Of a DNA stretch of 64,000 bases, positions 1 to 64,000 are shown in pieces. Position 1 is the stretch's first letter; each line of letters opens with the position of its first letter. The position numbers and the translations under genes are program-made. The notes below the pieces were generated by a model that saw nothing but the letters and a program-made list of their open reading frames with translations, ran no database searches and was not told the DNA's origin. The DNA is from Colwellia sp. (GTDB taxonomy: Bacteria; Pseudomonadota; Gammaproteobacteria; Enterobacterales; Alteromonadaceae): contig JAPHTO010000049.1 of NCBI GenBank assembly GCA_026196955.1, forward strand, positions 1 to 64,000, read 5' to 3'.

Positions 1-101
1 CAGTCGTGTAGTTTCTGTTTGTTCGTTTTGTCATTTAACACCTCAATAATTGGATTATATTCCATTATTAAAGTGTCCTGTTTGATTATTGCAGATCAGA
101 G

Positions 102-842
102 TTGCTTAATTTAGGTTTTGATTTTGAATTATTTTCAATCATTGTTAGTAAAGCACAGCAATGTGAATCAACCACAATTGTATTGACTGAAAGAGAGCTT
201 ATCGTTAAAGGCTTGAAACAAAAAATATCAGCGAAATTAAAAAACAGAATAATCAACCGTTTGGAAGATTTTCAAGACTTTAAGTTAAAAATAAATAAAC
301 TTGATGATAATGGAAACCATATCTCAGATATAAGGGCAAGGTTTATTCATGATATTGATTGGGATAAAGGAAATAAATTTTTCAAAATTAAAGTAAGTAA
401 ACATTTCATGAGTCGTGATATTAGTGGTATTCCGAAAGAACTAATATTGTTAGATGATTTTAAAGCGTTTGATAAAGAACAGGAAAGAGCTTTATTTTTA
501 TATTTAGAAACTAAAAAGTTTAAAAATAAAAGAAGAACTCAGAAAGTAGTGACGCATCATGTTGATCAACTTCTTAAGCGTGTTTGCCCAAACTATAACG
601 ATAAAAATGATGCAAAAAAAGCTCTAACACATGCATTAAAAACCATGACAAGAGCTGGATACCTTAAAGAGTTCACTTTCTCAAAGAGAGAAAAAGATGA
701 TAAGCCTTTGTGCAACACTACCATGACACATACATTTTCTAAAACTCGCGAAGCTTATGTAAATAAAAGGGAACAAGAAAAAGCTAATAGACGAAAAAAA
801 AGAAAACAAGAAAAGAAAAATAAATTAGAAATTATAGGCTAG
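102..842 (+). CDS. Replication-initiator-like protein, possibly 5'-truncated
   Basis: The 246-residue product is basic, with a very Lys/Arg-rich tail (residues ~220-240). Its middle (KAFDKEQERALFLYLETKKF) and the following helical stretch resemble the winged-helix parts of plasmid-type replication initiators. I infer this from general character and not from a diagnostic motif. The annotated start is a TTG with no convincing ribosome binding site. The frame is open only back to a stop at 69-71, so the true N-terminus is either a weak start here or was lost by a rearrangement. It sits at the left of the island region and is followed by a small hairpin at its stop codon. It could equally be an unrelated DNA-binding protein. 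Confidence 0.4.
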   Translation: MLNLGFDFELFSIIVSKAQQCESTTIVLTERELIVKGLKQKISAKLKNRIINRLEDFQDFKLKINKLDDNGNHISDIRARFIHDIDWDKGNKFFKIKVSKHFMSRDISGIPKELILLDDFKAFDKEQERALFLYLETKKFKNKRRTQKVVTHHVDQLLKRVCPNYNDKNDAKKALTHALKTMTRAGYLKEFTFSKREKDDKPLCNTTMTHTFSKTREAYVNKREQEKANRRKKRKQEKKNKLEIIG

Positions 843-850
843 TGGCCTAT
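834..850 (+). terminator. Short hairpin overlapping the stop of the Rep-like gene
   Basis: ATAGGC and GCCTAT form a 6-bp stem with a 5-base loop spanning the stop codon. The T-tract is weak (AACTGTAGTTTT), so this is at best a modest terminator. Confidence 0.35.
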
Positions 851-1008
851 AACTGTAGTTTTACGCTTTCGAATTGTTGATAAGTCATTTAGTGAGTGTC
901 ATTAAGTGTAACAGTCATCAGAGCTTAACTAAATCTGACAGGCAGCAATAAGTTCAAAGGCGACAGTGGTATTCCCTTTCTATGTATTTGGCTACTAACT
1001 AACTTGCA

Positions 1009-2316
1009 TTAATCTTCATCTTCCCAATGATCTACTATACCGCCACTAACTGATTCAACCTCCAGCTCTCCTAAAGCATATTTACCAACTAAGACAGAAC
1101 TAATTACCTCTGCTCTTATTGTCATATCTCGTCCAGGAATATCGTGTTCTTTTCTATGAGAGCCTGAAGCAGAAGCATTGATAAAAGCGGTAAATTTTCC
1201 ATCAAACTTCGAAGAATCAATCCCTTCAATATTCACTTCATCATAAATAGTGTCTGATTCAGCTATCGCACCTGATGTACCATCATTTTCTAGTAAGCTA
1301 TAACTATCATTTTCACAGAGTTCAAGACTAAGTTGAGCTAAATCATCTATATTGGCAAACGCATAAGGAAGTTCATCAAAAACCATCCTTATATGATCAA
1401 ATAACATATCTGAAGTGAAATCCTCATTGTTAGAATTTTCTTCAGAAATAATTTCTTCCAGTTTTTTCGCTAACTCACTATCATCGTAATAGATATATTT
1501 AACGCTTGACAAGCTTTCGTTATCGAATTCTTCATCACTTAATAAAGACTTAAAATTATCATAACCAAATATTGCAGCTACTATTTTACAAGAAGCTGAT
1601 ACAGATAAAATAATGTCATCTTGTTTTAAACTGTCAGAAATTAATGATATAAATAAAAATGCTGAAGGAAAGCGATTTGAAGCCATAGCTGCTCTAACTT
1701 CAGCACTACTAAGATTAAAGCGTTGGCGTTCTAGTTCTTCTTGTCTTTCCTTTTTTTCTTTTTCAATATTAACTAAATCTCTTTTACTGTTAGCTTCGTC
1801 AGCTTTTGCTTTTGCTGCTATCGCTTTTTCTGTAAATCGAATAGTTCTTTGTTTTCTTTGTTTGGAGACTTCTTTCTTACGATCAATCTCCAATTGTATT
1901 ATTTGTTCCAAAAACTGTTTATCTGGATTAGCTTTCAATTTGGCTTTATTTAATTCCTCTTGTTGAGTAACTTTAATAAGGTCAATATCAACAGCTTGTT
2001 GATGCAATTTATCATTAACAGCCACTTGTAAAGCCTTTACAACTAATGAAAGCCAAGGAAATATAAATAGGTAAGAAAGGGTAAGTAGAAAAGGAATTAC
2101 AAATATTGAATTAAATGCAAAAAAGTCGCTACTCGACCAGTATTTATAAAATCCACTAATTCTTTGAGTCGCATTACCTTCACCAAAAAAAAGTAAGCCT
2201 ACATAGTGCCAATTACAAATAAGCCAAGAAGTTAAAAATGTTCCAATAACGGGATCACTAACTCTTGTTGTTGCGTTACCCACAACAGATGACCATATGT
2301 CCTCTAAAATCTTCAT
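1009..2316 (-). CDS. Membrane-anchored coiled-coil protein, downstream partner of AbiH
   Basis: The 435-residue product has two hydrophobic N-terminal segments, at ~25-45 (GTFLTSWLICNWHYVGLLFF) and ~70-95 (FNSIFVIPFLLTLSYLFIF). A charged coiled-coil stretch follows at ~110-200, rich in Lys/Glu and including KKERQEELERQRF, then an acidic cytoplasmic C-terminal domain. I do not recognise the family. It starts only 6 bases after the stop of the AbiH-type gene on the same strand, so the two are almost certainly co-transcribed and translationally linked. A membrane sensor or effector partner for AbiH would fit, but that is inference. The opposite-strand ORF 1613-1966 is a shadow of the coiled coil. 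Confidence 0.75.
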   Translation of the reverse strand: MKILEDIWSSVVGNATTRVSDPVIGTFLTSWLICNWHYVGLLFFGEGNATQRISGFYKYWSSSDFFAFNSIFVIPFLLTLSYLFIFPWLSLVVKALQVAVNDKLHQQAVDIDLIKVTQQEELNKAKLKANPDKQFLEQIIQLEIDRKKEVSKQRKQRTIRFTEKAIAAKAKADEANSKRDLVNIEKEKKERQEELERQRFNLSSAEVRAAMASNRFPSAFLFISLISDSLKQDDIILSVSASCKIVAAIFGYDNFKSLLSDEEFDNESLSSVKYIYYDDSELAKKLEEIISEENSNNEDFTSDMLFDHIRMVFDELPYAFANIDDLAQLSLELCENDSYSLLENDGTSGAIAESDTIYDEVNIEGIDSSKFDGKFTAFINASASGSHRKEHDIPGRDMTIRAEVISSVLVGKYALGELEVESVSGGIVDHWEDED

Positions 2317-2322
2317 TTTCTA

Positions 2323-3276
2323 TTAATCCGTAGTATACAAATGTTGTAAATCAGTGAGTTTAATAAGTTGATAAAACTCAGAACTGATATTCAAGTGTTC
2401 GAGGGTGAATTCTATTTCTTCTTTTTCATTTTGATCGTAATAGGAAACACACCAATGACAATCTGATTTTACTGTACTCGCAATATTTTCAATGTATTCC
2501 ATATCAACATCAGACATTGAATGACCAAAAATAAAGACTTCTTTGATATCTGATAAATCGCTAAAATAATCTGAGTTTTCTTTGATAATGCTATTGGTGT
2601 TTTTAAATGAGTTTAGAAAATAGCTATTAACGGTGCTAACACAGTTATCGTATATTGGATTATGCTGATCAGACATATATTCAGTCCACTGCTCTAGAGT
2701 CTCTTCTGATGCATCTTTGGGAGGAGTAGCTTCTATCTTTTCATCAATAAATAATTCAGGATCCGTTGAGTGGCCTAAAGTTATTCCCTCTTTTTCACTA
2801 GCAATACCATGAATGTAAAAAATATTTTCATTAGGGATTAAATATTCTTTCTCTAAAGTCTTTGAGTAATTGAAACTGATAAATTTTGCATCTATGCCTA
2901 TTTGAATTAGTTTACTTCTATCAATTCCTTTGGCTTCTGCTTTTAAAATAAACTCACTGAACTCTCTGCGTAAATCATTAGTTAATAAATCAAGATAAGT
3001 ATCAGTTTCAATACCCATTGCATTTCGGCCTCTATCACTTGTATCGTCATAATACTCCAATAAGTAATCAACCAAGCCATCCTTATCAATATTAGCTAGG
3101 TTCTCTTCAAATTTAGACCATAATTTTTGGTCAATTCCTTCAATGAAGTAGTATTTATTAAGGCTATCGAGTAATTGAATATGATGAGTTTTAAGATGAT
3201 GTTCAAAATCGGTATAACTTGTCGATAAACCGTGATGTAAGTCGAATCCATTCCCAATGATGTAAAGCTTACTCAT
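2323..3276 (-). CDS. AbiH-family abortive-infection protein
   Basis: The N-terminus LYIIGNGFDLHHGLSTSYTDF (residues ~4-24) matches the signature of the AbiH family, first described as a lactococcal phage abortive-infection protein. The 317-residue length is usual for the family. The C-terminal part contains IFGHSMSDVDMEYIENI, the second conserved AbiH motif (GHSLxxxD). The ATG follows a good ribosome binding site (AGGAG). AbiH proteins are thought to act in phage defence, but their biochemical activity is not settled. The gene is the first of a two-gene unit with the membrane/coiled-coil protein immediately downstream. Family assignment is strong; the role as a defence gene here is inferred. 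Confidence 0.85.
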   Translation of the reverse strand: MSKLYIIGNGFDLHHGLSTSYTDFEHHLKTHHIQLLDSLNKYYFIEGIDQKLWSKFEENLANIDKDGLVDYLLEYYDDTSDRGRNAMGIETDTYLDLLTNDLRREFSEFILKAEAKGIDRSKLIQIGIDAKFISFNYSKTLEKEYLIPNENIFYIHGIASEKEGITLGHSTDPELFIDEKIEATPPKDASEETLEQWTEYMSDQHNPIYDNCVSTVNSYFLNSFKNTNSIIKENSDYFSDLSDIKEVFIFGHSMSDVDMEYIENIASTVKSDCHWCVSYYDQNEKEEIEFTLEHLNISSEFYQLIKLTDLQHLYTTD

Positions 3277-3623
3277 TTCCGACAGCTCCTAGCTAAAGCC
3301 AAAATTATCTAAAAAGCACAGAATTAAAAATAGCTCCGTATTTCTAAATCCACTATAGAGCGTTTAAAAGTGCGAAACAAATAAATATCAATAACTTATT
3401 TATATTCTTCCTGCAAGATCATTATAGTCGTTGGAGTTTAGTTATAAACGCTAACTTTTTTCACAAAAGCGGAATAAGAAAATGAAGGTGAAAATTGATT
3501 CAAATTATATATTGAATCGAAAAATACTGAAATCTATTAAAAATATGGTTTAATCCTAATTGTATAAATTTGATAAGCTCGCACGATAGACTATAAAAGC
3601 TACTTACAAGGATTTATTTACTT
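3277..3623. promoter_or_regulatory. Divergent intergenic region with an inverted repeat
   Basis: This 347-base AT-rich gap separates the AbiH unit (minus) from the next gene (plus), so it should hold both promoters. A perfect 7-bp inverted repeat, GATTCAA (3497-3503) and TTGAATC (3512-3518), is the only structured feature I see and could be an operator. Confidence 0.35.
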
Positions 3624-4364
3624 ATGGCTTTCACCATACCTTTTACATCTGCCGAGATAACAGCATTCAAAGATATTGTATTAGCACTATCAGCTTTGGC
3701 TACAGCTAGTGCAGCAGTAGCTACAGCTACATTTGCCTATATTGGATTGAATAAGTGGAAAAGTGAAGCTAGATTTCAGGATAGGTTTCAGTTAGCTAAA
3801 TCGGTTGTAGAGACTGCATATAAAGCTAGTGAAGTAACATCTAGATTAGCTGCTCCTGTTTATATATTGCATACAGGAAATCTAGCAGAAAGACTTCCTG
3901 ATGAAAAAATAAAGCCTCTAAACGAATTTAAGGAAAAGTTGTTTAGTCTGCATATACAAGCTCGTGCATTATATGGAGAAAAACAATCTAAACCCATTAA
4001 AGATTACATATTAGCAATCGATGATGTACTAGCTGCCTGTCAAATATTTTTAGATAATTACAACCATATAAAAGAGGTTAATGCAGCACTCGTGTCTGGT
4101 GAAATTACTGGTGCAGACGAATCAGAACAAGCTAAAATTGAGATTGAAGCATTTACTGAGCGTATGAATAAAAGTAAATTCTACGTAATACAGAGACCTA
4201 ACATGAAGAAGCTTAAAGCTCTCAAAGGGTTTGCATCTTTTGCTTTGGAACATGAATTTTTACACTTTACTAATAAGGATGAGATTACAGGAGTGGTCTA
4301 CGATTCTGAACAAGATGCATTAGATGTATTGGTTACATCTATGCAATCATATCTTGCTGACTGA
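3624..4364 (+). CDS. Small single-TM membrane protein of unknown function
   Basis: The 246-residue product has one long hydrophobic segment at ~15-45 (FKDIVLALSALATASAAVATATFAYIGL), followed by a Lys/Arg-rich stretch and a largely helical soluble domain. This gives an N-terminally anchored protein with a cytoplasmic domain. The ATG has an AAGGA ribosome binding site 10-12 bases upstream. No catalytic motif is visible and I do not recognise the family. Its layout, a short alanine-rich anchor plus helical domain, is common among island-borne proteins of unknown role. It is a single-gene transcription unit running away from the AbiH operon and ends near a structured intergenic element. Confidence 0.7.
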   Translation: MAFTIPFTSAEITAFKDIVLALSALATASAAVATATFAYIGLNKWKSEARFQDRFQLAKSVVETAYKASEVTSRLAAPVYILHTGNLAERLPDEKIKPLNEFKEKLFSLHIQARALYGEKQSKPIKDYILAIDDVLAACQIFLDNYNHIKEVNAALVSGEITGADESEQAKIEIEAFTERMNKSKFYVIQRPNMKKLKALKGFASFALEHEFLHFTNKDEITGVVYDSEQDALDVLVTSMQSYLAD

Positions 4365-4427
4365 GTTACCCTGTTTAGTGATTCTTAACTAATGTTAATA
4401 TCTTATTGGCGCATTTTGACGTTAGGT

Positions 4428-4539
4428 GAATGACCGCTTTGGTGGCTCAGGAGCCAGTCAGGGGTAGGAACAACTAGAGTTGATGCGTCTATACCTCCTG
4501 CACAGTCCAATAATATATTGTTGATAAATGAGGTCATTC
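4428..4539. other. Structured intergenic element with nested inverted repeats
   Basis: GAATGACC (4428-4435) and GGTCATTC (4532-4539) form outer arms 96 bases apart. Between them lie TGGCTC/GAGCCA (4443-4456), CAACT/AGTTG (4471-4482) and AGGGGTA pairing with TACC-T-CCT (4460-4499). The nested arms suggest a folded RNA or a small palindromic mobile element between two convergent genes. No known family is recognised. Confidence 0.4.
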
Positions 4540-4701
4540 GCTATTGGAGATAATGTTTTTATAGCTAAATATATTCATCTCTACAGATTGATTCCAATCA
4601 TTTAGAAGTTGAGAAAATTCGTTCATTTCATGAGGGGTAGCGGTTTCGTTAAGAGCTTTTTCTGAGAGATGATTTAACCGTTCAAATTCGTCCTGATTCA
4701 T
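4534..4701 (-). CDS. Small acidic protein, 55 aa, below the ORF-track cutoff
   Basis: Reading the minus strand from ATG at 4701 gives a 55-residue protein beginning MNQDEFERLNHLSEKALN and ending at TGA 4534-4536. An AAGGAAT ribosome binding site lies about 8 bases upstream. The pattern of short acidic helices with LSEKALNETATPHEMNEF is like the N-terminal helix-loop segments found in FecR/anti-sigma-type proteins and in free-standing small proteins. No function can be assigned. Its stop lies within the right arm of the structured element. The good ribosome binding site and non-random amino acid pattern argue that it is real. Confidence 0.5.
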   Translation of the reverse strand: MNQDEFERLNHLSEKALNETATPHEMNEFSQLLNDWNQSVEMNIFSYKNIISNSE

Positions 4702-4930
4702 AGTAAAACATTCCTTGTTTATTTGTATTTAAACTATGGCTCAAAACTTTAGATAATACAAATTACTTAATAAAAACTGCTACTTGAGTTGCTAGACCAC
4801 TATAGTGGCAGATCTGCCTAATTATTGAAGGAATTCGTTGATTTAATTAAGTGGGTCATATAAGTCGTATATTAAAAACAATGACACAGTAATGTGCCAT
4901 TGTATTTTCAAAAAAGTAATTCGTATTAAT

Positions 4931-4993
4931 AATTAAAATAATTAAAATAATTAAAATAATTAAAATAATTAAAATAATTAAAATAATTAAAAT
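4931..4993. repeat. Seven perfect tandem copies of a 9-bp unit
   Basis: The unit AATTAAAAT is repeated exactly seven times and ends one base before the stop codon of the minus-strand membrane protein gene. Perfect identity across all copies suggests recent slippage, so copy number is probably variable between strains. It lies just 3' of the gene, where it would affect mRNA ends more than protein sequence. A change that removed the stop could extend the reading frame into it. Confidence 0.95.
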
Positions 4994-4994
4994 A

Positions 4995-5831
4995 TTAAAA
5001 AATAATAAAATAAAACAATATGGCTAATATTCCACCAAGGATCATTTTGACTTGTTCACGTTTTAATTGTGATTGATGGCTGCAAATAATATCAGTACCT
5101 TTATCTAATAATGAATTTACCAATGGCTTAACAAGATGATAAATAGATTTTATAGCATTAAATACTTTAGCAATTATGTTATTCAATATTATTTTTAATT
5201 TTAGAATAACGCTGTTTTTAGTTTCTGTATCGGGTTCAATGTTATTAGATAATTCTGCCTCAGATAACTCAATTTTCTTACCTGTAATAGCAGCATTAAG
5301 AGCTTTATTTTCTTTAAAGCGAGGTGAAAATATTCCCCCAATGATACCGACAAGTGAAATAGGTAATAACGTCATGACTAGGATAATATTTAACGGTGGA
5401 GTCGAATATTGCCTCAAATGAAAAGGAGATGACTTGATGACCTCGTTTAAAGCACGTACCACATGTTTAAATTCAAAATTAAGACCTCTTGCTTCTCTAG
5501 CTGATTTAGCTACTTCCAAAACATCAAATACTTGTGATAGGAACGTACTAAGTACAATTGCTATAAAGATAAATGATATAACTCGACCTAGGGTTTTATT
5601 GATACCAAGTGCGTAAACAATTGTAGCTATCACAGCTAACACCATTAAAAATGTTGGCTCAAAAATATTATATAAATTAAGTGTTTTATCTGACCATTCA
5701 CCTAAATCAGCTAATGAAAGTGACATTGATATCAAGAATAGTATAAAAAAACTAGCTCCTAACTTATTCATTAGCTTTACATGTTTTAATGCGTCACTGG
5801 CATTAAAAGTTACTGCTTGACTTTTTTCCAT
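4995..5831 (-). CDS. Polytopic membrane protein of unknown function
   Basis: The 278-residue product has about five hydrophobic segments: ~25-42, ~58-75, ~80-103, ~148-170 and a short one at the extreme C-terminus (MILGGILAILFYFIIF). Between the last two lies a soluble helical region of ~90 residues with several Lys-rich helices. No enzyme or transporter signature is visible. The ATG has an AAGGAA ribosome binding site. The gene lies downstream of the PEP-CTERM gene, separated by a terminator, so it probably has its own promoter or depends on read-through. The small plus-strand ORFs inside it are shadows. Confidence 0.65.
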   Translation of the reverse strand: MEKSQAVTFNASDALKHVKLMNKLGASFFILFLISMSLSLADLGEWSDKTLNLYNIFEPTFLMVLAVIATIVYALGINKTLGRVISFIFIAIVLSTFLSQVFDVLEVAKSAREARGLNFEFKHVVRALNEVIKSSPFHLRQYSTPPLNIILVMTLLPISLVGIIGGIFSPRFKENKALNAAITGKKIELSEAELSNNIEPDTETKNSVILKLKIILNNIIAKVFNAIKSIYHLVKPLVNSLLDKGTDIICSHQSQLKREQVKMILGGILAILFYFIIF

Positions 5832-5867
5832 GTTAATTCCTTATTGTTGAATTTTTTTATCCAAAAA

Positions 5868-5896
5868 AAAGCACCAGACAATATGCATGGTGCTTT
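5868..5896 (-). terminator. Rho-independent terminator of the PEP-CTERM gene
   Basis: AAAGCACCA (5868-5876) and TGGTGCTTT (5888-5896) form a 9-bp stem. On the minus strand this is followed directly by a run of T. It lies 17 bases past the stop of the minus-strand gene ending at 5913. Confidence 0.8.
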
Positions 5897-5912
5897 GTTA
5901 ATTTATTTAAAT

Positions 5913-6590
5913 TTATAAAATTCTTTTATTGAATTTACGTGATGCTAAACCAAGCATACCTAATGCAAAAATAGCTAAAGTAGTGGGTTCAGGGACTGAG
6001 GTTGTGCGAACTAATGCAATTCCAAATCCGCCATATTGTTTGTTAGTAAAAACATCACTTCGTAGTGATACTGAGTTTGTTTTTTGTCTCATGAAGGGAG
6101 CAAGTTCGTAATCATCAGTAACACTAGCTATGTTATATAATCCATCGGCATCTAAATCATTGCCGAATATAGCAGAAGTTTCTTTTTGCAAATCCCACCA
6201 ACCTTCTGTTAATCCACGAGTAAATCCAAACAGAGAGAGAAATTGTAGTTCAGGATCAATAGTAATATCTTCACCACGCTCAAAAGGAGAGGTTAGAAAT
6301 TGTGATGTATTTTCATCTGCATCCCATAAATTGTGAGAGGCCAAACCAAAAGAGTTAAATAGTTCGCTCATTTGCTGATTTGAAGCTAACTTCCAACCAT
6401 CTGCACCGTATAATGACAAGGCAACATCTATTGACGTAAGGAACGTTACATCCCATTGTAACCACTCCATACCTTTACCAGATATAACATTTGTATCTTC
6501 ATTTAACGTATAGCCGTTATGGGTTATTAAGCCTGCGCTCGAAGTAAAGCTAGTAAATATAAAAAGTAATCCTAAAAAAAATTTTTTCAT
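5913..6590 (-). CDS. PEP-CTERM sorting domain protein
   Basis: The 225-residue product starts with a signal peptide (MKKFFLGLLFIFTSFTSSA) and ends with SVPEPTTLAIFALGMLGLASRKFNKR. This is a textbook PEP-CTERM tail: VPEP motif, hydrophobic segment, basic end. Such proteins are exported and processed by an exosortase and often linked to exopolysaccharide. The central part (EWLQWDVT, GWKLASNQQMSELF, GWWDLQ) is typical of a PEP-CTERM subgroup with a Trp-rich domain. No exosortase is in the window, so it must be encoded elsewhere. The ATG has an AAGGAA ribosome binding site. The gene may be co-transcribed with the two lipoprotein genes upstream on the same strand. Confidence 0.9.
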   Translation of the reverse strand: MKKFFLGLLFIFTSFTSSAGLITHNGYTLNEDTNVISGKGMEWLQWDVTFLTSIDVALSLYGADGWKLASNQQMSELFNSFGLASHNLWDADENTSQFLTSPFERGEDITIDPELQFLSLFGFTRGLTEGWWDLQKETSAIFGNDLDADGLYNIASVTDDYELAPFMRQKTNSVSLRSDVFTNKQYGGFGIALVRTTSVPEPTTLAIFALGMLGLASRKFNKRIL

Positions 6591-6609
6591 AATAATAATT
6601 CCTTGTGAA

Positions 6610-6945
6610 TTACATATTTAGACCAGTGATTTTAAAATCACCATCAACGTTTTCGACTACAATGGGCATAGGCATTGGCTCATCGCCTAATATAAAAATA
6701 TATTTTTCTTCAGATACTTTTTTTACCTTTTGCCCACAACTTGCTTTTTGCCTTTCAGAATCAGAAATGAATGGGAATTTGATCAGCTTTGGATCTGTGC
6801 TGAGGGTTTGGAGTGTGTCAACGTCCTTGTTTTTAAAAGCTTCACAATAATCAGCAATCACTGCTCTTGCGTTATCTTCAGGGGAGCTACAGGCAGATAA
6901 AGCAATGCATGTAGTAGAAATTAATAATAGGTTTGAAATTTTCAT
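6610..6945 (-). CDS. Small lipoprotein with DUF4878-like fold
   Basis: The 111-residue product has a lipoprotein signal peptide with lipobox LSAC (Cys19), so it should be anchored in the outer or inner membrane. The pattern after the anchor (AVIADYCEAFKNKDVDTLQTL) is typical of small NTF2-like/DUF4878-type lipoproteins. The mature part contains two further cysteines that could form a disulphide. The ATG follows AAAGGATAA. It sits between a second lipoprotein gene upstream (25 bases away) and the PEP-CTERM gene downstream (19 bases away), making a likely three-gene envelope operon on the minus strand. Confidence 0.7.
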   Translation of the reverse strand: MKISNLLLISTTCIALSACSSPEDNARAVIADYCEAFKNKDVDTLQTLSTDPKLIKFPFISDSERQKASCGQKVKKVSEEKYIFILGDEPMPMPIVVENVDGDFKITGLNM

Positions 6946-6970
6946 AAATTATCCTTTAAAATATCAGTAA

Positions 6971-7348
6971 TTAGCTAACTACTGAGTAAAATCCATTTTT
7001 TTTCATTATGGCAAAGCGAAACTTAGCCTTGCCGCCAAATGTTGCTAAAGTGAACTTTTTGCTACCTTTAGATTTTTCGGTCAAGGTTACTTCTGAGCAA
7101 TCTATGTTATCTATGAAATCAGAAAACTCGTCTTTTCTTGATATTTTTTTCATTCGTTTAAAAAACTTATCATCAACATTTGGCTTTAATTGTTCTAAGT
7201 TTGCATCTGTTATCGCATTACATATCGTATTTGCGAACTCTTCGTATGAAAACTCACTTAATTCTTTTTGAGTTTTTAAACTGTCTCCACAAGCTGACAA
7301 ACCAAATGATACAAAACCGACAATCCCTATTACCTTCAAAAACTTCAT
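6971..7348 (-). CDS. Small lipoprotein of unknown function
   Basis: The 125-residue product has a lipoprotein signal peptide ending in lipobox LSAC (Cys20). The mature part is helical and acidic at first, with two Cys residues (NTICNAITD, IDCSEV), and then Lys-rich and beta-like. Its layout parallels the 111-residue lipoprotein downstream, and the pair may be diverged duplicates of one family. The ATG follows a GAGGTG ribosome binding site. It is the first gene of the minus-strand envelope unit. The promoter should lie in the short divergent gap shared with the XRE regulator gene, which contains a perfect palindrome. Confidence 0.7.
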   Translation of the reverse strand: MKFLKVIGIVGFVSFGLSACGDSLKTQKELSEFSYEEFANTICNAITDANLEQLKPNVDDKFFKRMKKISRKDEFSDFIDNIDCSEVTLTEKSKGSKKFTLATFGGKAKFRFAIMKKNGFYSVVS

Positions 7349-7380
7349 TTAGCACCTCGCTACTTATAAATAATCGCATA

Positions 7381-7397
7381 TCCAACCTGAGGTTGGA
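7381..7397. promoter_or_regulatory. Perfect palindrome in a divergent promoter
   Basis: TCCAACC-TGA-GGTTGGA is a perfect 7+3+7 inverted repeat. It lies 33 bases upstream of the lipoprotein gene and 60 bases upstream of the XRE regulator gene. An operator bound by the XRE protein, regulating both directions, is the simplest reading. Confidence 0.5.
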
Positions 7398-7456
7398 GCG
7401 GTAAACTTTAATTAAAATTATTCTTGTTGTCAATTATTTAGCAATTGATGAATTAA

Positions 7457-7687
7457 ATGAAAAAACTTGATAGCAAAAGTATTGATAAACTTGTTGGAGA
7501 AAACTTAAAGCGAATAAGAGAGGAGCAAGGAAAAAGCCAGCAACATATAGGTGATCTAATTGAACTAACTAATCAGCAAATTTCTAAGTTTGAAAGAGGT
7601 ATAAATGGTTTTAACGTAAGCCAGTTATATATTATTGCTCAAGATTGTGATGTGGATATGAATTATTTTTTTGATTTAAATGAATAA
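7457..7687 (+). CDS. XRE-family helix-turn-helix regulator
   Basis: The 76-residue protein is essentially one Cro/C1-type HTH domain. VGENLKRIREEQGKSQQHIGDLIELTNQQISKFERGIN covers the four DNA-binding helices, with the typical Q-x-I-S-K-F-E-x-G recognition-helix ending. It probably acts as a dimeric repressor. It is divergent from the lipoprotein/PEP-CTERM unit across a perfect palindrome. Related palindromes flank the next gene downstream, so its targets may be local. No protease, toxin or antitoxin partner is fused to it. Confidence 0.9.
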   Translation: MKKLDSKSIDKLVGENLKRIREEQGKSQQHIGDLIELTNQQISKFERGINGFNVSQLYIIAQDCDVDMNYFFDLNE

Positions 7688-7731
7688 TAATTGTATAGAA
7701 GTTGATACCTACTAGTTTGTGACTTTTTAAA

Positions 7732-7756
7732 GGTTATGGGTTAATACCCAATAACC
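7732..7756. repeat. Palindrome of the GGTTAT-GGGT type, copy 1
   Basis: GGTTATGGGT-TAAT-ACCC(A)ATAACC is a near-perfect inverted repeat between the convergent ends of the XRE gene and the 322-residue unknown gene. It could act as a bidirectional terminator. Its core is shared with the palindrome at 8770-8796. Confidence 0.6.
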
Positions 7757-7779
7757 TAGCGATGCTTACTTTTTTATTT

Positions 7780-8748
7780 TTATTCATTTTGTAAAATTGA
7801 ACATAATTGGTTTCTAGAAATATTTTTCATCTTTTCGTTATTTATTAACTCTTCTTCGGCATCAGTTAGGCAAAAATTCAAACCAGCATCATTTAAATAG
7901 CCCTTAGAAGTTGCTGTAAAATACCCCAATGAAATATTGGTTTTTTTATTACTTCTAGATTTTCTTTTACTCATGTTTATTTTAGGCTCTGATGGGGGAT
8001 CAATTAATATCAACCCATTACAAATATTATGATGAATATCTTCCCCTTTTTTGTCTATATACCTTAATCTATATGAGTTAGAGAAGAATATATTCCTGAA
8101 ATGTTTTATTAAATGTTCATCAGGGTCTATGCTTTTCAGTTGACTAATTAATAGAGTGAAACTGAAATGATGGTTAATAAACTCGTTGAGCATTTGTGGT
8201 CTATTTTTAGTTAAAATATCTTTACCTGCACTATAATTTTCTTCTGATCTAGCAAGTAAATTATCATAAGTAATTCTCTTTAATTTTCTGATACTTTTAG
8301 ACTCACTAATATTAACTGTTAAGGTTGAATTTTCATGGAAATTAGTAATTAATTCAGGTGGTTTTAATGATCTCAGTTTGTCTTGGGAGCGTTTTTCATC
8401 TGATGTATTACTAACAGCTACATCATGGATTTGATGTAATAATTTTATAATAAGCTTTATATTTTGATATTTTTTATGATTACTTTTTTGCAACCAATAA
8501 ATATATTTATTCGCATACCGTTCAGATTCAACAGGTACAATTAATACACTATCTTCATCATCAATAAATTCATGCTCCAATAGTTCAAGAGCATCAAAAA
8601 ACAGCTTGTACAATGTTCTAATTGGCTGATCATGTTTAATTAATACATCAGTAATTTGTTGGTTTATTTCTTCAACTTTAATTGCTATACAATTTTCTTT
8701 TTTATGTATTTCCTCATTTATTATTTTAACAAAGTCTTTTATTTTCAT
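7780..8748 (-). CDS. Unknown soluble protein, 322 aa
   Basis: I do not recognise this protein. It is hydrophilic and mostly helical in its first half, with no membrane segment or signal peptide. A basic patch (KINMSKRKSRSNKKTN) lies at about residue 260, and the C-terminal part looks like a small helical domain (LTDAEEELINNEKMKNISRNQLCSIL). The basic patch would suit a nucleic-acid contact, but this is conjecture. The ATG follows GAGGGA. The gene is flanked on both sides by palindromes with the same core (7732-7756 and 8770-8796), as if it were carried as a discrete cassette or regulated by a factor that binds both. Confidence 0.55.
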   Translation of the reverse strand: MKIKDFVKIINEEIHKKENCIAIKVEEINQQITDVLIKHDQPIRTLYKLFFDALELLEHEFIDDEDSVLIVPVESERYANKYIYWLQKSNHKKYQNIKLIIKLLHQIHDVAVSNTSDEKRSQDKLRSLKPPELITNFHENSTLTVNISESKSIRKLKRITYDNLLARSEENYSAGKDILTKNRPQMLNEFINHHFSFTLLISQLKSIDPDEHLIKHFRNIFFSNSYRLRYIDKKGEDIHHNICNGLILIDPPSEPKINMSKRKSRSNKKTNISLGYFTATSKGYLNDAGLNFCLTDAEEELINNEKMKNISRNQLCSILQNE

Positions 8749-8769
8749 TTTTTCCCTCTATATTATAAT

Positions 8770-8796
8770 AAGTTATGGGTTAATAACCCATGACTT
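8770..8796. repeat. Palindrome of the GGTTAT-GGGT type, copy 2
   Basis: AAGTTATGGGTT-AAT-AACCCATGACTT is an 11-of-12 inverted repeat just upstream of the 322-residue unknown gene. It shares GTTATGGGTTAATA with the copy at 7732-7756. Its position next to a start codon suggests an operator. Confidence 0.6.
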
Positions 8797-8863
8797 CAAT
8801 ATTGCATAGAAACAAAACGAATCAATAGCAAACAATAATTAAATTTCTAGGAGTCATGATTTC

Positions 8864-9037
8864 ATGGAAGAAATAGGTACAGATCCACCAGTCGTTTTAG
8901 TCAAAACATGGTTAGAGTTGCTGAGAAATTCAGAAGAAACTATGGCAAGAGACAGAGCAAATAAAATGCTACTTGGTGCTTTTGGTGATGATATGGCAGC
9001 AGTAGTTAAATTTATGAAAAAGCATAATATTAAGTAA
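8864..9037 (+). CDS. Small acidic/helical protein, 57 aa, below the ORF-track cutoff
   Basis: ATG at 8864 opens a 57-codon frame (MEEIGTDPPVVLVKTWLELL... to KKHNIK) ending with TAA at 9035-9037. An AGGAG ribosome binding site lies 10 bases upstream. The protein is helical, with WLELLRNSEETMARDRANKML forming a likely amphipathic helix. It is divergent from the 322-residue gene across the palindrome at 8770-8796, so both may be controlled from there. Function unknown. The strong ribosome binding site and balanced amino acid use support a real gene. Confidence 0.55.
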   Translation: MEEIGTDPPVVLVKTWLELLRNSEETMARDRANKMLLGAFGDDMAAVVKFMKKHNIK

Positions 9038-9177
9038 TTATGTGCTAATAACCTATAATCAGTTAATAATATAAAATGTGATTTTGATTGAGTAATCAGC
9101 GAATTATCCTTTACCTCTAAATGGAGCTATCTGTTTAAGATTAGTGGTTAAATATAGCCTTCATTCATTTGAATAGT

Positions 9178-9201
9178 AAAAGCCAACATTGAGCTGGCTT
9201 T
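9178..9201 (-). terminator. Hairpin terminator downstream of the 125-aa gene
   Basis: AAAGCCA (9178-9184) and TGGCTTT (9195-9201) form a 7-bp stem. On the minus strand it is followed by TTTTAC. It lies 23 bases past the stop of the gene ending at 9224. Confidence 0.6.
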
Positions 9202-9223
9202 ATAGTTAAAATAAATATTACCG

Positions 9224-9601
9224 TTATTTTTTAAAAACATGATGTTTTTTTAATTTTTTATAAATAAGTTTAAATTCATCTTCATCCACTTCAAAGTTAG
9301 TTGATGCATCATTTTCTTTAACTGCTTCAATCAAATCGTTATCAATAGAAATAAACTTATAATCTGGCTCGCAAACAAAATTTAAAAGGTTAAGTTGTTG
9401 AGTGGTGCTCAATTCTTCAAAATATTCTGCATCTTTATTAAAATCTTGTACTTCACTAGCAATAGCTTCATTATCCCAATGCCATTTTTCGGCTAATTCC
9501 TTAAACCAAACTTCTAATGCATTTCCTGATTCTTTTAATAAAACAGACTGGCTAGGTTTTGCTAGATAATTAATCATTATATACCCGTAGTTGTTGTACA
9601 T
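9224..9601 (-). CDS. Unknown small acidic protein, 125 aa
   Basis: The product is acidic and helical with no signal peptide or membrane segment. Visible stretches include VWFKELAEKWHWDNEAIASEV and DEDEFKLIYKKLKKHHVFKK. The first ATG (9601) is preferred because GGGAG sits about 8 bases upstream; an internal Met at residue 9 is an alternative. It starts 12 bases after the stop of the 137-residue gene and ends at a hairpin terminator, so the two form a transcription unit. This may extend upstream to the AcrVA2-like gene. Small acidic proteins next to an anti-CRISPR-type gene could be further inhibitors or regulators, but nothing in the sequence shows that directly. Confidence 0.55.
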   Translation of the reverse strand: MYNNYGYIMINYLAKPSQSVLLKESGNALEVWFKELAEKWHWDNEAIASEVQDFNKDAEYFEELSTTQQLNLLNFVCEPDYKFISIDNDLIEAVKENDASTNFEVDEDEFKLIYKKLKKHHVFKK

Positions 9602-9613
9602 ATTAATTACTCC

Positions 9614-10027
9614 CTAATACCAATTGATCATGTGTTGTTCTTGTTTTTTATCATCAACAATAAATGCAAAGAAATTACATTTGTAAATCCTTATACACTC
9701 ACTCGCTATATCAATAAAAAAATCAATACTATGAAACTCATCTTTGATCACAATAGGCTTTTCACCTGTTGTTATTAACCTTACTTCTGCGCAATCATGG
9801 CAAACATCAAAAAGAAGTCTTTCATGATGATGAGTATCGGCTCTAGCTGTAATAAAGGATAGTATTTCTTCTCTAGACAAATCATTGAACTTATTAGTTA
9901 GCTTGTCTAACATTGCTGAAAAACTATTTAATACTTCTGGTTCTCTAAAGTCTTCGGAAGAAGATACCTCAAAATCGCGTGATTTATTTTCTTCAAGATC
10001 TACTGTCATTTTAGCTGTATATTGCAT
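9614..10027 (-). CDS. Unknown small protein, 137 aa
   Basis: The product begins MQYTAKMTVDLEENKSRDFEV, suggesting a beta-hairpin start, followed by helical segments. It contains a cluster of His (TRADTHHHERLLFDVCHDC) with two Cys that could bind metal. The family is not recognised. A clear ribosome binding site (AGGGGA) lies 6 bases before the ATG. It is the middle gene of a minus-strand run: AcrVA2-like gene, this gene, then the 125-residue gene. Tandem hairpins lie in the 129-base gap upstream of it. Confidence 0.6.
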   Translation of the reverse strand: MQYTAKMTVDLEENKSRDFEVSSSEDFREPEVLNSFSAMLDKLTNKFNDLSREEILSFITARADTHHHERLLFDVCHDCAEVRLITTGEKPIVIKDEFHSIDFFIDIASECIRIYKCNFFAFIVDDKKQEQHMINWY

Positions 10028-10051
10028 TTTATTTCCCCTTTTAGGTCATTT

Positions 10052-10090
10052 TTGGGTGCAAAAACCCAATTCAGCCTTTTTGACTGAATT
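10052..10090. other. Tandem hairpins between the AcrVA2-like and 137-aa genes
   Basis: TTGGGT/ACCCAA (10052-10069) and AATTCAG/CTGAATT (10068-10090) are adjacent inverted repeats. They may form a terminator or attenuator after the AcrVA2-like gene, or an operator for the downstream pair. The GGGT/ACCC core recalls the palindromes at 7732 and 8770. Confidence 0.45.
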
Positions 10091-10156
10091 AATTTTTTAA
10101 ATTCGTTAAGTTTTTATGCTATTAGAGTGTATAACTACACTGTGGTATGGCTGCTA

Positions 10157-11188
10157 TTAAGCAGCAACGCCATTAACTATTGTTGGCGAGATCCATCTGA
10201 TTTCTTGTTTCCGTTCAATACTACCTCTTGCACCAACCCATTGTTTTCTGTAAAAACCACGTCTGGTGAAACACTTAGGGCTTTTATGTTTCCCACCCTG
10301 GTAGTCTTTAATTTGTACTACTTTATTAGAGTTTGATTTTTCAACAAACCAGTTTTTAGGTTGATTACTAGGAAATAACTTAAATCCTTTTTTTGTTTTT
10401 TTGAGCTGTGGGCGTATAGGTTGAGTTGCTTCATTTTCTTGAGCTTTTACAATGCTTTCTTGAGTACATAAATTAATAACTAGAGATGTACAAAATTTTG
10501 CTAAAGGTAAAAGCTCACGACAAACCCGATCAAAATGCGGCTGATTAGAAGAGTATCGATTTGTTGATGATTCTTTACTAAAAGAAAGCTTCAGGCCTTC
10601 TTCAATTGTCCAGTCACCTAGTTGAATTGGAATAGGTGTCAGCCCAAAAGGAGTATTCAATAATAATTTTAAATATGTCTTATTATTTTGCTTTTGATAA
10701 TCGATGCTCGCAAAAAAACCATCCATATCATTACGATGTGGTGTTTTAATGTAAACAGACCATTCAGGAATATTTTGTATTCTTTCAATAGTCACCATTC
10801 CATCGAATGGTGTATTACTTAGCTTGGCGAATGTTTCATCAGAAAAATGATAGGTTCCTTGGGTATATCTCCAAGATATTAATGTTGAAAAAGATATTCT
10901 ATCTATTTCACTGATAGATGATTCATTTGAAGATATATAATCCTTAATTATATTTATACATGATTCAAAATTAATGAATACGGATTTAGGGCAACCAACG
11001 TCAATATTGGGATCAATTTTCTTAATATATTCATCGGTTACTTTCTTTCCAACATTTGGAAGTTTTTTTATTAGTTTATTTAAGTGCTCTACTGGTGAGA
11101 GAGTCCTTTCATTGAGAGAAAAGACACAATCTTGATTCGCAATTTTTGTTGCTGTTGTTACAAATGTTTCACTATAAATTTTTGTCAT
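10157..11188 (-). CDS. AcrVA2-like protein (putative anti-CRISPR family)
   Basis: The 343-residue product resembles the AcrVA2-like family, whose founding member from Moraxella inhibits Cas12a. The best evidence is the C-terminus: KKGFKLFPSNQPKNWFV, then a GGKHKSP/RRGFYRKQW/RWISP block like the conserved tail of that family. I recall this pattern from plasmid- and island-borne homologues but could not align it. Length is close to the founding member (~320). The start is placed at Met5 of the ORF-track entry (11188) because GGAGAAG lies directly upstream of it. Two small unknown genes follow on the same strand. No CRISPR array or Cas gene is in the window, so the target is unknown. Many homologues may have other roles. 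Confidence 0.5.
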   Translation of the reverse strand: MTKIYSETFVTTATKIANQDCVFSLNERTLSPVEHLNKLIKKLPNVGKKVTDEYIKKIDPNIDVGCPKSVFINFESCINIIKDYISSNESSISEIDRISFSTLISWRYTQGTYHFSDETFAKLSNTPFDGMVTIERIQNIPEWSVYIKTPHRNDMDGFFASIDYQKQNNKTYLKLLLNTPFGLTPIPIQLGDWTIEEGLKLSFSKESSTNRYSSNQPHFDRVCRELLPLAKFCTSLVINLCTQESIVKAQENEATQPIRPQLKKTKKGFKLFPSNQPKNWFVEKSNSNKVVQIKDYQGGKHKSPKCFTRRGFYRKQWVGARGSIERKQEIRWISPTIVNGVAA

Positions 11189-11200
11189 ACACTTCTCCAT

Positions 11201-11727
11201 TTCTTGTTAGTAGGTGGGCATGACAAAATGTCAGTAAATATGCCCCCAAAGTTGTAATGATTTAAAAAGAATCATTTTTTTGTACTCATGTTGCTTAAAT
11301 TTAATTATTGTTTCTCAGTATTATTTTTACTGTGTTACAAATTTAAAATTAATTTAAATAAAAAACTTTCAATTTTTAAAATTTTTTTATTGCATTGCGA
11401 AAAAGATATATGATAATATAGCTGTAATATTGCCATACCTTCGATTTCTTGGTGTATTTTATAGAGTGGTTTTCAAAAGTCAATCAATTTCTTTGGTTGT
11501 TTCTCGTGTGTCTGCTTGTTTTTCCTACTATTTTTTTTGGTTTATTTTTTTATCGTTATTTATCAATGGATTATTGGTAAGGTTTTTTGTTGTGTTTTTT
11601 TTGATTGTATGTATTGAAAGGTCTATCTTTTGGGATACTTTTATTTATTGAATATAAAGTGTGTCTAAAGTCTTGATTTAATAAAACTACATGTAACATT
11701 GTTATTAAGTAACTTTAAGGACACAAA
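11201..11727. other. Long AT-rich gap upstream of the recombinase gene
   Basis: I see no convincing gene here; the 73-codon ORF at 11430 is a low-complexity Phe/Ser/Val frame. The only structure is near the right end: GTGTCTAAAGT (11661-11671) and ACTTTAAGGACAC (11712-11724), an imperfect inverted repeat directly upstream of the recombinase gene. It may be a resolution site or the recombinase's operator. Confidence 0.4.
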
Positions 11728-12276
11728 ATGAAAATAGGATATGCAAGAGTAAGTTCAACAGAGCAAAATTTAGAAGTACAACTAAAACAACTTCAAGAAA
11801 TAGGTTGTGAAAAAATATATCAGGAAAAGGTAAGTGGTAAATCAGCCGATAGGCCTGAATTGATTTCAATGCTGGACTTTGCAAGAGCAGGGGACATAAT
11901 TCATGTTACTAAAACTGACAGGTTAGCTAGGTCTACGATTGATGCATTACAAATAGCTGATGAATTGGAAGCTAAAGGGGTTGGATTAGTCTTACATGAT
12001 CTTGGTGATATTAATATTAATTCACAAGTTGGAAAGCTGATATATACGGTGATCAGTTCATTCGCTGAACTTGAAAAATCTAGGATATTACAACGTTGTG
12101 CAGAGGGTAGGGCATTGGCTAAATCCCAAGGCAAACACCTCGGTAGATATAAAAATGAAAAACTCCATGCTCAAATAAAAGAATTTTTTGCTAAAGGAAT
12201 GAATAAGAATTTGATATCAAAAACGCTTAAATGTTCTAGGACGACTATTTATCGAGTTTTGAATGGTAGTAATTAA
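11728..12276 (+). CDS. Serine recombinase, resolvase/invertase family
   Basis: The 182-residue product is a full-length small serine recombinase. The catalytic domain begins MKIGYARVSSTEQNLEVQL, with the nucleophile serine in YARVSS (Ser9 or Ser10). The conserved DRLARS motif and the SSFAELEKSRILQRCAEGR helix are present. The C-terminal HTH (NKNLISKTLKCSRTTIYRVL) binds DNA. Length and layout match Tn3-type resolvases and Hin/Pin invertases. It stands alone with no transposase, so it could resolve a transposon remnant, invert a segment or stabilise an element. AAGGA precedes the ATG. Inverted repeats just upstream may be its binding site. Confidence 0.93.
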   Translation: MKIGYARVSSTEQNLEVQLKQLQEIGCEKIYQEKVSGKSADRPELISMLDFARAGDIIHVTKTDRLARSTIDALQIADELEAKGVGLVLHDLGDININSQVGKLIYTVISSFAELEKSRILQRCAEGRALAKSQGKHLGRYKNEKLHAQIKEFFAKGMNKNLISKTLKCSRTTIYRVLNGSN

Positions 12277-12370
12277 TTTCTTCTATATTAAATAAACTTA
12301 TTTTACATCATAAGATTAATAGTTTGGGGATTTTAAATTTGATTAATAGCCAAACAATCAATAATATAAC

Positions 12371-12383
12371 CGTCATTATGACG
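12371..12383. promoter_or_regulatory. Perfect 13-bp palindrome upstream of the ABC-3C operon
   Basis: CGTCAT-T-ATGACG is a perfect inverted repeat ending 12 bases before the first start codon of the operon. Its position would block transcription or translation initiation, as expected of an operator. Confidence 0.5.
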
Positions 12384-12395
12384 TGTTTGTTTTAA

Positions 12396-13547
12396 ATGGA
12401 ATTTATCAAGACAGTGACTACCCCTAAAAATACTGCTGCTCTAAGTCAATTAGGAAATTTATATCAATACCTAATAGCATTAAAAATCTGTTTAGAGTCT
12501 GATGATGGTGAATTAGTTAATATTGAGCAATATGGTGATTTAACCACGGCTGATTATAATTATGAAATCAAACACCATAATGATCCAAATTACTCGTTAA
12601 TTGATACTCATATTGATTTTTGGAAGTCATTATCGAATTGGGTTGATAATAGAAATACACTTATATCCCATTCAAAGTTTATTTTACTGACCAGTGCTAT
12701 AGTAAAAGAAGACAGTACTTTTAAAGATTGGAATAGAGCTAAGTCAGAGACCAAGTATCAGAAAATCCAAGATATTCATTCAGCTATCAAAAAATCAAAG
12801 CATGAATATAAAACGCTTCAACCATATCTAAATAATATTTTTACTTTTAATGATGATTATACAGAAAAAGAGTTATTAGATGTTTTAGTCAAAGTAACAA
12901 TTAAACATTCATTTGAAAATGCCTATGCGCTTTATGAAAATTTATTAAATCATACTGCTTTTCTATTTTCCAAAATGAACCAAAGATCTTCACTAGTTCG
13001 ATCATTAATAGGCTTTATTGTTGAAAAGGGTGTTCTCTCACCTAAAGAATGGGATATTGAGATAAATGAATTCAGGTCTTTTCTTCAAGAGCAAGCGAGA
13101 AAAACTCTTAATAATGAAGTTTTAGACTTTCCTGATATTGAGCTATCTACTGAAATTGATAAAGCAACACTTGAGAAAAATTTTATAAAGAAGATTGCTG
13201 ACATCCCATATCCAGAGAAAATAAGTGAAGCGGCAATAAATTATACTCAAACACAAAATGTATTAGTTGTTATGGCTAGTCAAAACCCCCATGCACTTAA
13301 AGAGTTTGGTAAACAGGTTATCGAAGCAGGTCGACAGTTGGATAGCTTGAAAGAGATAATTTGCTTAGACGTTGAAACAAACAGTTTAAGTAAATTAATT
13401 AAAAAATCTAAAATACTGTATAACAAAGCAGGCTTAGAAATTCAAACAGGTAAAATTCCTCCAAATATTCAAAGCGGTATTATTCATACTCATATAGATG
13501 AATCTGATTTTCAGTGGAAAATTAAGGAAGAAGACATTGAAGATTAA
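12396..13547 (+). CDS. ABC-3C effector with nuclease-like N-terminus
   Basis: The 383-residue protein starts with a stretch (ALSQLGNLYQYLIALKICLE... NIEQYGDLTTADYNYEIKHH) that has the E-x4-D...E-x-K spacing of restriction-endonuclease-like folds, as in Cap4/DUF4297-type nucleases. The remaining ~280 residues are helical. In ABC three-component (ABC-3C) conflict systems the first gene usually encodes such a nuclease or other effector. The next two genes here are a middle component and a DUF3732-like ATPase, which supports that role. No clear ribosome binding site precedes the ATG, and a palindrome lies just upstream. The C-terminal ~130 residues (RKTLNNEVLDFPDIELSTEI onward) are probably the docking region. 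Function is inferred from context. Confidence 0.65.
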   Translation: MEFIKTVTTPKNTAALSQLGNLYQYLIALKICLESDDGELVNIEQYGDLTTADYNYEIKHHNDPNYSLIDTHIDFWKSLSNWVDNRNTLISHSKFILLTSAIVKEDSTFKDWNRAKSETKYQKIQDIHSAIKKSKHEYKTLQPYLNNIFTFNDDYTEKELLDVLVKVTIKHSFENAYALYENLLNHTAFLFSKMNQRSSLVRSLIGFIVEKGVLSPKEWDIEINEFRSFLQEQARKTLNNEVLDFPDIELSTEIDKATLEKNFIKKIADIPYPEKISEAAINYTQTQNVLVVMASQNPHALKEFGKQVIEAGRQLDSLKEIICLDVETNSLSKLIKKSKILYNKAGLEIQTGKIPPNIQSGIIHTHIDESDFQWKIKEEDIED

Positions 13548-14001
13548 TGAAATTGAAACGCTTTCTTTAAACCCATATTGGTTATCAAATATAATTTGCC
13601 ACTTTATCGAAGGATACGGTAATCATGCCCCATTTGAATTGATTTATTTAGCGACCCCTTTGATTTTAAGAGGTGAACCTCGTAATGCTCTTTGTAAATT
13701 AAATAAAACAAGCACTATTTATTCAGCATTTTTAGATGATAAAGATAAAAGAAAAAGAATAACAGCATTGCAATATTATGTTGAAGTCTATAAAGGCTTT
13801 GTTAATCCTGCTTTTATTGTTTATGCAAATAAAGGTAATGATTTTGGTCTTAAACTTACTAACAATAGTGTTTATGACTATACAAAAGAACGAGATAAAA
13901 CAACAAAAAATTATTTAAAAGCGGCACATAATTTAGGAGTCGTTTTTTCAAAAGAAAAAAAACAGGATTGCTTTTTTAAGCTTGGAGTGTTCAAGGTATG
14001 A
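13537..14001 (+). CDS. ABC-3C middle component
   Basis: The ORF track starts this frame at 13498, inside the previous gene. I prefer TTG at 13537, which follows a strong AAGGAAGAAG ribosome binding site and gives MKINEIETLSLNPYWLSN, 154 residues. The sequence (LNPYWLSNIICHFIEGY, YLATPLILRGEPRNAL) fits the small middle-component family (MC3/DUF6521-like) of ABC-3C systems. These link effector and ATPase. The stop overlaps the start of the ATPase gene (ATGA), and the start overlaps the end of the effector gene by 11 bases. This gives tight translational coupling and probably fixed stoichiometry. Confidence 0.7.
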   Translation: MKINEIETLSLNPYWLSNIICHFIEGYGNHAPFELIYLATPLILRGEPRNALCKLNKTSTIYSAFLDDKDKRKRITALQYYVEVYKGFVNPAFIVYANKGNDFGLKLTNNSVYDYTKERDKTTKNYLKAAHNLGVVFSKEKKQDCFFKLGVFKV

Positions 14002-15905
14002 ACAGTTATATTAAGAAAATTATTATTTTTGGAAAAGATAATCAAAAAAGGGAACTTAGCTTAACAAATGGTCTTAACATTATTTCAGGTCATTCAAAAA
14101 AAGGAAAAAGTGCTCTAATTGAAATTGTAGATTATTGCTTATGTGCAACAGTACCTTCAATCCCTAAAGGGGTGATTTCTGATTTTGCTGCGTTATTTTG
14201 TATTGTACTTAAAGTAGATAAAAACTTTTTAGTGATAGCTAGACCAAATAATAATGATACTCAAAGCAAAATTTATGTATCACTAGAAACGGATGTCAAT
14301 TTCTTAAAAAATTTTGATATTTCATATTTTGAAAACCAACCATTATTAAAAATTAAAGGTGCTGGTCAAGATAATATTGAAAAATTTTTAGGGTTAAATA
14401 TCGCTGATTCTAATCTTACTGAATCTGATGTTAAAAAAGGTAAAGCTTCTTTACGAAATATGACTCCTTTTTTATATCAATATCAAAATTTGGTTGCGAG
14501 TAAACATGCTCTGTTTTCCAAGATGGATGATTATAATCGAAAAGCTAGAATATTAGAGCAAATACCTATTTTCTTAGGTATTGTTGATGCTGAGTATTAT
14601 TCAATTAAGCGTCAAATTGATGAATTAGAAAAAAAATTAAAAGGTATTGAACGAGAGAAAAATAAAGAAACATTGTTTAATACTCAATATGAAAAGAGGT
14701 TAGAAGGACTTTGTAGAAATTATTTTGCAATTATAGGTAAAGAACTACCTAATTTTAATAGTCTGACTAATTTAATAACGATAACAAAGGAATTACCCGA
14801 ATTTGATCAATCTGAGCCATTCAAATCAGACTCTACAAGGTTATATAGTAAATTAAGAGTAAAGCTTTCAACTAAATCTTTAAGATTAAATACGATAAAT
14901 ACCGAGTTACAGAAAATAGAAAACATTGCTAAAAATGCTAAAAAGTCTATTTCAAACCTTTCACATATCAAAAAGCGTAGTGAGGCAGTTGAAATCATTG
15001 ATTGCTTATGTCCTGTGTGTGGTAATGGTGTTGATTCACTATCTGAAGAAGCTAATTCTATCAATTCAGCGTTGGATTCGTTGAACATAGAGGTTGGTTC
15101 TATGGTCGGTTTCGCTAGATTTGATGTCGAACAAATGGAAACACTTAAGCATGAAAAAAGAAACCTCCAAAAAGAAATAAGTGAAATTAATACTCAGATT
15201 AATGAATTTGAAGATTTCAACAAAAAGACAAAAGAATATAAAGATAAAAGAGATTCTTTAGCTTTTTTACGGGCAAAGGTTGAAGTTATAGTTGAACAAA
15301 TTAGTAATAAAATTCAAATTACAGATTTTGGCGAAAAAGGAATTATCAGTGAGCTGAAGTTACTAAGAGAATCACTTACAAAATATGACTTTAAGAAAGA
15401 TCTGGCTGAGTGCCAGTCAAAGCTAAATATGTGGATGAATGAAATAGCGAACCATTTGGATTTTGAGGAGCAGTTTCTTCCAGCGAAATTAGAGCTTAAC
15501 TTAAATACTCTATCAATAATTCATAATGATAAAAATTACGGTCGAATCCGTTTATCAGACTTAGGTAGTGGCGCAAATTGGTTAGCATTTCATTTATCAG
15601 CATCTCTTGGTTTTCTTAAGCTATTTTCGTATAAAAACAAATCACCTGTACCTAATTTTTTATTCATTGATCAACCGAGCCAAGTTTATTTTCCTAGAGA
15701 CGTTGATAGTCATGATAATGATATTAAAAAAGTTGAAAATATATATATTCAAATAGTGAAGACTTTAAAGAAAGGTAGAAAGGAAAGTGGTAAATATTCA
15801 CAAGTAATTGTTTTAGATCATGCTGACAATTTAGATCTTAAGGAATATCGTTATAAACGTTATGTAAGAGCTAATTGGTATGAGTCAGGCGATGCTTTAA
15901 TTTAA
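13998..15905 (+). CDS. SMC-like DUF3732 ATPase of an ABC-3C system
   Basis: The 635-residue protein has a Walker A loop at residues 31-38 (GHSKKGKS) and a long coiled coil at ~200-330 and ~370-450. A zinc-hook-like CPVC sits at 338-341 in the coil tip. It also has an ABC signature-like LSDLGSGANW and a Walker B FLFIDQPS in which the catalytic Glu is replaced by Gln. A VIVLDHAD strand holds the H-loop His. This is the DUF3732 class of SMC/Rad50-like ATPases found in ABC-3C systems, thought to sense invaders and unleash the effector. It is the last gene of a tightly overlapping trio. The D-Q variant Walker B is usual in this class. Confidence 0.85.
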   Translation: MNSYIKKIIIFGKDNQKRELSLTNGLNIISGHSKKGKSALIEIVDYCLCATVPSIPKGVISDFAALFCIVLKVDKNFLVIARPNNNDTQSKIYVSLETDVNFLKNFDISYFENQPLLKIKGAGQDNIEKFLGLNIADSNLTESDVKKGKASLRNMTPFLYQYQNLVASKHALFSKMDDYNRKARILEQIPIFLGIVDAEYYSIKRQIDELEKKLKGIEREKNKETLFNTQYEKRLEGLCRNYFAIIGKELPNFNSLTNLITITKELPEFDQSEPFKSDSTRLYSKLRVKLSTKSLRLNTINTELQKIENIAKNAKKSISNLSHIKKRSEAVEIIDCLCPVCGNGVDSLSEEANSINSALDSLNIEVGSMVGFARFDVEQMETLKHEKRNLQKEISEINTQINEFEDFNKKTKEYKDKRDSLAFLRAKVEVIVEQISNKIQITDFGEKGIISELKLLRESLTKYDFKKDLAECQSKLNMWMNEIANHLDFEEQFLPAKLELNLNTLSIIHNDKNYGRIRLSDLGSGANWLAFHLSASLGFLKLFSYKNKSPVPNFLFIDQPSQVYFPRDVDSHDNDIKKVENIYIQIVKTLKKGRKESGKYSQVIVLDHADNLDLKEYRYKRYVRANWYESGDALI

Positions 15906-15931
15906 TATTGTATTAACAAGGATGTTAATTA

Positions 15932-17629
15932 ATGAAAATACCACTAGGTGTTGATAAAGCAACTTCTAAATTAGTACTAATTAATGATTTGACAGAAGAG
16001 CAAAGAGGTTTAAAGAGTAATTGTATTTGCCCTGAATGTAAGTCCGATTTGGTTGCTAAAATGGGAGATAAAACCATTTGGCATTTTGCTCACTATAAAG
16101 GAACTGAAAGTAGAAACTGTCAAGAAACAGCACTTCATTTACTCGGTAAATATGTACTCTCCAAATTAGATTCAATTAAATTACCACCGTATAAAATTGG
16201 TTGTAGAAATCAAAAAGATATTTTGAAACGTTCTTATTCTATGGATGATATTTCAATTTTTGGTGAGGAAAATTTATTAATAATATCTTCGGAACAGGAA
16301 AAAACAATAGGGGATATTAAGGGAGATGTATTTTCTAAAGTTCAATATACTAATAATAACTTTTTTATAAACTTTGAAATTAATGTTTGGCATAAAGTTG
16401 ATGAAGTTAAGTTAGAAAAGATAAGGAAATTAAATATATCTACAGTTGAAATAGATTTAGCTCATTTATTAAATGAAAACCAAGTTGATTTTGATATTGT
16501 GAAAGCAGAAATAAATAAGGCAATTAATCAGCGTATTATATTTTTAGCTAATGATATAACCGAACCATTCCGAACTGAATTAAAAGAAAAACTCGATAAA
16601 AAAGTTAAGGCTAAAAATAACCAAATATCTAGGTGGGCTAAAGAAATTGAAGAAAACTTAACTTCCAATGGTGTGACACTTCCAACATATACCTTTTCTC
16701 TTGAATACTTCGCAAATGATGAAATCCAGAAAGTAATTGATAGTAAATTGGGCGCAGAACCTAAAATAGAAAAAAAGGTTCAAGTGATTAAGTTTAAACA
16801 TGTCCATGATAATCAATTTGAAATGTTATGTTCATTAGGAAATAAAACTAAAGAGTTAGTGGTTTTAGCTGATATTAATGAATTACCCACGTCTAATAGG
16901 TATAAGAACGCAGCACCTAGTTACCTTATTTTTAATGAAATTTTTTTGGATTCTTCTAACAAAAATATTCTGTTTGAGTGGGGAGAAAATGAAGTTGCTT
17001 TAAATTATCAAAAAAAATACAACTCAATAGTTAAATCCGAATTGAAGAAAATTAAAGCTAAAAAGTTGGAAAAAATTAATAAATATTTGGAACAGGTAGA
17101 TCAAATTTTTGAGTCAGATGTAATGCCTATATCCCCGAATTTATTACAAATAAAAAAACAAGCTAATTGTTACTATAAAGAACTCATTCAAAAAGGTTAT
17201 TCTGAAGAAAGGTTAAAGTCAGTAGTTGATGAGTATATAGATTATCAACACATATACGGCTGTGAACCTAAGTATTGGCAGCTAATTGCCTTTAGAGACA
17301 TACATTGGGTCGATAATGATACTATTGATATCGAGTTCCTTTCTAAACGCCTTACATCACTTGGTGTTACGCTTGTAGACCCATATAAGCAACTGTTGTT
17401 CAACTCAAAGTTAATGAAAGCAAATAATGTTGATTTACCTTTTACTACTCCATTCTCAATGTTAAAAATGTATTTGAATCATTTAATGGGATTAGGATTG
17501 TTAAAAAAAGGTAGAGGAGCAAGATATCAAAAGCAATTTAGGTATGGGAAATCGTATAAATCATTAAAACTTAATGATAAAGAAAATTATTTAAAAGTTG
17601 AAAATCAATTGATTGATATTAAATTTTAA
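15932..17629 (+). CDS. CoiA-like protein (competence/nuclease family N-terminus)
   Basis: The 565-residue protein begins with a CoiA-like module: CICPECKSDLVAKMGDKTIWHFAHYKG (residues 31-57) has the CxxC and HFAH signature, with a third Cys at 63 (NCQE). It continues into a beta-rich segment (INFEINVWHKVDEVKLEKIRKLNISTVEIDLAHLL) matching the CoiA nuclease-like fold. The remaining ~380 residues are Lys-rich and helical without clear motifs. CoiA proteins are linked to competence, but this wider family is common in defence islands. It begins 26 bases after the ATPase gene with an AAGGA ribosome binding site, so it may be a fourth gene of that operon. Confidence 0.7.
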   Translation: MKIPLGVDKATSKLVLINDLTEEQRGLKSNCICPECKSDLVAKMGDKTIWHFAHYKGTESRNCQETALHLLGKYVLSKLDSIKLPPYKIGCRNQKDILKRSYSMDDISIFGEENLLIISSEQEKTIGDIKGDVFSKVQYTNNNFFINFEINVWHKVDEVKLEKIRKLNISTVEIDLAHLLNENQVDFDIVKAEINKAINQRIIFLANDITEPFRTELKEKLDKKVKAKNNQISRWAKEIEENLTSNGVTLPTYTFSLEYFANDEIQKVIDSKLGAEPKIEKKVQVIKFKHVHDNQFEMLCSLGNKTKELVVLADINELPTSNRYKNAAPSYLIFNEIFLDSSNKNILFEWGENEVALNYQKKYNSIVKSELKKIKAKKLEKINKYLEQVDQIFESDVMPISPNLLQIKKQANCYYKELIQKGYSEERLKSVVDEYIDYQHIYGCEPKYWQLIAFRDIHWVDNDTIDIEFLSKRLTSLGVTLVDPYKQLLFNSKLMKANNVDLPFTTPFSMLKMYLNHLMGLGLLKKGRGARYQKQFRYGKSYKSLKLNDKENYLKVENQLIDIKF

Positions 17630-17689
17630 ACTCACTATATTTATCAAACGCTATAGCTATTATTTTTATACAAAAACAAGGGAATTTTG

Positions 17690-19327
17690 ATGGAACAAAG
17701 TGATTCAGGAAATGTAGTTTTAATAATTACTCTTATAATATTTTTTACACCTCTAATATTAGCGTGGTTGTCAAAGCGAAAGCGTAAAAAAATCGAAGTA
17801 GAATATGAAGAAGCTAAACAAAAGCTAAATATTGCTACGAATCAGGTTGAAGAGCTAACGAAAAAATATAGCCCAATAATTGATATCGAGTTACATGTTC
17901 AACAATTAATTGATGAAGCTGAAGAAGCTTCTGCATCTAATATCTCGCAATCAGAAACCATTTTAGCTAAAGCTGAGGCTAAAGCTAAAGAACTTTCAAT
18001 TACTAGTCATTCTAAAGCTGAAGCACTAATAACTGATGCTGAAATAGAAGTTGTTAATATTAAGGCTGAATCTAAAGAGTTAAATGCTAAAGCGAATCAA
18101 AAACTAAAGGATACTAGGGAAAAAGTAGTAGTTTTGACTAATGAGGCTCATGAAGAAGCAAATCGTATTGTTGAGTTAGCTAAAGTTCAGGCACAAGAGA
18201 TTGCTGGCGATGCATATGATGCTAAGTTAAAAGCAGACTCATATGAGACAGCAATAAGAGCAATGAAAAATACTATCGAAGGTTATAAAGATGATTACAT
18301 CATCCCAAATCATTCAGTATTAGATGATTTAGCGGAAGAGTTTAGTTTTAAAGATGCAGGTGAACAACTAAAGCAAGCCAGAAAACGAGTTAAAGATATG
18401 GTCAAACAAGGTCATGCTGGTGATTGCGATTATGTAGAGCCTCATAGGAAGACTTATGCCATTCATTTTGCTGTAGATGCATTTAATGGAAAAGTAGACT
18501 CGGCATTAGCAAAGGTTAAGCACGATAATTTCGGAAAAATTAAACAAGAAATTATTGATGCTTTCGCACTTGTTAATCACAACGGAGCACCTTTTAGAAG
18601 TGCTAGGATCAATCAGTCTTTTTTAGATGCTCGTCAAGAAGAGTTGAAATGGGCAGTTTCGACACATGAATTACGTCAAATTGAATTAGCGGAACAACGT
18701 GAAATTAAACAACAGATTCGAGAAGAAGAAAAAGCTCGAAAGGAAATGGAAAAGGCAATTAAAGAGGCTGAGAAAGAAGAGCGAATGATTCAAAAAGCTT
18801 TGGAAAAGGCTAGAGCTGAGTTAGCTAATGCCAATGCAGAGCAACGCAAAGAATTTGAAGCACAGTTAGCTGATTTAGAAGGCAAGTTAGAAGAAGCTGA
18901 AGAGAGAGGCCAGAGAGCAATTTCAATGGCTCAACAAACCAGACGTGGACATGTTTATGTTATTAGTAATATTGGTAGCTTTGGTGAGAATGTGTTTAAA
19001 ATTGGGATGACAAGACGATTAGAGCCATTAGACAGAGTGAAAGAGCTTGGCGATGCATCAGTGCCATTTTCATTTGATGTTCATGCCATGCTGTATAGTG
19101 AAGATGCTCCATCTTTGGAAAAAGAATTACATAAACGTTTCAATCGAGAATCAGTGAATAAAGTTAATCCGAGAAAAGAATTTTTCAGAACATCACTTGC
19201 CGAAATAAAGCAAATGGTAGACCAGCAAGGTGTTACTGAAGTTCACTGGACAATGAAAGCAGAAGCTACAGAATACAGAGAATCTATTGCAATTGAAGCA
19301 GCTCAGAGAGAAGAGGAAGTTGCTTAG
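17690..19327 (+). CDS. Coiled-coil protein with DUF4041 and GIY-YIG-like T5orf172 domains
   Basis: The 545-residue product has an N-terminal TM segment (~7-25), then a coiled coil rich in Ala/Glu/Lys to ~residue 190. A DUF4041-like region (~195-330) and a second coiled coil follow. A C-terminal T5orf172/MUG113-type GIY-YIG domain begins at ~425 (GHVYVISNIGSFGENVFKIGMTRR) and includes a conserved Glu (SLEKELHKRF). I start at ATG 17690 and not TTG 17687 because AAGGGA lies 6 bases upstream. The family is widespread in phages and islands and is thought to be a nuclease. It follows the CoiA-like gene with a 60-base gap and may belong to the same module. Confidence 0.85.
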   Translation: MEQSDSGNVVLIITLIIFFTPLILAWLSKRKRKKIEVEYEEAKQKLNIATNQVEELTKKYSPIIDIELHVQQLIDEAEEASASNISQSETILAKAEAKAKELSITSHSKAEALITDAEIEVVNIKAESKELNAKANQKLKDTREKVVVLTNEAHEEANRIVELAKVQAQEIAGDAYDAKLKADSYETAIRAMKNTIEGYKDDYIIPNHSVLDDLAEEFSFKDAGEQLKQARKRVKDMVKQGHAGDCDYVEPHRKTYAIHFAVDAFNGKVDSALAKVKHDNFGKIKQEIIDAFALVNHNGAPFRSARINQSFLDARQEELKWAVSTHELRQIELAEQREIKQQIREEEKARKEMEKAIKEAEKEERMIQKALEKARAELANANAEQRKEFEAQLADLEGKLEEAEERGQRAISMAQQTRRGHVYVISNIGSFGENVFKIGMTRRLEPLDRVKELGDASVPFSFDVHAMLYSEDAPSLEKELHKRFNRESVNKVNPRKEFFRTSLAEIKQMVDQQGVTEVHWTMKAEATEYRESIAIEAAQREEEVA

Positions 19328-20031
19328 GTTTAACATTGCTATATATAGCCAGACTTGGAATAATTTAGTTAGGTAGGAATGTGAAATACGTTATGACCCT
19401 GTAACATATTTTATATCCTACCTGACAGTATCTATACTGAATAACTCTACCATTTCCAATGCTACATCAGACATAGCCCAATAAGTTTGTACACCTCATA
19501 TTTTCATAAAATTTTCTGAATTGGATTAAATAATATAATTTTGAAACTATATTATTATAAATGAATTGTTTTTGTACCCCTATATGTACCTTTTTAAAGT
19601 AAGTTTAAATTATCCTTTAATATCAATGGGATTTCATAATCGTGCCAGTAATGATTGGGTATTAAGAAATTTGGGTATATCTATTATAATTTATTATTTT
19701 CCATAATTTTCGCGATCCCATATACAGTACTATTATATATTTTAAAAATTTTAGTTGATTGATAAATAAGGTAAATTTATTTCTCTCTTTTCCAAAAACT
19801 CTTATTTTTCTGGTTGCACTATAATATATAAAGCACGGTAACTTATTGTTTAGTATGCAAATAACTCATTTTTTTACCGTATTCCAGACACATACACTTT
19901 TAACTAAATATCCTAATATATGAGATGGAGTCTACTTACAGCATTTAAAATAGTTCAATCAGAACTGTTTAAAAAACAATCGAAGATGTGATAGTGTTGT
20001 TAAGTTCATCTTTTTATAAAGGGACTTATTT
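19328..20031. other. Long AT-rich gap before the five-gene cluster
   Basis: No gene of reasonable quality is visible in this 704-base stretch. Two similar short motifs, TTTGTACACCTCATA (19486-19500) and TTTGTACCCCTATAT, are too short to be meaningful. It should hold the promoter of the downstream cluster. Such long AT-rich gaps usually mark boundaries between modules in islands. Confidence 0.5.
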
Positions 20032-21057
20032 ATGAAAAAGTTATCTCTGGTTTATCTAACCTTCCTGCTCTCAGCCTGTAGTAGTTTACCAAACCTTGAT
20101 GTTGGCTATTATTTACCTAAATCACAAGTAGTGATTACAGTAAATCAGATAGTTGCATGCAAAGATGTAGCAAACTGGAGCTATACAGTTTTAAATACAA
20201 TCGATATAGAAGAGCAATACTCTGCTGATACGTCATCTATTAAATACATAAGCCTTAAAAATATTGATTCTTGGTATAGTAAATCAGATATTGAAATTGG
20301 TTTAAAAGATGATGGTCGATTATCTTCAATCAATAGTTCAAATTCTGGTCATGTTGGCGAATATGTCGATAAGGTTGTCAGTCTAGTCAGTAACATTAAG
20401 AGCCAAGAGATTAAGCCTGATTCTCATATCTGCGATTTTGTTGTTAAACACCATGAAACAAAATTTGATAAAGCTATAGGTATATATACGCTTAACTTGG
20501 TTTTTAAAGCTAGAAATGACTTTACTAACAAAGTCGATAATAAAATACATTTTAAACCAATGAATATCACTTCTGCTAATTATAATAGTTATTCAGATTT
20601 TTTAGGCTCCATCTCAGGTAGTTTTACAAACACTAATACGCATTCAACAGAACACTTTAAGAATATTAAAGACATTACTAATACTGAATTTATTGTATTT
20701 AAAGTACCTTTATTAGTTAAAGTTCAAGTTGATGTTATTAATAAGTCTCCTACAACTGCATCAAAAACTGTTAAAGCTCCTCACCTAAGCAATAAGGAAT
20801 ACAAATTACCAATACCTTCCGCACCGTTATTTGGAACCAATGGATTTGCAATAACACTAAATGAAAAAGGTGAAGTTAATAAAATTAAATACTCATCCGA
20901 TAATTCAGGAGCTGGAGGTGTGGACGCATTAACTAAGTTATACACCTTAAAAGAAAGTGATAAAGAAAAGGTGACAGAGTTAAATACTCAAGCAGACTTG
21001 ATAAAAGCTCAAGAAAGATTAGCCAAATGTCAGTTAGAGCCTAGTACTTGTGAATAA
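20032..21057 (+). CDS. Lipoprotein, first gene of a five-gene cluster
   Basis: The 341-residue product has a lipoprotein signal peptide with lipobox LSAC (Cys16), so it should be attached to the envelope. The mature part is beta-rich with Ser/Asn/Lys-rich loops and ends in a short Gln/Glu helix with two Cys (AKCQLEPSTC). I recognise no family. GGGAC precedes the ATG. The next gene starts 31 bases later, and all five genes to 25,175 run the same way with short gaps, so the lipoprotein is likely part of a common function: an envelope sensor, or the anchor for the secreted MBL enzyme. Confidence 0.7.
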   Translation: MKKLSLVYLTFLLSACSSLPNLDVGYYLPKSQVVITVNQIVACKDVANWSYTVLNTIDIEEQYSADTSSIKYISLKNIDSWYSKSDIEIGLKDDGRLSSINSSNSGHVGEYVDKVVSLVSNIKSQEIKPDSHICDFVVKHHETKFDKAIGIYTLNLVFKARNDFTNKVDNKIHFKPMNITSANYNSYSDFLGSISGSFTNTNTHSTEHFKNIKDITNTEFIVFKVPLLVKVQVDVINKSPTTASKTVKAPHLSNKEYKLPIPSAPLFGTNGFAITLNEKGEVNKIKYSSDNSGAGGVDALTKLYTLKESDKEKVTELNTQADLIKAQERLAKCQLEPSTCE

Positions 21058-21088
21058 TATTAAAATTACTATTTTAGGTTAATATAAA

Positions 21089-22366
21089 ATGAAATTATTA
21101 ATGTTTTTAAGTTTTTTGATTACAGGTATGAGCTTTGTTTTTAATGTGTCTGCATATGAAAATTTATACGTTACTCCAAACGATAAAATTAAAAACTATC
21201 TTAAGGTTAGGCAGGATTGGAAAAATGCTAACAACTTAAGTGGTAAGTTATATCCTAATGAAAAAGCCATACTAATTGAAAATATTCCTAGGTGGAGAAA
21301 AATTAAATTATCCGATGGGAAAGTTGGGTTCGTTAGTAAATCTTATTCAAGTGTAATAAATCCTGTAAATGACAATAATGAAGAAAAGAAACTTAATGAA
21401 ATGGTCATTCATTATTTACCCATCGGGGCTGGTTCATGTTCTATAGTTGAGTGTGCTGGAGATAATGCTAGGCCACTGATTGTAGATTGCGGTTCTTTTT
21501 CTAAATCAGCTAGAAGTGACTCAGATTTTGATGAAATTCAGGTGAAAAATTATTTTAATAAAATATTATCAAAATATACGTTATCTCCTAATGTTGTCAT
21601 TAGTCATCCTGATAAAGATCATTTGAGTTGGATTGATGATGCATTAGATGATGTAGCTGTAAATTCAATTTGGTTGGGTGGAGACTTTAATAATTATAAG
21701 AGAAAAGATTTCAAAAGTTGGCTCAAAAAACAAAAAGAAAAAGGAGCAAAGATTTACAAGGATCTTGGACATAATTGGCATAATAATGCACAGCCTATTT
21801 CTGAGTTGCAATGTGGTTTAGCTTCGACTTTTGCCTTAACTTCAAATGTAGGTGATAGCAGTGGGAGTATTAAAAATGGCAATAGCTTGGTTATTTCTAT
21901 TGAATATAATGAGTTTGTAACTGTCTTTAGTGGCGATGCTGAAGATGAAACCGAAAAGTCTGCTATTAAAAACTATGATGGCGCACTTAAAACAACCGTT
22001 TTAACGTCTTCTCATCATGGTGCCGAGTCTCATGGGAGTAATGGCATTAAAAATGGTGGGAGAGGTCAATCTAAGTGGGAAGAATATACTTCCCCATCTG
22101 TTTTAATCACTAGTGCTGGATATAAAAAGTATGGACACCCAAGATGTGGTGCTTTGAAGGGGTTTTATGATTATATAAAAAAAATAAATACTCCCCATAT
22201 GGTTTCTTGCGGTATTAACAATAATAAATTCAAGACTTATACAACTGGTAGAGCTGAATATGTTACGGAAAATAATGGTGTAATTAAAGTTACAACTAAC
22301 GGGTATTCACCGCTAAGAGTTAAGTGTTTAGGTGAGTCTTCATGCGATGATACTATTTATTTTTAA
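21089..22366 (+). CDS. Secreted SH3b-MBL hydrolase of the ComEC type
   Basis: The 425-residue protein has a signal peptide (~1-22) and an SH3b-like domain at ~35-90 (LKVRQDWKNANNLSGKLYPNEKAILI). A metallo-beta-lactamase domain follows from ~106. The metal motif is SHPDKDH (His173, Asp175, Asp177, His178), the ComEC-type HxDxDH variant, followed by FSGDAEDE and LTSSHHGAESHG. This makes it a likely phosphodiesterase or nuclease of the ComEC hydrolase class acting in the periplasm. An SH3b domain often binds cell-wall peptides. Three downstream genes appear cytoplasmic or membrane-bound, so the module spans compartments. No defect in the active site is visible. Confidence 0.85.
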   Translation: MKLLMFLSFLITGMSFVFNVSAYENLYVTPNDKIKNYLKVRQDWKNANNLSGKLYPNEKAILIENIPRWRKIKLSDGKVGFVSKSYSSVINPVNDNNEEKKLNEMVIHYLPIGAGSCSIVECAGDNARPLIVDCGSFSKSARSDSDFDEIQVKNYFNKILSKYTLSPNVVISHPDKDHLSWIDDALDDVAVNSIWLGGDFNNYKRKDFKSWLKKQKEKGAKIYKDLGHNWHNNAQPISELQCGLASTFALTSNVGDSSGSIKNGNSLVISIEYNEFVTVFSGDAEDETEKSAIKNYDGALKTTVLTSSHHGAESHGSNGIKNGGRGQSKWEEYTSPSVLITSAGYKKYGHPRCGALKGFYDYIKKINTPHMVSCGINNNKFKTYTTGRAEYVTENNGVIKVTTNGYSPLRVKCLGESSCDDTIYF

Positions 22367-22401
22367 TAAGAATATCATTTTAAAAATTAAAAGGGATTAA
22401 T

Positions 22402-23322
22402 ATGAGCAATTTAGACCAATGGAAAAATAAAACTGTTGAAGAATTAATAAACCGTCCTAAGGTTGAATTATCTCCTCAAGAGATGGAAAGAAGACAAATA
22501 TACTCATCACTATTATTTGCGATTACAGCCTATTACTTTAATGGAAATAAGTATGGAGATAATAATAATTACCCTCTAAACCCGAAGAACTTGAAAAGTG
22601 ATAGTTACTTGGGGCATAACATTGCTGCATTAGCTGTAAACAAGCATGGAGAAGTCATAGATTTTGAATTTAATCATAATAGACTTTTTAGTAGCTCAGT
22701 TGAGCACGCAGAATCAAGGTTGATTAGGCGTGTTTTTTCGTTAACCCAAGTCCATAATTCTTGGAAAGATGATGCTCAAGATTTACCTAAAAAATATGGG
22801 AATCTATTATCTGAAGTTTCCGTTTATACAACCCTCGAATCTTGTACTCAATGCACAGGCATAATGACACTAGGTGATGTAAAAAATGTTATATATTTGC
22901 AAGATGATGCTGGTATGTATCACATAGGAAATATAGTTAAAAATTTAACAGATGGGCAAGGGTTTATTGAAGCACCATTACCTATATCTGGTATTGAAAT
23001 AGAGTTCGATCTTTATGATGAGTTAAATGATGCATTTATACAGTTTAAGACACAGCAACGCTCTAAAGAAGGTTTACCCTTTGTTGTTTTTCCAAATGGA
23101 GAAGAAAAATATACATCATCTATAACTTCATTTCTTTGTACTAAAGAAGCATATAATATCTTCAAAAAAGGATTAGATAAATTGGAAGGATTTGAATTGA
23201 ATTATGCTGATTTCCAGCCTAATGAAAAAGCAATGTCAAATAAAGAAGTTTTAGAAGAATGTGTCAGTTTTTATGCTTATGCAACATCAATGGGAAAAAG
23301 AGGAACGCCACATCGTATGTAA
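22402..23322 (+). CDS. Zinc-dependent nucleoside/base deaminase-like protein
   Basis: The 306-residue protein has the cytidine/guanine deaminase active site: VEHAES (His102, Glu104) and TLESCTQC (Cys148, Cys151) coordinate zinc and supply the proton shuttle. The spacing is normal for the CDA fold. The rest is larger than a housekeeping deaminase, with an N-terminal helical extension (~1-65) and a C-terminal ~110-residue addition that may provide specificity. Substrate cannot be told: free nucleotide, RNA or DNA are all possible. AAAGGGA precedes the ATG. The gene lies between the MBL hydrolase and the small TM protein. Deaminases in such clusters are often anti-phage or toxin effectors, which is inference here. 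Confidence 0.85.
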   Translation: MSNLDQWKNKTVEELINRPKVELSPQEMERRQIYSSLLFAITAYYFNGNKYGDNNNYPLNPKNLKSDSYLGHNIAALAVNKHGEVIDFEFNHNRLFSSSVEHAESRLIRRVFSLTQVHNSWKDDAQDLPKKYGNLLSEVSVYTTLESCTQCTGIMTLGDVKNVIYLQDDAGMYHIGNIVKNLTDGQGFIEAPLPISGIEIEFDLYDELNDAFIQFKTQQRSKEGLPFVVFPNGEEKYTSSITSFLCTKEAYNIFKKGLDKLEGFELNYADFQPNEKAMSNKEVLEECVSFYAYATSMGKRGTPHRM

Positions 23323-23379
23323 AGTAAATTTTATATAAAGATAACAATAAAATAATTAATATTTAATAAAGGAAATTTC

Positions 23380-23727
23380 ATGGAAGTTAAAGTTCGTTGG
23401 GAAGTATCGCCCAAAATGTTTGATATAGTAAAAGAAGAATTTAATGCTAATGATATTAAATATAGAAAAGGGCTAGGTTTTGATCCTATATCGGGAGTGG
23501 TTGTAGCACTATCCGTAACTTTGTTGATAAAAATTGCATTGAAAGCTTTGAAAGATACAAAGTATTGCGGGGTCATCATTGATACAACAAAAACTCCAAT
23601 AGAAGTGAAAGAAATGCCTAATTGGGATCGAAATCAAATGTTACTAATTAGTGATAAAGGAGCTGAAATAAAGAGTTTCACCAATAAAGATGATGATGTT
23701 AAATCATTAATGAAGCTTATTAAGTAA
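23380..23727 (+). CDS. Small one-TM protein, possible EACC-type adaptor
   Basis: The 115-residue protein has an N-terminal beta-alpha segment (VKVRWEVSPKMFDIVKEEFN), a central hydrophobic helix (PISGVVVALSVTLLIKIALKAL, ~46-67) and a beta-rich C-terminus. This layout resembles small effector-associated constant components (EACC1-type) proposed as adaptors in multi-gene conflict systems. I offer that as a low-confidence resemblance, not an identification. AAGGAA precedes the ATG. The next gene starts 14 bases after its stop. The protein could anchor the deaminase or peptidase to the membrane. No enzyme motif is visible. Confidence 0.65.
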   Translation: MEVKVRWEVSPKMFDIVKEEFNANDIKYRKGLGFDPISGVVVALSVTLLIKIALKALKDTKYCGVIIDTTKTPIEVKEMPNWDRNQMLLISDKGAEIKSFTNKDDDVKSLMKLIK

Positions 23728-23741
23728 TTAAAGGAAATAAA

Positions 23742-25175
23742 GTGACTATATTGTTTGATAAAAGCGTTGTTTTTTATCATGATTCGAAAGGCTCAGAAAA
23801 AGTAAAACTCGATGAAATGATTAAATCGAATGGTCATTTTCCTGATGTACATGATACTCATAATACGTTGTTAACACATGTCAATGCAGCTATTAGCGGC
23901 GATTTGTTAGCAATTAATTTATCAAAGCCAAAGCGTGTTGTTGACAATAAACCATATAAAGCTCTGATTTATATTACAACTGAGGTTGATGAAGTTGCGA
24001 GGTGTACTAATGAGGGTGATTATTATTTAATTACATTAAGTTATAGCCTAATTTGTCGGATAGCTTTGATTGCAAGTCGGTTAGATGAAGTCATTATATG
24101 TAGAAGAGAGAAACAAAATTTTGGGGATGAAAAAAGAGCAGATAACGGTAGTGAAACATATCAAGATGCAGAGCTTCCCCATGATGATTTTTTATTTGGG
24201 CTATTAGCTAGGAGTGAAGATATAAATCAAACAGATGCTTTAAGGGTTTCTGACTCATGGATTCCTAATTGTAAAGATCATGGTTTTGGAACTCATATGG
24301 TTTTTTATGATTTAGTGCGTATGATTGTCCTTCATGAACTTGCTCATTGCATATTTGGTCATCTTGAAATAGTTGAAAATACTTTGGGATTGATGTCTTT
24401 GCAAGAGCACGAATTAAATAGTAATCAAACGGGACTGTCTGATAAAGAAAATGAATTGCTTCAATCCATTGAGTTTGAGGCAGATCGCATCGCGATATCT
24501 TCTATGACTGCCCAAATTTTAGTTGGATTTGATCCTGCGTGGGTGTTGTTCTCAAATGCAGATATTGAAATTGCAGATAGATTATCTGTATTAAATTTGT
24601 CTATAGCTATTTTTAGTTCACTTTGGGACATGAATGAAATCAAAAAGGGAATTTCAGCTCTTCCCCTTGCTGAAAGGGTTTCCAAAATTATTGATAGTAC
24701 TCATCCCCCTGCAATACTCAGGTATGCAAATATGTCTGAATTTATGTTAAGAAACTCATCTGGAATAGCACTAAAATTTAATATATCTGATCTTGCAATA
24801 AATACTGTTGAGGCAAAAGATAATTTAAATTTGAAGATGATATTAAATCAAGATCCACTCCAAACAGTATTAGAAGTTATAACTAGGCAATACTCAACTT
24901 TTTATATCGTAAAGATGAAAGAGGTTTGTGAATATTTTCATCAATATTTAGCTGCACAAGGGCCACTCAGGTTTTCCAGAAGACTAGATAGGCCTATCAA
25001 CTCGTATAATCAGAAATTGTCAGATTCAATGGGAATTGTCAGGTATAGTACTTTGAGTAAAATTTACCTCAGTTCTAATCAAGATTTTTTCAATATGCAG
25101 GAATTTTATTATCCTACTTTATTAGTTAAAACATCTAAATCGGAATCACTTGAGCTAGAAGATATATACTTTTAA
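23742..25175 (+). CDS. HExxH zinc metallopeptidase, last gene of the cluster
   Basis: The 477-residue protein starts with GTG, preceded by AAGGAA. It carries a gluzincin-type active site, HELAHCIFGH (residues 198-207), with a downstream EFEAD (~244-248) as third ligand, as in M48-like peptidases. No signal peptide or membrane segment is visible, so it is probably cytoplasmic. The N-terminal ~180 residues have no recognised domain. The C-terminal ~200 residues are helical. As the last gene of the cluster it may be the executioner: activated proteolysis of a host or invader protein, or of the deaminase. The opposite-strand ORF 24461-24685 is a shadow. Confidence 0.85.
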   Translation: MTILFDKSVVFYHDSKGSEKVKLDEMIKSNGHFPDVHDTHNTLLTHVNAAISGDLLAINLSKPKRVVDNKPYKALIYITTEVDEVARCTNEGDYYLITLSYSLICRIALIASRLDEVIICRREKQNFGDEKRADNGSETYQDAELPHDDFLFGLLARSEDINQTDALRVSDSWIPNCKDHGFGTHMVFYDLVRMIVLHELAHCIFGHLEIVENTLGLMSLQEHELNSNQTGLSDKENELLQSIEFEADRIAISSMTAQILVGFDPAWVLFSNADIEIADRLSVLNLSIAIFSSLWDMNEIKKGISALPLAERVSKIIDSTHPPAILRYANMSEFMLRNSSGIALKFNISDLAINTVEAKDNLNLKMILNQDPLQTVLEVITRQYSTFYIVKMKEVCEYFHQYLAAQGPLRFSRRLDRPINSYNQKLSDSMGIVRYSTLSKIYLSSNQDFFNMQEFYYPTLLVKTSKSESLELEDIYF

Positions 25176-25461
25176 ATGGCTCATATCTTTAACTAATAAA
25201 ATGTGAATAAATCTTTTTCAATACACATGCACTGTTTATTGGTGATAATAATTACAATTTTTGGAATACACTCCCTATTTGGGGGCATGCCTAGGGATTC
25301 GAATTCTTCTTGTGTTAGCAAAATATGATGTAGATATTATATAACTTCAATATTCATCATTTTTAGCCTTAACTCTGTCACAGTTGTCTGTCACACAAAT
25401 GTTATGTTATAATAAAGTTCAATAAAATCATTTTGTTATGTGATACTTGAAGTTGGGTTGA
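25176..25461. other. Island right-end flank, no gene
   Basis: AT-rich sequence between the peptidase gene and the attachment scar. It includes a direct repeat TCTGTCACA at 25374-25382 and 25387-25395. Short direct repeats close to an attachment site can be arm-type integrase sites, but nothing more supports that here. Confidence 0.4.
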
Positions 25462-25481
25462 GAATCTCTCGCTCACCGCCA
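25462..25481 (+). other. tRNA-Ser 3'-end fragment: genomic-island attachment scar
   Basis: GAATCTCTCGCTCACCGCCA reads as the T-loop end (GAAT), T-stem 3' strand (CTCTC), acceptor strand (GCTCACC), discriminator G and CCA of a serine tRNA. The sequence to its left does not form the other half of the T-arm, and no GGTGAG acceptor partner lies 85-95 bases upstream, so this is a fragment and not a gene. The natural reading is attR of an island integrated in the 3' end of tRNA-Ser. The original terminator follows it. Confidence 0.8.
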
Positions 25482-25504
25482 TATATATGGACTATAACGT
25501 CCCT

Positions 25505-25542
25505 AAAAAAGCTAAATCATTAGAGCAATGGTTTAGCTTTTT
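25505..25542 (+). terminator. Strong rho-independent terminator following the tRNA scar
   Basis: AAAAAGCTAAATCATT (25506-25521) and AATGGTTTAGCTTTTT (25527-25542) form a 16-bp stem with one G-U pair and a T-tail. It was probably the terminator of the interrupted tRNA-Ser gene. Confidence 0.85.
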
Positions 25543-25844
25543 CCTCTTTATGGGCTTCCCAAAAATTATTAGCATCCTAGTACTTATGTGGTACCCCTGA
25601 TGTTTACCGTTGAATAGTTAACTGTAATTCCCCCATGCTGCGGTTGTGCAGTGCGAAATAGTTAATACTTCTTATTGCTAATCAAACTTTATCAACGCTA
25701 AAGGATTCTCAAGTTTTATGATTTTATTGATTAAAAATAATCAATAATACTGATATATTGGAGTACTAGTTTAATTTTTGCGCTAAAGTAATAATAAAAA
25801 AATAAAATACAGCGCGAAAAGTCTATATTCATGGAGTTATAGCA
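25543..25844. promoter_or_regulatory. Upstream region of the HD-GYP gene
   Basis: This stretch should hold the promoter of the signalling pair. A perfect 9-bp inverted repeat, TTATTGATT (25724-25732) and AATCAATAA (25739-25747), lies about 100 bases before the start and could be an operator. No gene is visible. Confidence 0.4.
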
Positions 25845-26897
25845 ATGAAAAGCGGTAAAGATACTAGCATACTCATAGTTGATGATATTTCTGAAAATAT
25901 TCAGGTAGCCATGAATATTTTAAGAGAAGAAAACTATACATTCTCTTTTGCTAATGATGGAGAAGAAGCTTTAGTTTTAATCAAGCAAGAAAAATTTGAT
26001 CTTATTTTGCTAGATATCATGATGCCAAAACTCAATGGGTTCGATGTTTGTCAGCAGTTGAGCCTAATGCCTGATAAGAAAGATACCCCTGTTATTTTTC
26101 TTACAGCAAAAAGTGATGTGGATGCTATCGCTAAAGGCTTTGACGTTGGAGGTGTCGATTATATTATTAAGCCTTTTCATGCGTGCGAGTTATTAGCCAG
26201 AGTTAAAACACATTTAGACTTGTCTTTCACCAAAAAATTATTAGCTCAAAAAAATGCAGAGCTGGCCTTAAAAGCTGATTTGCAAGGAAAGCGGCTCCTT
26301 AGGGAAGTGGAAGAAAACCAACGAGAAATGATCTATGTGCTGATGGAGGTCATGGAGTCAACCTCGGATGAAACGGGTAAGCATATCAAGCGCGTTGCAG
26401 AAAGCTCAAAACTATTAGCGCATTACACTGATTATTTGACCGAAGATGATGAAGTTGTCATTTTTCATGCTGCCCCCATGCATGATATTGGTAAAATTGC
26501 GATTCCAAAAGAAATACTGCACAAGCCAGGTAAATTAACACCTGAAGAATTTGCTATCATGCAAACTCATGCTGAGAAAGGGAAGGACTATTTAAAAAAC
26601 TCTAAACGAAAATTGTTAACTGCTGCAGCTATTATTGCCCATGAGCATCATGAAAAATGGGATGGTACTGGATATCCTCGAGGGCTAAAAGGTAATGAAA
26701 TTCATATATTTGGACGAATCGTTGCTCTTGCTGATGTTTTTGATGCCTTAACTCACAAAAGACAATATAAGCATGCTTGGACGATAGATGAGGCGGTTGA
26801 GCATATTAAATCGTTGAGCGGAATACAGTTTGATCCTAGTTTAGTCAATATTTTTGTCGAACATTTACCTGAATTCATCGCAATTATTAAAGAATAA
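25845..26897 (+). CDS. Response regulator with HD-GYP phosphodiesterase domain
   Basis: The 350-residue protein has a REC domain (~8-125) with acceptor Asp57 (LILLDIMMP) and conserved Lys109. A linker coiled coil leads into an HD-GYP domain (~160-345). HD-GYP motifs are intact: HD at 213-214 (APMHDIGKIAIP) and HHEKWDGTGYP (268-278), so it should hydrolyse cyclic di-GMP. This is the RpfG-type layout. Its stop overlaps the start of the following sensor kinase gene by one base (TAATG), so phosphorylation by that kinase is the obvious control. AGGAG-like sequence precedes the ATG. It is the first core gene right of the island scar. Confidence 0.95.
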   Translation: MKSGKDTSILIVDDISENIQVAMNILREENYTFSFANDGEEALVLIKQEKFDLILLDIMMPKLNGFDVCQQLSLMPDKKDTPVIFLTAKSDVDAIAKGFDVGGVDYIIKPFHACELLARVKTHLDLSFTKKLLAQKNAELALKADLQGKRLLREVEENQREMIYVLMEVMESTSDETGKHIKRVAESSKLLAHYTDYLTEDDEVVIFHAAPMHDIGKIAIPKEILHKPGKLTPEEFAIMQTHAEKGKDYLKNSKRKLLTAAAIIAHEHHEKWDGTGYPRGLKGNEIHIFGRIVALADVFDALTHKRQYKHAWTIDEAVEHIKSLSGIQFDPSLVNIFVEHLPEFIAIIKE

Positions 26898-29800
26898 TGA
26901 GCAGATTATACTGGCTTTTAATTGTCTTCATCAGTTTTTTATCTATCGCACAAGCTAATGATATTAATACTGTTGCCTTAAGTGCTGATGAGCAACGATG
27001 GTTAGCTAATAATGCGATTATTAATGTCGCAGGCGGTAATGAGTGGGCTCCTATCGACTTTGTTAATAGCAAAGGAAAATACGACGGTTTTGCTTACGAC
27101 TATTTAAAATTAATTAGTGAAAAAACCGGATTAACGTTTAACTTTAAAAGCAGCTCTTGGACAAAAGCTTACAATAGTGTGCTAAACAAAGAGAACATTT
27201 TATTACCTGCTTTATACCAAACTACTGAACGAGATAAGCATCTAATTTTTAGCGAAGCTTACTATCGCTCTCTTGACTATTTTTTTACCCGTGACGATGT
27301 TGATTTTAATCGATCAAATGAATTTCAAGGAAAAAAATTAGCACTCGTTAAAGACTATGCCACTGGCCCTTTACTGCAAAAGTCTTATCCCAACCTAACA
27401 ATCATTTACACTGAATCCTTAGAGCAAGCTATTACCTTGTTGCTTGAAAAAAAAGTTGATTTGATTTTTGACTCCTATGTCACTATTCAATATTTAATGA
27501 AAAAAAGGGCGATTGTTAACTTTGTGCCCTATAAGTCGCTTGAGAATATGGATGTTTTTCCACTTAAAATGGCAACAACTAAGAATAACCCTGAATTGAT
27601 CTCTATTATTAATAAAGGGATGAAGGTCATTAGCGAAGAAGAAAGACAGGCATTATTAACCAAGTGGGGAATATCAACGAATCTTTTTCCTTCGCAAAAA
27701 CGAGCATCTCAACAATTAAACTTGAGCACTCAACAAATTCAGTGGATAAAAGATCATCCCACCATCAGAGTTGCAGCAGATGTCAGTTGGCTGCCTTTTG
27801 ATTTCGTTGATGAGAATAATGTTCATGATGGTTTATCGCACGATATATTGGAATATATTTCAAGCGTGACGGGGTTAGATTTTGTCTATGTTCCCAATAT
27901 CTGGCTTAATTCATTAAACCATGTCAAGAATAAACAGCTTGATTTATTACCTGCCATTTATAAATCACCGCAAAGATCCAAAGAGCTGCTTTTTTCAAAA
28001 CCCTATTTTCAGCCACTCAGTTATTTTTTTGTACATGAAGACTCCACACTTACCCCAAGTAGCGATTTGAATGGCATGAGGTTAGCAGCAGTAGCAGGAA
28101 ATGCCTCTGCTCAAGAGGTGATGAAAGAATATCCCCAAATCGATATTGTTTACGTTAAATCAGTTGCTGACGCTGTGCAGTTATTATCCCAAAAAAAGGT
28201 CGATTTAATCGCCGATGCGCTTTCTGTTGTTAATTATAACTTGGTCGAACAAGGAGTGACTGATATTAAAAAGCTAACACCAATATCAGGCGCTTCAACC
28301 AAGGGGTTACGTATTGCCGTGCGTGATGACTATCAAAACTTAATTCCAATTATTGATCTTGCCCTAGATTCTTTAAGCGAATTTACCAAAGAACAATTAT
28401 TTCGAAAATGGTCTGTGCAGCCAAGCATACGAAGCTCAAATGGACTAGCGTTTACGGCAAATGAACAAGACTGGCTTGCACAATATAAACAGTTAAATAT
28501 TGCTGTAGATCCTAATTGGATGCCATATGAGTCTATTGATATTAATGGTAAACATGTCGGCATAGTTTCTGAGTTTGTCGAATTGATAAGTAAAAAGCTG
28601 CAAATTCAATTTAATGTCATCAAGACTAAGGACTGGCAAGAGAGCACGGCTCAATTTAATAGTAAAAAAGCAGATATTATTTCATCTTCAATTGAATTTA
28701 ATCATTTCGACAACGCCATTTTTAGTCATGAGTACTTATCTAGCCCCTTTGCTATTGTGATGCGCGATGAGAATCAATACATAGAAAACTTATCTCAGGT
28801 AATAGGTAAAAAAATTACTCTTGTTGAAGGGTATAGCAGTACTGAACAGATAATGAAGCAATACCCACAACAAAAATTTAATCTGGTACCAACGATAGCA
28901 CATGGATTAGAGGATCTTTATACCGGTCATACTGATGTACTTATTGGCATTTTAATACAGGTGAATTATCACATTATTGAAAATGGGTTTGATAATTTAC
29001 GTGTTGTAGGTAAAACGGCACATAAAATTCATTTAGGTTTTGCTGTTCAGCCGGAGTTTTCTCCACTCATCCCAATAATCAACAAAACCTTAGCAAATAT
29101 TTCTACCGAGCAAAAGCAAGCCATTTTGAATCGGTGGGGGCAGAATGAAATATTAGTTAAAACGGATTACAAACTCATTTTTATCATTAGTTTTAGTGCG
29201 TTGTTAATCTTTTTGATTTTTATTTACTGGAACAGAAGGCTTCAAAAGGAAGTCGTTTTACGTGCAGAGATAGAGCAAAACCTTTCTGTTGTGATTGCCA
29301 ATATGCCTGTCATTGTTTTTGTGACAGAAAAAGCAACTACCAATCTATTGATGGCAAATCCAACGGCAACAAAAGCATTAGATATCAATTCAAATGATAT
29401 CAATGAAATTAAAGGAACTGATTTTTATCATTGGGAGCAAGCTCAGAAAACGATAGATAATATTGTCAATAAATTTAAAGAAAATGATCATTTCTCAAAT
29501 GAATTAATTAAGCTTAAAACTTTAAATGGTAAAACTATAGAAGGGCTGCTTTCAATTTCTCCGATCAGGTTTCAACGAAAAGATGCTTATTTAAATATAG
29601 TGGTTGATTTAAATGAGCGCATCGAAATGGAAAAGCAATTGACCTTAGCAAAAAATTCGGCTGAAATAGCTAACAAAGCTAAATCTGAATTTCTTGCCAA
29701 TATGAGCCATGAAATTAGAACCCCTATGAATGCCATTATCGGCTTTACAGAGCTGCTGTATGAGCAAGTCAAAGACGATAAACTTAAATCCTTTGTTAAA

Positions 29801-31093
29801 ACCATTAAGTCAGCAGGCAACTCTTTATTACTTCTTATTAATGACATTTTAGACTTATCTAAAATTGAAGCAGGTAAAACAACCATTGATAAAAAAGTCA
29901 TCGATCCTCATCAGTTGTTTGATGATATCGGTAATGTTTTTATGATGAATGTACGTGAAAAGGATTTAGATTTTATACTAGACATAGACCCTGATATCCC
30001 TTCTTCGCTACTTTTAGACTCGGCAAGAATAAGGCAGGTGCTTTTTAATCTGGTTGGTAATGCCGTGAAGTTTACTGATAAAGGTTATATAAAGCTTAAG
30101 GCAACCGCTGAAAATGAGAATGCTATCCACAGCTCTGTAGATTTACGTATTGATGTTATTGATACAGGTATAGGCATATCTGAACATGAAATTAGCAATA
30201 TTTTTGAAAATTTTCATCAACAAGAAGGGCAGAGCGTTCGAAAGTATGGCGGTACAGGTCTAGGGCTAACTATCAGTAAGCGCTTAACCGAATTAATGAA
30301 TGGAACCTTGACTGTAACGAGTAAACTAAACCAAGGATCCTGCTTCTCTGTAACCTTAAAAGCTATTGAAATCGCAAGTATCAGCGCGCCAAAAGAAAAC
30401 ATAATTGTACAAAAAATTAATTCTCCAATTAGTTTTCCAAACTGTCATGTGCTGATTGTTGACGACATAAAAGATAATAGAGAGTTACTTTATGAAATTA
30501 TTACTGATTTAAAAGCAAGCTCAAAAAGTGCAGTAAATGGTGAAGAAGCAGTAGATTTCGCCTCAAATGAACATTTTGATTTGGTTATTATGGATATTCG
30601 TATGCCGATAATGGATGGCTATCAAGCGGCACAAAAGATCAAGGAGTTTAACCCTGAACTCCCCATCGTCGCTTTAACAGCCTCTGTGATGCGAGATGAT
30701 TACGAGCTACAGCGTAAAGAAAATTTTAATGGTTATTTACGAAAACCAGTATTAAAAAGAGAGTTAATTAATGAGCTAAGAAAGCACTTACCTTATGAGT
30801 ATGAAAATGAAAACTTATTAGATAATGACGGTGAGTTCAGGCAAATATGCATAAACTCAGAATTAAATCTGCTGCTTAAAAATGACTACTTAACTTTGTG
30901 TTTAGCACTGCAAAAAAGTAACAACCTAAGTGATATTGCAGTATTTGCAACAGATTTAGCTAAGCTATCGAGGAGCTATCAAGATAGCCATTTAGCTCAA
31001 TTTTCAAAACGTTTGCTAGAGTACACAGACGCTTTTGATATTAAAATGATTAAACATTCCCTTAATCACTTTATTTTTCAAATTGATGATTAA
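26897..31093 (+). CDS. Hybrid sensor kinase with three tandem periplasmic solute-binding domains
   Basis: The 1,398-residue protein has a signal peptide, then three SBP_bac_3-type domains (~30-270, ~275-515, ~520-755), each opening with a recognisable WLxxxxxINVAxxxxWxP pattern. A TM segment (~763-783), a PAS domain (~795-910) and HisKA (NMSHEIRTPMNAIIGFTELL) come next. The HATPase domain has NLVGNAVKF, DTGIGIS and GGTGLGLT. A C-terminal REC domain shows LVIMDIRMPIMDG. This is the BvgS/EvgS architecture, which normally has two binding domains. The ~80 residues after REC are helical, and no Hpt His motif is evident. It should sense periplasmic amino acids or similar ligands and phosphorylate the HD-GYP partner. 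Confidence 0.93.
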   Translation: MSRLYWLLIVFISFLSIAQANDINTVALSADEQRWLANNAIINVAGGNEWAPIDFVNSKGKYDGFAYDYLKLISEKTGLTFNFKSSSWTKAYNSVLNKENILLPALYQTTERDKHLIFSEAYYRSLDYFFTRDDVDFNRSNEFQGKKLALVKDYATGPLLQKSYPNLTIIYTESLEQAITLLLEKKVDLIFDSYVTIQYLMKKRAIVNFVPYKSLENMDVFPLKMATTKNNPELISIINKGMKVISEEERQALLTKWGISTNLFPSQKRASQQLNLSTQQIQWIKDHPTIRVAADVSWLPFDFVDENNVHDGLSHDILEYISSVTGLDFVYVPNIWLNSLNHVKNKQLDLLPAIYKSPQRSKELLFSKPYFQPLSYFFVHEDSTLTPSSDLNGMRLAAVAGNASAQEVMKEYPQIDIVYVKSVADAVQLLSQKKVDLIADALSVVNYNLVEQGVTDIKKLTPISGASTKGLRIAVRDDYQNLIPIIDLALDSLSEFTKEQLFRKWSVQPSIRSSNGLAFTANEQDWLAQYKQLNIAVDPNWMPYESIDINGKHVGIVSEFVELISKKLQIQFNVIKTKDWQESTAQFNSKKADIISSSIEFNHFDNAIFSHEYLSSPFAIVMRDENQYIENLSQVIGKKITLVEGYSSTEQIMKQYPQQKFNLVPTIAHGLEDLYTGHTDVLIGILIQVNYHIIENGFDNLRVVGKTAHKIHLGFAVQPEFSPLIPIINKTLANISTEQKQAILNRWGQNEILVKTDYKLIFIISFSALLIFLIFIYWNRRLQKEVVLRAEIEQNLSVVIANMPVIVFVTEKATTNLLMANPTATKALDINSNDINEIKGTDFYHWEQAQKTIDNIVNKFKENDHFSNELIKLKTLNGKTIEGLLSISPIRFQRKDAYLNIVVDLNERIEMEKQLTLAKNSAEIANKAKSEFLANMSHEIRTPMNAIIGFTELLYEQVKDDKLKSFVKTIKSAGNSLLLLINDILDLSKIEAGKTTIDKKVIDPHQLFDDIGNVFMMNVREKDLDFILDIDPDIPSSLLLDSARIRQVLFNLVGNAVKFTDKGYIKLKATAENENAIHSSVDLRIDVIDTGIGISEHEISNIFENFHQQEGQSVRKYGGTGLGLTISKRLTELMNGTLTVTSKLNQGSCFSVTLKAIEIASISAPKENIIVQKINSPISFPNCHVLIVDDIKDNRELLYEIITDLKASSKSAVNGEEAVDFASNEHFDLVIMDIRMPIMDGYQAAQKIKEFNPELPIVALTASVMRDDYELQRKENFNGYLRKPVLKRELINELRKHLPYEYENENLLDNDGEFRQICINSELNLLLKNDYLTLCLALQKSNNLSDIAVFATDLAKLSRSYQDSHLAQFSKRLLEYTDAFDIKMIKHSLNHFIFQIDD

Positions 31094-31149
31094 TAAGTTA
31101 TTTTACAAGCTTAATAATTCTTCCAATTGTCAAATAAGCGATGCAACAA

Positions 31150-31179
31150 AAAAGGGCGCTTCAAATGAAGCGCCCTTTT
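31150..31179. terminator. Bidirectional terminator between the sensor kinase and lipA
   Basis: AAAAGGGCGCTTCA (31150-31163) and TGAAGCGCCCTTTT (31166-31179) form a perfect 14-bp stem with a 2-base gap, flanked by A and T runs. It serves both convergent genes. Confidence 0.92.
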
Positions 31180-31198
31180 AGAATGAATAGAGTTAGTT

Positions 31199-32209
31199 CT
31201 ACTTAACTTCTTCGCCTGCGGCTTGTTTGTCGGCGTGATAAGAAGAGCGTACTAAAGGTCCACAAGCTGCATGCTCAAAGCCCATTTTAGTCGCCTCTTC
31301 TTGGAACATAGCAAAGTCATCAGGGTGAACATAACGCTCTACGGGTAAGTGATCTTTACTTGGTTGCAAGTACTGGCCAATTGTTAACATAGTGACGCCA
31401 TGACTGCGTAGATCGCGCATCACCTCGAGTATTTCTTCATTTGTTTCGCCTAAACCAACCATTAAGCCTGATTTAGTGGTTACATTAGGATTTGCTTCAC
31501 CAAATTTTTTCAATAGATCTAATGACCATTTGTAGTTCGCGCCAGGCCGAGCCTTGGTATATAAACGTGGTGCTGTTTCTAAATTATGATTAAAGACGTG
31601 AGGTGGGTTTTTATTGAGTATCTCTAATGCTCTGTCCATGCGACCACGAAAGTCTGGCACAAGAATTTCAATTTTAGTGTTCGGCGCTTGTTCGTTAATT
31701 TCTTTAACGCAATCAGCAAATTGTTGTGCACCGCCATCGCGTAAATCATCACGATCTACAGAAGTAATGACTACATACTTCAGCGCCATATCTTTTAGAC
31801 TCATCGCCAATTTTTTCGGCTCTTCAGTATCTACGGCTAATGGGCGACCATGGCCAACATCACAAAACGGACAGCGGCGAGTACAAATATCGCCTAAAAT
31901 CATAAATGTAGCAGTACCGTGATTAAAACATTCAGACAGGTTAGGGCATGAAGCTTCTTCACAAACAGAGTGTAATTTATGCTTGCGTAAGTTAGCTTTG
32001 ATGCCATCAATGCGCTCACTTGAACGAGGCAGCTTGATGCGTAGCCAATTGGGCTTACGCAACATGCTTTCTTTAGTTGAGCTAACAACTTGAATAGGGA
32101 TATGTGCCATTTTATCGGCATCACGTAATTTTGTACCGGGCGCCATTTTAGCTGATTTTTTAACGGCGGTATTTGTTTGGCTTTCGTCTTTAGACATTTG
32201 CTTGCTCAT
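31199..32209 (-). CDS. lipA: Lipoyl synthase
   Basis: This radical-SAM enzyme inserts two sulphurs into octanoyl-lysine to make lipoate on the E2 and GcvH proteins. [13 protein letters not shown] supplies the auxiliary 4Fe-4S cysteines and [10 protein letters not shown] the radical-SAM CxxxCxx[11 protein letters not shown] and [13 protein letters not shown] match the LipA N-terminus. The ORF track starts at 32242, inside lipB; I prefer Met12 (32209, [10 protein letters not shown]). This leaves a 20-base overlap with lipB and a length of 336, close to the E. coli enzyme (321) plus a short extension. It is co-transcribed with lipB and ybeD. Confidence 0.96.
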
Positions 32210-32873
32210 AACTGCTTGGTAATCCTGTTTGGTATTCAACATTGCTAGCTTTTAGCAAGTTGATGGCATGTTTTACTAGCGCATCACTGGCGCTGTTGAT
32301 ATCTTGTGGACCTTGTAAATCACAAGTTTGCACCATTTCAAGGCCGGCATAACCACACGGGTTTATGCGTAAAAAAGGTGATAAATCCATGTTTACGTTC
32401 AGTGCTAAACCATGAAATGAGCAACCTTTGCGTACGCGTAAACCGAGTGAGGCAACTTTTTTATCATCAACATAAACACCGGGTGCGTCAGGTTTAGGAT
32501 ATGCATTGATATTATAATCATTCAAAGCTGCAACTATGCTCTTTTCGATCAAGGTTACTAGCTCTCGTACGCCTATTTTTTTGCGACGTAGGTTGATCAT
32601 AAAGTAAATGACTTGTTGACCCGGGCCGTGATAGGTGACTTGACCGCCTCTATCTACTTTAACCACTTCAATATCACCGGGCATTAATAAATGCTCTTCT
32701 TTACCCGCTTGCCCTTGAGTAAATACAGGCGGGTGCTCAACTAACCATAGTTCGTCGGATGTTTGCTCATCGCGATTATCAGTAAAGTTCTGCATAGCGT
32801 GCCAAACTTTACTGTAATCCATAGTATTTAGTTGCCGTATAATCAAAGGGAGGCTAGCTATAGGCTCAGACAC
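32190..32873 (-). CDS. lipB: Octanoyltransferase
   Basis: LipB moves octanoyl from acyl carrier protein to lipoate-dependent enzymes, the step before LipA. The 227-residue product has the family motif [21 protein letters not shown] (~75-95), the catalytic Lys in [12 protein letters not shown], and the catalytic Cys in [13 protein letters not shown] (~170). Length is normal. The gene lies 38 bases downstream of ybeD and overlaps the start of lipA, making a ybeD-lipB-lipA operon as in E. coli and its relatives. Confidence 0.95.
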
Positions 32874-32911
32874 AAAAACTCTCTCTAGGTATATTGAAGT
32901 GAAAAATAGCG

Positions 32912-33175
32912 TTATAAAACGTAGCGAACTTGCTCAATGGCGTTTAAGGTTTTATACACTTTTTCAATATGTTCTTTGCTTGTCACTCTCACGGGAATAG
33001 AGACGGAGTGATAGTTACCTTTAGAGCTAGGTGTTATTTTCGTTGTGTAGTCGCCTGGGGTATGTTTTTGTAGTTCGGCAATAATTAAATCTGGCAGCTC
33101 ATCACAAGCAATGCCCATCACTTTAAAGTTTAATACAGTTGGAAATTCTAATAGTTCGTCGAAATGGGTTTTCAT
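32912..33175 (-). CDS. ybeD: YbeD-family protein (UPF0250/DUF493)
   Basis: The 87-residue product ([21 protein letters not shown]... [14 protein letters not shown]) is a typical YbeD: the LLEFP start, a central YHSVSIPV strand and the VRYVL C-terminus. It is a small ACT-like fold with a suggested role in regulating lipoate metabolism; its molecular action is not settled. It begins the ybeD-lipB-lipA operon. The dodecin gene lies upstream on the same strand with a 91-base gap. Confidence 0.9.
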
Positions 33176-33266
33176 GTTTTTCTCTACAAAGACATAAGAT
33201 AGCGAAACTAAAGCGCTAAGATAATAATTTAGCTATTTTATCACTAATAGTTGCTAATAAAAACAC

Positions 33267-33482
33267 CTAGCTATTTTCAATTCGAAAGCCTATTTTTATA
33301 GTGACTTGAAAGTGTGCAACTTTGTTGTCAACGATATGGCCGCGTGTTTCGACGACTTCGAACCAGTCAAGGTTGCTGACCGAGTGTGAGGTTTCAGAAA
33401 TTGCATTTTGAATGGCTTCTTCAATACTATTTGGTGACGTGCCAACAATTTCTAGTTTTTTATACGTGCGATGGTTTGACAT
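33267..33482 (-). CDS. Dodecin, flavin-binding protein
   Basis: The protein is a small dodecin: MSNHRTYKKLEIVGTSPNSIEEAIQNAISETSHSVSNLDWFEVVETRGHI. The Trp in LDWFEV stacks against flavins in the known structure, and the protein assembles as a dodecamer storing FMN/riboflavin. I start at 33482 (71 aa) because AAAGG lies at the right distance; the ORF-track start two codons upstream leaves the ribosome binding site almost abutting. It is a stand-alone gene between the lipoate operon and the repeat/terminator region. Confidence 0.92.
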   Translation of the reverse strand: MSNHRTYKKLEIVGTSPNSIEEAIQNAISETSHSVSNLDWFEVVETRGHIVDNKVAHFQVTIKIGFRIENS

Positions 33483-33557
33483 AAGCATACCTTTAACTTT
33501 TAGCTGGAGTTAATGTTAAAGATAGTCGATATGAATTTTTTCGCGAGAAAATAAAAA

Positions 33558-33577
33558 GAGCTACAAATATGTAGCTC
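33558..33577 (-). terminator. Terminator of the pca-type operon
   Basis: GAGCTACA (33558-33565) and TGTAGCTC (33570-33577) form an 8-bp stem, followed on the minus strand by TTTTTATTTT. It lies 137 bases past the thiolase stop, beyond the repeat element. Confidence 0.75.
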
Positions 33578-33618
33578 TATGAAAGATTGCTTAGCAATAC
33601 AATACAACTCTTGTAGAT

Positions 33619-33696
33619 ATTTCGTTCAAATTCTAGGAGAAAGCGCGGAGTTTATAAGTATAAATGAGCACTTTCGACAACGAAGTTGGACGAAAT
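33619..33696. repeat. 78-bp element with imperfect terminal inverted repeats
   Basis: ATTTCGTTCAAATTC (33619-33633) and GAAGTTGGACGAAAT (33682-33696) are 13-of-15 inverted repeats bounding a 78-base stretch with GGAGAAAGCGCGGAG inside. Size, symmetry and intergenic position suit an interspersed palindromic repeat or MITE of the genome. I believe related elements occur in Colwellia-type genomes but could not check. Confidence 0.5.
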
Positions 33697-33714
33697 AACA
33701 AAAGATTACTCTAG

Positions 33715-34917
33715 TTAAACTTTCTCAATGACCATGGAAATTCCTTGACCAACACCAATACACATAGCACATAATGCATAACGCTTATCTGAGCGCTCAA
33801 GTTGTTTCATTGCCGAAAGCACAATGCGAGTACCACTCATGCCTAATGGGTGCCCTAGTGCAATGGCACCGCCTTGTGGGTTTAAACGGGGATCGTCATC
33901 TTCAAGTCCTAACTCGCGGGCACTAGCAAGTGCTTGGGCAGAAAAGGCTTCGTTAAATTCGATAATGTCCATATCATCAATAGATAAACCTAAGCGCTTT
34001 AACAGTTTAGCACTTGCAGGCGCTGGGCCAATCCCCATTATGCGCGGCTCAATACCAACGACGGCTGAGCCGACAATACGTGCTTTCGGAGTTAAACCGT
34101 TGGCTTTAGCGGCATCGCCAGTGGCGATAATCACGGCGGCGGCGCCATCGTTAATACCTGAAGCATTACCTGCGGTTACAGAGCCACCGTCGCGAAATGG
34201 TGCTTTTAGCGTGGCTAATTTATCTAAGGGCGTTAAACGTAAGTGCTCATCTTTTGCAAATACTAAATCGTCACCTCGGCGCTGAGGAATAACCACAGGC
34301 ACAATTTCCTCTGCTAAACGGCCATCTTCTTGTGCAGCTTTGGCTTTAGTTTGGCTCCAGTGAGCAAACTTATCTTGGTCTTCACGGCTGATACTAAATT
34401 GCTCGGCAACATTTTCAGCCGTTTCTGGCATGGTTTCAGTGCCATAAATTTTATCGAGTTTTTTGTTGATAAAACGCCAGCCCATCGTAGTGTCATACAT
34501 GGTTTGGCTGCGATCAAAGTTATTCTCTGCTTTGCCCATGACAAAGGGGGCACGAGACATACTTTCCACACCACCGGCAATGAGTATATCACTCTCATTC
34601 GCTTTAATTGCATTGGCAGCCATAGCTATCGCATTTAACCCTGAGCCGCATAAGCGGTTGAGAGTAATGCCGGCAACTTCTTGCGGGTAGCCAGCTAGCA
34701 GTAAACTCATGCGCGCTATGTTGCGGTTATCTTCACCTGCTTGGTTAGCGCAACCTAAAATAACATCGTCAACTTGGCTTAAATCTAAATCAGGGTTGCG
34801 ATCTTTTAAGGCTTTTAAAGGAATAGCCGCTAAATCGTCGGCGCGAACTTTAGCAAGGCCACCGCCGTAACGACCTATGGGGGTTCTTACACCATCACAA
34901 AGGTAAACATCTTTCAT
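33715..34917 (-). CDS. pcaF: Thiolase of the 3-oxoadipyl-CoA type
   Basis: The 400-residue product is a biosynthetic-fold thiolase. It has the nucleophile Cys in LNRLCGSGLNAIA (~90), GGVESMSRAPFV, the His of GGAIALGHPLGMSG, and the second Cys of CAMCIGVGQG. The RYGGGLAKVRADDLAAIP start is characteristic of 3-oxoadipyl-CoA thiolases (PcaF/PaaE-like), which release acetyl-CoA and succinyl-CoA. Whether the natural substrate is 3-oxoadipyl-CoA or another 3-oxoacyl-CoA is uncertain. I start at Met5 of the ORF-track entry (MKDVYLCDG). It is the last gene of a minus-strand unit with a CoA-transferase and an aminotransferase. Confidence 0.85.
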   Translation of the reverse strand: MKDVYLCDGVRTPIGRYGGGLAKVRADDLAAIPLKALKDRNPDLDLSQVDDVILGCANQAGEDNRNIARMSLLLAGYPQEVAGITLNRLCGSGLNAIAMAANAIKANESDILIAGGVESMSRAPFVMGKAENNFDRSQTMYDTTMGWRFINKKLDKIYGTETMPETAENVAEQFSISREDQDKFAHWSQTKAKAAQEDGRLAEEIVPVVIPQRRGDDLVFAKDEHLRLTPLDKLATLKAPFRDGGSVTAGNASGINDGAAAVIIATGDAAKANGLTPKARIVGSAVVGIEPRIMGIGPAPASAKLLKRLGLSIDDMDIIEFNEAFSAQALASARELGLEDDDPRLNPQGGAIALGHPLGMSGTRIVLSAMKQLERSDKRYALCAMCIGVGQGISMVIEKV

Positions 34918-35057
34918 TTTTCTCTCCATGCAAATTTAAACCTAATATCTGTGAGTATAATACTTGCAAAAATAGTGTTGTTATTTCAATGCGTTTATTT
35001 TGCTTATATTTATGCCTAATAGAAAGGCTAGCAACAGCGCATTAAGCTTTATATTTG

Positions 35058-36368
35058 TTATTTGTTCATTTTAGGTAATAACATTTCAAAACCGCCTTTT
35101 AGCGTAGCAACTAAATGATCAATTTCTTTTATGGTCATAGCTGTTGAGAGCGTTGCCGAGCAGGTATTGATCATCATAACGCCGTTATCAAAGAGGTGAT
35201 CTAATAATTCACTAATTAACTTACTTTCAGCTTTATCCATATAAGCTTCACGATAGTTTTTAGGGGGCTGTGCTTTTAAATGCACTCTAAACATAGTGCC
35301 AGCGCCAGTTACACAAGCACCAATGCCTACTTCGTTGATGACTTTTGTGATTTCTTCGCGCGCGTAGGCGGCTAACGCATTAAGCTTGTTTACTGCTTCT
35401 TGATCAAAATCACGCATGGCAATGTAACCCGCCGTCATAGTGACAGGGTTTGCAGAAAAAGTGCCCGAATGTGGTAGCAATACTTTTGGCTCAGTCGGAT
35501 CTAGTACTTTCATTACCCTGTCACAACCGGCAAAAGCACCTGTTGGGAAGCCGCCGCCAATCATTTTCCCCATAGCGGTTAGGTCTGGGTCAACACTGTA
35601 GTTTTGTTGTGCGCCAGCATAATTGGTTCTAAAAGTAATGACTTCATCAAATACTAATAATGAGGCGTTGTCATCAGCCCACTTGCGTAGTGCACAAACA
35701 AATTCATCGCTGGCTGGAATCAGACCAACACGGTGCGGTAATAAGTCAACGAGAATACAGGCAATTTCATCTTTATGTTGATCAAGAATGTTAATGGCGC
35801 GCTCTACATCATTAAATGGAATGATCACCACATCTTCAAGCGCTTTTTCTGGTGTGCCAACCGCAACCGGTGTGCTATTGGGCTTATCAACATCTCCCCA
35901 GTTACTAGGGTTAGCCGTTTGGCTAACTTCGGCATAGTCATAAGCACCGTGATAAGCCCCTTCCACTTTGGCTATTTTGGCTTTACCAGTATAGGCACGT
36001 GAGGCTTTTAACATTGCCATTACTGCCTCGGTGCCTGAGTTAACAAAACGTATTTTGTCAAAGCTAGGTACACGTTTGCAAAGCAATTCGGCAAAGTCTA
36101 TCTCAGACTCTGTCGCCATGGTAAAACAACTGCCTTTAGTTAATTGAGCACTAACGGCTTCAACAATGGGGGCATAAGCGTGGCCATGAATTAACGAGGC
36201 CATATTATTGGCAAAATCGATACGAGTAACACCTTCAACGTCAGTCACATAGCAGCCTTCACCCTTATCGGCATAATAGGGATGTGGCTTTCTGAAAATA
36301 GTATTACGGCTTACGCCACCGGGTAAATACTCAATGGCTTTTGAAAATAACTGTTCACTTTTACTCAT
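35058..36368 (-). CDS. Class III aminotransferase, GSA-aminotransferase-like
   Basis: The 436-residue PLP enzyme resembles glutamate-1-semialdehyde 2,1-aminomutase and related class III transaminases. SKSEQLFSKAIEYLPGGVSRNTIFRKPHPYYADKGEG forms the start, RFVNSGTEAVMAMLKASRAYTGK binds phosphate, LVFDEVITFR holds the cofactor-ring Asp, and AMGKMIGGGFPTGAF has the Schiff-base Lys. It is unlikely to be HemL, given its neighbours. It lies in the pca-type cluster, between the CoA-transferase genes and the thiolase, and may feed an amino acid into that pathway. The substrate cannot be told. The 46-base gap from the CoA-transferase B gene suggests one operon. Confidence 0.85.
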   Translation of the reverse strand: MSKSEQLFSKAIEYLPGGVSRNTIFRKPHPYYADKGEGCYVTDVEGVTRIDFANNMASLIHGHAYAPIVEAVSAQLTKGSCFTMATESEIDFAELLCKRVPSFDKIRFVNSGTEAVMAMLKASRAYTGKAKIAKVEGAYHGAYDYAEVSQTANPSNWGDVDKPNSTPVAVGTPEKALEDVVIIPFNDVERAINILDQHKDEIACILVDLLPHRVGLIPASDEFVCALRKWADDNASLLVFDEVITFRTNYAGAQQNYSVDPDLTAMGKMIGGGFPTGAFAGCDRVMKVLDPTEPKVLLPHSGTFSANPVTMTAGYIAMRDFDQEAVNKLNALAAYAREEITKVINEVGIGACVTGAGTMFRVHLKAQPPKNYREAYMDKAESKLISELLDHLFDNGVMMINTCSATLSTAMTIKEIDHLVATLKGGFEMLLPKMNK

Positions 36369-36414
36369 GGTTTACTCACTTTGATAACATTTCGTTGTGC
36401 TTATTAAATGGTAT

Positions 36415-37107
36415 TTATTTCACCGCATTAATTAAGGTTACATCAGTGCGCGCTTGTACATAGTCAAAGCTCACCTCTGGTGCTAATTCGGTTAATAGTA
36501 AACCGTCATCGGTCACATCAATGACGCATAAATCACTGTATATGCGATTGACAACACCTTTACCCGTCAGCGGGAATGAACATTGTGGTAAAATTTTTGC
36601 CGCCCCCGTTTTTGTGGTGTGTTGGGTTATGATGTAAATAGTTTTTACGCCAGCAACTAAATCCATTGCTCCACCTACAGCGGGAATAGCATCGGGTGCT
36701 CCGGTAGACCAGTTTGCTAAATCGCCTTTTTCTGACACTTGCATAGCGCCTAAAACACACACATCAATATGTTTGCCACGGATCATGGAAAAGCTATCAC
36801 CATGATGAAAATAAGCAGCGCCAGGAATTGCCGTGACAGGCTTTTTGCCAGCATTAATTAAATCAGGGTCAAGCTCTTCTGCACTTGGCTCTGTGCCCAT
36901 GCCTAATAAGCCATTTTCGGTGTGATAAATAACCTCACGCCCTGCAGGAACATATTGTGCTACTTTTTCTGGAATACCTATGCCTAAGTTAACATAGCTG
37001 CCATCTTCAATATCTTGGGCACAACGTTGTGCCATTTGCTCGCGTGACCAACCTATAGCTTGTGGCTTACTCTCTTGTGTTTTACTTTCAGGTGAAGTGT
37101 TGCTCAT
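36415..37107 (-). CDS. pcaJ: 3-oxoacid CoA-transferase, beta subunit
   Basis: The 230-residue subunit has the catalytic Glu in YHTENGLLGMG and the GGAMDLVAGVK and CSFPLTGKGVVNRIYSD motifs of family I CoA-transferases. It pairs with the alpha subunit upstream to move CoA from succinyl-CoA to a 3-oxoacid such as 3-oxoadipate. The start overlaps the alpha-subunit stop by 4 bases (ATGA). The N-terminal ~15 Ser/Gln/Lys-rich residues are an extra extension. The pcaIJ label rests on the thiolase neighbour; an acetoacetate-type transferase (ScoB) is the alternative. Confidence 0.87.
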   Translation of the reverse strand: MSNTSPESKTQESKPQAIGWSREQMAQRCAQDIEDGSYVNLGIGIPEKVAQYVPAGREVIYHTENGLLGMGTEPSAEELDPDLINAGKKPVTAIPGAAYFHHGDSFSMIRGKHIDVCVLGAMQVSEKGDLANWSTGAPDAIPAVGGAMDLVAGVKTIYIITQHTTKTGAAKILPQCSFPLTGKGVVNRIYSDLCVIDVTDDGLLLTELAPEVSFDYVQARTDVTLINAVK

Positions 37108-37814
37108 GGGTAGACAACTCCCTCTTTAACTAATTTTGATTCTTGCTGCGGGTTAGCAACTTCGATAATTTGATTAACAAAAATACCTGGCGTAACCACA
37201 TTCTCTGGATCTATATCGCCTAACTCAACCATTTCGTTGGCTTGCACTAGGGTGTTCGTAGCAGCCATGGCCATGATTGGCGCAAAGTTTCGTGCTGTTT
37301 TATTGAAAGTAAGATTGCCATACCTGTCTGCTTGTTTTGCCTTAATTAGCGCAAAGTCAGCTTTGATGGCAAGCTCCATTACATATTCTTCACCATCAAA
37401 AGTACGGGATTCTTTGCCTTCAGCGAGAGGTGTGCCAACAGAAGTAGGGGTATAAAAAGCAGGAACACCTGCGCCACCCGCGCGAATACGCTCAGCCAAC
37501 GTGCCTTGAGGCACTAGTTCTAATTCAATTTTACCGCTGCGATAAAGCTCAGGAAACACCATGGAATTAGCGGTACGTGGGTATGAACAAATCATTTTAG
37601 CAACTTGGCCGTTTTCTATTAGGGCTGCTAAGCCAATGCGACCACTACCAGTATTGTTATTCACTACCGTTAGGTTTTTTGCACCATGGTCAATTAGGGC
37701 GTGAATTAACTCTATCGGACTACCTGCTTCGCCAAAGCCGCCAATCATTACCGTGTCGCCATCTTTGATGTCGGCAACGGCAGCGGCGCAGCTTGTTACT
37801 CGTTTATCTATCAT
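37104..37814 (-). CDS. pcaI: 3-oxoacid CoA-transferase, alpha subunit
   Basis: The 236-residue subunit starts MIDKRVTSCAAAVADIKDGDTVMIGGFGEAGSPIELIHALI, with the GGFGxxGxP CoA-binding loop typical of family I alpha subunits, and continues with NNNTGSGRIGLAALIENGQ. It forms the heteromer with the beta subunit directly downstream. It is the first gene of the operon and is read divergently from the IclR regulator gene, with a perfect palindrome in the 95-130-base promoter gap. PcaI versus ScoA cannot be settled from sequence alone. Confidence 0.87.
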   Translation of the reverse strand: MIDKRVTSCAAAVADIKDGDTVMIGGFGEAGSPIELIHALIDHGAKNLTVVNNNTGSGRIGLAALIENGQVAKMICSYPRTANSMVFPELYRSGKIELELVPQGTLAERIRAGGAGVPAFYTPTSVGTPLAEGKESRTFDGEEYVMELAIKADFALIKAKQADRYGNLTFNKTARNFAPIMAMAATNTLVQANEMVELGDIDPENVVTPGIFVNQIIEVANPQQESKLVKEGVVYP

Positions 37815-37855
37815 TAGTTGTACTCACATAAAGTGGAATTATCAAAAAACAACTT

Positions 37856-37870
37856 GTTCGCAATGCGAAC
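37856..37870. promoter_or_regulatory. Perfect 15-bp IclR-type operator
   Basis: GTTCGCA-A-TGCGAAC lies in the divergent gap between the CoA-transferase operon and the IclR gene. PcaR/PcaU-type regulators bind GTTCG-based palindromes, so this is the expected operator. A further half-site TCGAACA lies at about 37,884. Confidence 0.7.
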
Positions 37871-37945
37871 GTTTGTTACTATGTCGAACATTGTGCGTTA
37901 GTGTAGAGTTTGGGCATTTTAATGTCAAACAAAAGAGATGAAACA

Positions 37946-38731
37946 ATGACAGATCAAACCAGTTTGAATGCTGAAATCAAACCGACTGAATTAGTACAGT
38001 CTTTGGTGAAGGGGCTAACCGTTATCAAGGCCTTTAATCAACAACGCTCAACTATGACGTTATCAGAAGTGGCTAATGTTACGGGCTTTACGCGTGCTGC
38101 TTCACGTCGTTTTTTATTGACTTTAGTGAGTGAAGGGTACGCCAAGCAAGACGGTAAACAGTTTTCATTAACCGCTAAGGTGCTCGATTTAGGCTTCTCT
38201 TATTTGTCGACAGTAGATATTTGGCACAACGCCAAACCCTTGATGAGCGCTTTAGTTGAGCAACTTAATGAGTCTTGCTCGGCAGCGGTACTTGATGGCA
38301 ACGACGTGGTCTATGTTGCCCGTGTTGCGACGACTAAGCGAATAATGTCAATCACGCTAAATGTAGGCACTCGCTTACCTGCTTTTGCAACCTCTATGGG
38401 CAGAGTATTATTAGCTGATATGTCAGAGCCTGCACTTGATAATTTTTTAACGCATTGCCAAGTTGAGCAATTCACCCAATATACCATCACTGAAAAAGCC
38501 GCGTTAAAAGCAGAAATAATGAATGTGAAAGCACAAGGCTACTCACTGGTTGAGCAAGAATTAGAGATAGGTTTAACCTCTATTTCAGTGCCTGTGCATA
38601 ATGGTAGTGGTGAAGTGATTGCTGCGCTGAATGTGAGTACTCATATGTCACAAACCGCAAGGCAGCAAATAGTAGAAGAAATTCTGCCGGCATTACAACA
38701 ATGTGCTAAAGATGTTGAACGTTTAGGTTAG
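37946..38731 (+). CDS. IclR-family regulator of the PcaR/PobR type
   Basis: The protein has an N-terminal winged HTH (VQSLVKGLTVIKAFNQQRSTMTLSEVANVTGFTRAASRRFLLTL) and a C-terminal effector-binding domain. TRLPAFATSMGRVLLA, QGYSLVEQELEIGLTSISVPV and ALNVSTH are IclR family hallmarks. I start at ATG 37946 (261 aa), with AGAGATG upstream; ATG 37922 is possible, and the ORF-track TTG at 37910 is unlikely. It is divergent from the CoA-transferase/aminotransferase/thiolase operon and almost certainly controls it, probably as an activator responding to a pathway intermediate. Confidence 0.92.
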   Translation: MTDQTSLNAEIKPTELVQSLVKGLTVIKAFNQQRSTMTLSEVANVTGFTRAASRRFLLTLVSEGYAKQDGKQFSLTAKVLDLGFSYLSTVDIWHNAKPLMSALVEQLNESCSAAVLDGNDVVYVARVATTKRIMSITLNVGTRLPAFATSMGRVLLADMSEPALDNFLTHCQVEQFTQYTITEKAALKAEIMNVKAQGYSLVEQELEIGLTSISVPVHNGSGEVIAALNVSTHMSQTARQQIVEEILPALQQCAKDVERLG

Positions 38732-38810
38732 TCTTACGCTGAAAAGCACTAGCCGCTAAACAAAACTTATGATTTAATAACTGTTATTATTTACAGTGTT
38801 TGGTTTTTCT

Positions 38811-40115
38811 ATGCCCCTAAACTTTAGTCAGCTTGACCCCGTTGCGATTCTTCTTGTTGGTGTGTTTATCTTTTTTATCATCTTGTTATGGCAAGGCTAT
38901 CGAATTAGCCAGTTTTCTCAACTTATGAGGGCGTCAGCAGCTGAATTGAATATTTCATCAAAGGCAGAGCAAACTTTGTTGGTGCAACTGCTGGAAAAGC
39001 AACAATTACAGCTGCAAAATATTTTTGAACAACAAATGGCCGATTTACGCATTAAATTGTTGAGGGAGCTAAGTGGGCAAAAAGAGCAGCTTAACCAAAA
39101 CCAAAACCAGTCATTAGATCAACTCATTACTCATTTAAATAAAGCCACGCAAGCCAGTAGAGAAGAGCTTGGAAACTCGCTATCTCAATCTAGTGAACAA
39201 ATGGCAAAGCGTATTGATGCTTTAACGCAAAACACCGATTTACGCTTAAAGGAGATAAGCAATGGTGTTGAGAAGCGTCTGAGTGAGGGCTTTGAAAAAA
39301 CCACTAAAACGTTTAGCGATATTTTACAGCGTTTAGCACTCATTGATGATGCTCAGAAAAAAATTACTGATTTGTCTAATAATGTTGTTAGTTTGCAAGA
39401 GGTGCTAAATGACAAACGTTCACGTGGTGCTTTTGGTGAGGTACAATTAAATGCCTTAATTCGTAATGTGCTTCCCGAGAAAAGCTTTAAGTTACAGCAC
39501 ACGCTAACTAACGGGAAAATTGCAGACTGTATGTTATTTTTGCCAGAGCCTACTGGCAATGTCGTAATCGATTCTAAATTCCCACTAGAAAGCTATCGTA
39601 CTATGATGGATGTTGAGCAGGGTGAGTTAGAGCGCAAAACTGCGCAGCGTCAATTTAAAATAGACATTAAAAAGCATATTAATGATATTAGCGATAAGTA
39701 CTTGATTGATAAAGAAACCGCTGATGGCGCTATTATGTTTATTCCTGCCGAAGCTATTTTTGCAGAAATTCATGGTCATCAAAGTGACTTGGTTGACTTT
39801 GCAAATAAAAAGCGGGTTTGGTTAGCATCGCCAACCACCTTAATGGCCATTTTAACGACCGCTCGCTCAGTATTAAAAGACGAAGCAACGCGCAGCCAAA
39901 TTCATATTATACAAGCGCATTTGTCTCATTTGTCACAAGATTTTGATCGCTTTAAAGGACGATTTGCCAATTTAGCTAAACATATAGATCAAGCCGCTAG
40001 TGATGTGAAACAAATTCATACTTCAGCAGATAAAATATCTACCCGTTTTGAAAAAATAGAACAAGTTGATTTGCAGATTGTCGATAATACTGAGGCAGGA
40101 ATTACGAGTAGTTAA
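38811..40115 (+). CDS. rmuC: DNA recombination protein RmuC
   Basis: RmuC limits recombination at inverted repeats and is thought to be a nuclease. The product has an N-terminal TM segment (VAILLVGVFIFFIILLW), a coiled coil (~50-190), and the RmuC domain: RGAFGEVQLNALIRNVLPE, VVIDSKFPLESY, FIPAEAIFAEI and VWLASPTTLMAIL. I prefer ATG 38811 to the GTG at 38796; no strong ribosome binding site supports either. Its 3' end overlaps the convergent diguanylate cyclase gene by 14 bases. Confidence 0.93.
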   Translation: MPLNFSQLDPVAILLVGVFIFFIILLWQGYRISQFSQLMRASAAELNISSKAEQTLLVQLLEKQQLQLQNIFEQQMADLRIKLLRELSGQKEQLNQNQNQSLDQLITHLNKATQASREELGNSLSQSSEQMAKRIDALTQNTDLRLKEISNGVEKRLSEGFEKTTKTFSDILQRLALIDDAQKKITDLSNNVVSLQEVLNDKRSRGAFGEVQLNALIRNVLPEKSFKLQHTLTNGKIADCMLFLPEPTGNVVIDSKFPLESYRTMMDVEQGELERKTAQRQFKIDIKKHINDISDKYLIDKETADGAIMFIPAEAIFAEIHGHQSDLVDFANKKRVWLASPTTLMAILTTARSVLKDEATRSQIHIIQAHLSHLSQDFDRFKGRFANLAKHIDQAASDVKQIHTSADKISTRFEKIEQVDLQIVDNTEAGITSS

Positions 40116-41181
40116 ATAAGACTACTCTGTTGCCACCTTGCTCTTTAGCGCGGTAAAGTGCTTTGTCTGCGCAAATCATCAATTCTTTGAGTTGTTCATC
40201 CTCGTTTGATTTGCTACTCACTCCAATGCTCACTTTACATTGAAAAGGGGAGGTGTCAGCTGTCCTGATTGTATGCTGAACAATAGAGGTAATCATGCGT
40301 TCAGCAATGCTTTTAGCTTCTTGCAATGTGGCATCATATAACGCAATAACAAATTCATCCCCGCCAATGCGAGCAAAGCAGTCTTGTGCACGACAGTGAC
40401 TGGTAATTTGTTTGGCTGCTTCGATTAAAGATAAGTCACCAATATGATGACCTCGGCTATCGTTTATTTTCTTAAAGTCATCAAAGTCTAATAATATTAT
40501 GCTAAAAGGGCGTTTGTGCTTATTTGCCATCGCTAAATTAAAGTTTGCTTGCTCAAAAAAGTAGTGACGGTTATAAGTGCCGGTTAATGAGTCTGTTGTT
40601 GCTTGTTTGGTGAGCTTTTGCTCGTTGACTTCAATCTCATTGGCAAACAGTGTTAAGACAAAAATGACCTCAAGCATATTAATAAAAAATACTGATTGAT
40701 AAATTAAGTGATTCATTTCATCTGTCAATTCAATCAGTGGCGACAGGTTCATGGTATTTTCACAGTAAAAAAACAGCGCAATAGCAACTAAGCTTAATGC
40801 TACTTTTTCAAATTTATCTTTCAATTCAAAGAGCAAAAATGCCCCCGTTGGCACCAGAAAAAAATACAAGTGAAAGCCGGTTTTATTGGTTACATAAACA
40901 TTGGTGCAAACAACTAAATGCAGCATCAAAATACTGAAAAAATAGACTTTGCTCGCTTTGTGGGCGTTATATTTATTAAAGAGAAGCGTGGCGGAATAGG
41001 CCAAAACGAATAATGCATTAATAAACGCAACTAAGGGCTCATCTAAAATAAATATATAGTTAAGGGTGTAAAGCATGGCAACAAGCATAGAAAATAGCGC
41101 AACAATATTGGTCATTTTGACCTTGTTGGCTATGTTAAAAGGCTGATGCTCTGTGCCTAAATAGGTTAATTGTTTAATCAT
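40102..41181 (-). CDS. Membrane-bound GGDEF diguanylate cyclase
   Basis: The 359-residue protein has about six TM segments in the first ~190 residues with no recognised sensory fold, then a GGDEF domain (~200-355). The active site is intact: ARIGGDEFVIAL. A RxxD inhibitory site is not evident before it. DDFKKINDSRGHHIGD is the usual metal/substrate motif. It should make cyclic di-GMP at the inner membrane, opposing the HD-GYP enzyme encoded at 25,845. It is transcribed alone; the upstream transporter gene is 23 bases away and reads the same way. Confidence 0.93.
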   Translation of the reverse strand: MIKQLTYLGTEHQPFNIANKVKMTNIVALFSMLVAMLYTLNYIFILDEPLVAFINALFVLAYSATLLFNKYNAHKASKVYFFSILMLHLVVCTNVYVTNKTGFHLYFFLVPTGAFLLFELKDKFEKVALSLVAIALFFYCENTMNLSPLIELTDEMNHLIYQSVFFINMLEVIFVLTLFANEIEVNEQKLTKQATTDSLTGTYNRHYFFEQANFNLAMANKHKRPFSIILLDFDDFKKINDSRGHHIGDLSLIEAAKQITSHCRAQDCFARIGGDEFVIALYDATLQEAKSIAERMITSIVQHTIRTADTSPFQCKVSIGVSSKSNEDEQLKELMICADKALYRAKEQGGNRVVLFNYS

Positions 41182-41204
41182 GGCTTGTTTTGTCTTTAAA
41201 AGCG

Positions 41205-42539
41205 CTAGAAGGCTATATTCACGAAAACGATAACAAGTAGAGTTGGGCAGATATAGCGTAGATAAAACCCAAAAGCCTGTAGTTTTTTATTGCGCTGTAA
41301 TTGTGCTATATCGGTTATTTTATTACCTCGTCGCCAGATCCAACCAACAACGATAAAGTAAAATAGTGACATTAAGGGTTGTAAAACAGTGGTCAGCAGT
41401 TGTACAACCAAGCCAAATAAAGCTTCAAAGTTCATGATGATCAGCATGCTAGCGATAAGTACTAGTAAAGATACAGCGTTGGTTGCGTATTTTCGGCTCA
41501 TGCTTTTTGCTTCCACTAAATAGGCAACCACCACTTCCGTTGAAGAAATTGTTGAAGTTAACGCGGCAATGGAAAGTAGTGCAAATAAAGCAAAGGTAAG
41601 TAGTAAGCCAATCAAGCCAAAAGAGCTAAATAGTGAAGGGAGAATTTGAAATATTAATTGTCCTTGGCCAATGAGTTTTCCATTGTCAAACACCTGCTGA
41701 CCATGGTGCAAAGCCACGAACAGTGCAGGAATTATCAATAAGCCGGCAATAAAGGCGATAAAAGTATCTAAGGCGGCAATGGAAAGTACTAACTTGCCAA
41801 TCTCTTGATCCTTTTTCATATATGAGCCGTAGACCATCATGGAGCCTACGCCAATGGCGAGTGAGAAAAACGCTTGCCCCATAGCGGCAATAATTAATTT
41901 GGTATCATTGATTTGGCTAAAATCTGGGATCAAGTAAGTTTCAACGCCTTTCATTGCTCCTTTTTGCTGCAAAATATAAGTAATTAACCCTAATAACATG
42001 ACTAACAATAATGGCATCAAACGAGATGACCAGCGCTCAATGCCCCCATGTACGCCTTGATGAATAATGCTAGCGGTGAGCAAAATAAAAATAGGGGTGA
42101 AAATAATGTTACGCAGTGTACTTGAGCTAGCAAGCCATGTTGATGTTTCCACTGAGCCTAGCATTTGTGCAAGTGGACTTAGGCTATGAGCAAGCATCCA
42201 ACCAGCAACTATGGTGTAAAAACTGAGCATCATTACTGCCCCAATAAGGCCAATAATACCTGCATTTTTCCCTATATTTCCAAAGCGCTCACCACAGGCT
42301 TTTTTTAACGCCGCTACAGGGTTAGTTTGCATTTGATTGCCAATATAAATTTCAGCATAAAGGGCAGGTAGCGCTAGTAATACAGTAACGATTAAATAAA
42401 CTAATAAAAAAGCACCACCGCCATTATTGGCTACTTGGGTTGGAAAGCCCCAGATATTACCTAGGCCAATTGCAGCGCCAGCAGACGCAAGCACAAAACC
42501 GAGGCGAGAATGAAAAGAGTCGCGAGTAGTAGAAGACAT
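41205..42539 (-). CDS. Sodium-dependent transporter, NSS (SNF) family
   Basis: The 444-residue product is a neurotransmitter:sodium symporter homologue with about 11 TM segments. The signature SRLGFVLASAGAAIGLGNIWGFP lies in TM1, containing the unwound Na/substrate site, followed by NNGGGAFLLVYLIVTVLLALPALYAE. Later elements such as FSLAIGVGSMMVYGSY (TM6) agree. Bacterial members (LeuT, MhsT, TnaT) move amino acids with Na+. The exact substrate cannot be told. It reads toward the diguanylate cyclase gene, with which it may be co-transcribed. Confidence 0.9.
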   Translation of the reverse strand: MSSTTRDSFHSRLGFVLASAGAAIGLGNIWGFPTQVANNGGGAFLLVYLIVTVLLALPALYAEIYIGNQMQTNPVAALKKACGERFGNIGKNAGIIGLIGAVMMLSFYTIVAGWMLAHSLSPLAQMLGSVETSTWLASSSTLRNIIFTPIFILLTASIIHQGVHGGIERWSSRLMPLLLVMLLGLITYILQQKGAMKGVETYLIPDFSQINDTKLIIAAMGQAFFSLAIGVGSMMVYGSYMKKDQEIGKLVLSIAALDTFIAFIAGLLIIPALFVALHHGQQVFDNGKLIGQGQLIFQILPSLFSSFGLIGLLLTFALFALLSIAALTSTISSTEVVVAYLVEAKSMSRKYATNAVSLLVLIASMLIIMNFEALFGLVVQLLTTVLQPLMSLFYFIVVGWIWRRGNKITDIAQLQRNKKLQAFGFYLRYICPTLLVIVFVNIAF

Positions 42540-42812
42540 AGATAATAATTATTATTTTTAGATAGATTAAGCTTACCCAGTAATAAGCATTTAGGGAAGT
42601 ATAAAAGCAGATTGTGTTATAGATATTAGCTAATCTAAACTCGGTTTAGTCGGTAATTAATTTATTGAAATATTTACTTTAAACAATATCAACTGAATAT
42701 TACTCTAGGCTAAATGTTTGATGTTGATAAGACTAGATACTTAATTTCTTCAATATTTCTATCAAGCACAAGAATAATAATTCATTAATTCAGCTTTGCC
42801 TTAACAAAGTAT
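42540..42812. other. Gap between NSS transporter and pilin genes
   Basis: AT-rich sequence with no reading frame of note. It should contain the promoter of the transporter gene on the minus strand. I see no further structure. Confidence 0.4.
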
Positions 42813-42843
42813 AGATACTAGCTTATGCATTAAGCTAGTATCT
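42813..42843 (-). terminator. Perfect 13-bp hairpin after the pilin gene
   Basis: AGATACTAGCTTA and TAAGCTAGTATCT form a perfect stem with a 5-base loop, 30 bases past the pilin stop on the minus strand. The T-tract is weak. Confidence 0.65.
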
Positions 42844-42872
42844 AACGTTTACAATAGCTATTTAAAAACAGT

Positions 42873-43349
42873 TTAAGTACATTCTCCTGCCAACATTTCT
42901 ACTTCAATGTTGGTTTTGTTTTCGCCTATTGCTGTCATCCCTTCAACTGGTTTAGAATAGCCACATAGCCAAGAAATAGGGCTGGTAGGACTTCCATCTA
43001 CGACAGATGGTCTAAATGTCAATGTTTTACCTTTCAGTGGCGCAGGGACTTTATTTCCCAATTCAATATGAAAAGCTCCATTTACAACAGTCACTTTTGT
43101 AATTTTATTGGAAATTAGCTTATTCGGAGAAGGTAGCCCTGCTTGTTTATTATCCATTGGGAAGCTTAAGTGCTCGCTATAATATTCAGTGATCGGTTGT
43201 CGTAAATTACCTGCATAATTATATGCTTCTACAACGTGAGCTTTGATTGTATAGGTTTGATATTGCGGTAAAGCTACTGCTGCTAAAATACCAATTATCG
43301 AAACAACAATCATTAATTCGATTAAAGTAAATCCCTTAACATTTTTCAT
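42873..43349 (-). CDS. Type IV pilin
   Basis: The 158-residue prepilin has a short leader MKNVKG, cut before Phe, then [27 protein letters not shown]: the classic class III hydrophobic helix with Glu5. The globular part ends with a Cys pair (WLCGYSK, LAGECT) forming the usual C-terminal disulphide loop. It is a type IVa PilA-like major or minor pilin. Its stop/start overlaps the GspF-like gene upstream (4 bases). PilB, PilT and the rest of the machinery must be elsewhere. Confidence 0.93.
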
Positions 43350-44185
43350 CCTAAAACCACTCCGATTTTAAATATTGGGTCATAAATTTGTATGATGTAA
43401 AAAGCAATCACTAAAATAACTAACGAATACATAAAACCAAATGTACGTTTAGAATGTTGCCATATCATCGTTTCTAATTTTTCTGCTTGGTGCTTGAATA
43501 GAGATGCAAGTTCTAAAGACTCATCCAGTCCCATTTCATTGATAGCATCCAACTTATTGTAAAAAGAATCTCTGCTTCCATTTTTGTTCAACGGGATAGT
43601 TATGATTTTGTTTAGCTTGGTAATCTCGACCAATATTTTCTTAGGGATAATTAATTTCAAATTTTTACTCGGTAAATTAATAACCAAAGAGTCTATGTTT
43701 TTTATATATTTGCGATATGAAAAAGTAAACATGAACGTAAGGACTGAAACAGTTATTCCCAAAAGCCACATTGAAGGAATTAAACCAAAAAAATCGCCAC
43801 CTAAAGCTGGATATTGCTGAATAAGTTCAGAGAAAACAGGGTATACAAATAGTTTGTAAAGAGTAATAAATGTTATGAAAACAGCTGTGACTACTTCTAA
43901 GTAAGACAGTTTATTGGTTATACTTTTATATGTTTTGGAGGAGGCCAAACTTTCGGCTAAATTGATAGATGAAAAGATATTTAGTGCTCTTTTTACATCA
44001 TTGATGTTATGCAAATGAAATATTTTATCAAATAGTTTTTTTTGTACTCCCGTTAGATCTTTCTCTGAATAAAGGGTATCCAAAGAAGATTTTTCAAAAG
44101 ACTTTTTGGCCTGTTGTAGTGTTAAGCCTTCATTTGTTTTCTGAAGAAAATATCTACATTTAAAATGAAACTGAACCCAACTCAT
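43346..44185 (-). CDS. Divergent GspF/PilC-like membrane protein
   Basis: The 279-residue protein has TM segments at ~95-115, ~132-155 and ~250-270. Its tail ([37 protein letters not shown]) closely resembles the end of GspF/PilC platform proteins. [25 protein letters not shown] is also like the second GspF repeat. The N-terminal half is unusual and shorter than a normal ~400-residue PilC, so it may be a reduced or single-repeat form. The stop overlaps the pilin start (ATGA). The pair may form a dedicated pseudopilus. Function inferred. Confidence 0.65.
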
Positions 44186-44722
44186 ATATCCCTTCTGTCT
44201 ATTTATATCCTATTATTTAACTCTATAACGTATTCTTTCCAATATCAATTATGGAATATAAATAACCTTAAGGCTTTACGATGCAAAAAAATTGTTGACC
44301 ACTACACCTTTTAATGACCGAAATAACTACAAACCTTTCCCTGATTTGTCCATTTCTAACGACCGCCCTGGTTGCTAAACAGCCTTAGAATTTACTAATG
44401 TATCATCATAAATGACTTTTGAAAGGACTGTCGGGATGATTAGTGTCAACGCGGTTAACTAAATTACGCTCAATTCTAAAAATATTACTCATCAGCAAGC
44501 AAGTGAATAACCCAGTAAAATTGTAATTGAAAATGTCGATTTACTCTGATGTTGAGTACTATCGGTGGCTTGCTCTAGGCTCGTTTTTCTCAATAGGGTA
44601 AACCTTTACTGCTTTTTAATGGTGTTAAAATGAATTTTTCGCATCTTGTACTTATCCAGCGTTAAATTTTTTTGCTACAATTTGGCTTTTCTTAGTCAGC
44701 ATCTAAAAAGCATGAGACCCCT
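44186..44722. other. Gap with no clear gene
   Basis: The 537-base gap between the GspF-like gene (minus) and the MBL gene (plus) should contain both promoters. Parts of it (around 44,330-44,460) look like degraded coding sequence, with higher GC and words such as GACCGCCCTGGTTGC, but I could not assign a source. A TTGCTACAATTT-like stretch near 44,672 may be the MBL promoter. Confidence 0.4.
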
Positions 44723-45391
44723 ATGGCAAATAGTAAGTTGCATTATAAAATTATCCCAGTAACCCCTTTTGAACAAAACTGTACCTTATTTTGGTGTGAT
44801 GAAACCAAGCAAGCTGCCGTGGTTGATCCCGGTGGTGATGTTGAAAAAATTATTGCGGCTATTGAAAGTAACAAACTAATGCTAGAAAAAGTGTTAATTA
44901 CTCATGCACATATTGATCACGCTGGTGCAACCCATGCTTTAGCTACACATTATAGTGTGCCTATAGAAGGCCCTCACAAAGAAGATCAGTTTTGGATTGA
45001 CTTAATTGAAGATCAAAAACAACGCTTTGGTTTCGCTTATGCTGAAAAATTTACTCCGAACCGCTTTTTACAGCAGGGTGATAATGTCACGTTTGGTAAT
45101 ATTAGTTTGGAAGTGTATTTCTGCCCGGGTCATACTCCTGGGCACGTGATTTTCTTTCATCGTGACTCTAAACTTGCGCAAGTGGGTGATGTGTTATTTT
45201 GTGGCTCTATCGGTAGAACTGATTTTCCTCGTGGTGATCACGCAACGTTAATCAACTCTATTCGCAATAATTTATTTGCACTGGGGGATGATGTTCGCTT
45301 TATTCCGGGTCATGGACCTATGGGAACATTAGGTCAAGAACGACGAAGTAATCCTTTTGTTAGCGATGCTGCTGTCGGAGCTAGTCGATAA
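44723..45391 (+). CDS. ycbL: MBL-fold hydrolase, YcbL/glyoxalase II-like
   Basis: The 222-residue protein has the metal motif THAHIDHAGATHAL, DPGGDVE, FFCPGHTPGHVIFF, GDVLFCGSIGRTD and IPGHGPMGTLGQE. This is the usual layout of YcbL-type glyoxalase II-like thioesterases. It lacks the C-terminal substrate domain of true GloB, as expected of this group. It is probably a cytoplasmic hydrolase acting on glutathione thioesters. The channel gene follows after 2 bases, so the two are co-transcribed. Confidence 0.9.
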   Translation: MANSKLHYKIIPVTPFEQNCTLFWCDETKQAAVVDPGGDVEKIIAAIESNKLMLEKVLITHAHIDHAGATHALATHYSVPIEGPHKEDQFWIDLIEDQKQRFGFAYAEKFTPNRFLQQGDNVTFGNISLEVYFCPGHTPGHVIFFHRDSKLAQVGDVLFCGSIGRTDFPRGDHATLINSIRNNLFALGDDVRFIPGHGPMGTLGQERRSNPFVSDAAVGASR

Positions 45392-45393
45392 CC

Positions 45394-46221
45394 ATGGCCA
45401 GTTTTGTATTTCGAGCGCAAAGGCGGCTAAAAAAAATAGACTCTAGCAAACTTTTTCAAGGTGTTGTTATTGCTGTTATTTTGCTTTCGGCATTATTAAT
45501 TGGCGCTAAAACGCATAACTTGTCAGCGCAAGCCATTGCGATACTTGCGTTATTAGATCTCGGCGTTACCATTTTCTTTGTGATCGAAATTGTTATTCGC
45601 TACCTTGCTTACCCCAATAAAAAGCGTTTTTTTCACAGTGGTTGGAATATTTTTGATACCGTTATTGTTATTGGTAGCTTAATACCTGCGGGTGGCTCAG
45701 GGGTATTATTAGCTCGGTTGTTAAGGGTTTTTCGCGTATTGCGTTTGGTGTCTATGGTGCCAGAGTTACGCTTGCTCATTAATGCTTTACTAAAAGCTAT
45801 CCCTCGCATGGGCTACATTGCCTTGTTGATGTTTGTTATTTTTTATATCTATGCCGCTATGGGAAGCATGCTGTTTCATCCAATCAATGAAGTACTTTGG
45901 GGGGATGTTTCGATCTCCATGCTAACGCTATTTAGGGTCGCCACGTTTGAAGATTGGACCGATGTTATGTACGAGACTATGGGGGTTTATCCACTTAGCT
46001 GGATATATTACCTAAGCTTTATCTTTTTAACTGCTTTTGTCTTTTTAAATATGATGGTGGGTACAGTATTGGAAGTCATGGCACAGGAGCATGAAAATTA
46101 TCGTGCCGAGCAACATGGTGAAACAGGCGATGGCGGAGAGCCAGCAAGTCGAGCCCAAATAGAAAAGCTTGAAAAAGAGCTTAATGAAATAAAAAAACTG
46201 TTATTAGCAAATAAGCGCTAA
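45394..46221 (+). CDS. Voltage-gated ion channel, bacterial sodium-channel type
   Basis: The 275-residue protein has six TM segments. The S4 voltage sensor is [19 protein letters not shown] with four spaced arginines, and the pore contains TFEDWTDVM. The latter lines up with the selectivity filter of bacterial NaV channels (TLESW), with Asp replacing Ser. S6 is [17 protein letters not shown], and a C-terminal coiled coil ([16 protein letters not shown]) should form a tetramerisation bundle. The filter change could alter selectivity between Na and Ca. It lies 2 bases after the MBL gene, and its end overlaps the convergent yaiI gene by 4 bases. Confidence 0.87.
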
Positions 46222-46679
46222 TTTTTTTGACTGCGTTGATAACGCGTTAAAATACTATCTAAATGGTTAGCAAAAGCTTGTCTATCGCTTTGGCTAAGTG
46301 CTGCGGGGCCGCCGGTTTGTACGCCGCTGGCCCGCATGGTATCCATAAAATCACGAATATTTAGCCGTGATTTTATATTCTCTTTAGTATAAAGCTCTCC
46401 TCTTGGGCTTAATGCTAAAGCTGATTTATCAATAACCTCATTCGCTAAGGGAATATCTGAGGTGATCACCAAATCACCATGATTAACGCGCTTTACAATT
46501 TCATCATCTGCAATATCAAACCCTGAGCTGACCTGCATGAAGTTGATGACCTTTGAAGGAGGAATACGAATAGGGTGGTTAGCCACTAATGTGGTGTCAA
46601 TTTTAGTGCGCTCGGCGGCTTTAAATAATATTTCTTTGATCACCACAGGACAGGCATCCGCATCAACCCAAATTTTCAT
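46218..46679 (-). CDS. yaiI: YaiI/YqxD family protein (UPF0178)
   Basis: The 153-residue product begins [18 protein letters not shown], the UPF0178 signature, and contains [26 protein letters not shown] and [11 protein letters not shown]-like segments. The fold is PIN-like, so a nuclease activity is possible, but no function is proven. It is convergent with the channel gene (4-base overlap) and divergent from the alkyltransferase-like gene with a 71-base gap. Confidence 0.93.
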
Positions 46680-46750
46680 AATATTCCCAAGATATGCTAC
46701 GATTTAATCTCACTATAATAACCGATCCGTTTGGATAAATTGGAATTTCT

Positions 46751-47116
46751 TTGCAAAACCCTTCTATAAAACCCCAATATGCTCAAATTTGGCAAACGGT
46801 GCAGTTAATTCCCCAAGGTAAAGTCGCTTGTTATGGACAAATTGCTGATTTAGCAGGCTTGCCCGGTAGAGCTCGTTTAGTCGGAAAAGTTTTAGGCAAA
46901 GTGCCTGAAACGGGGTTTAGAGGGCAAACTGTGCCTTGGTTTCGTGTAATAAACTCTCAGGGAAAAATATCTTTTGCGCCAGGAAGTGAGTACTTTGAAA
47001 AACAAAAGCAGCACTTACAAGAAGAACAAGTGGTAGTCATTGGCGCTAGAATCAAACTCAAAGAGTTTCAATGGCAACCTGATTTAAGTGAAATTCTTTT
47101 TGCATTAGAATTCTAA
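46751..47116 (+). CDS. Alkyltransferase-like protein (ATL)
   Basis: The 121-residue protein resembles the DNA-binding domain of O6-alkylguanine alkyltransferases: PQGKVACYGQIADLAGLPGRARLVGKVL. The reactive PCHRV motif is PWFRVI (Trp63 for Cys), so it cannot transfer alkyl groups. ATL proteins bind O6-alkylguanine and hand it to nucleotide excision repair. The TTG start follows no strong ribosome binding site, and no in-frame ATG is nearby. It is a stand-alone gene just before the nuo operon, with a hairpin after its stop. Confidence 0.9.
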   Translation: MQNPSIKPQYAQIWQTVQLIPQGKVACYGQIADLAGLPGRARLVGKVLGKVPETGFRGQTVPWFRVINSQGKISFAPGSEYFEKQKQHLQEEQVVVIGARIKLKEFQWQPDLSEILFALEF

Positions 47117-47124
47117 TCTTTGTA

Positions 47125-47142
47125 ATCAGCGATAACGCTGAT
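47125..47142 (+). terminator. Hairpin after the ATL gene
   Basis: ATCAGCG (47125-47131) and CGCTGAT (47136-47142) form a perfect 7-bp stem 8 bases past the stop. The T-tract is broken (CTCATATTTCTT), so termination may be partial. Confidence 0.55.
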
Positions 47143-47457
47143 CTCATATTTCTTACTCTTCTTTATTCCTTAGCTTAATAGCAAAAGGAACAATAAATTA
47201 GTTCAAATGGCATAACATCGCTTGTAGCCCTTGTTATTAACGCAATCACATTGAAAACAAATAAAAATTTCCATTTTTAAAAATCTTTACTATGCTTATT
47301 TTATGAGCAGTAATGAGAAAAATAATCACTTGGTAAGTTTGCTGTCTATCATCTTTTCAATAAACGTTAATAAAAAATATCCTAATAGTTTGTGCCAAGC
47401 TAATACTGCTGTTGAGTATGGCTTAAAAATAATAACAACATAGGAATTGGGGGCGTA
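47143..47457. promoter_or_regulatory. nuo promoter region
   Basis: This 315-base gap separates the ATL hairpin from nuoA and should hold the nuo promoter. A/T-rich runs (AAAATTTCCATTTTTAAAAATC) near 47,265-47,290 may be an UP-like element. I cannot place -35/-10 boxes with confidence, and no gene is visible. Confidence 0.4.
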
Positions 47458-47886
47458 GTGGAATTAACTAGTCAAATTAATGAAATTTGGCCACTAGCGG
47501 CATACTTTGTCATTTTAGTCGCTATGCTTATTTTTATGATGTTGCTGTCCTACTTTTTAGGCCCTAAAACCAAAACCTTAGCTAAAAATACCCCCTATGA
47601 GTCTGGCATAGTTTCTATTGATAACAATAAAACTCGCTTTGGCAATCACTTCTTTTTGTATGCTATCTTTTTTGTCATTTTTGATCTTGAAACCATTTTT
47701 CTTTTCGCTTGGGTAATTGCCTTTGATGAAGTAGGTTGGCTTGGTTTTATTGAAGCGAGCATTTTTATTGCGGTATTACTTGCTGCGCTCGTTTACTTAA
47801 TAAGAATCGGAGCCTTAGAGCTAAAACACCGTCACCAAGGACACAGATTACAGCAGCTTAACTTTGAAAATAAGGGGCGTTCTTGA
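47458..47886 (+). CDS. nuoA: NADH-quinone oxidoreductase subunit A
   Basis: NuoA is a small three-TM subunit at the membrane/peripheral arm junction of complex I. The 142-residue product has the TM segments ~13-32, ~65-87 and ~95-117, the conserved loop KNTPYESGI with the usual Glu, and [21 protein letters not shown]. The start is a GTG preceded by GGGGG; no upstream ATG is in frame. It is the first gene of the nuo operon, and its TGA overlaps the nuoB ATG by one base. Confidence 0.95.
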
Positions 47887-48524
47887 TGGACTGGTCATTA
47901 ACAAAAGCCAAGCTTGATGAACAGATGTTGCAAGCTAAAGGGATTAGTGAGCAAGAATTACAACGCAGTGTCTTTATGGCAAAGCTTGACGACATGGTGA
48001 ACTGGGGCAGAAAAAACTCCATTTGGCCATTTAATTTTGGCTTAAGTTGCTGCTATGTAGAAATGGCCACTAGTTTTACTTCTCGTCATGATATTGCCCG
48101 TTTTGGTGCTGAGGTTATTCGAGCAACGCCGCGACAAGCGGATTTAATGGTGATTTCAGGCACCTGCTTTCGCAAAATGGCTCCTGTTATTCAGCACTTA
48201 TATGAACAGTTACTTGAACCGCGTTGGATTATTTCGATGGGCTCTTGCGCCAACTCAGGCGGCATGTATGACATTTACTCTGTGGTACAAGGGGTGGATA
48301 AATTTATCCCTGTTGATGTTTATGTACCGGGCTGCCCACCTCGACCAGAAGCTTTACTTGAAGGTTTGCTCTTGTTGCAAAATAAAATTCAACATCAACC
48401 GCGTCCGCTAAGTTGGGTGGTAGGAGAGCAATCTGTCTCCCAAATAGCCAAGCCCTCGTTACGTGATATTAAGCATGAACAACGTATACAAGTTACTAAC
48501 CTTGATTCACCTGACGGCTGCTAA
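47886..48524 (+). CDS. nuoB: NADH-quinone oxidoreductase subunit B
   Basis: NuoB carries the terminal 4Fe-4S cluster N2. Cluster ligands are visible as SCCYVEM (tandem Cys), SGTCFRKM and [15 protein letters not shown], with [13 protein letters not shown] start at ATG 47886 (212 aa), not at the TTG one codon upstream, since the TGATG junction couples it to nuoA. It sits at the quinone site with the D part of NuoCD, encoded directly downstream. Confidence 0.96.
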
Positions 48525-48536
48525 AGGAAAGCACGA

Positions 48537-50351
48537 ATGGCTGCAACGCATACTAACAAGGCTTTAGATTTTTCAACCAAGAATGATTGGCAACAAGCTA
48601 ACGTTATTGATATTTATCAGGAGATAATTGCTCTCGCTCCTGATGTAGAGTTAATGCCAGTAACAGCAGTGGAAAATGTTGTAGATGATATTCCAAGTTT
48701 TTGGCTTGATAAGGCAAAGTTGTGCTCAGTGATGCAAGCGCTTAAACATGATTTATCTAAGCCTTTTGACATGTGCTTTGATTTAACCGCTATTGATGAA
48801 ACTGAGCGTCAGCATAAAGCAAAATTTATCAGCGATTTTACCGTCAGTTACCATCTTAGATCACACGCCAGAAATCAAGATATTCGTTTAAAAGTAGCCG
48901 TTAGTCACCTTGATAAAAAACTCGAAAGTGTGACCAGCTTTTGGCCAAATGCCAATTGGTATGAGCGTGAAGTATGGGATATGTTTGGTATTGAGTTTAT
49001 TGGCCATCCTTATCTTTGCCGTATCTTAATGCCTAAAACCTGGCAAGGACACCCGCTATTAAAAACTCACCCTGCTCGTGCCACTGAATTGGCGCCGTTT
49101 ACCTTGCCTCCTGATGAGCAGGACAAAGAGCAGCAAGCACTAAAATTCAGTCCTGAAGCGTGGGGCATGAAAAGGCAAAATAAACATAATGATTTTATGT
49201 TTTTAAATCTTGGCCCAAATCACCCTAGTGTTCATGGCGCTTTTCGTATTGTGCTACAAATGGATGGCGAAGAAATTGTTGATTGTGTCCCTGATATTGG
49301 CTACCACCATCGCGGCGCTGAAAAAATGGGTGAGCGGCAATCATGGCACAGCTACATTCCCTATACCGATCGTATTGATTACTTAGGGGGGGTGATGAAC
49401 AACTTCCCTTACGTGATGGCAGTGGAAAAACTTGCTGGTATTACTGTGCCAGATAGAGCCAAAGTTATTCGCATTATGACGGCTGAGATGTTTCGTATTT
49501 TATCGCATTTATTATTTTACGGTACATTCGCCCAAGATATTGGTGCCTTGTCACCTATTTTTTATATGTTTATCGATAGAGAAAAGCTGTTTGGCATTAT
49601 TGAAGCATTCACTGGCGCCAGAATGCATCCTAGCTGGTTCCGTATTGGCGGCGTTGCTCACGACTTACCACAGGGGTGGGAGAAGCTAGTGAGAGATTAT
49701 GTTAACTATTTGCCAAAGCGTCTCGATGAATATGAAAAAATGGTGATGCAAAATGCTCTATTGAAAAAGCGCACTGTTGATATTGGCGCTTACTCAAGTA
49801 AAGAAGCATTGGAATGGGGAGTGACTGGCCCAGGACTACGTGCAACGGGGTATGCTTGGGATATGCGTAAACAACGCCCTTATAGTGGCTATGATCAATT
49901 TGATTTTGAGGTGCCTATTGGTCATAAAGGGGATTGTTACGACAGGTGTCGGGTACGAGTGGAAGAAATGCGTCAAAGCATTCGTATTATTGAACAATGC
50001 TTAAATAATATGCCGCAAGGGCCATATAAAGCTGAGCACCCACAAACTACACCCCCTGATAAAGCTCGCACCATGCAAGATATTGACACCCTAATTCCCC
50101 ACTTTGTCAATGTGACATGGGGGCCTGTTATCCCTGCGGGTGAGGTTGCTACTTTTGTAGAAGCAACGAAGGGGATTATGGGATATCACTTAATTAGCGA
50201 TGGCAGCACCATGAGTTATCGAACTCGTATTCGTACTCCTAGTTTTGCTCATTTGCAAATGTTGCCATTAATTTCTAAAGGGCAAATGGTGGCTGATCTA
50301 ATTGCCACACTTGGCAGTATTGATTACGTCATGGCCGATGTAGATAGGTAG
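48537..50351 (+). CDS. nuoCD: NADH-quinone oxidoreductase fused subunit CD
   Basis: The 604-residue protein joins NuoC (~25-190; [27 protein letters not shown]) and NuoD (~215-604; [54 protein letters not shown]). The fusion is the standard state in many gammaproteobacteria, including E. coli. NuoD provides part of the quinone pocket, with the conserved His in [15 protein letters not shown] precedes the ATG. An 85-base gap, larger than elsewhere in the operon, separates it from nuoE. Confidence 0.97.
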
Positions 50352-50436
50352 CAGCGAGCTATCAACTAACAAGAATAGGTTAGCTTTTAAAGGTAATAAG
50401 AATTGTAGGTATCAATAACGATAGTAATAGGCACTT

Positions 50437-51000
50437 ATGAAAACTGATAATGACCTTAGTTCAAATCAAAGGATAGCTAGTGTGATGCTAGACGATGAAG
50501 AAACTTGCTTTCGTCAGTATCTAAGTTCGGCTGAAATTGCGGCAATTGAACATGAAGTGGCTATTATGGAAAGCCGTGAAGCTGCTGGTATTGAGGCGCT
50601 AAAAGTTGTTCAACAGCACCGTGGTTGGATTAGTGATGAAAGTTTGGTTGCTATCGCTCAATGTCTGAATATTTCCAGTGCGCAATTAGAAGGGGTGGCA
50701 ACCTTTTATAACCTTATTTATCGACAACCCGTGGGGCGCTTTGTTATTCACCTGTGTGACAGTATTAGTTGTCACCTCACAGGATATGACGAAATTTTGC
50801 AAGCTATTAAAGGGCACTTAGGGATAGATTATGGACAAACAACAGGTGATGGCGAGTTTACCTTACTGTCAAATGCTTGTTTAGGTAACTGTGATAAATC
50901 TCCCGCTATGATGATTAATGCTCAGCATTATCATTCACTGACCCCTGAATCTGTCATTGCTATTCTTAATGGCTTAAGTCAAAAAGTGGAGCCGCAGTGA
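50437..51000 (+). CDS. nuoE: NADH-quinone oxidoreductase subunit E
   Basis: NuoE binds a 2Fe-2S cluster (N1a) next to NuoF. Ligands are visible as CDSISC and NACLGNC. The 187-residue length is normal, with an acidic N-terminal extension. QHRGWISDESLVAIAQ and VATFYNLIYRQPVG are typical of the family. The TGA overlaps the nuoF ATG by one base. Confidence 0.95.
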   Translation: MKTDNDLSSNQRIASVMLDDEETCFRQYLSSAEIAAIEHEVAIMESREAAGIEALKVVQQHRGWISDESLVAIAQCLNISSAQLEGVATFYNLIYRQPVGRFVIHLCDSISCHLTGYDEILQAIKGHLGIDYGQTTGDGEFTLLSNACLGNCDKSPAMMINAQHYHSLTPESVIAILNGLSQKVEPQ

Positions 51001-52415
51001 TGGATAACAAACATTTAGAAGCTGCTTTGGAGCAAGCGTTGACAAAGCCACTCACCCATTTAGTTAATCTTGAACATCCGCTTGATTTTAATGCTTATGT
51101 GCATGCTGGTGGTTATATGGGGGCAACTAAAGCCCTTAAAGAGTTCACTCCAAAAGAAGTGTTAACTATTGTGAGTAACTCTGGTTTAAAAGGCCGAGGC
51201 GGCGCAGGTTTTCCCACAGGCATGAAATGGAGTTGTGTCCCGTCTTTGCAAGAAAATACGGCTGGTCATTCAATAAATAAGCTAGAAAATAGTTACTTGA
51301 TTTGTAATGCCGATGAGATGGAGCCGGGGACATTTAAAGATAGACATTTACTTGAAGGTGTTCCACATCAGCTTATCGAAGCAATGATAATTGCCAGTTA
51401 TACCATTAGCGCTAACAAGGCTTTCATTTTTTTAAGAGGCGAATATCATCTTGCTGCGAAGCGCTTGCAAAAGGCTATTGATGAAGCCTATGAAAACAAT
51501 TGGCTTGGCGCAAAAATTCAAGGCAGTGACTATCAATTAGATTTGTATCTACACACAAGTGCCGGTCGTTATATTTGCGGTGAAGAAACAGCGTTAATTA
51601 ATGCTTTAGAGGGGAAGCGTGCTAACCCTAGAGCTAAGCCGCCATTTCCACAGGTGAGTGGTTTATTTGGTAAACCCACAGTGGTAAATAATGTCGAAAC
51701 GTTAAGTAATTTACCACATATCTTAAAGCATGGCAGTGAATGGTTTAAAGACTTATCACCTCATAGTGATCCCGGTACAAAAATGTACGCCGCTTGTGGA
51801 CAAGTGAAAAAGCCAGGGCTTTGGGAGTTGCCTATGGGGGTGACAATACGTGAGCTGCTTTTCGAACATGCAGGTGGTATGCCAGATGGAGTGCAATTAA
51901 AAGGCTTATTACCAGGTGGTGCCTCAACAGACTTTTTAACTGAGCAGCATCTTGATACGCCGATGGATTTTGATTCTATCGGGAAGGCTGGTAGTCGGCT
52001 TGGAACAGGAGGACTAATTGTTTTAGGTGACAAACATTGTCCTGTGGCCATGGTATTAAATTTATTACAATTTTTTGCTCAAGAGTCTTGTGGTTGGTGT
52101 ACGCCTTGCCGTGATGGTACGGCTTGGGCAGTAGAAATTTTAACCCGTATTGAGCAAGGGAAAGGCACCAATGCCGATTTAAAACAGCTTGAAGAGCTGT
52201 GTGACTTTATGTGGCTAGGCAAAACTCACTGCGCGTTAGCACCTGGGGCTGTTGAGCCATTAAAGAGTGCTATGCGATATTTTAAAGCTGATTTTGAACA
52301 ACATATTGAACAAGGCTGTTGTTCATATCAAAAAGCAAAGGGCGAGTTAACAACAAGTGAGGAGCAATTAGCGAAAGAGCAAAGGAAGGGAGAGCATCAT
52401 GACTGCGCAAAATAA
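51000..52415 (+). CDS. nuoF: NADH-quinone oxidoreductase subunit F
   Basis: NuoF binds NADH, FMN and the 4Fe-4S cluster N3. The nucleotide-binding loop GRGGAGFPTGMKW, ICNADEMEPGTFKDRHL, and the cluster ligands ESCGWCTPCRDG plus THCALAPG are intact. I start at ATG 51000 (471 aa), overlapping the nuoE stop; the ORF-track GTG one codon earlier is less likely. The last ~30 residues are a basic/acidic tail. The 3' end overlaps nuoG by 17 bases. Confidence 0.96.
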   Translation: MDNKHLEAALEQALTKPLTHLVNLEHPLDFNAYVHAGGYMGATKALKEFTPKEVLTIVSNSGLKGRGGAGFPTGMKWSCVPSLQENTAGHSINKLENSYLICNADEMEPGTFKDRHLLEGVPHQLIEAMIIASYTISANKAFIFLRGEYHLAAKRLQKAIDEAYENNWLGAKIQGSDYQLDLYLHTSAGRYICGEETALINALEGKRANPRAKPPFPQVSGLFGKPTVVNNVETLSNLPHILKHGSEWFKDLSPHSDPGTKMYAACGQVKKPGLWELPMGVTIRELLFEHAGGMPDGVQLKGLLPGGASTDFLTEQHLDTPMDFDSIGKAGSRLGTGGLIVLGDKHCPVAMVLNLLQFFAQESCGWCTPCRDGTAWAVEILTRIEQGKGTNADLKQLEELCDFMWLGKTHCALAPGAVEPLKSAMRYFKADFEQHIEQGCCSYQKAKGELTTSEEQLAKEQRKGEHHDCAK

Positions 52416-55400
52416 ATCATCAAAAGTCACGATTTATATCGATGATATCCCTTATCAAGTTTCAACTGACAATAATCTGCTTGCAGGGGTTTTATCCAAT
52501 AAACTTAACTTGCCTTATTTTTGTTGGCACCCTTCAATGGGCTCAGTCGGTGCTTGCCGCCAATGTGCTGTCACCCAATATCAAGATGAAAATGACACCC
52601 GTGGTCGTATGATCATGTCATGTATGACTCCTGTGGTTGATGGTATGCGTATCGGCCTTAAAGATAGCGCTTCGTCTAAATTTAGGGAGCAAATCATCGC
52701 GGCCATGATGACTAATCACCCTCATGATTGCCCTGTTTGTGCAGAAGGCGGAGAATGTCACTTACAAGATATGACTGTCATTACAGGGCATACTAGCCGA
52801 GATTATTGTGGAGAAAAACGCACTTTTACTAATCAATATTTAGGTGAGTTAGTCGGCCATGAAATGAACCGCTGTATTACATGTTATCGTTGTGTGCGCT
52901 TTTATAAAGACTATGCTGGCGGAAAAGATTTTGATGTTTTTGGTAGTAGAAATCAAGTGTACTTTGGCCGGCAAAAAGAGGGTTGCTTGGAAAGCCCTTT
53001 TAGCGGCAACTTAGTAGAAGTGTGTCCGACAGGGGTTTTTACCAATAAACTTTTTTCTGCTCACTATACGCGTAAATGGGATTTACAATCTGCGCCTTCA
53101 ATATGTGCTCATTGCTCTGTCGGGTGTAATACCAGTATAGGTGAACGTTACGGCTCCGTTAGACGGGTTACGAATCGCTATAACCATGATCTTAATGGTT
53201 ATTTTTTATGTGATCGTGGTCGTTTTGGTATTGGCTTTGTTAATGCCAGTCATCGTATTCGTACCATTAAAGGCATTAATACCAAAGCGGGTGAGCCAGT
53301 AACAGGCGCTTTTAATGAGAAAAGCTTTACTAAAGCAATGCTTGAACATAACCGTGAACATTTTATTGGTATTGGCTCAGCTCGCGCTTCATTTGAAGGA
53401 AACCGCTTATTAAAGTATTTGGTAGGTCGAGAAAACTTCTCATTAGGTTATACCAATGAAGAAATGAAACTAGCATTAAGGCACAAACAGTTACTTGCTC
53501 AATACCCACAACAAAGTTTAGCGGGCATGGAAAATTTAAGCCGACGAGGTCATGGTGAGCTACAACATGATTTAGTACTAATTATTGGTGAAAATTTAGA
53601 GCAAACAGCACCGCGTTTAGCGTTAACTATTAAACAAGTGTTAAGAAACTCAGCCTTAGACAAAGCAGATAGCATTGGCGTGAAGCACTGGCAAGATGCC
53701 GCAGTGAGAACTTATGCAGGCGACACCACAACGCCATTGTTTTCTTTACAAGCTCAACGGACAAGTTTTGATGAGTTAGCAAAAGGAACTTTGTGTCTAT
53801 CGCCAGATAATATAACTATGATGGTGGAGCGTTTAACACAAATGCTTCATGATGATTTTGCGACTCAGACAGTAGTTCCGTTAAAAGAACAAGCGAGTGA
53901 AAAAACAACTAACGACACTATTGATAATAAGCGCCAAGCGAATGAGTCGCTAGATCAAGATAGTGATAAATTCTTGCTTTTATTAGCAAGAACACTGTCA
54001 AAAGCCAGTGCACCACTTATTGTCAGTGGTCTAAGCTTGAAAAGTACAGCACTTCTTAGTGCTATTGATGACTTAATGGCATGTCTAAGCCAAAAATCAC
54101 ATGGCATTGCTCCTGAGCTAACTATGGTTGCACCTGAGTGCAATAGTGTTGGCAACCTACATTTTTTATCTGAGCATTCATTATCTATTGAACAAATTCT
54201 TGCTCGCTTAACTGCTGACCAAGACTCAACAGCGTTAACCCCAAAAGGTAGCAAAACGACTAGCTTGTTAATTCTTGAACAAGATTTAGCTCAAATTAGC
54301 GCAGAACAGTTGAATGTATTGCGTGAACACTGCAAGTGCATGATAGTGTTAGAACATAGTAAGACTAGGTTAACGGATATTGCTGATATCGTTTTACCCG
54401 TCGCTGCAGTAAGTGAAAGCGGCGGTCATTTTGTTAATTATCAGGGCAGGTTACAAGCCTTTTATTCAGCTCACCTTCCGGTTAAACCCATTATGCCAAA
54501 CTGGCAGTATTTAGTACTTTTGGCAAAAAGTTTATTTACACATAGCGAAATTGATTTTTCTAACCTAAAGCAATTATATCGCTTTTTTGCCAAACATGGT
54601 GAGCCTTGGGCATTGCAAATACTTACCTGCGATAAAAATGCTCAAGAGAAGCGACAAGTCGCAAGGCAGACACACAGAGCAAGCGGTCGCACAGCTGTCA
54701 TGGCAAATCAGTCTGTTCATGAAGTTAAAACTTATGTTGAGGGGAAAAACAATAAAGACGAGCTATATGCCTATTCGATGGAAGGTACTCGTGCTGCAGG
54801 ACATGGCATGCCTTTTACTTGGGCACCTGCATGGAATTCGAACCAGTCAGTTTTACAATACCAGCAAGAAGTTAATGGCGAGTTAGCTTGCCGACAAAAT
54901 GAGAATTTTTTACACCTAAACCTATCGGCATTTTTTGATGAAAGTGAAAGTCATTCGCTTACCGAGAAACTTGAGCAGTTATGGCCAAGTCCTCAATGGC
55001 TTGAAAAAGAACAAAACTGCTTAGTGCTAATGCAAAATTTACCTTGGTTTTTAGTGGATCAACAAAGTAAAAATCTGCCTGAATTTATTTTAATGTTTGC
55101 AGGCAATAAGTTATCAGTGTCGAGCACGTTAGCGCAGCAATATGATTTTAAGGTCGGTGATATCGCTAAACTCACATTATCTGGACAGTCCTTTTTTGCT
55201 CAAATTAATCTAGCAGATAAATTACCCAATGGCGTGATACAAGCGAGTATTTTTGAGCTTCCCATGTTAGTGAATAACTGTACTTTAGCGCCAGAGCAAC
55301 TTACCAAGGCAAATCAAGCAGAAGTGGCTGAATTCAGTCAGTGTGAAGAATTAAGAATTGTCACTGCTACTCAAGAAAAGTCAGACATATTAGTTAGACT

Positions 55401-55464
55401 CAAATCACAAGATCAAATGATTCCTATTGCTTTTGTAAATGGCGAAGGAGAGCAAAATGATTGA
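52399..55464 (+). CDS. nuoG: NADH-quinone oxidoreductase subunit G
   Basis: NuoG holds a 2Fe-2S cluster and three 4Fe-4S clusters of the electron wire. The ferredoxin-like N-terminus has CWHPSMGSVGACRQCAV and MSCMTPV. HPHDCPVCAEGGECHLQD and NRCITCYRCVRF supply further ligands, and CAHCSVGC opens the molybdopterin-like domain, which lacks metal in complex I. At 1,021 residues it is about 110 longer than the E. coli protein (908). The extra length is in the C-terminal half. GAAGGGAG precedes the ATG. Confidence 0.95.
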   Translation: MTAQNKSSKVTIYIDDIPYQVSTDNNLLAGVLSNKLNLPYFCWHPSMGSVGACRQCAVTQYQDENDTRGRMIMSCMTPVVDGMRIGLKDSASSKFREQIIAAMMTNHPHDCPVCAEGGECHLQDMTVITGHTSRDYCGEKRTFTNQYLGELVGHEMNRCITCYRCVRFYKDYAGGKDFDVFGSRNQVYFGRQKEGCLESPFSGNLVEVCPTGVFTNKLFSAHYTRKWDLQSAPSICAHCSVGCNTSIGERYGSVRRVTNRYNHDLNGYFLCDRGRFGIGFVNASHRIRTIKGINTKAGEPVTGAFNEKSFTKAMLEHNREHFIGIGSARASFEGNRLLKYLVGRENFSLGYTNEEMKLALRHKQLLAQYPQQSLAGMENLSRRGHGELQHDLVLIIGENLEQTAPRLALTIKQVLRNSALDKADSIGVKHWQDAAVRTYAGDTTTPLFSLQAQRTSFDELAKGTLCLSPDNITMMVERLTQMLHDDFATQTVVPLKEQASEKTTNDTIDNKRQANESLDQDSDKFLLLLARTLSKASAPLIVSGLSLKSTALLSAIDDLMACLSQKSHGIAPELTMVAPECNSVGNLHFLSEHSLSIEQILARLTADQDSTALTPKGSKTTSLLILEQDLAQISAEQLNVLREHCKCMIVLEHSKTRLTDIADIVLPVAAVSESGGHFVNYQGRLQAFYSAHLPVKPIMPNWQYLVLLAKSLFTHSEIDFSNLKQLYRFFAKHGEPWALQILTCDKNAQEKRQVARQTHRASGRTAVMANQSVHEVKTYVEGKNNKDELYAYSMEGTRAAGHGMPFTWAPAWNSNQSVLQYQQEVNGELACRQNENFLHLNLSAFFDESESHSLTEKLEQLWPSPQWLEKEQNCLVLMQNLPWFLVDQQSKNLPEFILMFAGNKLSVSSTLAQQYDFKVGDIAKLTLSGQSFFAQINLADKLPNGVIQASIFELPMLVNNCTLAPEQLTKANQAEVAEFSQCEELRIVTATQEKSDILVRLKSQDQMIPIAFVNGEGEQND

Positions 55465-56434
55465 GCTAGTGTTTAAGCTGTTAGAAATTGTTTTGATCAT
55501 CGCTTTGTTGATCCCTATTGCGGCAATGTTAGTTTGGGTAGAGCGTCGTATGATAGGCATTTGGCAAGACAGACTTGGTCCCAATCGTGTAGGCCCTATC
55601 GGTATATTACAGTCTGTCGCTGACTTATTAAAAATTTTAGGAAAGGAAGATTGGGTGCCACCATTTAGTGATCGCTTAGTGTTCATTCTTGCCCCTGTTA
55701 TCGGCGCTGTCTGTGTGTTAATGAGTTTTGCGGTAATGCCTTTTTCGCCCAGTATTGGGGTGTCAGACTTAAATATTGGCTTATTGTTTTTCCTTGCCAT
55801 GGCATCCCTTGCTGTTTATAGCGTTGTGTTAGCAGGTTGGGCATCAAATTCTAAATATGCCTTGTTGGGAGGAATGCGGGCTGCTGCTCAAACAGTAAGT
55901 TATGAAGTATTTATGGGGCTTTCTGTGATGGGGGTTGTGCTGCTAACCGGAACTTTTAATTTAAGAGAGATAGTGTTGGCGCAGCAAGAAGGTTGGTTTA
56001 TTCAAACGCAGTTTGTTGGTTTTATTATTTTTTTAATTGCAGGAATAGCGGAGAGTCATCGTTTACCTTTTGATTTACCCGAAGCTGAAACTGAGCTAAC
56101 GGCAGGCTTTCACACTGAGTACTCAGGTTTAAAGTTTGCTTTATTCTTTTTAGGCGAATATTTGGGGGTTACCTTAATTTCGGCTATGTCAGTGGTGTTA
56201 TTTTTTGGTGGTTGGCTGATGCCTGAGCCTTTAGCATCTTGGTTACCGCCACTGTTATGGTTTATTTTAAAAGTATTTCTCTTTGTGTTGTTTTTTATTT
56301 TATTACGCACGTCATTACCAAGACCAAGGTTTGATCAGTTACTTAGTTTTGGTTGGAAGTACATGTTGCCATTAGCCCTGTTCAATTTGCTCCTTACGGC
56401 GGTATTTAAATTAACCGGAGGGTTTTATGGCTAA
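55457..56434 (+). CDS. nuoH: NADH-quinone oxidoreductase subunit H
   Basis: NuoH is the membrane subunit lining the quinone chamber. The 325-residue product has eight TM segments, with [22 protein letters not shown] near the N-terminus, [19 protein letters not shown] and LPRPRFDQL, all conserved. The ORF track starts at 55439, but ATG 55457 follows a proper GAAGGAGAG ribosome binding site and is chosen. It overlaps the nuoG stop by 8 bases. Confidence 0.96.
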
Positions 56435-57005
56435 ATCAACAAGAAAAGCTAGTACCATTAAATCAGCCTTAGACATGTTCATTAGTCAATTAAGAACGAT
56501 GGCGCTTGTGTTAAAACATACATTTACCAAAGCGGATACTGTTGAATATCCAGAGCAAAAGCCCTATTTAGCACCACGATACCGTGGCCGTATTGTGTTA
56601 ACGCGTGATCCTGATGGTGAAGAGCGCTGTGTAGGCTGTAATTTATGTGCTGCTGCTTGCCCTGTTGATTGTATTGCCTTGCAACAAACCATTGATGATG
56701 ATGGTCGAAAGCGAGCTGACTTTTTTCGTATTAATTTCTCTCGCTGTATCTTATGTGGTTTTTGTGAAGAAGCTTGCCCCACTTACGCGATTCAATTAAC
56801 ACCTGATGTTGAGTTAGCCGAATATGATCGACAAAACTTGGTCTATGAGAAGCAGCATCTACTCATCAAAGGTGTCGGGAAATACCCAGAGTATAGTTTT
56901 TATCACCATAGCGGCATTGAAGTCGATATTAATGGTCAGCGTAAAAGCAAAGGGCAGGCGGTTAGCGAGAAGCCTCCTGTCGATATTAAGGGGTTAATGC
57001 CATGA
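56427..57005 (+). CDS. nuoI: NADH-quinone oxidoreductase subunit I
   Basis: NuoI carries two 4Fe-4S clusters (N6a/b). Both ferredoxin motifs are intact: [15 protein letters not shown] and [12 protein letters not shown]. The 192-residue length is near normal, with an N-terminal basic amphipathic segment (~1-35) for membrane docking. It overlaps the nuoH stop by 8 bases and the nuoJ start by 4 (ATGA). Confidence 0.96.
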
Positions 57006-57565
57006 TGATACTGTCACCATTAGAATGGATGTTTTACCTTGCTGCACTACTTGCGGTTGTGGCCAGTGTTAAAGTGATTACCGGCAAAAATTCAGTACAC
57101 TCACTACTGTATCTCGTGGTGTCATTATTAGCCGTTGCGGTCTGTTTTTATTTGATGGGAGCGCCTTTTGCTGCTGGTTTAGAAGTTATTGTTTATGCTG
57201 GGGCAATTTTGGTGTTATTTGTTTTTGCCATCATGATGTTTGGCTTAGGGCAAGATGAAACTTTGCATGCACCAAAAATCGCTTCGATGCGCATATGGCT
57301 TGGACCATGCTGTATTGCCTTAGTGTTACTTGTTCAATTGCTTTATGTGATTGACAGTAGTGCGCTGCAAGAAAAATTAACCTCGAACATAATTGATGCC
57401 AAACAAGTGGGGACATTACTTTATGGTCCTTATTTATTGGCTGTTGAAATAGCCTCTTTCTTATTATTGGCAGGACTAATTGCCGGTTATCACTTTGCGA
57501 AACCTGACGGACAATATGAGCACTTAAATATACAACAATCAACGAATGAAAAGGGAGAGCTGTAA
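57002..57565 (+). CDS. nuoJ: NADH-quinone oxidoreductase subunit J
   Basis: The 187-residue membrane subunit has five TM segments. The conserved [21 protein letters not shown] contains the pi-bulge region of TM3 seen in complex I structures. An adjacent second ATG (57005) could also be used. The TAA overlaps the nuoK ATG by one base. Confidence 0.94.
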
Positions 57566-57873
57566 TGAGCGCTATCCCATTAAGCCATATTTTAATTCTT
57601 GCCAGTATCTTGTTCATTATTGGTTTTGTTGGTGTGATTGTTCGTAAAAATACCTTATATATGCTGATGAGCCTAGAGGTGATGTTAAATGCTGTGGGCG
57701 TTGCTTTTATTGGCGCTGGCAGTGCTTGGCAACAAGCGGATGGTCAAGTGATGTTCATCCTGATTTTGACACTTGCTGCCGCTGAGGTTGCTGTTGGTTT
57801 GGCCTTGTTAATTCAGATGCAGCGAAAATTTAAATCCCTAGATATTGATCTGCTAAGTAAGTTAAGGGGGTAG
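57565..57873 (+). CDS. nuoK: NADH-quinone oxidoreductase subunit K
   Basis: The 102-residue subunit has three TM segments with the two conserved Glu of the proton path, in [10 protein letters not shown] (TM2) and [15 protein letters not shown] (TM3). Length is usual. It starts on the nuoJ stop codon and is followed after 3 bases by nuoL. Confidence 0.95.
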
Positions 57874-57876
57874 AAA

Positions 57877-59778
57877 ATGTCGATAGCTTATATGCATACA
57901 ATACTCACCCTTTTACCTTTCTATCCATTAGTCAGCTTTTTGTTGTTAATTAGTTTTGCCAAACGTCTTTCTTGGCAGCTGGCTGCAAGCTTAAGCGTGG
58001 GAGCTATGGCGCTAAGTGCCTTGTCTAGTTTTGCGCTTGTGTGGCAACTATCTGCAGATTTACCAGTTATCACGACTCATTTATGGCAATGGTTTACCTT
58101 ATCTTCAAGTGAACAAATTAACATTAGCTTTTATTTAGATGGCCTTGCTGCCGTTATGATTTGTGTGGTGACAGGTGTTGGTTTATTAATCCATATTTTT
58201 GCTGCCGCTTACATGAAAGAAGATGAGAACTTCACTCGTTTCATGGCTTATATGAACCTGTTTATTGTTGCTATGTTGATGTTAGTTTTGGCTGATAATT
58301 TGGTGCTACTTTATTTAGGCTGGGAGGGAGTAGGCCTATGTAGCTTCTTACTGATTGGCTTTTGGTATCATGAAAAAGCTAACGTCTTGGCAGCTCGAAA
58401 GGCTTTTATTGTCACTCGCGTAGGTGATACGGCTATGGCTATCGGTTTGTTTATGATTTTTAAAGAAATCGGTCAGTTAACTATTACTGATATTAATGAG
58501 AGTGCCAGAGTGTTGTGGATAGCGGGTGACAACCAACCTTATTGGATCGCTTTATTATTGTTGGGGGGAGCGGTCGGAAAGTCAGCTCAATTGCCGTTAC
58601 AGATCTGGCTACCTGATGCAATGGCGGGACCTACGCCGGTTAGTGCCTTAATTCATGCCGCGACTATGGTGACAGCAGGTGTTTATTTAATTGCGCGTAT
58701 GCACGGTATCTTTTTGTTGGCGCCTGAGGTGATGACTTATGTTGCTTGGTTAGGCGCCTTAACCTTATTGCTTGCGGGTGTTGCAGCGTTAGCTCAAAGC
58801 GATATTAAGCGGGTGTTAGCATACTCCACCATGAGCCAAATTGGTTATATGATGCTATCACTTGGCGCAGGGGCTTTTTCTGCTGGCGTTTTTCACCTAA
58901 TGACACATGCATTTTTTAAAGCCTTACTCTTTTTAACTGCAGGGGCGATTATTCTAGCCTTACACCATCAGCAGGATTTATTTAAAATGGGGGGATTACT
59001 AAAGCGATTACCCTTTGAAGCAGTACTTTTCAGTATCGGTTTAGTGTGTTTAATTGCTTTACCTGGTAGCTCTGGCTTTTTCTCAAAAGAAGCCATTATT
59101 GCACAACTATTTTCATCCCCAACAGCGGGACCCTTGCTTTGGGTCTGCGCCATTGTTGGCGCTTTGTTAACTAGTATTTATAGTTGTCGTTTATTTTTCC
59201 TCGCCTTTATGGGCAGTGCCCGGTTTGAGTCTCCTTTACAGCCATCCTCAAGCAAGTTAGTTAAAATATCGCTTATTGTTTTAGCCATTTTATCCCTTGT
59301 AGGTGGCGCTTTTGGGACTGCATTAGAGCATGGTTTATCGTCAGTATTTGTTGCTGCGCCTATGGTTGAAATGGTCAATGATCCCACTTGGTTACATGCA
59401 GTTGCTATTGCAACCCCCTTTGTTGGTATTGTTTTTTCGTGGTTTTATTTTTCAAAATATCGAGAGGTGAGTCATAGTCCACTTGTTGAAAATACGAGTG
59501 CTGTAAATCAATTTGCTAAGCAAGGGCTTGGCTTTGATAGGTTATATGATTGGCTTCTCGTTAAACCTTATTGCACGCTAGCTAAAGTCAATCGCAGCGA
59601 TATTTTTGATCAACTTATGATGTTAAATGCATGGTATGTCACTCTTTGGCATGAGGTTTTGGCAAGTAGTCAAAATGGTAAATTGCGCTGGTATGTTGCA
59701 GCCATTGGTTTGGCGGCTTTATTACTAACGCTATTACTAATGCTAAATGTAGGCGAAGTTAGCATGGAGATAAGCTGA
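57877..59778 (+). CDS. nuoL: NADH-quinone oxidoreductase subunit L
   Basis: NuoL is the outermost antiporter-like proton-pumping subunit, with the long lateral helix at its C-terminus. The 633-residue product has about 16 TM segments. YLGWEGVGLCSFLLIGFW holds the TM5 Glu, GKSAQLPLQIWLPDAMAGPTPVSALIHAATMVTAGVYL the channel core, and MTHAFFKALLFLTAGAII the TM12 Lys. The end overlaps the nuoM ATG by one base. Confidence 0.96.
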   Translation: MSIAYMHTILTLLPFYPLVSFLLLISFAKRLSWQLAASLSVGAMALSALSSFALVWQLSADLPVITTHLWQWFTLSSSEQINISFYLDGLAAVMICVVTGVGLLIHIFAAAYMKEDENFTRFMAYMNLFIVAMLMLVLADNLVLLYLGWEGVGLCSFLLIGFWYHEKANVLAARKAFIVTRVGDTAMAIGLFMIFKEIGQLTITDINESARVLWIAGDNQPYWIALLLLGGAVGKSAQLPLQIWLPDAMAGPTPVSALIHAATMVTAGVYLIARMHGIFLLAPEVMTYVAWLGALTLLLAGVAALAQSDIKRVLAYSTMSQIGYMMLSLGAGAFSAGVFHLMTHAFFKALLFLTAGAIILALHHQQDLFKMGGLLKRLPFEAVLFSIGLVCLIALPGSSGFFSKEAIIAQLFSSPTAGPLLWVCAIVGALLTSIYSCRLFFLAFMGSARFESPLQPSSSKLVKISLIVLAILSLVGGAFGTALEHGLSSVFVAAPMVEMVNDPTWLHAVAIATPFVGIVFSWFYFSKYREVSHSPLVENTSAVNQFAKQGLGFDRLYDWLLVKPYCTLAKVNRSDIFDQLMMLNAWYVTLWHEVLASSQNGKLRWYVAAIGLAALLLTLLLMLNVGEVSMEIS

Positions 59779-61268
59779 TGAGTATGACAATAGTAATGTG
59801 TGCTTTGCTTATTGCGGGGATACTCGCATGGTTTGCTGAAAAGCTAAGAAGACATAGTGCTCGTAACATTGCTTTGATGTCGGTGCTAGTGACAAGTGCT
59901 TATTTTGCTTTTGCAGTGTTTACAAGTCACTCCGCTGTAAATTATGGCCAATTACAAGAGTTAGTTCGTGTCGATTGGATTGAGAGTTTGCACATAGAAT
60001 ACGCGCTTGCTGTTGACTATTTAAGTCTTGTTTTAGTTTCGTTAACACTATTTTTGGCTGTTATTTGTATTTTGGTTTCGTGGCATGAAATTAAAGAAAA
60101 GGCTGGGTTTTATTATTTCAACTTATTGGCTTCTATAGCAGGTATTATTGGTGTTTTTACTGCCGTTGATATGTTTTTATTTTTCTTCTTTTGGGAGGTG
60201 ATGTTGCTTCCTATGACGGCATTAATTGCGATATGGGGGCATGAGAATAAACATTTTGCGGCCATTAAATTTTTTATTTTTACACAAGTGAGTAGCTTAT
60301 TGATGCTCGTAGCAATTATTGCCATGGCAATGTTGCATGCGAAGCAAACAGGACAATTAAGCTTTTATTATCTAGATTGGCAAGTTTTAGATTTACCCGT
60401 GTCTTTAACACAGTATTTAATGTTGGGTTTCTTTATTGCTTTTGCGGTGAAATTACCCAGTGTACCTTTTCATTCTTGGTTACCCGATGCCCATACGCAA
60501 GCACCTACAGCAGGTAGTGTTTTACTGGCAGGGGTACTCTTAAAAACAGGTGCTTATGGTCTGATCCGCTTTGTATTGCAGCTCTTTCCTGATGCGAGCG
60601 CAAATTTTGCGCCTTTTGCTGCCACCTTGGGCGTGCTGAGTATTTTGTATGGCGCTAAAATGGCGTTTGCTCAACAAGATTTTAAACGTTTAGTTGCTTA
60701 CAGTAGTATCAGTCATATGGGGTTTGTTATGTTGGCATTGTTTTCTTTCAATGCCATTGCCTACCAAGGCGCGGTACTAACCTTAGTGGCCCATGGGTTA
60801 AGTAGTGCGGCCTTGTTTTCACTTGCTGGCATGATTTATAGTCGAATTCATTCTCGCAATTTAGCCGATATGGGAGGGTTTTGGCAAAGTGCGCCTCGGA
60901 TGGGAGGTTTTGCATTAGCTTTTGCCGCGGCTGCGTTTGGCTTGCCTGGTTTAGCAAATTTTGTTGCAGAGTTCTTATCCCTGGTGGGAGCATTTCATGT
61001 TTATCCTATGCTCACCATACTTGCAGCGCTGGGACTCATTGGCTCAGCAATATACGGTATGGTGTTATTTCAAAATAGTTTTCAGGGGAGCCTTCGCACA
61101 CCAGATAATAGACAATTTAAAGATCTCTCTATACGAGAGTTTTTGGTGTGCTCTGCGTTAATTTCACTGTTGATTGTTATTGGCTTTTACCCGAGTTTAG
61201 TACTTGTTTTTTTTCAAACAGCGGATTTAGCGCAAGTAAAGGATGTGCTTGAAGGAGCAACATTATGA
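59778..61268 (+). CDS. nuoM: NADH-quinone oxidoreductase subunit M
   Basis: The 496-residue antiporter-like subunit has about 14 TM segments. FFFFWEVMLLPMTALI carries the TM5 Glu, FAVKLPSVPFHSWLPDAHTQAPTAGSVLLAGVLLKTGAYGLIRF the core Lys region, and YSSISHMGFVMLALFSF the following helix. The product is one of three proton channels. The TGA overlaps nuoN by 4 bases (ATGA). Confidence 0.96.
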   Translation: MSMTIVMCALLIAGILAWFAEKLRRHSARNIALMSVLVTSAYFAFAVFTSHSAVNYGQLQELVRVDWIESLHIEYALAVDYLSLVLVSLTLFLAVICILVSWHEIKEKAGFYYFNLLASIAGIIGVFTAVDMFLFFFFWEVMLLPMTALIAIWGHENKHFAAIKFFIFTQVSSLLMLVAIIAMAMLHAKQTGQLSFYYLDWQVLDLPVSLTQYLMLGFFIAFAVKLPSVPFHSWLPDAHTQAPTAGSVLLAGVLLKTGAYGLIRFVLQLFPDASANFAPFAATLGVLSILYGAKMAFAQQDFKRLVAYSSISHMGFVMLALFSFNAIAYQGAVLTLVAHGLSSAALFSLAGMIYSRIHSRNLADMGGFWQSAPRMGGFALAFAAAAFGLPGLANFVAEFLSLVGAFHVYPMLTILAALGLIGSAIYGMVLFQNSFQGSLRTPDNRQFKDLSIREFLVCSALISLLIVIGFYPSLVLVFFQTADLAQVKDVLEGATL

Positions 61269-62719
61269 CCATAGCCATGCTCGCTAATTTACTACCTATT
61301 TTACTTGTTGCTTTTGGGATTGTACTAACCTTGTTGTTGATTGCTTGGCAGCGTTCACAAAAGTTGATTTTAGCCTTTACGCTTTTGGTTTTTATCTCGG
61401 CTTTAGTGGCAAGCATTTCATTGCCAGTTCACCTTAATGAAAGCGTGCAAGTGACGCCATTATTAAAAGTTGATGGCTATGGTAACTTTGCTTTTATGCT
61501 AGTACTGATAGCGAGCATTGCGGTTAGTGTCTTAAGCTCGACATGGCTAAATAGTGCAGCAGAAGTACATGATGAGTATTTTGTACTCATACAACTGGTT
61601 GCTTTAGGAGCTGGTATTCTGGTTCTAAGCTCACATTTTGCGGCGCTGTTTTTAGGCTTTGAGCTATTAAGTATAGCGTTGGTTGGTTTAGCTGGTTATG
61701 GCAGAAACTGTCAGTATAGTGTTGAAACGTCATTTAAATATTTAATTTTAAGCGCCAGTGCTTCTAGCTTTATGCTACTTGGGATCGCTTTTATTTATAG
61801 TCAAGTAGGCTCTTTGAGTTTTGCTCCTGCACATGTCAATGCTGGGTATGGACTTTTTTATCAAGCAGGTATGTTGCTTTTCTTGGGGGGAGTAGCTTTT
61901 AAATTATCTTTAGCGCCTTTTCATTTTTGGACACCCGATGTTTACCAAGGTGCGCCAACACCAGTAACCTTACTGCTAGCGACAGTTTCTAAGGTGGCAA
62001 TGTTTATTGTGTTGCTGAAATATTGGTTTAGTCAAATTGAAGTGATGTCTGCACACCATAGCGGGGAAGGTATTCAGTCAATAATTAGTTTATTGGCTAT
62101 TACCTCTATGCTAGCAGGGAATGCTTTAGCGTTGAAACAGCAAAATATTAAGCGATTACTCGCCTATTCTTCTATTGCGCATATGGGCTACTTGTTAATT
62201 GTGCTGCTAATTATTTCACCCCAAAGTATTGCGCTTGCTTGGCAAAGCACATTATTTTATTTATCTGCTTATGTGTTAGCGACAATTTCTATTTTTTCAG
62301 CACTAATACTAACGAGTACCAAACAAAATAGTACCTCGATGCAGGTAATTGATTGGCATGGATTGTTTTGGCATCGCCCCTCGCTTGCTGTGTTAATTAT
62401 TATTGCTGTGCTCAGTTTAGCGGGTATACCACTTACCATGGGGTTTATCGGGAAATTTTATGTGTTAAATGTTGCTGTTCAGGCGCAGCAGTGGTGGCTA
62501 ATAGCATCGCTAGTTGTTGGTAGTGGTATCGGCCTCTTTTATTATTTAACTATTATTTTTACCCTTTTTAATTCAGAGCAACAAGGAAGTTATGAGCAAG
62601 GTTTAAATTTGCCCGTGTTAAAGGGGATTCACCAAGTGAGTGTCATAGGGCTTATTTTGCTTGGCGTATTTTGGGGAGTATTTCCAGATACCTTGAGTCA
62701 GTTATTTGCTATTCAGTAA
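61265..62719 (+). CDS. nuoN: NADH-quinone oxidoreductase subunit N
   Basis: The 484-residue antiporter-like subunit has 14 TM segments. LGFELLSIALVGLAGYGR contains the TM5 Glu, AFKLSLAPFHFWTPDVYQGAPTPVTLLLATVSKVAMF the channel core Lys, and YSSIAHMGYLLIVLL the next conserved helix. It is the last gene of the operon. I see no strong terminator directly after it; the deaD promoter begins within 40 bases. Confidence 0.96.
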   Translation: MTIAMLANLLPILLVAFGIVLTLLLIAWQRSQKLILAFTLLVFISALVASISLPVHLNESVQVTPLLKVDGYGNFAFMLVLIASIAVSVLSSTWLNSAAEVHDEYFVLIQLVALGAGILVLSSHFAALFLGFELLSIALVGLAGYGRNCQYSVETSFKYLILSASASSFMLLGIAFIYSQVGSLSFAPAHVNAGYGLFYQAGMLLFLGGVAFKLSLAPFHFWTPDVYQGAPTPVTLLLATVSKVAMFIVLLKYWFSQIEVMSAHHSGEGIQSIISLLAITSMLAGNALALKQQNIKRLLAYSSIAHMGYLLIVLLIISPQSIALAWQSTLFYLSAYVLATISIFSALILTSTKQNSTSMQVIDWHGLFWHRPSLAVLIIIAVLSLAGIPLTMGFIGKFYVLNVAVQAQQWWLIASLVVGSGIGLFYYLTIIFTLFNSEQQGSYEQGLNLPVLKGIHQVSVIGLILLGVFWGVFPDTLSQLFAIQ

Positions 62720-62749
62720 ACTAGTAAAGTTAATTATAGGAATTATTTC

Positions 62750-62777
62750 TTGCTGTTTAGCTTGGTTTCTGTATAAT
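62750..62777 (+). promoter_or_regulatory. Sigma70-type promoter of the helicase gene
   Basis: TTGCTG (62750-62755) and TATAAT (62772-62777) are separated by 16 bases, a near-consensus promoter. Transcription should begin near 62,784, leaving a leader of about 380 bases before the ATG at 63,161. Confidence 0.75.
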
Positions 62778-62783
62778 GCGCGC

Positions 62784-63160
62784 CTCGATGAAGGGATGTT
62801 GGTTTTTTCAACAAAACCACAATTAATACCTCGTTTTTTATTAAAAAGAATCAGGTAGGTGCTTATTTACTTACAAGTGTAAAGTAAGCCCATCGATAAA
62901 ATGAGTAGGGGTTTTCCGCCCAATAGACTTGCCCAGCTAGTAAATTCCATTACTAGCAAGAAATATAGCGTAAGAGACGCTATGCGCCTTAAGTCTTCCT
63001 GGTGGTTTCCTCGTAGATATACGCAGGTTAAAGACTGAGTAATTTAAAATTTAGACCGTTCAATCAGCTTCCGTAACACTAGTTGCGTGTGAAGGTGAGT
63101 CTCTTTTGTCAAAAATTTTAAAGTTCTAGTTAAACCTGCCTTGAGAAGATGACATATAAA
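62784..63160 (+). promoter_or_regulatory. Structured 5' leader of the helicase gene
   Basis: The long leader holds several potential hairpins: CTAGTAA/TTACTAG (62,937-62,956, perfect 7 bp), TTACTTAC/GTAAAGTAA (around 62,868-62,889), and an AGTCTTCCTG/CAGG...AAGACT arm (around 62,993-63,038). Long cold-responsive leaders are known for E. coli deaD/csdA. A similar thermo- or auto-regulated leader is inferred; no known riboswitch family is recognised. Confidence 0.5.
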
Positions 63161-64000
63161 TGACTGAACAAATGAACACTCAAAGCACCGAAGTGGTTGG
63201 CTTTGACTCTTTAGGCTTGCCTGAAAATTTACTAACTGCTGTAACCAGTATTGGCTTTAGCTCTGCTACCGCTATTCAAGCGAAAACTATTCCACCATTA
63301 TTAGCAGGTAAAGATGTTTTAGGTGAAGCACAAACAGGTACAGGTAAAACTGCTGCTTTTGGTTTGCCTGCTTTAGCAAAAATTGATACTTCTATCAAAA
63401 AGCCACAATTAATGGTATTAGCACCAACACGTGAACTAGCAATGCAAGTGGCCGAAGCAATTGAGTCTTTCGGTAAAAACATGAAGGGATTACGTGTTGC
63501 AACCCTTTATGGTGGTCAATCGTATGGCCCACAATTTCAACAATTAGAGCGTGGTGCGCAAGTTGTTGTTGGTACGCCGGGGCGTTTAATGGATCACTTA
63601 CGTCGTAAGAGCCTTAAATTATCTGATTTAAGCGTATGTGTGCTTGATGAAGCTGATGAAATGTTAAACATGGGCTTTTTAGAAGATATTCAGTGGATTT
63701 TAGATCATTTGCCAGAATCGACACAAATGTGTTTATTCTCTGCCACCATGCCACCAGCTATCCGAAAAATTGCTAATCGTTTCTTAAAAGACCCTGAGCA
63801 TATTAAAATTGAAGCCGTTAAAAAAGCGAAAGCTAACATTTCACAATTTGCATGGAAAGTAAGTGGTATTACTAAAATGACGGCGTTAGAGCGTATTGCT
63901 GAGATTGTTGATTATGATGCAATGATCATTTTTGTACGCACTCGTAATGATACCGTTGATGTCGCTGAAAAATTAGAGCGAGCAGGCTATCCTGCTTTAG
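63161..64000 (+). CDS. deaD: DEAD-box RNA helicase, DeaD/CsdA-like (partial, runs off the window)
   Basis: The frame opens at ATG 63161 (MTEQMNTQSTEVVGFDSLGLPENLLTAV) and is uninterrupted for 280 codons to the window end; it is absent from the ORF track because no stop is reached. Helicase motifs are in order: Q motif region SSATAIQAKTIPPLL, motif I AQTGTGKT, Ia PTRELA, TPGRLMDHLRRK, motif II DEAD (LDEADEMLNMGF) and III SAT. The layout and the sequence LNMGFLEDIQWILDHLPESTQ suit DeaD/CsdA, the cold-shock ribosome-assembly and mRNA helicase. Its C-terminal RNA-binding domain lies beyond the window. The minus-strand ORF 63276-63482 is a shadow. Confidence 0.93.

Follow-up and report, generated by a model that had tools for sequence, protein, structure and literature searches.

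A displaced tRNA-Ser(GGA) 3' end as the probable attR of a defence-carrying genomic island in a Colwellia sp. draft genome

Layout of the locus

We analysed a 64,000-nucleotide stretch (the window) of the draft genome of a marine Colwellia sp. (3.97 Mb in 167 contigs). The features that we recognized in it are collected in Table 1. Base composition shifts across a 20-mer, GAATCTCTCGCTCACCGCCA, found on the + strand of the window at 25462-25481: GC content is 0.309 to the left of it and 0.394 to the right, with the first 5.6 kb on the right intermediate, at about 0.35. Since the window and its contig (C121) share their first base, the other edge of any island ending here is out of sight.

Table 1. 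Features of the window, in order of position
Feature	Position	Strand	Remarks
Insertion sequence right end, contig break	1..98		Also at other contig ends
C-terminal part of putative replication-initiator-like gene, cut by the insertion sequence	99..842	+	No homologues found
Right-hand part of proposed genomic island	99..25461		GC 0.31
AbiH abortive-infection protein	2323..3276	-	Cargo
Serine resolvase	11728..12276	+	Cargo or sub-element
Lamassu-like operon	12396..15905	+	LmuA 12396-13547, LmuC 13498-14001, LmuB/DUF3732 13998-15905
DUF4041 + T5orf172 protein	17687..19327	+	Phage-associated family
Five-gene cluster	20032..25175	+	Candidate defence module; ends just before right arm
Paired arm-type repeat TCTGTCACA-N4-TCTGTCACA	25374..25395	+	13-bp period; right arm of element
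Possible third, inverted arm-like site TTATGTGAT	25436..25444	-	By eye; weak
Probable attR core, displaced tRNA-Ser(GGA) 3' end	25462..25484	+	23 bp same as 3' end of intact gene plus TAT
Intrinsic terminator after attR	25506..25542	+	Small hairpin 25489-25502 before it, as in G007
Response regulator-HD	25845..26897	+	Site-variable accessory gene between attR and lipA
Hybrid sensor kinase, 1398 aa	26897..31093	+	Site-variable accessory gene between attR and lipA
Bidirectional terminator, lipA 3' end	31150..31179		Nearly identical stem directly after tRNA-Ser in G007
lipA	31199..32242	-	Start of conserved right flank; G007 has the same order, lipA-lipB-ybeD-thiolase-hemL

The five-gene cluster nearest the 20-mer encodes a lipoprotein-like protein, an MBL hydrolase that weakly matches anti-phage MBL proteins, a deaminase-like protein, and unknown proteins of 115 and 477 aa. 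Two further proteins from the AT-rich side (7780-8748 and 10157-11200) had no Pfam match; the second belongs to phrog_6160, a phage family of unknown function.

A tRNA-Ser fragment and its intact counterpart

When the whole genome was searched with up to two mismatches, one other copy of the 20-mer was found. It is exact (G000:C26:7595-7614, - strand) and forms the 3' end of an intact tRNA-Ser(GGA) gene on contig C26 (7595-7684, - strand). An earlier note on this DNA had read the 20-mer as a tRNA-Ser 3' terminus and had proposed just such a genome search. The exact identity between the fragment and the intact gene reaches 23 bp (GAATCTCTCGCTCACCGCCATAT, 25462-25484). Within the window the 20-mer occurs once (chance expectation 0 at up to three mismatches), ARAGORN found no complete tRNA there, and a search between 25485 and lipA found no second tRNA fragment. 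The fragment overlaps no coding sequence; the reading frames around it end at 25175 and begin at 25845.

A strong terminator was also claimed for this spot, and a hairpin terminator does directly follow the fragment (-20.8 kcal/mol for a 64-nt stretch, z -5.7). Among the relatives compared, the best match to the 3' flank of the fragment is the 3' flank of tRNA-Ser in G007 (at about the 99.9% point of shuffled flanks), and both flanks present a small hairpin and then a strong terminator. It is because of this flank match and shared hairpin layout that we read the terminator as the tRNA gene's own. Most simply, it is the original terminator of the host tRNA-Ser gene, displaced together with its 3' end, and the terminator adjoining the intact tRNA on C26 was brought by the island.

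Integrase and accompanying genes on C26

Starting from nadA, C26 carries tRNA-Ser, a hairpin terminator, a paired repeat and, in the same direction, the gene for a 661-aa integrase. After this come a relaxase-like gene, UmuD-like and UmuC-like genes and an SRAP gene, and then the contig ends. The expectation of an intact tRNA-Ser with an integrase beside it was therefore right as to both genes, which lie outside the window, but they are on a separate contig whose adjacency to the window the assembly does not show. Island DNA has nearly the same GC content on the C26 side (0.310) and in the left 25 kb of the window (0.309), against 0.39 for the flanking DNA.

The integrase has a tyrosine-recombinase domain (Pfam PF00589; PHROG integrase). 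Residues R492, K521, H604, R607, H630 and Y641, which we take to be those expected for tyrosine-recombinase catalysis, are invariant in six homologues. The close homologues in GTDB genomes all lie downstream of tRNA-Ser (nine of nine; eight GGA and one TGA), and more distant relatives are at other tRNAs, where any tRNA is near. Two of the nine have attL and attR on one contig, at a distance of 6.5 kb in Thalassotalea algicola (G143) and 5.3 kb in Litorilituus lipolyticus. The site seems to have been used repeatedly, because G030, G032 and G017 appear to retain remnants of an integrase at this tRNA: there the sequence after tRNA-Ser, read by eye, resembles integrase upstream regions, and the full gene is missing.

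Other tRNA-Ser sites of this integrase family have further neighbours. In Rheinheimera sp. D18 (L063 3964-12003) two integrases of the family stand in tandem after one tRNA-Ser, followed by an apparent TraD-like coupling protein and an apparent conjugative relaxase/helicase. In Psychromonas ossibalaenae (L071 16502-21349) the DNA after the tRNA-Ser integrase encodes an apparent antirestriction-type protein and an apparent type I restriction HsdR.

The gene after the C26 integrase encodes a relaxase-like HUH motif (LHDES...NHLHIIVS). Homologues are present in two related elements, and a third holds a fragment; no family or sequence match to the gene was found in Pfam, NCBIfam or the PDB. A structural model of the protein is of low confidence (mean pLDDT 53.9), and its top PDB match is weak (4ht4, E 0.08); this entry is, we assume, a relaxase, the nicking enzyme of staphylococcal plasmid transfer. 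The model thus gives only a hint that the gene encodes a relaxase.

No phage structural or packaging genes were found among the island proteins searched (with Pfam, and eight proteins in PHROGs), the search covering the parts of the island on C26 and C121. For these parts a prophage identity is not supported.

Paired repeats at both edges

A pair of TCTGTCACA repeats just inside the fragment is the sole match to this pattern in the window (expected under a Markov-1 model: 0.0 per 64 kb). The same pair occurs once in C26:1-20000, at 7516-7537 (L003), 13 bp before the integrase start, so that on both contigs a pair sits just inside an att site. Pairs are also present at attL and attR of the elements in T. 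algicola and in Colwellia sp. 39_35_sub15_T18 (G022), and at the left end of elements in G041, G156 and G166. The pairs look like integrase arm-binding sites, and their presence at both edges ties the window fragment independently to the C26 integrase. The inverted TTATGTGAT nearer the fragment may have a counterpart, TTATGTGAC, in the right arms of the T. algicola and G022 elements, although this match is weak and was made by eye.

The uninterrupted site in a relative and the right flank

On one contig of G007 we find nadA, tRNA-Ser, terminator, lipA, lipB, ybeD, thiolase and hemL. This is the left flank of C26 joined to the right flank of C121, as joining both edges predicts. A relative without the island had been proposed as a check, and G007 indeed has tRNA-Ser adjoining the right-hand genes of the window, in the orientation predicted. 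Of the relatives examined, G007 alone showed tRNA-Ser next to lipA; in the others lipA and nadA lie on different contigs or are separated by at least 27 kb.

The assertion that everything to the right of the fragment is core did not hold. The response regulator and hybrid kinase genes (25845-31093) are missing at this site in G007, so conserved synteny starts at lipA (about 31150), where the stem at 31150-31179 marks its beginning. The kinase has three solute-binding domains. The pair is at other loci in G022, G018, G026 and G033 and possibly moves as a unit; it may have arrived here before the island, or may have been lost from G007.

Contig breaks and island length

At their ends C26 and C121 each carry the 80 terminal bases of the same insertion sequence, whose ends are TGTTCTGCACAA.../...TTGCAGATCA with apparent 3-bp target duplications. 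This multi-copy insertion sequence occupies positions 1-98 of the window and the ends of 14 other contigs, and breaks the assembly in many places. We found eight right ends and seven left ends of it in the genome, and three pairs of contigs could be put together by a shared 3-bp target duplication and a reading frame that continues across the break. C26 and C121 have different 3-bp flanks (GTT and GAG, respectively), and no sequence overlap joining the ends of these two contigs was found.

One reading frame, replication-initiator-like, may be shared between C26 and C121, although a join made through it is only suggestive. For its first half no homologue turned up in plasmids or phages; for the second half none turned up in plasmids, in viral contigs or among 296 genomes from the order. 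We set aside a pairing of C26 with contig C57, which also has the flank GTT. The interrupted gene on C57 encodes the C-terminal part of a helicase-type protein of 888 aa that has no counterpart on C26; as this differs from the C26 gene, a simple insertion joining C26 and C57 is unlikely. If the parts on C26 and C121 adjoin, the island would span at least about 33 kb; it may be longer, or rearranged, since the assembly does not join the two contigs, both broken in the insertion sequence.

Discussion

We conclude that 25462-25484 is very probably (roughly 0.93) the attR of a genomic island that entered the tRNA-Ser(GGA) gene at its 3' end through tyrosine-integrase recombination. On this reading the island would have carried its own copy of the last 20 tRNA bases, so that the tRNA gene on C26 would be a host/island hybrid that stays intact. 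The host's original tRNA 3' end, with its original terminator, would have been pushed to the far end of the island, now in the window. The element's enzyme would be the 661-aa integrase, whose gene on C26 begins 13 bp beyond the arm repeats. Bound to the paired TCTGTCACA sites close to either end, this integrase would carry out the crossover inside the 23-bp identity. From these arrangements we infer that the enzyme is active and binds the arms, that the island can be excised, and that C26 and C121 are still physically adjacent.

A possible objection is that the locus is composite, the fragment being a true attR whose right-hand part on C121 was split from the left-hand part on C26 by recombination between insertion sequences. 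The two contigs do end in the same multi-copy insertion sequence, their target triplets differ while that of C26 matches C57, and the numbers of right and left ends found, eight and seven, point the same way. Yet the gene interrupted on C57 is not that of C26, and the island DNA on C26 and C121 is equal in GC content and has matching arm repeats. We regard such a rearrangement as an unlikely but serious alternative. Less probable again is tandem accretion, where the fragment would be the junction of the integrase island with an older element that brought the response regulator and kinase and whose own right att site has decayed. This would account for a gene pair lying between attR and lipA that G007 lacks there and four relatives have elsewhere, and it has parallels in the tandem integrases at this tRNA in Rheinheimera sp. 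D18 and in G022, where attR is followed by a remnant resembling the left arm of another element. Against it, neither a second tRNA fragment nor an integrase remnant was seen between attR and lipA, and the sequence on the right side of attR looks like the flank of the uninterrupted host tRNA in G007.

A lone short tRNA 3' fragment could also come from degradation, as a chance match or decayed tRNA pseudogene with no relation to integration. We consider this explanation close to negligible, given the exact 23-bp identity, the switch between island and host composition, the arm repeats, the integrase next to the intact tRNA and the unoccupied site of G007. Integration into tRNA-Ser(GGA), with the window fragment as attR, remains our preferred reading.

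Islander defines an island by an intact tDNA and a displaced 3' fragment with a tyrosine integrase, the tRNA and fragment being on one replicon and 2-200 kb apart (PMC4383910). The present element resembles Islander islands in its displaced 3' fragment, restored tRNA, integrase beside the tRNA and predicted orientation: the tRNA gene is complete and the fragment reaches its 3' end, clear of any coding sequence; the tyrosine integrase lies inside the island with its catalytic residues kept; and, by comparison with the contiguous G007 site, the fragment is downstream of the tRNA in the same orientation. It differs from them (PMC4383910) in that fragment and tRNA are on two contigs, each broken in an insertion sequence.

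Close likenesses are the elements of T. algicola and L. lipolyticus, which share a homologous integrase, the tRNA-Ser target, paired arm repeats at both ends and a relaxase-like neighbour gene. Those elements are compact, at 6.5 and 5.3 kb, whereas the accessory DNA of the present island, with its defence genes, comes to at least 33 kb if the two contigs belong together. The gene with a relaxase-like HUH motif after the integrase also recalls integrative mobilizable elements, although that gene has no family match and only a weak fold match.

In the KplE1 prophage, the IntS integrase gene lies just downstream of argW in the same orientation, and its promoter overlaps the attL arm sites or recombination site (PMC2951348). 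Our element has the same layout of tRNA then integrase, here with arm-type repeats immediately upstream of the integrase start, and this makes autoregulation of the integrase through an attL-side promoter a reasonable prediction by analogy. Unlike KplE1 (PMC2951348), it uses a different tRNA and has no phage structural genes among the proteins searched.

The element is of a known kind, a well-supported example of the common tRNA-targeted island, whose mechanism is well known, and the general picture of such islands is unchanged. The titles and abstracts that we searched on islands at tRNA-Ser or in the host's order included none describing this element. Tentatively, and with the odds against it, the integrase clade (with its 13-bp-spaced TCTGTCACA arms, its dedication to tRNA-Ser and an uncharacterised relaxase-like gene) may represent a family of mobilizable elements in Alteromonadales that has yet to be described and that ferries anti-phage systems; one of these, the metallo-hydrolase/deaminase module at 20032-25175, may itself be new. 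In this genome, the right edge of a defence-carrying island is fixed to the base and linked to an integrase, a target gene and recognition repeats. Draft genomes often place a tRNA and its fragment on different contigs, and the arm-repeat signature offers a direct way to delimit related elements in them.
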